IMG/VR virus record: IMGVR_UViG_3300000525_000068
Span: 1-20,074 of that record
Strand: one strand, 5' to 3'
Origin: a virus
DNA: 20,074 bases
Shown: in pieces, positions 1 to 20,074 of the stretch
Layout of the letters: the number at the start of each line of letters is the position of its first letter
How positions within the stretch are numbered: the first letter of the stretch is position 1
Translations under genes and position numbers: made by a program
The notes under the pieces: generated by a model
Told to the model about the DNA's origin: nothing
Databases searched by the model: none
What the model saw: the letters and a program-made list of their open reading frames with translations, nothing else

Positions 1-601
1 CAACCGAATTGTCATCGCTATCTACAATCAAAACATCCAAGTCATCCTCTGACTTCACGCCCCACGAATGACCTCCAACAGTTATCTCACTATCTGCGAT
101 TTTCCAATTTTCAACATCTCCACTTGGTACTTCGAATGTATGCAACAGAGTAGAATCTGATTGAAAAATATTAACTATTGCTGGGTTTGCTGGTCCGCTA
201 CATGGTAATGCTGGAATTTTCAAAACACCACTCTCAATGGTTAAATCCACCAAATCATCATTGTTGTCAACAATTTTCACATTGAAAACATCTGGTGCAA
301 ATAAATCGATATATGCTGATCCATTCACTGTAAGCTTTACCAATTTAGGATTAATAACAGGAACATACCCACCACTATCCAAAGCATCACCACTCGTTAC
401 AATTACATGCTTCAATCCTTCAAAATAATCAACTATCGCCTTATTGACAACATAAGGAATTTCTATGATCTCATCAATCAACAACACATCGTTCAACTTC
501 CCATTATGCAACAAAATATCCATAACGCTATCCACACTCCCATTATACTGGAGAGCAATATCAAAAATCGTTTGATTGTCCTGAACTTTAATCTTAGTCA
601 T
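1..601 (-). CDS. LysM-like baseplate/tail protein (C-terminally cut by window edge)
   Basis: The frame is open from an ATG at 601 to the window edge, giving 200 residues with no stop, so the C terminus is missing. The N terminus (MTKIKVQDNQTIFDIALQYN, then ILLHNGK and DEIIEIP at about 29-47) has the pattern of a short LysM-like fold: a first strand, a helix with I-x-Q-Y-x-G, and a closing I-x-IP strand. In contractile-tail clusters such domains sit in baseplate proteins. The remaining 150 residues are rich in beta-forming and acidic residues, match nothing I recognise, and could be a receptor- or baseplate-contact domain. The ATG lies inside the end of the upstream wedge gene (8-base overlap, ATGACTAA), so the two are probably translationally coupled. 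The phage-baseplate role is inferred mainly from position, just after the gp46-like gene. Confidence 0.6.
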   Translation of the reverse strand, partial: MTKIKVQDNQTIFDIALQYNGSVDSVMDILLHNGKLNDVLLIDEIIEIPYVVNKAIVDYFEGLKHVIVTSGDALDSGGYVPVINPKLVKLTVNGSAYIDLFAPDVFNVKIVDNNDDLVDLTIESGVLKIPALPCSGPANPAIVNIFQSDSTLLHTFEVPSGDVENWKIADSEITVGGHSWGVKSEDDLDVLIVDSDDNSV

Positions 602-893
602 AACTTGCTGTTATTTCAATGTCTTCAATGGTTTTAACGGCAACTTTCACCTTCTTTCCTCCATCAGCTTCAATTTGGAGTTTGATTTCTCTCTCCAACT
701 TCTCACGCACTCTGGAATCTATCGGAGCACGCAAATATGCAGAGATGCCAATCCCTAAAACAGGGTTTTGCGTATATTCTCCTTTATGAGCAATAAGCAA
801 ATCTTCGACATGTTGTTGGTCTGAATGGCCAACAACAAAATCTCCGTTTTCTATCTGCAGATCACCGTCTTTTAATATAAAGTCCTTAGCCAT
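594..893 (-). CDS. gp25/Mu gp46-like baseplate wedge protein
   Basis: This 99-residue protein matches the small gpW/gp25 (Mu gp46-like) baseplate family in size and layout. It has a short N-terminal strand region (DFILKDGDLQIENGDFVVG), then the family's usual helix after a Q/H-rich turn (SDQQHVEDLLIAHKGE), a conserved-looking P-x-LGIGI segment (about 44-51), and a C-terminal amphipathic helix followed by a beta strand. Members build the wedge that links the tail hub to the outer baseplate. It lies directly after the spike gene, overlapping it by 8 bases, as gp46 follows gp45 in Mu. Genome annotations sometimes mislabel such Bacteroidota proteins as oxidoreductases; nothing here supports an enzyme. 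Confidence 0.75.
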   Translation of the reverse strand: MAKDFILKDGDLQIENGDFVVGHSDQQHVEDLLIAHKGEYTQNPVLGIGISAYLRAPIDSRVREKLEREIKLQIEADGGKKVKVAVKTIEDIEITASYD

Positions 894-1410
894 GTTTAAT
901 ATTTTCGTTTTCTATTCCTGTTCCGTCTCCAAAATCTAATGACGCCAATGCTCCATTTAATGCAGTTTGAAACGCACTCGGTGCTCCATTGCCGGGTTCA
1001 GGAATTGGAGTTGATAAAACTGTTTTCAAGGCATCAATAAACGCCTTGTTCGTTGCCATGATTTGTTGAAGCTCTTCCGCTTTTACAATCGAATATGTAT
1101 CTCCATTAAACTCTATTTTATCGGCGTTTAATTGGTATTTAACTATCTCATCAAATTGCAATACAACCAACGCTTCTTTCTTATTCTCAATCTTGGCCAA
1201 CAACACTTGAGTTCCTATTTTAGGCTCAACGAGTATTCCTGTCACATTTGTATTGATCACAGATTTTACACGAATACCGTCCAATTCTAATCCATCAACT
1301 TTACATGTCAAAGTCCAGTCGTTTGCATCAAATGCAGTCACAACTCCTGTGAAGATTTCCGCTCCTAGAAAAGGCTGGATGATTCTTAAAACTGCGTCCT
1401 GTAAATTCAT
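886..1410 (-). CDS. Baseplate spike / assembly protein V-like (Mu gp45 position)
   Basis: A 174-residue protein with the layout of baseplate assembly protein V or spike proteins. Residues about 18-90 are strand-rich and look like an OB fold (FTGVVTAFDANDWTLTCKV, then IGTQVLLAKIENKKEALVVL). A short beta stretch with a repeated hydrophobic pattern follows (YQLNADKIEFNGDTYSIV), resembling the start of a spike stem. The last 60 residues hold a helix and a Gly/Pro-rich tail. The trimeric spike would sit at the tip of the tail tube and pierce the outer membrane. It sits between the hub and gp46-like genes, overlapping both by 4-8 bases. No clear metal-binding HxH tip motif is visible, so the piercing tip may be a separate small protein outside the window. 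Confidence 0.65.
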   Translation of the reverse strand: MNLQDAVLRIIQPFLGAEIFTGVVTAFDANDWTLTCKVDGLELDGIRVKSVINTNVTGILVEPKIGTQVLLAKIENKKEALVVLQFDEIVKYQLNADKIEFNGDTYSIVKAEELQQIMATNKAFIDALKTVLSTPIPEPGNGAPSAFQTALNGALASLDFGDGTGIENENIKHG

Positions 1411-2339
1411 GTTCTTGCTCCTAATTTAATTCCCTGTTGGTGTCCGTTAACTCCAACTGTATAATTAACTTCGTCTATCCAGTAGCTTCCAACTTTGTCA
1501 CTGTCTTCATTATCTTGGATAGTTAGAATGTCTCCTTGTTTTACGAATGGCTCACCAAATAGCGTTAAACCACCTCTCCAACCATCATAGATTAGTCTCT
1601 TCGCTTCCTCTTCTGTAAGTGCTTTTAATTGGCTTACTGGAATATTATAAAAATTCAAAGTATTTGAATCCCCGTCAGGGTCACCAATCTCAACTTCGTG
1701 CTTCTGGCCATCTGCCATGTTAGAAATTCCAATAACCTTAACTTTCACATCATCGGCAGATTTGTATTCTAAATCATCTTCCTTCACCGTTTCATTCAAA
1801 ACAACAAAGTGCTTCGTTGCGAATTCAGGATCATATTGCTTTCCGACTGTTACTTTTCCATCACGAATGAAAGACCTCAATCCAAAGTCTGATTTGATCT
1901 GATCTAACAGTTTAGCGGCGGAAATATTCGAAGCGATAAACCTTGGCAAATCAACCTCAAAAGAATCGATTTCGAAATCTGGAAGATTTCTCTGTAGGAA
2001 CGAAAGAATCGTTTCGTTTCTAGCAACGTCGTTTACTTGAATTTGCTTTAATTTCCACATCAAATCTTCACATTCAATCTCAATTGGAATAGTTGGTTTA
2101 ACTCCCGTTACAAATCCTGCGAATGCTAAATGCATGTTTGGTTCATATCCATAACTTATAGTTACAGCATCACCTTTCTTGATGAGATCCTTTAATTTGT
2201 TTTTGTCAAGCTTGAGATTAGCCGGTAATTTAATTACTGCAGTATCTGTCAAAGATTCCCAACCGCTTGTGATCTCAGCTTCGTGAACGTAGTCGAAATC
2301 GAAATTTCCAATGGTGATATGTGTCTGCGTTACCTTCAT
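1407..2339 (-). CDS. Tail hub protein (late control D / Mu gp44-like)
   Basis: A 310-residue protein of the size and layout expected for the gp27/gpD/Mu gp44 tail-hub family. An N-terminal beta domain (about 1-110) contains an ITSGWESLTDTAVIKLP strand pair and a GDAVTISYGYEP turn typical of the first hub barrel. A mixed middle domain includes the ISAAKLLDQIKSDFGLRSF helix (about 135-155). A C-terminal domain ends in GSYWIDEVNYTVGVNGHQQG, like the end of hub proteins where the receptor and order of strands repeat the first barrel. The trimeric hub joins the tail tube to the spike encoded next. The gene overlaps both neighbours by 4 bases (ATGA-type junctions). Assigned from fold pattern and synteny, not from one diagnostic motif. 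Confidence 0.7.
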   Translation of the reverse strand: MKVTQTHITIGNFDFDYVHEAEITSGWESLTDTAVIKLPANLKLDKNKLKDLIKKGDAVTISYGYEPNMHLAFAGFVTGVKPTIPIEIECEDLMWKLKQIQVNDVARNETILSFLQRNLPDFEIDSFEVDLPRFIASNISAAKLLDQIKSDFGLRSFIRDGKVTVGKQYDPEFATKHFVVLNETVKEDDLEYKSADDVKVKVIGISNMADGQKHEVEIGDPDGDSNTLNFYNIPVSQLKALTEEEAKRLIYDGWRGGLTLFGEPFVKQGDILTIQDNEDSDKVGSYWIDEVNYTVGVNGHQQGIKLGART

Positions 2340-2983
2340 TGCGTTAATGCTGATAATTCGTTAACATTTAATTCTAATGGAATATCACTTTTGGCAGTGA
2401 AAGAATATGCCTGGCAATTAATATATGGTGTTTTCGCCATCGTAGGTTGCATTATAACGATTTCGTAAACCCCAATTGCATTCAACACTTCGTGCGTAAC
2501 TCTCAATGTTGATTTCAATTTGAACATTGACCACAAATCAACGACCTGTTGAAGTGGATATCCATATTCGGAATTAACTAAAACACCATTGCAAGAGATT
2601 TCAACATCTCCGTTGTTGATGAATTCTTTCACAGAACTATCACGGCCATCAATGATAGTTTCAACAATATTTCTTGGCATTGTGAAATCAATCACGGCCG
2701 ATTCTAGCAAAATATCATCAACTCCATCAGCTGAAAGTGTCATTGGTTGAAAGAGGGGAGCACCTGCAAGATTGGAAGATTCGCCATAATCCTTTTTGTT
2801 AATTTCAGCAATTGAATCATAACCATTAACTATGTCCGTAACTTCTTTTAAAGCCGTATTATACTCAATTCGATTAGCAGCTTGCATCAATGCGCTTAAT
2901 GCATAAGCTGCTTCAGGTCGGTAATTCATTCCTCCACCGATCTTTGCAATTAACTCTGGTATGTTATAATTCTTAACTATCAT
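2336..2983 (-). CDS. Tail protein in the Mu gp43 position (DUF6046-like)
   Basis: A 215-residue protein lying between the tape measure and the hub, where Mu encodes gp43 (N). The N-terminal third is helical (AYALSALMQAANRIEYNTAL). The C-terminal two thirds are beta-rich and contain T-I-I-x-G-R-D-S-S-V-K-E-F-I-N-N-G-D at about 110-127. A 'G-T/S-V-K-E-x-I' segment of this kind followed by a YP loop (SEYGYPLQ) is what I remember of the Bacteroidota phage family DUF6046 and of related tube-to-hub adaptors. The likely role is to join the end of the tail tube to the hub. The start ATG overlaps the tape-measure stop by one base (TAATG). Family name is from memory and uncertain; the structural role is well supported by position. 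Confidence 0.55.
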   Translation of the reverse strand: MIVKNYNIPELIAKIGGGMNYRPEAAYALSALMQAANRIEYNTALKEVTDIVNGYDSIAEINKKDYGESSNLAGAPLFQPMTLSADGVDDILLESAVIDFTMPRNIVETIIDGRDSSVKEFINNGDVEISCNGVLVNSEYGYPLQQVVDLWSMFKLKSTLRVTHEVLNAIGVYEIVIMQPTMAKTPYINCQAYSFTAKSDIPLELNVNELSALTQ

Positions 2984-5112
2984 TACATTGCTACTTCAAA
3001 ATCACGTACAGCGGCAACCATTGCCTCTGTTACTTGTTGTTTAATTCTTCCTGTTCCTTCGCTTAAATTAGTTGTGCTTAAAGTTATATTCTTCACAAGA
3101 TTCTCAATTCGCACATTAATCGTTTTCATTTCACCTCCTGAACCTTGAATTACTTTGTCTCGGTTGGGAATTGATGCACCACCTCCCGTTACTGGATCAG
3201 TATTTACGCTATTGTTATCAGTAAAAGATTGTTTATTCTTAGAAGAAGAAACTAAACCAGCATCTTCATAAGCTTTATCGGCTTTCATACTTTCTTGAAG
3301 AGCCCTGTTAGACTCCTTAGCTGCTTCATTTACCTGAACATTTTTAACATCATCTGAAGAAATAACACCAAGTGAATTTAAAGAAATCAGCATTTCATAC
3401 CATCCTGGTGCTTTTTGCTCCGCTTGAACTTGCTCCTTCAACTTCTCCTTGTAAATCTCTGCAGCTACTTCTTTTCTCGCCCGAAGCATTGCATTGTCAG
3501 CAATCTTACCTTGAATTTCGTCAATCTTTTCGTTGGTTAACTGCTCCTCCGTGTACATCTTAAGCAAGTCAGGATATTCTTTTTTTAAGTCCTCAATTGC
3601 TTTCCTACGCTCATCAGTTCCCTCTTTAGCTGCTTTAATTCTATTGGTAAGAATAGTTGTTTCAGCAATTTCTTCAGAAGCTATATCAACAGCTCTTTCA
3701 TGAACTGCGTTTGCTGCTTTCTGTGCGTTTGTGCCACTGCTAACGTAATTAGATAGTGCATAAATACCTGCCCCCAACGCTACAACTCCTGCAATCAACA
3801 ACCCAATAGGATTAGCAGTCATTGCGGCATTCCATAACCACTGTGCTGCAGTAACTGCTTTTGTGGCAACTGATGCAATGATCTTTGATTTCCCTAAATA
3901 CTTCACTCCCGAAGCTGCGGCACTTGCAATTGGCACGAATGCAGACATCTGACGTGCAACATCTGATATTGGCTCTAAGTATGCAAACACTCCTCCTGTT
4001 GCTTGGAATACTGAAACTTTGAAATCATCAATGGAGGCCATCATGCGGGCTTGCTTTTCGGCTCCCGTGTCCATCATAACCTCCGCCTGCTCCATTGCTG
4101 TATTTGTACCAGTAATTGCAACAGTCATTTCTTCTTGCTGGTCAATTGACTGAATCAAAGATTGTGCGGCTCCTTGTGTTTCACGTCCGAATAACTTAGA
4201 CATTAATGCAGCATCTCCCGACACACTTTCCAAATTTCTTAATCTGTCCGTGAATGAAAGTGATTTATCTGAAAGTGCGTCAACATTTACTCCTGCAGCC
4301 GCTAATTCTTCCTGAACATCTTTTGGAAGGAAACGACCTTGGTTAAGTGTTGCAAGTACATTTCGCAAAGCAATACCACCTTCAGCACCTTTCTTTCCAG
4401 CTTTGTCAAGTAGTTGAATAGAAGACAACATTTCTTCAAATTTCACATTAGACCTCATTGCATCTCCACCGACATTCTTAACTGCAGCTTGCAAAACTGG
4501 CAACTCTGATGATCCTTCTTTGGCTGAGGCGGCCATTGAATTCATCATTTCCGTCATCACCTTATTTGCTCCTGCTGCATCCGTAAGGTCAACTTTATAT
4601 TGGTTCATTGCAGTTGTAAGAACATTCGTTGCTCCAACTACATCACCACCCATTGTCTTGGCTAACTTCTCAGAATTCTTAGCCATCAAATCAAGCGTCT
4701 CAGGATGATCTGCAAGTACAGGGCCTAATTGCGAAAGGATTAATTTGAAAGTATCAACAGATTTCGCTGCATCTCCTCCAAATATTTTCGCATTTGCTCG
4801 TGCTTTTTCTCCGAGTTCATCTAATTTATCGCCTGTTAATCCTGTAATAGCAGATAAATCCGCCATTGATGTTTCAAAATTTAGTCCTGGTCCTGCTATT
4901 TCTGAAAGTGCTCTTGTGGTGTTCTCTAAACCTTGCGTTATGCTTACAAATGAGATGTTCGCAATATGTTTTTGCATATTGGAAAACGAAGATTTTGAGG
5001 TCTTTTGAATCTCACTAACATCTCCCTTTAGCTTTCCTGTATCCTTGCGAATATCAGAGATTGCCTTGAAGATGTTACCTTCTACATCAATTGTAAATTT
5101 AGCATCGCTCAT
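2983..5112 (-). CDS. Tail tape measure protein (TP901 family)
   Basis: This 709-residue protein sets tail length and travels inside the tail tube. Residues about 70-350 carry the TP901-type core: an ETSMADLSAITGLTGDKL segment followed by helices with VVGATNVLTTAMNQY, AASAKEGSSELP and the GKKGAEGGIALRNVLATLNQ signature. Residues about 424-455 form one long hydrophobic stretch (NPIGLLIAGVVALGAGIYAL), a membrane-active segment common in tape measures. Residues 465-620 are charged helices, likely coiled coil. The last 80 residues are polar and end in a short helix. By the usual rule of about 1.5 angstroms per residue the tail would be near 100 nm. The ATG is 3 bases after the stop of the frameshifted chaperone, matching the lambda G/GT-H order. 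Confidence 0.93.
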   Translation of the reverse strand: MSDAKFTIDVEGNIFKAISDIRKDTGKLKGDVSEIQKTSKSSFSNMQKHIANISFVSITQGLENTTRALSEIAGPGLNFETSMADLSAITGLTGDKLDELGEKARANAKIFGGDAAKSVDTFKLILSQLGPVLADHPETLDLMAKNSEKLAKTMGGDVVGATNVLTTAMNQYKVDLTDAAGANKVMTEMMNSMAASAKEGSSELPVLQAAVKNVGGDAMRSNVKFEEMLSSIQLLDKAGKKGAEGGIALRNVLATLNQGRFLPKDVQEELAAAGVNVDALSDKSLSFTDRLRNLESVSGDAALMSKLFGRETQGAAQSLIQSIDQQEEMTVAITGTNTAMEQAEVMMDTGAEKQARMMASIDDFKVSVFQATGGVFAYLEPISDVARQMSAFVPIASAAASGVKYLGKSKIIASVATKAVTAAQWLWNAAMTANPIGLLIAGVVALGAGIYALSNYVSSGTNAQKAANAVHERAVDIASEEIAETTILTNRIKAAKEGTDERRKAIEDLKKEYPDLLKMYTEEQLTNEKIDEIQGKIADNAMLRARKEVAAEIYKEKLKEQVQAEQKAPGWYEMLISLNSLGVISSDDVKNVQVNEAAKESNRALQESMKADKAYEDAGLVSSSKNKQSFTDNNSVNTDPVTGGGASIPNRDKVIQGSGGEMKTINVRIENLVKNITLSTTNLSEGTGRIKQQVTEAMVAAVRDFEVAM

Positions 5113-5115
5113 TTC

Positions 5116-5355
5116 TTATTTTGCTCCTTTCGCTTTTAAAACTGTTGTGTATGCCTCCAATGCTCCATCTCGCACGGCGGCTTTTTGTTCTGAATAATTG
5201 TGATGGTTCAACCACAATGCATCAGCGGCTAAGATTGAAAACTCTTCCTCTGAGAGGGTTTTGGGGTCAATTTGAAAGTGTGACCGAATCAAGACGCCGA
5301 GCTTCCTGATATCTGCCTTACCCTCTTCATGGGGTATAGATGAAGAGTTTATCCG
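5116..5355 (-). CDS. Frameshifted C-terminal extension of the tail chaperone (gpGT-like)
   Basis: The -1 frame is open for 79 codons from CGG at 5355 to a TAA at 5118-5116, three bases before the tape-measure ATG. It fills the 237-base gap that otherwise looks non-coding. The frame holds no ATG at all, so it should be made only by slipping on A AAA AAC, giving a 195-residue fusion (116 residues of the short form plus 79). The peptide is ordinary and helical (for example TLSEEEFSILAADALWLNHH), with the acidic-to-basic profile of a folded domain. By analogy with lambda gpGT, this domain would contact the tape measure or recruit tube subunits. The homology itself is not provable by eye; the reading frame, stop position and signal are seen directly. 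Confidence 0.85.
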   Translation of the reverse strand, partial: RINSSSIPHEEGKADIRKLGVLIRSHFQIDPKTLSEEEFSILAADALWLNHHNYSEQKAAVRDGALEAYTTVLKAKGAK

Positions 5356-5361
5356 TTTTTT
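5323..5361 (-). promoter_or_regulatory. Programmed -1 frameshift signal in the tail chaperone gene
   Basis: On the minus strand the slippery heptamer A AAA AAC (5361-5355) is in the correct zero-frame register (TTA AAA AAC). A 7-base spacer (GGATAAA, containing the zero-frame stop) leads to a perfect 8-bp stem: CTCTTCAT (5347-5340) pairs with ATGAAGAG (5330-5323) around a 9-base loop. Heptamer, spacer of 5-9 bases and downstream hairpin are the three parts of a classic -1 signal. Frameshifting in this gene is conserved across many tailed phages. Confidence 0.88.
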
Positions 5362-5702
5362 AAGACACCAGTCAGAACTCTAAATGACTTAGCGATTCCT
5401 CTTGCCAATGCAAATTTGAATTCATCATCTTTGGTGAATACATCCGAACCACCTAAATGACAATTGTCGTAACAATATAGATTATTTGCGACTGCATCAT
5501 TCGGGTGCAATTGCTCAGCTGCTTGAACGATTTCTAAACTTGGCTTTTGAAAATAACCGATATGAACTTCCTCTCCATCAGGAACATCAAACCTCTTAAA
5601 TCTAGTTCCATGCTCTTTTCTCCATTTGTTTAGTTGAACCTCTGTCGCTTCTCCAATGAATACCAATTTCACTTCTTTCTTCTTTACTAATTCTTTTGCC
5701 AT
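5349..5702 (-). CDS. Tail assembly chaperone, short form (lambda gpG-like)
   Basis: A 117-residue protein directly upstream of the tape measure and downstream of the tail tube, the conserved place for tail assembly chaperones that coat the tape measure before tube growth. The sequence (for example VKLVFIGEATEVQLNKWRKE, then EEVHIGYFQKP) gives no motif that names a family, so the call rests on position, size, and the frameshift signal at its 3' end. The last codons are TTA AAA AAC GGA TAA: the zero-frame stop comes two codons after a canonical A AAA AAC slippery heptamer. Most ribosomes should stop here to give the short form; a fraction should shift into the downstream frame. The start ATG-GCA-AAA has an A-rich leader and no Shine-Dalgarno sequence. 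Confidence 0.8.
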   Translation of the reverse strand: MAKELVKKKEVKLVFIGEATEVQLNKWRKEHGTRFKRFDVPDGEEVHIGYFQKPSLEIVQAAEQLHPNDAVANNLYCYDNCHLGGSDVFTKDDEFKFALARGIAKSFRVLTGVLKNG

Positions 5703-5721
5703 AGTTGCATTTATTGAATCA

Positions 5722-5746
5722 AAGCACCCCGTTGATAGGGATGCTT
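5722..5746 (-). terminator. Stem-loop between tail tube and chaperone genes (possible partial terminator)
   Basis: In the 64-base gap the minus strand reads AAGCATCCC, a 7-base loop, then GGGGTGCTT: nine pairs with one G-U. It is followed by TTGATTCAAT, a weak T-rich tract. It lies just after the two most abundant tail proteins (sheath, tube) and before low-copy assembly proteins, so it may lower transcription into the chaperone and tape measure or protect the upstream message. An RNA-stability role is equally possible. Confidence 0.45.
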
Positions 5747-5766
5747 CTAGTTTATTTTAATTTTGA

Positions 5767-6198
5767 TTATATTACGTTGTAATCAATGTGAGACGTGATT
5801 AACTCGTGTGAATGCATCATCTCTGTATCTCCTTGAGAAACATCAATCCCGTTGCTTTTGAATTGACAGTTACGAATAATGTCTGTTCTTAAAAGCTGTT
5901 GATTCTTTGGTTGAAAAGTTACCACAATATCAAAAGGTGGAATGTCCTGAAGATTTTGACCTGGTGCTAAAGAATTCATAATTGCTCTTGTTTCAAATTC
6001 AAGAAGATCAATTGATGCCGTAGGATCAACATTCCCATCACCTCTTGCAATTGGATGATTTCCTGCACCTCGAATGTGCTCTTTTGCCTGAGCGTCTGCA
6101 TAAGTGATCTTTTTTATTCCAGATACAGTTCTCGATAAAAGATTTACTTTGATCGATCCCCAGCTTGGCTGTACGCCGTTAATAAATGGTTGTGCCAT
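5767..6198 (-). CDS. Tail tube protein (Mu gpM position)
   Basis: A 143-residue protein immediately after the sheath gene, the standard place and size (about 115-170 residues) for a myovirus tail tube subunit. It begins with FINGVQPSWGSIKVNLLSRT, where a short strand leads to a basic loop and then KKITYADAQAKEHIRGAG, as in XkdM-like tubes that open with a 'what it is built on' strand and an acidic/basic loop. The C terminus is beta-rich with NCQFKSNGIDVSQGDTEMM, resembling the last tube strands that face the lumen. Stacked hexamers would form the rigid inner tube through which DNA passes. The gap from the sheath stop is 10 bases, so both should be translated at high level from one message. 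Confidence 0.75.
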   Translation of the reverse strand: MAQPFINGVQPSWGSIKVNLLSRTVSGIKKITYADAQAKEHIRGAGNHPIARGDGNVDPTASIDLLEFETRAIMNSLAPGQNLQDIPPFDIVVTFQPKNQQLLRTDIIRNCQFKSNGIDVSQGDTEMMHSHELITSHIDYNVI

Positions 6199-6208
6199 TG
6201 TGAATGTT

Positions 6209-7381
6209 TTAATTTGGGTTAATAAATCCGATGTTAGCCACTATTTCTCTCGCTTTACCGAAAGGAACTAATGACAACTGGGTGTCGATGATTGATGTTG
6301 CAAGAACATCTTGAGCAGGATCAATGTAGAATTTGAAACCTGACAATTCGCCTGGCATCTGTTCAGTAATTGCTTTGTCCACTTTCGCTTTCATTGCCAT
6401 TACGAAAGTTGCATCCAATTCTCCACTCGTTGGATCAACTGCAACTGGCCCACCAAGATCAGGTAGCAATGTTGCTCTTACGATTCTAGTCGCTTTGTTA
6501 ATAGTACGTACACTTTCTATGTATGCAAAGTCATCTGTTGCCGCTGTACATGTATGCGTGTCGTTGAAGTAAACTCCTGCGATTCCTACATGCTTTCTAA
6601 AGAATATTGCACCTCCAGTATTCGCTGCTTCCAATTTTGAATTGGTAATTGCGGACATTTTCTGATTGCTTATTGAACCAATGCTCAATGTTCCTCCTTG
6701 CATGTTAAAGTCTTGCACATAGTCAATTCCTACATGAACTTGCGCTTTTGAAATTGCTCCTAAAGCTGTTCCAATTGCTGCGTATGTTTCAAAGGCAGTG
6801 TCTTGACTTGCAACTGCGAAATCTTGACCAACCATCACTGCAACATTCTCAGCGTTTAAATCTCTGAAATCATCTGGAGTGTCGATATCATATCCTTTTC
6901 CTTCCAATACAATTAACACAGGCTTGTGACCAATGTACAACGCTGCTGCTTGTATTTGTGCCTCTGCAACTGCCGCCAATAGATCAGTTGTATCTGTAAC
7001 CGCAACCGTTGGGTTGTAGGTAACTGCAATTTGGTTCAGCTTTCCATCTGCTCCATCTTGAAGCGTTGGTGCTTTCTTCACACAATCAACATAAGTAGTT
7101 GCTTGTGCTACCAATAGAATATGAAGCTCACCGTTTGGATTAACACGGAAGAATTCTTTGATGTGCTCGTACACCAAAACAGTATTGGTTGTGTCGTAAG
7201 CTGCATCAAGTTTCAAAACTTCCGCTTCTTTTACACTTGTTAACATATACACAATGTCTAATTGTGCACCGCCAACAACAGTAACTCCATTAGCGATTAA
7301 ACCGCTAATCATGTCCGTAGATGGTTCTCGTCTTCCAAGACCTCCACGGACTTTAATGATTTTTACATCGTTCAATGACAT
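6209..7381 (-). CDS. Contractile tail sheath protein (DUF2586-like)
   Basis: A 390-residue protein resembling the DUF2586 tail sheath family found in Mu-like and Bacteroidota phages. The N terminus (VKIIKVRGGLGRREPSTDMISGLIANG) matches the family's opening, with a Gly-rich turn after a short strand. The middle has a Rossmann-like alternation: NGELHILLVAQATTY, KPVLIVLEGKGYD, then ENVAVMVGQDFAVA. The C-terminal part (about 290-390) includes TINKATRIVRATLLPDLGGPV and a final FYIDPAQDVLATS segment, corresponding to the conserved sheath core that packs on the tube and carries the linker arms. Its presence shows the phage is a myovirus. It lies 4 bases after the upstream gene and is followed by the tube, as in Mu (L then M). 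Confidence 0.88.
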   Translation of the reverse strand: MSLNDVKIIKVRGGLGRREPSTDMISGLIANGVTVVGGAQLDIVYMLTSVKEAEVLKLDAAYDTTNTVLVYEHIKEFFRVNPNGELHILLVAQATTYVDCVKKAPTLQDGADGKLNQIAVTYNPTVAVTDTTDLLAAVAEAQIQAAALYIGHKPVLIVLEGKGYDIDTPDDFRDLNAENVAVMVGQDFAVASQDTAFETYAAIGTALGAISKAQVHVGIDYVQDFNMQGGTLSIGSISNQKMSAITNSKLEAANTGGAIFFRKHVGIAGVYFNDTHTCTAATDDFAYIESVRTINKATRIVRATLLPDLGGPVAVDPTSGELDATFVMAMKAKVDKAITEQMPGELSGFKFYIDPAQDVLATSIIDTQLSLVPFGKAREIVANIGFINPN

Positions 7382-7384
7382 AAC

Positions 7385-7879
7385 TTATGAATTTGTTGGT
7401 TTATGCTCATCTGAATCGTCAGCGTCTGCATCTTCTGAATCTTCCTCACCTTCCTCTCCAGCGTTTAAATTGTCAGGATTAAAAGGAGTGTCTAGGAACG
7501 TTTGAATTGTCTCAGCAATTACTGGATTTGTTGCCTCTTCATCAATTGTGATTTCATTCTCTTTTGCGAATTCAATCAATTGAGATTTGTTCATTCTCTT
7601 GAGATTCGGAGCTTCAATCTCTGAAACATCAGAAGTTTCTTTTGAAGCTTCAGTTGCTGAAGCTTTAGGATCTTCTTTTGAAGGATCAACCTTTTTCTTT
7701 TCAGATAAATCAGAATTCTGAATGGTTTCTAATTTCAAGCCGTTGTCATCTGCATGGCGTTTCGCCCAAATCTCTGCTTTCTTTTCGAAAATCTGACCAT
7801 CTGACGTGATCACACACTCCTCTGATTCTTTATAATTTTTGAAAAAATCTTCTAACTCTTTTTTATACTTCGTTACCAT
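7385..7879 (-). CDS. FluMu-type acidic protein with a HeH/LEM-like helix pair
   Basis: I place the start at ATG 7879 (MVTKYKKELEDFF), giving 164 residues. A longer in-frame reading to 7951 would run 79 bases back into the spanin-like gene, whereas this ATG overlaps that gene by 7 bases (TTATGGTAA). The N terminus holds ECVITSDGQIFEKKAEIWAK, a pattern I remember from small Bacteroidota phage proteins that end before the tail genes. A polar linker is followed by NKSQLIEFAKENEITIDEEA at about 111-130, which resembles a HeH/LEM-like extension helix pair as in Mu gp35-type (FluMu) proteins. The tail is strongly acidic (EEGEEDSEDADADDSDE). Probable role: a minor structural or DNA-contacting accessory protein of the head-tail region. 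Function not proven. Confidence 0.6.
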   Translation of the reverse strand: MVTKYKKELEDFFKNYKESEECVITSDGQIFEKKAEIWAKRHADDNGLKLETIQNSDLSEKKKVDPSKEDPKASATEASKETSDVSEIEAPNLKRMNKSQLIEFAKENEITIDEEATNPVIAETIQTFLDTPFNPDNLNAGEEGEEDSEDADADDSDEHKPTNS

Positions 7880-8352
7880 AATTTTGATTTTAGAATAATA
7901 AATACTATGATGAAAATCAGCAGACCAGATAAGATTAGAATAGCTGTCCAATTTTGTTTGATTACCACCTCCTTGATGGCTTCCTGCTGAATTACTTCTT
8001 TATTTGTTTTTTGATTTTGATACCATTTCTCCATTGAACTTATGACAAGCTTCTCAACTCGTTCACAAATACACTCTGCCGTAATAGTACTATCTCGATA
8101 CTTAATGATAGTTTTAACACCATTTGAAGAATTGGATATTTCGCCTTTTTCGATGAGTTCTTGAAGCATTGCTTCAAGCTTGTTGTTGCGCTCTTCAAAT
8201 ACAGCTGTATCAAGTTTTACAACTTTCGTGTATGAAATTGAATCCCGATGATCAAGCGTTGTCTCCTTCGTCTTCTCAATGCTTTTTGAAAGCTTGCAAG
8301 AGGAAATTGACAACGCCGCAATCATGGCAACTATGAACATTAAATATCTCAT
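7873..8352 (-). CDS. Probable unimolecular spanin (lipoprotein with C-terminal membrane anchor)
   Basis: A 159-residue protein with both ends anchored. The N terminus is a lipoprotein signal (MRYLMFIVAMIAALSISSC, lipobox ISS-C19). The C terminus is a 20-residue membrane helix at about 135-155 (ILILSGLLIFIIVFIILKSK). Between them lies a polar region with coiled-coil spacing (ERNNKLEAMLQELIEKGE). An outer-membrane lipid anchor plus inner-membrane C-terminal helix is the topology of u-spanins such as phage T1 gp11, which join the two membranes at the end of lysis. It is the last gene of the lysis cassette, overlapping the small membrane protein by 4 bases. A two-piece Rz/Rz1 pair is not seen elsewhere in the window. 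Sequence homology to known spanins cannot be judged by eye. Confidence 0.7.
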   Translation of the reverse strand: MRYLMFIVAMIAALSISSCKLSKSIEKTKETTLDHRDSISYTKVVKLDTAVFEERNNKLEAMLQELIEKGEISNSSNGVKTIIKYRDSTITAECICERVEKLVISSMEKWYQNQKTNKEVIQQEAIKEVVIKQNWTAILILSGLLIFIIVFIILKSKLW

Positions 8353-8657
8353 CCTATTTTTTTACTTAATTTCTCAAGCTGTCTTGAGAGTTGTTTGATT
8401 TTGAACTCCTGCTTATCCTGAACATGATACATTTCTCGCAATTTCACACGACAATCAGATTCTTTTTTGTCAGAGCTTTCACGCTCTTTGGTCAGGTAAT
8501 CCAATAGACCTTGCGAACTTGCAAGAAGCTTCTCAGCTCCTTCAGCGAGTACTTGCGTGTCTCCACGTTTCGACTTCTGTTTCCCGCCAAGCATCCATCC
8601 TGCAGCTGTTGTTACAGCACCAATGACTCCCACGATTATTTCGTTCTCGTAATTCAT
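8349..8657 (-). CDS. Small membrane protein of the lysis cassette (holin candidate)
   Basis: This 102-residue protein has one membrane helix near the N terminus (IIVGVIGAVTTAAGWMLGG, about 7-25). A basic stretch (KQKSKRG) follows, then a long charged helix with coiled-coil spacing to the end (LTKERESSDKKESDCRVKL, then QLSRQLEKLSKK). The acidic N terminus and basic flank after the helix predict N-out, C-in, leaving the coiled coil in the cytoplasm. That argues against an inner-membrane spanin and fits a class III-like holin or another membrane regulator of lysis. It lies between the amidase and the spanin-like gene with 4-base overlaps on both sides, so it belongs to the lysis unit. The amidase lacks a signal peptide and would need such a partner. 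Confidence 0.55.
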   Translation of the reverse strand: MNYENEIIVGVIGAVTTAAGWMLGGKQKSKRGDTQVLAEGAEKLLASSQGLLDYLTKERESSDKKESDCRVKLREMYHVQDKQEFKIKQLSRQLEKLSKKIG

Positions 8658-9277
8658 CTCATCTCTAAGTATTGATTGAGAGTTTCAGCGAGCAACACTC
8701 CAGTTTGACATTGAAAATCTGAATTTCTCAAAGTGCGTACACCTTCATCGTTGGTGTGAAATTCTAATTCAATAAGAATAGCAGGGCACACTGTATCTCG
8801 CACAACTGCGAAGTTGGCTTCCTTCCCAAGGTATCCATCGCTCAAATCTGTGCGTAATGGAATTTTTGGAAAATTATTTTTGAAACCTTTCAACCACAGA
8901 TCGGCAATTATGTCCGCTTCTGTATTTCCGTAGAAAGTAAATGCTTCATGACCTCTCGCACTGGAAGATTTAGCACCATTAGAATGTATAGAGAATAGAA
9001 TTGCATCCCTATTTCGAGAAAGCTCGTTTGCTCTCTTCACACGATCATTGAGCGAGATGTCTTTCCATTCTGATGGGCACACAGTAAACTCAACTTCATA
9101 ACCGTAAATTCTGAGAGTTTCAGCCCATTCACGAGCGAAAACTCTATTCCCAACTCCTTCGTAATAAAACGAGCCATCTACCTCTATGCGAGAAGCGTTG
9201 CTTGGATTAATAGCTCTACCAGTTGAAGGATCAAACGTCCCGTGTCCTGCGTCTATTATAATCAATGGCTTTTTCAT
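8654..9277 (-). CDS. N-acetylmuramoyl-L-alanine amidase endolysin (Amidase_3)
   Basis: A 207-residue zinc amidase that cuts the bond between N-acetylmuramic acid and the stem peptide. Zinc ligands are visible as H12 in IIIDAGHG, E40 in YYEGVGN and H98 in ILFSIHSNG. The catalytic glutamate is E170 in AILIELEFHTN, where the usual E-x-G-F reads E-L-E-F. The protein is a single catalytic domain with no cell-wall-binding module and no signal peptide, so export to the periplasm probably depends on the membrane protein encoded next. It ends in ATGA overlapping that gene. Its place between the capsid gene and the tail genes, instead of ahead of the head genes as in Mu, is a notable difference in layout. 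Family assignment is firm. Confidence 0.93.
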   Translation of the reverse strand: MKKPLIIIDAGHGTFDPSTGRAINPSNASRIEVDGSFYYEGVGNRVFAREWAETLRIYGYEVEFTVCPSEWKDISLNDRVKRANELSRNRDAILFSIHSNGAKSSSARGHEAFTFYGNTEADIIADLWLKGFKNNFPKIPLRTDLSDGYLGKEANFAVVRDTVCPAILIELEFHTNDEGVRTLRNSDFQCQTGVLLAETLNQYLEMR

Positions 9278-9312
9278 GGCTCGTTCTTCTCTCTCTGGGT
9301 TGGGTTATAATA

Positions 9313-10323
9313 CTATACTGCTGGCGAATAGATCGCTGCAATTCCTTTCCCTCTGATAGGCTTAGATAAACCTCTCATTTGGAATCCGACTTTATCACCA
9401 CGTACATCTACATCTCGTAGGTTTGCAAATAAATCCAGAGTTCCTTGCGCTCGCATCACTTCATTCTTATGGAATGCGAAAGAAGCTCTCACATCAGTTG
9501 AAGCTGCAGCAGCTGCTTGCCAAGCAACCTTAGCGTCAGTAGTCTTATTATATCTCGGAAGTCTTTTGTCTGCTAAGAAGTATAACTTGAATCCTAACAA
9601 CATGCGCTTATCAAGTACTTTGTTAAATCTGTCTACATCTTCATTTTCCAAATCTTCTTGATGCTGGCTTGAAAGAATCAATATTCTACCCTCTTCAGGA
9701 ATCTCTGAATTATTGAATGCAGTTCTCAATTTTACGATGTCAGCATACAACAGTCGTTTATTTCCATTTCCGTTATTTCCACCAGTAGTTTTGATTATTG
9801 GCGTGTTTGCCGTATTTGTAGCAGGCACTAAATTAAACGCTGCACGTTCCATGAAGAACATTCTTAAGGAATTCTTATGGCCATCTGCAATAGATTTCAT
9901 TTTATCATAAGCTAATTCTGCTTTTTCCATTGCTGTCAATAAAGTTGTCTCCGTGTCATAGGTCTCTAAAGCCAAAGCAATAGCTGTATCAGTTCTTTCA
10001 GCTACAGCAATGGGATAACTTGTGTTATTAAGCAATACTGCAGGGTCATCTCCCGCCTCTGCGAGGTTAATTGTGTTATTGTCCACAAATGGCGACATAT
10101 CACGCATTTCACTCAAGAACATGTCATCAGCATAGAAATCTTCAATGATTTCATCTAACCAAACTTCCTTATTCAATCCTGCATAAGCAGCACCTTTAAT
10201 TGTTGGGGTAAGAGCCGATAAGGCTATTAGTCCAGCACCTGCTGCTAGAACTGGGAGACCTGTTAATAAGGTCACTGTGAACGCCATTAAGGCGATCGGA
10301 ATAAATCCAAATATCTTTTTCAT
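9313..10323 (-). CDS. Major capsid protein (HK97-fold type) with hydrophobic N terminus
   Basis: A 336-residue protein directly after the protease/scaffold gene, as expected for the major capsid protein. I place the start at ATG 10323, since the codon before it (10326) is GTG. From about residue 45 (AYAGLNKEVWLDEIIEDFYAD) the sequence follows Bacteroidota phage capsid proteins: an N-arm, a long helix with ETTLLTAMEKAELAYDKM, a loop region, and a P-domain-like segment RILILSSQHQEDLENEDV. The C-terminal part (ASFAFHKNEVMRAQGTLDLF) resembles the final capsid strands. Residues 4-41 are almost wholly hydrophobic (IPIALMAFTVTLLTGLPVLA), like a signal peptide or two membrane helices, which is unusual for a shell protein. 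It may be removed by the prohead protease or used at the inner membrane. Confidence 0.8.
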   Translation of the reverse strand: MKKIFGFIPIALMAFTVTLLTGLPVLAAGAGLIALSALTPTIKGAAYAGLNKEVWLDEIIEDFYADDMFLSEMRDMSPFVDNNTINLAEAGDDPAVLLNNTSYPIAVAERTDTAIALALETYDTETTLLTAMEKAELAYDKMKSIADGHKNSLRMFFMERAAFNLVPATNTANTPIIKTTGGNNGNGNKRLLYADIVKLRTAFNNSEIPEEGRILILSSQHQEDLENEDVDRFNKVLDKRMLLGFKLYFLADKRLPRYNKTTDAKVAWQAAAAASTDVRASFAFHKNEVMRAQGTLDLFANLRDVDVRGDKVGFQMRGLSKPIRGKGIAAIYSPAV

Positions 10324-10329
10324 CACTTA

Positions 10330-10788
10330 TTAATTTGAGTTTTTAACAACTTGAGCGTAACGGTCAGGATCATTGTCCTTCATCGCTAACAGCCCTGAAT
10401 AATCTTTCTTTTTCCAATCACGGAATGACCATGCGTCACGGCCATCAGCGTTTGGTATTGTTGGCTTTCCACCTCCTGCAATTGCAGTTAGGTTTTCTTT
10501 GCCTGGCATACCATCAATTGTCTCAGTAGCCAATTGAATGTCATACTCAGCCAACTTTGTGATGCGCTCTTCATTCTTAGCGGTCACTTTGCCTGATTTC
10601 TTTCCTGATGCAATTAAATCTGTAACTGCTTTCTGTTGCGCATCTTTCTGCGCTTTCTCCATGCTTGTGACCTTCGCCTCTAACACTTCGTTTCTAGCAA
10701 TAACAATTTCAACGGCAGCAGTAATTTGATCGTCTTTTGCCTCGGATTCTAATCCAAGAGCGACAATCGTCTTTGCGTTTAACTTCAT
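10330..10788 (-). CDS. Nested scaffold protein from an internal start in the protease gene
   Basis: M219 of the protease frame begins a 152-residue protein (MKLNAKTIVALGLESEAKDD). It follows a polar, Pro/Asn-rich linker (EEKPQNSNTPKTNNM), as expected at a domain border. The bases ahead of the ATG are AT-rich and unstructured (CCCCCAAAACAAATAAC), the usual form of a Bacteroidota start. Lambda Nu3 is made in the same way from within the C protease gene. The separate product would supply scaffold in excess of protease. It is inferred; no direct evidence of initiation exists. Confidence 0.5.
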   Translation of the reverse strand: MKLNAKTIVALGLESEAKDDQITAAVEIVIARNEVLEAKVTSMEKAQKDAQQKAVTDLIASGKKSGKVTAKNEERITKLAEYDIQLATETIDGMPGKENLTAIAGGGKPTIPNADGRDAWSFRDWKKKDYSGLLAMKDNDPDRYAQVVKNSN

Positions 10789-11442
10789 GTTATTTGTTTT
10801 GGGGGTATTACTATTTTGGGGCTTCTCCTCTGCTTGGAAGAAACGTGATTTTAGGTCTTCGTCTGATGCGAAGTTTTCCATACATGCGGCAATATTTGCC
10901 ATGTCATGGTAGGCGTTGATATCTTCATCAGAAAGTGTAGGATCAACAACTTCATCAACGATGTTGTCCGTTAACGCCATATCTGAAGAAAACCAATTAT
11001 CTCCTTCTAACCATGCTTTCAAATCTTCCTCTGTCTTGGACGTTCGTTTCATATAGTATGCTGTGAATTGAGATTCTAAAATTCTGAGCACCTTTGCGTA
11101 CTTCTCCATTTCAATGGCTGTACCTTCAACTGATCCAGATGGTGCGTGAATCATGATCCAACCATTATCTGCAATCTTGATTTTGTTAGCGGCCAACATT
11201 ATAATAGTCGCCATACTTGCAGCAATGCCATCTATCACAATTGTTAAGTCACCTTTAAATGCTCTTAAAGTGTTATAGATTAGATTTCCATCGAACACTG
11301 AGCCTCCTGGTGAATGCATGTGAATAGTTGCGGATTTCCTGCCTTTCAAAAAAGCAGAAAGTTGACTAGTGATGTACTGGCCATCTCCACCCCATATTCT
11401 TCCATATAATTTTGCGGTGTCTCCGCTTGAATTGAATATCAT
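10330..11442 (-). CDS. ClpP-like prohead protease fused to a scaffold domain
   Basis: A 370-residue protein. Residues 1-170 form a ClpP/SppA-like protease: the oxyanion loop HSPGGSVFDG at 43-52, the nucleophile S76 in IDGIAASMATII, and the base H99 in GWIMIHAPSG. The third residue is probably an aspartate in the NWFSSDMALTDNIVDEV segment near 150-165. Residues about 219-370 are helical and charged (KVTSMEKAQKDAQQKAVTDL), as expected of a scaffold that is digested during head maturation. It ends six bases before the capsid ATG. It is the first gene of the minus-strand late operon and faces the divergent control region. An in-frame ATG at 10788 can produce the scaffold alone. Confidence 0.88.
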   Translation of the reverse strand: MIFNSSGDTAKLYGRIWGGDGQYITSQLSAFLKGRKSATIHMHSPGGSVFDGNLIYNTLRAFKGDLTIVIDGIAASMATIIMLAANKIKIADNGWIMIHAPSGSVEGTAIEMEKYAKVLRILESQFTAYYMKRTSKTEEDLKAWLEGDNWFSSDMALTDNIVDEVVDPTLSDEDINAYHDMANIAACMENFASDEDLKSRFFQAEEKPQNSNTPKTNNMKLNAKTIVALGLESEAKDDQITAAVEIVIARNEVLEAKVTSMEKAQKDAQQKAVTDLIASGKKSGKVTAKNEERITKLAEYDIQLATETIDGMPGKENLTAIAGGGKPTIPNADGRDAWSFRDWKKKDYSGLLAMKDNDPDRYAQVVKNSN

Positions 11443-11599
11443 ATTTCCATTTCGTTTGAGACAAATTTGGGGGCTTTTTTATCATTAAAAAAACGGCAAA
11501 AAAACAACGGTAAACCCACTGTAGCATATTGGTTTCAGCCGAATACCATTATAAATAAGATGCTTTTTTATAGGTCATTTAATAACGAATTTTGGACTT
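11443..11599. promoter_or_regulatory. Divergent late control region between the two structural operons
   Basis: These 157 bases separate the minus-strand head/lysis/tail operon from the plus-strand terminase/portal operon, so two outward promoters are expected. No full TTTG-N19-TAnnTTTG match was found in either direction. The best plus-strand candidate is GAATTTTG at 11587-11594, with one mismatch in the -7 box and TTTT about 19 bases upstream; it would give an almost leaderless terminase message. Poly-A and poly-T runs (11475-11507) and the dyad-like GGTTTCAGCCGAATACC (11531-11547) could bind a phage late activator. Weak core promoters with activator control would explain the pattern, but this is inference. 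Confidence 0.5.
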
Positions 11600-12034
11600 A
11601 TGAAGATGGCTGAAAAGAAACAACTCGCACAGAGTTTATATGTGAAATCGGATTTTACACGAAAGCAAATTGCAGAGCAGGTTGGGGTTACGGAGAAAAC
11701 CTTGAGGGGTTGGATAACTGATGGAGAGTGGGATACAATGAAGGATGCGCTTCAAGTAACTCGTCCGCAATTATTGATTGAAGCTTATTCTCAATTAAAA
11801 GCCGTTAACACAAAGATTCGTGATGATTTTGGAAACGTGCCTAACAAAGAATTGAGCGATGCTAAAGGTGTATTGCGTAAGGAAATAGAGATTCTATCTA
11901 ACCAACCAATTCACAAATACATTGAAGTATTTGAAGACTTTATTCAATTCTTATCTAAGAACGATCCAAAGGAGCTTTCAAAATGGGCATCCTTGTCTCA
12001 GCTGTTTATTAACGAAATTGTAAAAGAGCGATAA
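11600..12034 (+). CDS. Terminase small subunit-like HTH protein
   Basis: A 144-residue protein placed just before the large terminase. Residues about 20-44 (TRKQIAEQVGVTEKTLRGWI) form a helix-turn-helix with the spacing of Mu-type small terminases and transposase-like DNA-binding domains. The remaining residues are helical and charged (for example LSDAKGVLRKEIEIL), suggesting the oligomer-forming part. Small subunits bind the phage pac region and load DNA into the motor. An ATG at 11606 is an alternative start, shortening the protein by two residues. The stop codon directly abuts the large-subunit ATG (TAAATG), so the two are coupled. Confidence 0.78.
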   Translation: MKMAEKKQLAQSLYVKSDFTRKQIAEQVGVTEKTLRGWITDGEWDTMKDALQVTRPQLLIEAYSQLKAVNTKIRDDFGNVPNKELSDAKGVLRKEIEILSNQPIHKYIEVFEDFIQFLSKNDPKELSKWASLSQLFINEIVKER

Positions 12035-13558
12035 ATGGCAGGACCACACATACAGAAAGACAAGCAAGCTCAGAAAAGATACGAAGAACTTTGTAGAAGG
12101 ATTTCTGAAAGTACAGGGTTTGATCACTTTGAAAGCATTCAGAATAAAGCGGAGAGAATCAAAGGATTTAAGGGTGATTTTAAGCGATTTGTTGAATATT
12201 ACTTTCCACACTATGGCGATTCTGAAACCCCTGAATTTCACGTGCGCATTGCTAGACGAGTAAAAAGGTCTAAGACTTACAAAGCTTGGTTGAAGTGGGC
12301 ACGTGGACATGCGAAATCTGTAGTGGCTACTGTACTACTGCCATTATGGTTGTGGATTAATGATGACATTAAATTCTTAGTTGTAATTGGACAAAACGAA
12401 GACAAGGCAAAGATACTCCTTGGAGATTTACAAGCTGAATTTGAGAACAATCAAAGGATAATTAATGACTTTGGAAAACAACAACAACTCGGAAGTTGGG
12501 AAGATGGATTTTTCACAACTAAATCAGGATTCAAAGCCAAAGCACTTGGAATGGGTCAAGAACCTCGTGGATTACGTGTTGGTGCTGATAGGCCTGATAT
12601 GATTGTTGCAGATGATTGGGAAACCAAAGACACCGCTAAGAATGCAGCGAGACAGAAAGAGTATGCTGAATGGTTCTTGCGTTCTGTTATTCCTACAATG
12701 GATGATAAGAATAGACGTGTGTTGATTGCTCAAAACAAGTTTCATCCTCAAATGATATTTGACCTTGTTGTTGATGGCAACGATGAATGGAAAGAAGACA
12801 GAGTTGATGCTTATGATGCTGTAACCTACGAACCAATTTGGAAAGATAAGTATGATCCTGAATTCTTCAAACTGCAGGAGAAAACAATGGGAACTATTCG
12901 AGCGTTGGCAGAATACAACAACACACCGCACATTGAAGGTACAATGTTTAAGGACGAATATATTCAATTTGCGAAGATTCCACGCATAGATCACTTTGAT
13001 GCTATTTTAGGCACTTGGGATGTTGCTTATGGCGGAACGAAAACAAGTGATTTCAATGCCATCCGTATTTGGGGCTTGAAAGACAATGTGAAGTACCTGA
13101 TTGATTGCTATGTGAAGCAATCTGTAGTTCGTGAAGCTGTGCAATGGATTAAGGATTTCCAGTCGAGACTTCCACGAGGTGTGAAAGTTCAAGTTGGGTT
13201 TGAAGCACAATTTTGGAACGAGGCAATATTTGACGCCATTCAAGAAGTTGAAAAGGAGGCAGGTTTCCGTTTGAATCTAATTAAAATGGAGCGCAGACGA
13301 GGCAATAAGTATGATGCTATGTGTGAGATGCTTCCCGATTATCAAAACGGAAGAGTATTCTACAACCGACAATTGAAAGGGCACAACGACACGCAGACAG
13401 GAATTGCACAATTGAAAGGAATTGAGCCGGGTTACAAATCAAAAGACGATGCTCCAGATGCAGACAAATATGCTTTCGATGAATTGGACAGATACAAAGG
13501 ATCTTCTTTTCATTCGGGTGGAAGATTAGGAGGATCACGTACATCACGTAAATACTAA
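12035..13558 (+). CDS. terL: Terminase large subunit (packaging ATPase/nuclease)
   Basis: A 507-residue protein that powers DNA entry into the prohead and cuts it at each headful. The N-terminal ATPase has a Walker A-like loop WARGHAKS at about 88-95 and a Walker B with catalytic acidic pair MIVADDWE at about 189-196. The C-terminal nuclease of RNase H fold shows acidic residues in the expected order: D328 (GTWDVAYGG), E389 (VGFEAQFW) and an aspartate in DAPDADKYAFDEL near 471-483. The segment between them is of normal length, and no domain is missing. The C terminus is Gly/Ser/Arg-rich (GGRLGGSRTSRKY), probably a portal-contact tail. It is followed within five bases by the gp36-like gene, in the usual Mu-like order. 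Confidence is high. Confidence 0.95.
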   Translation: MAGPHIQKDKQAQKRYEELCRRISESTGFDHFESIQNKAERIKGFKGDFKRFVEYYFPHYGDSETPEFHVRIARRVKRSKTYKAWLKWARGHAKSVVATVLLPLWLWINDDIKFLVVIGQNEDKAKILLGDLQAEFENNQRIINDFGKQQQLGSWEDGFFTTKSGFKAKALGMGQEPRGLRVGADRPDMIVADDWETKDTAKNAARQKEYAEWFLRSVIPTMDDKNRRVLIAQNKFHPQMIFDLVVDGNDEWKEDRVDAYDAVTYEPIWKDKYDPEFFKLQEKTMGTIRALAEYNNTPHIEGTMFKDEYIQFAKIPRIDHFDAILGTWDVAYGGTKTSDFNAIRIWGLKDNVKYLIDCYVKQSVVREAVQWIKDFQSRLPRGVKVQVGFEAQFWNEAIFDAIQEVEKEAGFRLNLIKMERRRGNKYDAMCEMLPDYQNGRVFYNRQLKGHNDTQTGIAQLKGIEPGYKSKDDAPDADKYAFDELDRYKGSSFHSGGRLGGSRTSRKY

Positions 13559-13563
13559 ATATT

Positions 13564-13986
13564 ATGATATTAACATTAGGAGATTACTCCAAAATCATTG
13601 ACAGCGAAGAGTTGGAAGATGTTGTTGGTGATTTAAGTATGGCAGGTTGGGAATTGCTTCAAGATTTGGAAGGTGATGCAATTGACGAAATGAAAGGTTA
13701 CTTGGCGGTCCGTTACGATGCAGAGAAGTCTCTTGACGACGCAGAGAATGCTAGTATCGGAGTTCTTAAGAGAAAGCTTGTCGATATGATTCTCTATGAT
13801 GCATTTGCGCTTATTGTTCCAAATAACATTCCTGAGCTTCGCACAACTCGTAGAGACAATGCAATTGAATATCTTGAGAAGATTGCAGACGGTTTTATTA
13901 ATCCAGCATTTCCAATACTAGAAGATGAAGCAACAACGCCTTTGCGCTTTGGTTCTGAACTTCCTAAATCTGATAATTACTTTTAA
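13564..13986 (+). CDS. Mu gp36-like head-tail connector protein (DUF1320-like)
   Basis: A 140-residue, mainly helical protein with the size and gene place of the Mu gp36/DUF1320 family, which acts at the head-tail connector. Its middle holds DAIDEMKGYLAVRYDAEKSL and KRKLVDMILYDAFALIVP, and its end has RRDNAIEYLEKIADGFINP. The YL-x-x-RYDA element and the R-R-D-N-A-x-x-Y-L-E helix are typical of this family. In Mu gp36 lies with the tail genes; here it lies between terminase and portal, as in several Bacteroidota prophages. The start ATG-ATA is preceded by TAAATATT with no Shine-Dalgarno site. The portal ATG follows the stop by 2 bases. Confidence 0.8.
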   Translation: MILTLGDYSKIIDSEELEDVVGDLSMAGWELLQDLEGDAIDEMKGYLAVRYDAEKSLDDAENASIGVLKRKLVDMILYDAFALIVPNNIPELRTTRRDNAIEYLEKIADGFINPAFPILEDEATTPLRFGSELPKSDNYF

Positions 13987-13988
13987 TA

Positions 13989-15188
13989 ATGGCAGAAAAT
14001 AAACAAGCATTAACGAAACGTCCTAACAAGGTACTGGACACAATTATAAGAACATCAACAGCACGAGCTCGTCGCCAAATTGGAGATTGGACAACTGCAT
14101 TGCGTTCGGCTGAAAATGTTGAGAATCCTAACCGTTCAAGGTTATACGGAATTTACAACGACATCATGATTGATGCGCACTTATCTGCAGAGATCAACAA
14201 ACGAATGAACTCCTTATTGGAGAGTAGTTTTGATTTGATGGATGAAAATGGCGTGCCAAATCCCGAAGCTACAGCAATGCTGAACAAAGGATGGTTTACG
14301 AAATTACTGCAGTATGCTTGGGAATCTCGCATGTGGGGCTATTCATTGGTAGAAATAACAGATTTAACTGCTGAAGGTAGAATTGGAGATGTGAATTTGG
14401 TTAACCGTTGGCACGTGATTCCTGAGAAAGGAATTGTCATTAAGAAGATTGGTGACGAGAGTGGAGAGGATTATAAAGAGAATCCAAAATACACGCCTTG
14501 GCTTTTTGAGATTGGTGACGACTATGATCTAGGGTTGCTTAATAAAACTGTGCCGCATGTTCTTTACAAAAGATTTGCTCAAGCTTCATTTAGTGAATTT
14601 ACGGAGATATTCGGAGTGCCGCCAAGATACGTTAAGACACCCAGTAGAGATGCTGAACATTTGAATAAGTTAGAAATCATGTTGAGAGACATGGGTACTT
14701 CTACTTATGGAGTATTTGGAACGGATGAAGTGTTCGATACTATGGAAGTACCAAATTCTGATGGATCACTGTATAAGAATTTGATTAACATCGCAGCCAA
14801 CGAGATTTCAAAACTATTGAACGGCTCTGTAATTGGAGAGCAATCTGAAGGAGGTTCAAAAGCCAAAGAGCAAGTAGGAATGGATTTGTCGCAGCAGATT
14901 TGGAATGGTGACAAAACATGGATGGAGCGCATCATTAATGAGGAGTGGTTGCCTAAGATGATTGAAATGGGATATCAATTTGTAAATCTTCATTTCGAAT
15001 TTAACCGAGAAAAGAACCTGCAGGCAGAGTGGAAGATTGTAAGTGGAATTCTTACGCACTTCACCGTTGATCCTGAATACATTCAAGACACATTTGGTGT
15101 TCCTGTTTTGGAGCAGAAAATGGATGCAGTTACACCTGCAGAAAATAGCGGTGCTAAAGCTTTAGGTTCGGGGTCTTTTTTCGACTAA
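13989..15188 (+). CDS. Portal protein (Mu gp29/DUF935-like)
   Basis: A 399-residue protein with the features of Mu gp29-type portals. The N terminus contains RSRLYGIYNDIMIDAHLSAE then KRMNSLLESSFDL, matching the family's 'x-Y-x-D-M-x-x-D-x-H-L-x-x-x-x-x-K-R' opening (a helix followed by a tail-proximal strand). The middle has WGYSLVEITDL and PHVLYKRFAQASFSEFTEIFGVPPRY, typical DUF935 segments. The C-terminal end has IVSGILTHFTVDPEYIQDTFGVPV. Portals form the 12-fold ring through which DNA enters and leaves the head. The last codons are GGG TCT TTT TTC GAC TAA: a slippery T TTT TTC heptamer lies two codons before the stop and a hairpin lies directly after it, so a fraction of ribosomes may continue into the MuF frame. 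Confidence 0.9.
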   Translation: MAENKQALTKRPNKVLDTIIRTSTARARRQIGDWTTALRSAENVENPNRSRLYGIYNDIMIDAHLSAEINKRMNSLLESSFDLMDENGVPNPEATAMLNKGWFTKLLQYAWESRMWGYSLVEITDLTAEGRIGDVNLVNRWHVIPEKGIVIKKIGDESGEDYKENPKYTPWLFEIGDDYDLGLLNKTVPHVLYKRFAQASFSEFTEIFGVPPRYVKTPSRDAEHLNKLEIMLRDMGTSTYGVFGTDEVFDTMEVPNSDGSLYKNLINIAANEISKLLNGSVIGEQSEGGSKAKEQVGMDLSQQIWNGDKTWMERIINEEWLPKMIEMGYQFVNLHFEFNREKNLQAEWKIVSGILTHFTVDPEYIQDTFGVPVLEQKMDAVTPAENSGAKALGSGSFFD

Positions 15189-15210
15189 GCCCCGAAGCTG
15201 CGTTCGGGGC
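15176..15210 (+). promoter_or_regulatory. Candidate programmed -1 frameshift signal at the portal-MuF junction
   Basis: The portal frame reads TCT TTT TTC GAC TAA. This places the heptamer T TTT TTC (15176-15182) in the register needed for simultaneous -1 slippage. A 6-base spacer (GACTAA, holding the portal stop) leads to a perfect 8-bp stem GCCCCGAA/TTCGGGGC (15189-15196 with 15203-15210) around a 6-base loop. The -1 frame is open from 15158 through the whole MuF gene. No T-tract follows the hairpin on either strand, so it is not a normal terminator. All parts are seen directly; frameshifting itself is inferred. Confidence 0.75.
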
Positions 15211-15241
15211 ATCGTTGAGAGAGGTATATGATCATGCGGTG

Positions 15242-16453
15242 ATGAGTAGCAACAGACGTTTGTTTACCAAGTCGAAATCTGAGGAAGTGGCCAAGGATTA
15301 CTTCGATGGAAAGACAGACAAAGTTGTTGAGGAGATTTGGAAGGAAACGGATAAACAACTCCGTAAAGGTGTGACTGCTGGATATGGAACTACTGGATAT
15401 GACGTGCAAGATTTTGACACGGTGAAGCAGTTGAATGAGAATGTTGGTGTGTTTTCTGCGTTCAAATCTTATAGAATGAACAACGAGATGAAAACTAATC
15501 TTACCGATGATAAAGGGAATAAGCGTTCTTTCGATGAGTTTCTGAAGGAGTATAATAAAGTAGATTCAAAGTACAACATCAACTATTTGAGAGCGGAGTA
15601 TAACATCGCACAAAAGCAATCTGCAGCTGCAAATCAATGGCAAGATTTCAAACGTGACAGTAATCTCTATCCCAACTTAAAGTATATGCCAAGTCGTTCG
15701 GCAGAACCTAGAGAAAGCCATAAGCAATATTACGGAGTGATCAAACCAATTGATGATGCGTTTTGGGACACAGCAACTCCGCCACTTGATTGGGGATGTA
15801 GTTGTTGGGTTACAAATACTGATGAAGGAGCAGATGATAGAGCAGTTGAAGCTCCTCTTCCAATTGATGGCGTGGCAGGAAATTCAGGAAAGTCAGGTCA
15901 AATCTATTCGAAAAAGCATCCTTATGTTGCTGATGTTCCCAAACCTGAAAAAAAGAAAGTGGAGAGCTTCAGTAATGCAATGGCCGAGAAGCATCTTAAT
16001 GATCAATTCGTTGAGAGCAAAGTTGGGAAGGGAAAAGTGAAACTAAGTCTAACGCATCCGAAACAAGGAATGAAAGAACGTTTAGATTTTGCTTATAACG
16101 CAACAATGGACAACGGTAAGACATTTGAATTGAAAGGTGCTAACAGTGTGCCTTTCCGATATAACAAAGTAGATGGTGACTTGTCAACGTTTGCCAAAAA
16201 GACGAAGCTATTCGATAAGTATGACAAAGGTAAATCGCTTGAGAAATTGAAGTCTTCATTTCTTGGAATTGAAATTTCGGGAAAACTGTCCAGGAACAAT
16301 TTAAAAGGAATCGCTCAAAACATTCTGACAGGCTTTACAGACAACAAAGCTTGTAAATTTGTGATTGTTAGAAATGACAAGAAAACAACAATTATGCAAC
16401 GTGATTTGTCATTGGATGGTATTGTGAATCAGATTTCAAAAGACTTGATGTAA
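15242..16453 (+). CDS. MuF-type minor head protein with an extra C-terminal domain
   Basis: The first in-frame ATG (15242) gives 403 residues. The frame is open back to 15158, with only a TTG at 15215 as another start, and probably is entered by frameshifting from the portal. The conserved MuF region spans about residues 110-195 of this form: helices with YNINYLRAEYNIAQKQSAAA, then RESHKQYYGVIKPIDDAFWD and PPLDWGCSCWV. This is the R-x-x-H, FW, PP and C-x-C pattern of the Mu F family. MuF proteins aid head assembly and sit inside the head near the portal. A linker (KKHPYVADVPKPEKKK) leads to about 150 further residues (KVKLSLTHPKQGMKERLDFA onward), not recognised, and possibly an injected effector or nuclease domain. 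It overlaps the next gene by 1 base. Confidence 0.82.
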   Translation: MSSNRRLFTKSKSEEVAKDYFDGKTDKVVEEIWKETDKQLRKGVTAGYGTTGYDVQDFDTVKQLNENVGVFSAFKSYRMNNEMKTNLTDDKGNKRSFDEFLKEYNKVDSKYNINYLRAEYNIAQKQSAAANQWQDFKRDSNLYPNLKYMPSRSAEPRESHKQYYGVIKPIDDAFWDTATPPLDWGCSCWVTNTDEGADDRAVEAPLPIDGVAGNSGKSGQIYSKKHPYVADVPKPEKKKVESFSNAMAEKHLNDQFVESKVGKGKVKLSLTHPKQGMKERLDFAYNATMDNGKTFELKGANSVPFRYNKVDGDLSTFAKKTKLFDKYDKGKSLEKLKSSFLGIEISGKLSRNNLKGIAQNILTGFTDNKACKFVIVRNDKKTTIMQRDLSLDGIVNQISKDLM

Positions 16454-16980
16454 TGGCTGATTTCAAGAAATGGGATGAGAAAATAAGGAAACTGGAGGAA
16501 TACATGCGTAATGATATTCAGACAAGAATTGGAGTTGAATCTGTGAACCATTTTAAAGAGAGCTTCGAGAATCAAGGATTTACGGACAGTTCTTTAGAAA
16601 AGTGGGATGAAGTAGAAAGACGAAAGCCTGAAAGTCCTTGGTATGGATTTAAATACAAAGGAACCGCTAAGAATCCAAGAAAAAAGCAAAGGAAGAGTGG
16701 ATTATATACGAACTACTCTCCAGCTGCAACTTCTCGACAGATTTTAAGCGGAGAAACGGATAACTTGATGAATGGCATTCGGTGGACAAAGCGAGGAAGG
16801 AATGTTTACGTCACAGCCAACACAAAATATGCGCAACTGATTAATGAAGGAGGAGCGATGAGAGTATTTGGCAAGCACTCTGCAACGATGCCAAAACGGC
16901 AATTCATGGGAAGATCAAAAGTATTGAATAAGAAGATTGAGGTAAAGATAATGAAGGATTTAAAAAGGATAATGAGATGA
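16453..16980 (+). CDS. Tail completion / virion morphogenesis protein (Mu gpG-like)
   Basis: A 175-residue protein of the Mu gpG/phage_tail_S family (virion morphogenesis), which helps finish the tail or join it to the head. The N terminus is a charged helix with RNDIQTRIGVESVNHFKESF, matching the family's opening helix. A region of strong positive charge follows (AKNPRKKQRKSG), and near the end the characteristic TKYAQLINEGG, then MPKRQFMGRS appears at about 134-164, followed by a closing helix. It begins at TAATG, overlapping the MuF stop by one base, and its own stop overlaps the next ATG (ATGA). It lies in the plus-strand head operon, away from the rest of the tail genes. Confidence 0.85.
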   Translation: MADFKKWDEKIRKLEEYMRNDIQTRIGVESVNHFKESFENQGFTDSSLEKWDEVERRKPESPWYGFKYKGTAKNPRKKQRKSGLYTNYSPAATSRQILSGETDNLMNGIRWTKRGRNVYVTANTKYAQLINEGGAMRVFGKHSATMPKRQFMGRSKVLNKKIEVKIMKDLKRIMR

Positions 16981-17453
16981 TTATATATAACACACTTTAC
17001 ACAGCAATTAAAGAGCGGTTAAACTCTGTTCAAAGTATCAAGTTGATTGATTGGTTCAATGAGCAATATCGAAATTACGAGAGCGAAAAAGCTATTCCAA
17101 GACGAGCTGTATTTATTGAAATACTTGATCCTGTAAATTGGGATCAAATGACTCCAGGACAAAGTGGAGATGTTAGTGTAAGATTGCATTGTGTGATTTA
17201 CGATGTGAAAGACTCTCCAGTGCCAGCTTTAGAATTTACGCAAGAAGTATATGAAGCATTGCAAAGAAAGGATATGATGGACGTTAATGGCCATCAAATT
17301 ACAACGGAGATGTTGAGAAGTGAAAGTAATATGCCTAAGCGTTATGATCAAGTGAAAGTAACGCAGATTACTTTTAGAGCTCACTTATATGATGGGAGTG
17401 GGATTGATGAAGGGCAAAGTGTGAATGTGCCTTTTAATGTGAATATTAATTAA
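16977..17453 (+). CDS. Probable tail terminator protein (Mu gp37 position)
   Basis: A 158-residue protein directly after the gpG-like gene, where Mu encodes gp37. It has an alpha/beta layout: an N-terminal helix (LYTAIKERLNSVQSIKLIDW), a core strand AVFIEILDPV, a GDVSVRLHCVIYDV strand pair, a helix LEFTQEVYEALQ, and a C-terminal strand VTQITFRAHLYD. Tail terminators of the Mu gp37 and lambda gpU kind share this order and length, and cap the tail tube when it reaches its set length. No diagnostic motif is visible, so the call rests on layout and position. It is the last gene of the plus-strand operon; the minus-strand genes converge on it after 10 bases, with only a weak GTTAA-TTG-TTAAC dyad between. 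Confidence 0.6.
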   Translation: MIIYNTLYTAIKERLNSVQSIKLIDWFNEQYRNYESEKAIPRRAVFIEILDPVNWDQMTPGQSGDVSVRLHCVIYDVKDSPVPALEFTQEVYEALQRKDMMDVNGHQITTEMLRSESNMPKRYDQVKVTQITFRAHLYDGSGIDEGQSVNVPFNVNIN

Positions 17454-17463
17454 TGGTTAATTG

Positions 17464-17637
17464 TTAACGGGGTTTCCAATATTTTGATTGATGAATACAA
17501 TACAATATCCTTTTATAATCGTTCCAAAACTCAAGATAAAAAACTCTTCTGATTTCTTTATCTAAGCCCGGCTCAAATACGATTATGCTTTGAAGGTTAT
17601 CAGGAAGTTGCTCATCAGTGTGATTAAATCCAGTCAT
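17464..17637 (-). CDS. Small unknown protein (57 residues)
   Basis: I set the start at ATG 17637 (MTGFNHTDEQLPDN), four bases after the stop of the upstream gene. The longer in-frame opening to 17751 overlaps that gene by 110 bases and is unlikely. The 57-residue product has a hydrophobic centre (LQSIIVFEPG), then charged and aromatic residues at the end (FYLEFWNDYKRILYCIHQSK). No motif is recognised. It is the last gene in a three-gene minus-strand unit and converges with the plus-strand head operon. Confidence 0.5.
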   Translation of the reverse strand: MTGFNHTDEQLPDNLQSIIVFEPGLDKEIRRVFYLEFWNDYKRILYCIHQSKYWKPR

Positions 17638-17641
17638 GTCT

Positions 17642-17884
17642 TTATTTATGATCTTGTAATAATTTAAGCAATTCATCAGAGGTAAATCTAAACTCATCAA
17701 GTCTTTCTTCTGTTCCAAACTTACCTCCGTTATTGAAGAAAGCCAATACAATCAGATTTCCTTCGAGTGTATATTCACACGATGTCTTGATTTCATCATC
17801 TGTTAGATAGATGAGGCTGAATCTCCTACATGCTTCCTTATTAGCTTTGCCAAGTCTTTTAGTAAATTTTTCTACTGCATTCAT
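17642..17884 (-). CDS. Small unknown protein (80 residues)
   Basis: The start is ATG 17884 (MNAVEKFTKRLGK), two bases after the upstream stop. The in-frame TTG at 17902 would overlap the upstream gene and is less likely. The protein has a basic N-terminal helix (FTKRLGKANKEACRRFSLIY), a middle strand (TLEGNLIVLAFFNNGG), and a polar C-terminal helix (TSDELLKLLQDHK). No family recognised. Tight spacing with both neighbours suggests that all three are co-transcribed from the promoter near 18,217. Being in phage accessory DNA, it could act in immunity, host takeover or regulation, but nothing in the sequence favours one. Confidence 0.55.
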   Translation of the reverse strand: MNAVEKFTKRLGKANKEACRRFSLIYLTDDEIKTSCEYTLEGNLIVLAFFNNGGKFGTEERLDEFRFTSDELLKLLQDHK

Positions 17885-17886
17885 GA

Positions 17887-18204
17887 TTAACGTTGTTTCC
17901 AATTATAATGCGGATGCCTTTCCGCCAAATCCTTACTGCTTGGTGTTTCTTGAATTAGATCATTTATTCTGTGCGTGTGATCGCTGAGTACTTGTATGAT
18001 TCTATGGCTTGTTATATAGAATTCCTTTTCAAGTAGCGATATGCAATCATCGTAACGGTAGCGGTTGATTTCTGCATGGAAGTAATACCTCGCTATCAAC
18101 GCTTTATTCCTCATTGGCTGGAAGACATTGCGTGGTCTTTGCTTTGCACGCGGCTCGACCTCTTTAATGAATTTTGAAGAAAATAGTGATTGCTGACCTC
18201 GCAT
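17887..18204 (-). CDS. Small basic protein with a possible HTH helix pair (unknown)
   Basis: A 105-residue protein. Residues about 30-75 contain MRNKALIARYYFHAEINRYR then YDDCISLLEKEFYITSHRII. The second part has the look of a transposase-like helix-turn-helix: a helix, a turn at YITSHR, and a second helix IIQVLSDH. Similar small proteins with an RYYYH...RYDD...L-x-x-E-F-x-I-S pattern occur in Bacteroidota mobile elements; that is a recollection, not a search result. It may be a DNA-binding regulator, but its target is unknown. The start ATG is only five bases after the putative -7 box, so the message may be nearly leaderless. The gene ends two bases before the next ATG. Confidence 0.6.
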   Translation of the reverse strand: MRGQQSLFSSKFIKEVEPRAKQRPRNVFQPMRNKALIARYYFHAEINRYRYDDCISLLEKEFYITSHRIIQVLSDHTHRINDLIQETPSSKDLAERHPHYNWKQR

Positions 18205-18209
18205 GAAAT

Positions 18210-18217
18210 CAAAGGTA
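18210..18217 (-). promoter_or_regulatory. Putative Bacteroidota -7 box upstream of the small-gene unit
   Basis: The minus strand reads TACCTTTG, a full match to TAnnTTTG, immediately downstream of the terminator of the lipoprotein gene. No exact TTTG lies 19-21 bases upstream (only a T-rich TTTA/TAAC region), so the -33 element is weak. Transcription should begin within a few bases of the ATG at 18204. Confidence 0.45.
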
Positions 18218-18246
18218 ATGCTTTTTTGATGCGATTGTTAAAAAGA

Positions 18247-18273
18247 AACGCCCAAGTTGTTAAGTTGGGCGTT
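18247..18273 (-). terminator. Intrinsic terminator after the lipoprotein gene
   Basis: A perfect 9-bp stem AACGCCCAA/TTGGGCGTT around a 9-base loop. On the minus strand it is followed by TCTTTTTAAC, a T-rich tract. It begins 24 bases after the lipoprotein stop, so transcription of that gene ends here before the next promoter at 18,217. Confidence 0.8.
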
Positions 18274-18296
18274 GTTGATAAAGTTATGCTTTCAAC

Positions 18297-18821
18297 TTAT
18301 TCATATAAAGAAGCGTTCAACCTTGCGTCTACATCTTTGTCTTTATCAAAAAAAACTTCAAACTTTAAATCTTTAACCTTAGCACCCGTAGCTTTCTCAG
18401 TTGCTTCAGCTTTAACTCTTACCATATAACCAGCCACGTTTGTAGAGTCTAAAGCTGCATCTTTCTTGAACCAAGAAATAAGGGAGTCATTTAACTCTAT
18501 AGCTTTTTTTCGATAATGAATAGTTTCTGAATTCTCTTCTCCAGTGTCATACCTATCGTCTATTTCTTTAAAGCCTTCATAAGCCTTTAAAGCTTGTTTA
18601 TACTCCTTCATTAAAGGCATTCTTTTAACTGATTCTAAATCTCTTGATGATAATTCAACGAGTGTATCTAAAGATAGAAAATCCATTGAGCCTTTCTCCT
18701 TTTCATCGTTAATCTTACCATCAAGGTATTTTGTTGCTTTGTTGTACATCTGATTTTGATCGTTACCTCCACAACTTACCATAAGTGCGGCTAATGCAAT
18801 TGTTAATGTTAACTTTTTCAT
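18297..18821 (-). CDS. Secreted lipoprotein of unknown function
   Basis: A 174-residue protein with a clear lipoprotein signal: MKKLTLTIALAALMVSC, lipobox MVS-C17, followed by GGND. No surface-export signal (K-D/E2 type) is obvious after the cysteine, so the inner face of the outer membrane is the likely location. The mature part is highly charged and helical to about residue 120 (EYKQALKAYEGFKEIDDRYD). It ends with a beta-rich segment (GYMVRVKAEATEKATGAKVK, then LKFEVFFDKDKDVDARL). No enzymatic motif or known family recognised. It has its own strong terminator. Among phage genes this would be a lysogenic-conversion candidate; equally, it may be a host gene beyond the phage end. No clear promoter precedes it, so it may be read from the regulator gene upstream. 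Confidence 0.8.
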   Translation of the reverse strand: MKKLTLTIALAALMVSCGGNDQNQMYNKATKYLDGKINDEKEKGSMDFLSLDTLVELSSRDLESVKRMPLMKEYKQALKAYEGFKEIDDRYDTGEENSETIHYRKKAIELNDSLISWFKKDAALDSTNVAGYMVRVKAEATEKATGAKVKDLKFEVFFDKDKDVDARLNASLYE

Positions 18822-18832
18822 AATTATTGGTT

Positions 18833-18889
18833 TTAGTTCATATTTGGATTATTTCCACCCATCGTATGGATGTTATTGTCAGCGCTCAT
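18833..18889 (-). CDS. Possible 18-residue small ORF between regulator and lipoprotein
   Basis: An ATG at 18889, nine bases after the regulator stop, opens MSADNNIHTMGGNNPNMN and stops 11 bases before the lipoprotein ATG. It fills the 77-base gap neatly and is Asn-rich. It could be a coupling leader or a chance ORF. Nothing shows that it is translated. Confidence 0.25.
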   Translation of the reverse strand: MSADNNIHTMGGNNPNMN

Positions 18890-18898
18890 TAGGCTGAA

Positions 18899-19102
18899 TT
18901 ATATATGTATCTGTAGCGCTCTGGCCACTTTGATATAAGAATCTATGCTATAAGTTTTCTCGGCTCTTAAAATGGCATAGAGTGTGTTTCTACTTACTCC
19001 ACTTTTCGATGCCAGTTCTGAAATGTTAATATTTCGTTCGTCAATTGCCATTTGTATTGCTGCGCCGAAAAGTTCTAATGCTTTTTTTGTGTAATCATCC
19101 AT
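18899..19102 (-). CDS. Cro/CI-type helix-turn-helix regulator
   Basis: A 67-residue protein that is little more than one DNA-binding domain. After an N-terminal helix (KKALELFGAAIQMAIDERN) comes ISELASKSGVSRNTLYAIL at about 31-49, the classic HTH_3/XRE helix 2-turn-helix 3, then a closing helix (SIDSYIKVARAL). I prefer ATG 19102 (MDDYTKK) over GTG 19132, which lies inside the loop of a hairpin. The hairpin at 19110-19140 ends only seven bases before this ATG and could control its translation. The likely targets are the palindromes upstream of the acidic-protein gene at 19,719-19,765. Small Cro-type proteins can serve either as phage repressors or as antitoxin-like regulators. The sequence does not choose between them. 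Confidence 0.82.
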   Translation of the reverse strand: MDDYTKKALELFGAAIQMAIDERNINISELASKSGVSRNTLYAILRAEKTYSIDSYIKVARALQIHI

Positions 19103-19109
19103 ACCACGT

Positions 19110-19140
19110 AAGCCCCTGCGGTCGAAACTCACAGGGGCTT
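19110..19140 (-). promoter_or_regulatory. Hairpin directly upstream of the regulator start codon
   Basis: A perfect 9-bp GC-rich stem AAGCCCCTG/CAGGGGCTT with a 13-base loop. On the minus strand only two T residues follow, so intrinsic termination would be weak. It ends seven bases before ATG 19102, so it may block ribosome entry, or act as an attenuator between the acidic protein and the regulator. Confidence 0.5.
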
Positions 19141-19144
19141 TGTT

Positions 19145-19172
19145 CTCCGCTGAATTTGCGGAAACAGCGGAG
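19145..19172 (-). promoter_or_regulatory. Second hairpin between the acidic protein and the regulator
   Basis: A perfect 8-bp stem CTCCGCTG/CAGCGGAG around a 12-base loop, starting two bases after the stop codon of the acidic-protein gene. A shorter alternative pairing CCGC/GCGG is nested inside. No U-tract follows. With the next hairpin it makes a tandem structure in a 72-base gap. It may act as a 3' end stabiliser, attenuator or protein-binding site. Confidence 0.45.
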
Positions 19173-19174
19173 GG

Positions 19175-19678
19175 TTATAATGTATTCCCTGTTACAGCAT
19201 CGTAAATTGACCACCTTACATCTTCGTTTTCATCTTCTAAACCACTTAGATGCTCTTCAGAAATAGTTCTTGAGTAAGTTTTTAAAACTGGTTCTAATGC
19301 TTCATTGTGAATTTCAAATCTTTCTAAGAATTGTCCTGATTCTTCAATGATTTCATCAGCTGAATAGCCGTTCATATCTCTTACGATGATTTCAGCATCG
19401 TCTTTATCTATCTCATTAACTGGCATCCAGTGGTAAGTGTCGTAATCTCCATCAATGTCCATTGTACCCGTATTCGATTCATATTCTGATAGTGTACATA
19501 CTTGGTTTCCTGAATCATCATTAATTACATCACCTTCAAAATAGATGTTGATACCAAAGTAATCAGCGTCAAAACTATCAAACATACCTTTACAGGTCTT
19601 GTGTCCTTGATTATTAAACCTTCCACCTCTACCTACGTGGAATACTACTACTTTTTGAATTTTTGTTGAATTTTTCAT
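19175..19678 (-). CDS. Highly acidic unknown protein with an HVGRGGRFNN motif
   Basis: A 167-residue protein with 35 Asp/Glu against 13 Lys/Arg. Near the N terminus is VVVFHVGRGGRFNNQGH, then CKGMFDSFDADYF. I remember a very similar 'FHIGRGGRFNN.GH' opening in Bacteroidota mobile-element proteins of unknown function, so I treat it as a family signature without a known role. The rest is acidic and probably folded as alpha/beta (GINIYFEGDV, MDIDGDYDTYHWMPVNEID, RDMNGYSADEIIEESG). Its charge could suit a DNA-mimic or anti-restriction function, but this is speculation. It is preceded by a good promoter overlapped by two operators and is followed after 72 bases by a Cro-type regulator, suggesting a regulated unit. 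Confidence 0.7.
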   Translation of the reverse strand: MKNSTKIQKVVVFHVGRGGRFNNQGHKTCKGMFDSFDADYFGINIYFEGDVINDDSGNQVCTLSEYESNTGTMDIDGDYDTYHWMPVNEIDKDDAEIIVRDMNGYSADEIIEESGQFLERFEIHNEALEPVLKTYSRTISEEHLSGLEDENEDVRWSIYDAVTGNTL

Positions 19679-19718
19679 GTCGCAAATTTTTAATTGTTAC
19701 GGGATCATTCCCTTTGTT

Positions 19719-19765
19719 GTGTACAAATATATGAACACTTATTGATTGTGCAAATATTTGTACAC
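19719..19765. repeat. Twin palindromic operators overlapping the promoter
   Basis: A perfect 12-bp inverted repeat GTGTACAAATAT (19719-19730) / ATATTTGTACAC (19754-19765) encloses 23 bases. Each arm is part of its own near-palindrome: GTGT-aCA-aatata-TG-aACAC at 19719-19738 and GTG-CAAATATTTG-tacAC at 19748-19765. Centres are about 28 bases apart. One lies over the -7 box, the other over the -33 box, the layout of a repressor operator pair. The probable binder is the Cro-type protein at 18,899-19,102. Confidence 0.65.
19724..19754 (-). promoter_or_regulatory. Bacteroidota-type promoter of the acidic-protein gene
   Basis: On the minus strand, TTTG (19754-19751), a 19-base spacer and TATATTTG (19731-19724) match the Bacteroidota sigma-ABfr consensus TTTG-N19-21-TAnnTTTG in both boxes. 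Transcription should start near 19,717, giving a leader of about 40 bases to ATG 19678. It is the best promoter in the window. Confidence 0.8.
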
Positions 19766-19808
19766 TTATTTTTATAATTAATTTAAAATTTAACATTTGA
19801 ACCAAAAA

Positions 19809-19831
19809 AAAGCCCGTGATTAGCGGGCTTT
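19809..19831 (-). terminator. Intrinsic terminator ending minus-strand transcription from the right
   Basis: A perfect 8-bp stem AAAGCCCG/CGGGCTTT with a 7-base loop. On the minus strand it continues into a run of eight T residues in total (TTTTTTTTGG), a textbook terminator. It insulates the regulated promoter at 19,754 from upstream transcripts. In the plus direction the T-tract is only three bases. Confidence 0.85.
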
Positions 19832-19997
19832 AAATCTCAGTAATTACCTAATTGATAACACCTTATAAAATTAACCCTTCGGGTCGCTAACGCTTAACTT
19901 TATATTGGCGTTGTGTGCAAGTGCTGCGATACTGCTAAAATTTAAATTCGTGCCATTTACACCGTTTTAATAATTTTTTCCCAACGCTCTTTTAAAA
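19832..19997. other. AT-rich non-coding spacer near the right edge
   Basis: No credible gene here on either strand. It contains a small dyad ACCC-TTC-GGGT (about 19,877) and the loosely paired words TAACGC and GGCGTT about 14 bases apart. Such words appear downstream of many Bacteroidota genes and can belong to integron-like or intergenic repeats, but this copy is not clear enough to name. Together with the promoter and terminator features it makes up the 396-base gene-poor end. Confidence 0.4.
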
Positions 19998-20074
19998 TTA
20001 ATTTGCTTTACAATAACAATCGTGTTCAATGTCCATATCAAAATCAAATGAATTTTGTTGTTTTCTCAATTCTT
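19998..20074 (-). CDS. C-terminal end of a possible gene entering from the right
   Basis: One minus-strand frame is open from the window edge to TAA at 20000-19998, giving ELRKQQNSFDFDMDIEHDC then YCKAN. The other two minus-strand frames stop within the first 35 bases. The terminator at 19,809 lies 167 bases downstream and on the right strand for it. At 24 residues this could be chance, and no family can be named. Confidence 0.35.
   Translation of the reverse strand, partial: ELRKQQNSFDFDMDIEHDCYCKAN

Follow-up and report, generated by a model that had tools for sequence, protein, structure and literature searches.

A putative programmed -1 frameshift in the tail assembly chaperone gene of a group of Mu-like contractile phages of Bacteroidota

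Programmed -1 frameshifts of tail chaperone genes are known from many tailed phages, according to the statements for which PMC5009743 and PMC3711429 cite Xu, Hendrix and Duda (2004), and the -1 frameshift of lambda gpG/gpGT (Levin 1993; Xu, Hendrix and Duda 2004) is the case summarised in PMC5009743. For the tail chaperone of phage Mu, a shift of -2 is reported (PMC5009743), and a g-t frameshift at A_AAA_AAC has been described in the haloarchaeal virus HCTV-2 (PMC5009743). In E. coli, A_AAA_AAC is a weak site, much less shift-prone than A_AAA_AAG (PMC5009743), and bacterial slip sites are reported to favour an all-purine ZZN (PMC4066793, PMC5009743). In this study, we followed up an original prediction of such a tail chaperone frameshift in a virus sequence, which had presented it as expected biology shared with lambda-like and many other phages. 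The window, i.e. the whole stretch of 20,074 nucleotides that was analysed (IMG/VR record IMGVR_UViG_3300000525_000068), belongs to a Mu-like contractile phage with portal (PF06074), head protein F (PF04233) and sheath (DUF2586) genes. The conserved frame, extension protein and slip site and a matching fold support the frameshift interpretation, and we put at about 95% the probability that the gene yields two proteins through a G/GT-type programmed -1 frameshift. The features concerned are as follows.

6209..7381 (-), tail sheath protein; phrog_907 tail sheath, DUF2586 PF10758
5767..6198 (-), tail tube protein; phrog_4579 tail protein (E 4e-10) and gene order, 3' of the sheath gene
5349..5702 (-), putative tail assembly chaperone, short form, 117 aa, gpG-like; phrog_19076, model fold and gene order
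5355..5361 (-), slippery heptamer A_AAA_AAC, in register with the short form; sequence and family statistics
5349..5351 (-), 0-frame TAA stop, between heptamer and stem; sequence
5323..5347 (-), putative stimulatory hairpin; sequence, fold and shuffle test
5116..5355 (-), -1 frame extension, 79 codons and TAA, gpT-like; translation and homologues in relatives
2983..5112 (-), tape measure protein; phrog_28 tail length tape measure (E 6e-31), PhageMin_Tail PF10145

The order of genes on the minus strand of the window is sheath, tube, 117-aa ORF and tape measure, and the placement of the 117-aa ORF between the tube and tape measure genes is shared with annotated relatives. The locus resembles lambda gpG/gpGT in its position before the tape measure gene, in a -1 shift at an in-frame heptamer close to where the chaperone ends, and in an extension ending near the tape-measure start. 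While the lambda heptamer is G_GGA_AAG, that of the window is A_AAA_AAC, and the window differs further in its downstream hairpin and in belonging to a contractile Mu-like phage of Bacteroidota; a sequence similarity of the window system to lambda gpG/gpGT was not detected. Phage Mu shares with the window the Mu-like head module and a frameshift-extended chaperone before the tape measure, but its shift is -2 whereas that of the window and of all relatives is -1, and a chaperone of the Mu type, whose -2 shift equals the +1 frame, was ruled out by the -1 frame of the extension in all of them. The heptamer of the window also occurs in a gene of g-t type in HCTV-2; the host of that virus is archaeal, so the ribosome concerned is not a bacterial one. 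As for the tube protein (5767-6198, minus strand), its best PHROG match is phrog_9206, labelled major head protein, which is likely a mislabel given the location after the sheath, and this protein is the likely partner of the chaperone extension.

The 0-frame of the chaperone ends in GTC TTA AAA AAC GGA TAA, in which A_AAA_AAC (5361-5355, minus strand) stands in register; the next 6 nt, one sense codon and the TAA stop (5351-5349), complete the ORF. A spacer of 7 nt, GGATAAA, leads to a perfect 8-bp stem, CTCTTCAT (5347-5340) paired with ATGAAGAG (5330-5323), which encloses a loop of 9 nt. The -1 frame runs through 79 sense codons (5355-5119) to a TAA at 5118-5116, contains no ATG, and leaves 3 nt before the tape-measure ATG (5112), so that slippage would give a product of 116 + 79 = 195 aa. 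The original prediction had thus described the heptamer, the 7-base spacer, the 8-bp stem, the ATG-less frame stopping three bases before the tape measure and the 195-residue long form exactly as direct reading and translation give them. Its gap of 237 bases needs correction: the chaperone and tape-measure ORFs are separated by 236 nt (5113-5348), and the figure of 237 nt corresponds to the 79 extension codons.

Relatives were gathered through the sheath protein and a subsequent sheath alignment from IMG/VR, GTDB genomes and annotated phage records, the scan yielding 80 loci from viral contigs and 3 from genome contigs. These three genome loci lie in MAGs of Flavobacteriia, Flavobacteriales and Bacteroidales, and the annotated relatives infect Flavobacterium and Winogradskyella, so the hosts of the phage group are most likely Bacteroidota. 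The sheath of the window is 28-34% identical to those of Winoviridae members, whose gene order is similar; in the sheath tree Winoviridae members stand in several places, with the window in a neighbouring clade. A profile search for the extension, counted as an ORF separate from that of the chaperone, recovered it in 68 loci of distinct sequence, all from Mu-like contractile phages, and its frame was -1 relative to the chaperone in 68/68 (67 called by script, and L070, with A_AAA_AAC, by inspection). A search for the 79-residue peptide among GT-type extensions of Bacteroidota phages had been suggested, and relatives without an open -1 frame had been named as evidence against the idea; homologues exist and the frame is open in every one of these loci. 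Among relatives the extension reaches 52-83 codons past the stop and carries a common pattern, RK..ALIR..F.IDP..L.DEE. In comparisons among the window, L004 and L006, the latter two being the loci closest to it, dN in the extension is 0.17-0.33 and dS is saturated or above 2.7, whereas the alternative frames of the same region contain stops and give no such dN/dS pattern. The extension is thus conserved as protein, both parts are under purifying selection, and the two-frame arrangement and its conservation are apparent in the sequences themselves.

These data also bear on the possibility that a gene was broken or wrongly assembled, a thought that the mere sight of two abutting frames invites. 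The same -1 arrangement recurs in all 68 distinct loci even though their sequences are distant, both parts are under purifying selection, and a second contig is identical to the window at 11168/11170 bases; the relatives refute a broken gene or assembly error, and we give it practically no weight. Variants of the chaperone ORF were seen at some loci. The ORF of L011 (6645-7307) has 220 aa, as though the chaperone domain had been duplicated in tandem; although only a degenerate slip site (GTT GTA AAG CTA TAA) is present there, the -1 extension is still conserved. The chaperone ORFs of L015, L017 and L104, from Flavobacterium-type phages, have about 175-183 aa in place of the usual 110 or so, owing to an extra segment.

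It could be proposed that the extension is a separate small protein, made by internal initiation or by re-initiation at a non-ATG codon after the chaperone stop. TTG and GTG codons are present in the frame of the window, and 24/67 relatives have an in-frame ATG before the core motif. On the other hand, 29/67 relatives have neither ATG, GTG nor TTG before that motif, which argues against internal initiation, and the window itself has no ATG; moreover, a separate protein would leave unexplained both the conserved in-register heptamer beside the stop and the constant -1 overlap. We consider this origin of the extension very improbable.

Frameshifting, by contrast, would account for the heptamer, whose placement is far beyond chance: an in-register A_AAA_AAN lying 3 or 6 nt from the end of the stop codon was found in 50/67 chaperone genes and, at the same placement, in only 2/569 control ORFs of those loci (Fisher p 6e-57). 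Among 50 nonredundant sites the last codon is AAG in 22, AAC in 15, AAA in 5 and AAT in 1, the remaining sites being T_TTT_TTG, A_AAT_TTT and the lambda-type G_GGA_AAG. In one clade the slip site lies 24-27 nt upstream of the stop, at A_AAT_TTT or T_TTT_TTG. This clade comprises L073, L077, L078, L094, L067, L062 and L069, and a hairpin follows the site in most of them. A few loci (L011, L019, L022, L043 and L051) keep the extension and have only degenerate slip sites, which counts against the frameshift reading.

The run of A residues raises the alternative that RNA polymerase slips and that the long form is translated from transcripts that have gained or lost A residues. Runs of 8-9 A in some relatives, e.g. 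L012 and L065, would suit such an origin, but the run of the window has just 6, and non-homopolymer sites occur elsewhere in the family (G_GGA_AAG in L018; A_AAT_TTT in L014, L062 and L069); the short run and these sites disfavour slippage during transcription. The strict register and the hairpin at ribosomal spacing likewise indicate the ribosome, and to polymerase slippage we attach only a very small likelihood.

A_AAA_AAC is less expected from the reported preferences of bacterial sites, and it nonetheless makes up about a third of the nonredundant sites. At least 7 changes between AAC and AAG are needed on the sheath tree, and where the last site codon encodes Asn it is AAC in 15/16, against a background of 60% AAC in those loci (p 0.0015), a bias compatible with selection for the slip codon itself, as opposed to the residue it encodes. 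The repeated AAC/AAG changes and the preference for AAC over AAT bear on the idea that Bacteroidota host ribosomes slip efficiently on A_AAA_AAC, the site that is weak in E. coli; we regard this idea as rather unlikely. If true, the rules of A-site slippage would differ between bacterial phyla, and these phages would switch freely between AAC and AAG. SD-like tetramers lie 5-18 nt upstream of the heptamer in 18/50 cases, compared with 16% at control positions of the same genes, an excess that may be only a coding effect of conserved Gly and Glu codons; the window has none at this distance.

The predicted hairpin was judged by a fixed, position-specific test, in which a contiguous stem beginning 4-9 nt past the heptamer was scored against dinucleotide shuffles, because the free energy of the larger 86-nt segment of the window is not unusual (z = -0.44). 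At this spacing the stem of the window has a p of about 0.005, and it is notable by its position, not by overall stability. Stems above 95% of shuffles were found at 18/50 nonredundant sites (combined p 2.7e-14), and the mean stem score was 14.5 at the heptamer spacing versus 10.5 at other offsets of the same region. The longest examples are those of L010 (14 bp) and L033 (13 bp), and L004 retains an 8-bp stem through a shifted pairing register. Since the stem was not significant in this test at 32/50 nonredundant sites, the hairpin is common in the family, not universal.

With regard to the proteins themselves, the 117-aa ORF matches phrog_19076 (E 3.6e-8). The AlphaFold model of the short form (pLDDT 93) has as its best solved matches 3fgx (Z 8.8), the HK97 chaperone 2ob9 (Z 5.9) and YqbN 3klu (Z 5.5), followed by entries of Z 3.0 or less, and a sequence profile search likewise ranks 3fgx first (E 0.0022). 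3fgx and YqbN (3klu) are XkdN-type chaperones of PBSX-like elements. While the fold is shared with these three structures, identity to them is 5-11% and no Pfam family is shared at threshold; a Pfam search with 52 chaperones gave scattered single matches and no common family at threshold. A Z of 5-6 taken singly would be weak, and it is because three structural entries agree, together with the gene order and the frameshift, that the model supports the short form as a tail assembly chaperone, the identity originally predicted for it. The extension is modelled as two helices, the second long (pLDDT 93). Compared with solved structures it gave no convincing match, the best (Z 4.5) being to a lone long helix, and no family was found for it in Pfam or PHROGs, with a single member matching phrog_34965 at E 0.008. 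Its second-ranked viral match, weak at E 0.12, is a separately called 42-aa ORF of Flavobacterium phage lotta8-1.

Putting these parts together, we propose that most ribosomes would terminate at the TAA and release the 117-aa chaperone, and that the hairpin would pause a minority of them, allowing the tRNAs on AAA and AAC to slip one base back on A_AAA_AAC. Slippage, presumably at a modest rate and with stimulation by the hairpin, would be followed by translation of 79 more codons in the -1 frame, giving the 195-aa form, whose C-terminal domain is helical. Should the binding partners and the action of both forms on tape measure and tube be those of lambda gpG/gpGT, the tape measure protein might be covered by short copies in large number and a few long ones, and tail-tube subunits might be recruited by the extension.

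The records of four annotated relatives, pippi8-1, Peternella_1, FPSV-S1 and fF4, annotate the frameshift in no case: in Peternella_1 and FPSV-S1 no gene is called where the extension lies, and in pippi8-1 and fF4 part of it appears as a small ORF of its own. That automated annotation would miss the extension, as had been anticipated, is true of all four. No account of such a frameshift in Winoviridae or in the phage group as a whole was found in the open-access literature, and tblastn with the distant L054 chaperone as query retrieved no annotated phage. Taken as a whole, the sequence comparison gives good support to the view that a known tail-building device is probably used throughout this group of Mu-like Bacteroidota phages. 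For the whole group of contractile Mu-like phages of Bacteroidota this gives a rule tested on the relatives: the frame left open ahead of the tape measure gene encodes the chaperone's second half, to which a -1 shift leads. The rule corrects how Winoviridae and their relatives are annotated, and phrog_19076, listed without function, gains a likely role as tail assembly chaperone. The family also offers a natural panel (AAC, AAG, AAA, A_AAT_TTT and G_GGA_AAG, with hairpins) on which slippage rules from E. coli could be tested in Bacteroidota. A minor observation concerns the layout of the window, in which the terminase, portal and early head genes (11600-17453, plus strand) and the genes for capsid and tail (2-11442, minus strand) are arranged divergently; the terminase of Peternella_1 and of fF4 also lies on the strand opposite to capsid and tail.

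What the first reader, a model, noticed from the sequence alone, without database searches (positions are those of the whole stretch)
15176..15210. Candidate programmed -1 frameshift fusing the portal to the MuF protein
The end of the portal gene has every part of a -1 frameshift cassette: T TTT TTC in the right register, a 6-base spacer holding the stop, and a perfect 8-bp GC-rich hairpin with a 6-base loop. The -1 frame runs open into MuF with no stop. MuF itself has no ATG until 54 bases after the portal stop, whereas other junctions in this operon overlap or are spaced by at most a few bases. The predicted 821-residue protein would incorporate a controlled minority of MuF domains into the portal ring. 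Frameshifting is established for tail chaperones; I know of no described case joining portal and MuF.
Basis: partly seen in the sequence, partly recalled or inferred. Interest (0 to 1): 0.9.

Follow-up and report, generated by a model that had tools for sequence, protein, structure and literature searches.

The report
Frameshift fusing phage portal to MuF
Phages of Bacteroidota bacteria carry a conserved signal that very probably makes some ribosomes slip back one base at the end of the portal gene, so that a minority of portal subunits carry the MuF protein (often a toxin carrier) as a tail; this use of frameshifting appears not to have been described.

Summary
T TTT TTC, a 6-nt spacer and a GC stem sit at the end of the Mu-type portal gene in all nine close relatives (68-100% identity). 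A pattern search finds the same cassette in 65 IMG/VR contigs, all at a portal/MuF junction, and at 24 junctions in Bacteroidota genomes.

A Pfam-based sample, blind to the cassette, gives the same design with other stems and other heptamers (A AAT TTT, A AAA AAG/A, G GGA AAG). The stem score peaks exactly 6 nt after the heptamer, and swapping stem arms between loci destroys it (p<1/5000). Stem pairs covary. All 77 minus-1 extensions tested are Phage_Mu_F proteins. In 81 of 92 cassettes the first MuF ATG lies more than 60 nt past the portal stop.

In-frame fusions occur in relatives, and a separate lineage uses A-type heptamers, so the trait probably arose at least twice. Mu, D3112 and 40 non-Bacteroidota loci lack it.

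Best reading: programmed -1 ribosomal frameshifting that doses portal-tethered MuF, Gag-Pol style. Slippage is not shown experimentally; assembly into the ring is inferred. I found no published report; plain portal-MuF fusions are known.

The parts
13989..15188 (+). Portal protein gene, Mu gp29 type (0 frame, 399 aa, ends ...GSGSFFD*)
   Evidence: Pfam Portal_Mu PF06074 E=4.7e-59
15176..15182 (+). Slippery heptamer T TTT TTC in 0-frame register
   Evidence: sequence; kept in all relatives L002-L010
15183..15188 (+). 6-nt spacer GACTAA holding the portal stop codon TAA (15186-15188)
   Evidence: stem score in 33 cassettes peaks at exactly +6
15189..15196 (+). 5' arm of stimulatory stem, GCCCCGAA
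   Evidence: covariation
15203..15210 (+). 3' arm of stimulatory stem, TTCGGGGC (loop 15197-15202)
15182..16453 (+). -1 frame extension encoding MuF (423 aa after the slip; joined to portal residues 1-398 gives 821 aa)
   Evidence: Pfam Phage_Mu_F PF04233 E=4.5e-8; AlphaFold model pLDDT 80.7 matches phage head morphogenesis proteins
15215..15217 (+). TTG, first possible start codon of MuF (first ATG at 15242)
13564..13986 (+). Mu gp36-like adaptor gene, upstream neighbour
   Evidence: Pfam Phage_Mu_Gp36 E=4.1e-6
16453..16980 (+). Downstream gene in the position of Mu G; its ATG overlaps the MuF stop. It is a normal coupled junction, for contrast
   Evidence: position only, no Pfam match

Best explanation
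A programmed -1 ribosomal frameshift. Most ribosomes end at TAA 15186 and make portal. A fraction, paused by the GCCCCGAA/TTCGGGGC stem, slip on T TTT TTC and continue into MuF, making an 821-aa portal-MuF fusion. Cassette, register, spacer, stem and MuF extension are shown by sequence and comparison. That slippage happens, its efficiency, and the next step are inferred: because the fusion carries a full portal domain, a few copies assemble into the 12-subunit portal ring and so place a small fixed dose of MuF, with its variable C-terminal and often toxin-like domain, inside the head. This follows the logic of retroviral Gag-Pol.
For: Cassette kept in all close relatives down to 68% portal identity, with loop indels of whole codons while the stem persists. 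65 of 65 IMG/VR pattern hits and 24 of 27 genome hits lie at a portal/MuF junction; the pattern did not ask for the complementary CCCCG arm, yet nearly all have it. Cassettes found through Pfam Portal_Mu or tblastn alone include other stems (GCTCCTCA/TGAGGAGC, CGGCTGAGG/CCTCAGCCG, GCCCCAC/GTGGGGC) and other heptamers. Stem score peaks at +6 nt (mean 15.5 against about 7 background), and arm swapping abolishes it (p<1/5000). 77 of 77 extensions tested match Phage_Mu_F. First ATG is a median 140 nt past the portal stop; 81 of 92 exceed 60 nt. In L171/L173, 110 codons before any start codon evolve as protein (pS 0.40, pN 0.06). Relatives with in-frame fusions exist. Of the Bacteroidota-sample and phage loci with a long -1 ORF, those lacking a heptamer have a start codon at or near the portal stop, L174 excepted.
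Against: No expression, proteomic or reporter data. Some members (L119, L146, L155, L158, L170, L171, L173) have a heptamer but no clear stem. Hankyphage-type loci (L116) also have an ATG overlapping the portal stop, so MuF could be made both ways there. Pippivirus and FPSV relatives inside the same portal clade have separate genes, so the fusion is not indispensable. Incorporation into the ring is untested.
Confidence: 0.88

Rival explanations
1. The frameshift is real, but its point is only low-level expression of MuF: the fusion is cleaved, or the portal part does not enter the ring, and MuF acts as a separate minor capsid protein as in SPP1.
For: Mu, D3112, lotta8-1 and FPSV-S1 make portal and MuF separately, and SPP1 gp7 reaches the head by binding the portal without covalent linkage (PMC6316719). 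The junction region before the first MuF helix is a low-confidence linker in the model, where a protease could cut.
Against: In-frame portal-MuF fusions occur in relatives (Porphyromonas phages, F. covae, L151) and in Microbacterium phages (PMC7302621), so a covalent fusion must be tolerated. No protease site is known.
Confidence: 0.2
2. RNA polymerase slippage on the T6 run, not ribosomal slippage, makes mRNAs that read portal and MuF in one frame.
For: The heptamer is a T run in most members; A runs occur in others; 7-T versions are in-frame fusions.
Against: The downstream stem at a fixed 6-nt spacer fits a ribosome entrance and cannot form in nascent RNA while polymerase is on the run. Non-homopolymer heptamers (A AAT TTT, G GGA AAG) take the same place. 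T6 is short for efficient polymerase slippage (established knowledge).
Confidence: 0.05
3. MuF is translated on its own, from TTG 15215 or ATG 15242, by coupled re-initiation; the heptamer and stem are incidental or act on mRNA stability.
For: A TTG lies 26 nt after the portal stop. Some cassette loci also have a start codon near the stop.
Against: Many relatives have no start for 80-300 nt, and the -1 frame upstream of any start is conserved as protein. All other + strand junctions of this operon start within a few bases. In the samples examined, loci whose -1 frame opens with a start codon at the portal stop generally lack an in-register heptamer.
Confidence: 0.04
4. A broken gene or a sequencing error in the T run.
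For: Homopolymers are error-prone, and one extra T would fuse the frames.
Against: T6 in the same register recurs in independent records across 65 viral contigs and reference genomes, together with a conserved stem.
Confidence: 0.005

Closest known systems
Tail assembly chaperone G/GT frameshift (lambda, SPP1 17.5/17.5*, many phages)
   Same: -1 slippage on X XXY YYZ near a gene end, giving a short and a long product in a fixed ratio. SPP1 uses the same UUUUUUC (PMC6316719). The window itself carries a likely A AAA AAC case in its chaperone gene at 5355-5361, minus strand.
   Different: Acts on the portal and a minor capsid protein, not on tail chaperones that leave the virion; the extension is a complete MuF protein of roughly 280-840 aa.
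Plain portal-MuF fusions (Microbacterium phages EA3/EA5/EA8/EB; Porphyromonas phages)
   Same: The same two proteins are covalently joined (PMC7302621).
   Different: There every portal subunit would carry MuF; here the ratio is set by frameshifting.
Frameshift-extended capsid or tail proteins (phage A2 and T3 coat, Listeria PSA, SPP1 gp17.1*)
   Same: A structural protein gets a minority C-terminal extension by frameshifting (PMC5009743; PMC6316719).
   Different: Extensions are on coat or tail proteins; no portal case is listed in the part of the review that is held.
Retroviral Gag-Pol frameshift
   Same: Logic: a structural subunit carries an internal enzyme as a minority fusion so that it is packaged in a set dose.
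   Different: Unrelated viruses and proteins; functional analogy only.
MuF polymorphic toxins of temperate phages, including Bacteroidales Bxa (PMC11699363)
   Same: MuF with variable C-terminal toxin domains; the extensions here carry CdiA_C, Gln_amidase, PBECR2 and ART domains.
   Different: Passages found in that paper treat MuF toxins as stand-alone genes and do not mention a frameshift; here translation would start at the portal.

Membership tests
Programmed -1 ribosomal frameshift cassette | X XXY YYZ heptamer in the 0-frame register inside the overlap of the two frames | tested here: met
Programmed -1 ribosomal frameshift cassette | Stimulatory structure 5-9 nt downstream | tested here: met
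   8-bp stem at +6; peak at +6 over 33 cassettes and arm-swap control; some A-type members lack a clear stem
Programmed -1 ribosomal frameshift cassette | Conservation of signal and of the downstream protein in the new frame | tested here: met
Programmed -1 ribosomal frameshift cassette | Measured trans-frame product | not testable with these tools
   Needs a reporter assay or proteomics
Mu-type portal (Pfam Portal_Mu / DUF935) | Match over the curated cut-off | tested here: met
   200.8 bits against a cut-off of 23.9
Phage_Mu_F minor head protein | Match over the curated cut-off | tested here: met
   34.3 bits against a cut-off of 29.6; 77 of 77 extensions match at E<=0.01; fold match to head morphogenesis proteins
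MuF polymorphic toxin | Recognisable C-terminal toxin domain in this window's MuF | tested here: inconclusive
   C-terminal domain folds with moderate confidence but matches no known domain above threshold; other cassette-bearing MuFs do carry toxin domains
Tail chaperone G/GT frameshift | Genes are tail assembly chaperones upstream of the tape measure | tested here: not met
   Genes are portal and MuF

The most novel reading that the evidence does not exclude
A phage counterpart of Gag-Pol: across Bacteroidota phages, ribosomal frameshifting sets how many portal subunits carry a MuF cargo protein, often a polymorphic toxin, inside each virion. It arose at least twice with different heptamers, and passed to plain fusion or separate genes in some lineages. 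MuF toxins of these phages, studied so far as free proteins, would be born attached to the portal.
Probability: 0.62. Interest if true: 0.88.

Novelty: new variant of a known kind. Interest (0 to 1): 0.82.

Why it matters
The portal is the one unique vertex of a tailed phage. A ratio-controlled portal fusion would explain how a few copies of MuF are placed inside each head, and would change the annotation of many Bacteroidota phages and prophages, in which MuF (including its toxin versions) is probably given a wrong start. It also makes a direct test possible: copy number of MuF per virion should follow frameshift efficiency. Hankyphage, a widespread gut Bacteroides phage, carries the cassette, so the test material exists.

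Tried and rejected
Terminator reading of the hairpin: no T tail; the terminator scan did not call it. Known RNA family: none in Rfam at gathering threshold. Chance: rejected by comparison. Scope outside Bacteroidota: 30 loci from one phylum sample and 10 from another (centred on the genomes of Oceanibaculum and Desulfofundulus, taken as Pseudomonadota and Bacillota) showed no in-register heptamer at an open -1 junction. Three pattern hits in other phyla (L088, L094, L099) are chance, not at portal genes. First structure model with 4 sequences was useless (pLDDT 42); the second, with 41, is good. No PDB fold match for the MuF model. Literature: searches found no portal-MuF frameshift (readings); subscription papers are not covered. 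Supplementary proteomic tables (hankyphage S6) could not be read here.

Full report
Observation. The portal ORF (Pfam Portal_Mu) ends ...TCT TTT TTC GAC TAA. The heptamer T TTT TTC at 15176-15182 is in the register needed for tandem -1 slippage, and six bases later begins a perfect 8-bp stem. Reading on in the -1 frame gives 423 residues that match Phage_Mu_F, hence an 821-residue fusion. MuF has no ATG until 15242, though a TTG stands at 15215.

Close relatives. IMG/VR holds nine relatives of the portal at 68-100% identity. All keep TTTTTTCGACTRAGCC and a stem starting at +6. The loop shortens by one whole codon in L005-L010 while the stem stays closed, with one-sided changes C-G to U-G (GCCCTGA/TCGGGGC, GCCTCGA/TCGGGGC). 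In L005-L010 the MuF frame has no start codon for about 80-144 nt. For L009 the minimum-energy fold prefers a slightly different pairing of the same arms.

Collection scans. The pattern TTTTTTCGACTRAGCN{5,25}CGGGGC finds 65 IMG/VR contigs, and all of them sit at a portal/MuF junction with FFD* in one frame and FFRLS... in the other. In the one-per-species genome collection it finds 27 places, 24 at such junctions in Bacteroidota (Bacteroides, Parabacteroides, Paraprevotella, Mediterranea, Chitinophagaceae, Flavobacterium) and 3 chance hits. The pattern fixed the 3' arm but not the complementary 5' arm, which is nevertheless present in nearly all of the 60 distinct cassettes. Some IMG/VR contigs are near-copies of one another, so counts of contigs are not counts of independent events.

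Sample blind to the cassette. Portal_Mu loci were drawn from Bacteroidota genomes by Pfam alone and from annotated phages by tblastn. Many have the cassette, including forms the pattern could not find. Examples: hankyphage (L116) T TTT TTC GGGAAA GCCCCG/CGGGGC; Elizabethkingia TCUEAP3 (L120) with stem GCTCCTCA/TGAGGAGC; Bacteroides BS-TP1 (L121) A AAT TTT with GGGAGAGGGG/CCCCTCTCTC; L139 with GCCCCAC/GTGGGGC; L154 A AAA AAA with CGGCTGAGG/CCTCAGCCG. In deposited annotations of such phages MuF starts 276 nt (L120), 114 nt (L121) or 99 nt (L119) after the portal stop, which is what one expects if its true beginning was missed.

Statistics. Over 33 cassettes not chosen by pattern (three of them near-identical to pattern hits), the stem score peaks at exactly 6 nt after the heptamer (mean 15.5; about 7 at offsets 0-4 and beyond 10). 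Exchanging 5' arms and downstream sequences among loci lowers it to 10.5, and none of 5000 permutations reached the observed mean. Distinct arm pairs show G-C, C-G and A-T, or C-G, T-A, G-C and A-T, at the same stem positions. Of 92 cassettes the first ATG of the MuF frame lies a median of 140 nt after the portal stop, and in 81 more than 60 nt. In L171/L173 the 110 codons before any start codon show pS 0.40 and pN 0.06, i.e. selection on the -1 frame protein; the other pairs of that test were chosen by identity and count for less. The sample is tidy: loci with a long -1 frame and no heptamer have a start codon at or near the portal stop, except L174.

What the extension is. All 77 extensions scanned match Phage_Mu_F; C-terminal domains include LPD3 (12), CdiA_C (11), Gln_amidase (9), PBECR2 (5) and ART (1), the range known for MuF polymorphic toxins. 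The window's MuF models well with 41 relatives (pLDDT 80.7) and matches viral head morphogenesis proteins. Its C-terminal domain has no clear known fold. The first 13 residues after the slip form a lower-confidence linker before the first MuF helix, compatible with a hinge between portal and MuF (inference).

Evolution. In a tree of 130 portals (quick method) a fully supported clade of 88 holds 78 frameshift, 6 fused and 4 separate rows. Six A-type frameshift loci (L150, L154, L170-L173) fall elsewhere, among separate-gene rows, so the trait was probably gained at least twice. In-frame fusion occurs by a seventh T (L020, L058, Flavobacterium covae L079), in Porphyromonas phages and in L151. 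Mu, D3112 and 40 loci from two other phyla show no slippery heptamer at the junction; where MuF follows, it has an ordinary start there.

Mechanism. Shown: the sequence signal, its conservation and the identity of both proteins. Inferred from established knowledge of -1 frameshifting: slippage on the heptamer stimulated by the stem. Inferred further: fusions co-assemble into the 12-fold portal ring. SPP1 gp7, a MuF protein, binds its portal and is carried into the procapsid in few copies (PMC6316719), so a covalent link dosed by frameshifting would do the same job. The window's own tail chaperone gene carries what looks like the classical frameshift (A AAA AAC, 5355-5361 minus strand), which suggests that the same phage uses frameshifting elsewhere too.

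Known or new. Frameshifting in phage structural genes is well known, and portal-MuF fusion is known (PMC7302621). In the open-access library I found no report of frameshifting between them. Subscription papers and supplements were not searchable. I therefore class it as a new variant of a known kind, with wide distribution.

Noticed in passing
window 5349-5702 (-), heptamer 5355-5361: Tail chaperone-like gene upstream of the tape measure ends A AAA AAC GGA TAA, and a -1 frame runs on to the tape measure gene: a likely classical G/GT frameshift in the same phage.
   Followed up: partly
L020, L058, L079 (also L108): Cassettes with seven T residues read portal and MuF in one frame yet keep the stem; the portal stop is then reachable only by a +1 slip. 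Possibly an inverted arrangement in which slippage makes the short form.
   Followed up: partly
L104-L106, L116, L137: Hankyphage-type cassettes have the stop about 40 nt after the heptamer, and L116 also has an ATG overlapping the portal stop, so MuF may be made both free and fused.
   Followed up: partly
L146, L158, L170, L171, L173, L119, L155: Heptamer (A AAA AAG/A or G GGA AAG) at the junction but no clear stem; the stimulator, if any, is unknown.
   Followed up: no
L161: Cassette present but the MuF frame is interrupted soon after it (open again in another frame); probably a decaying prophage.
   Followed up: partly
window 12035-17453 (+) and 1-11442 (-): Terminase, adaptor, portal and MuF genes are on the + strand, while protease, capsid and tail genes are on the - strand.
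   Followed up: no
L119-L121 annotations: Deposited MuF starts lie 99-276 nt after the portal stop and are probably wrong.
   Followed up: yes
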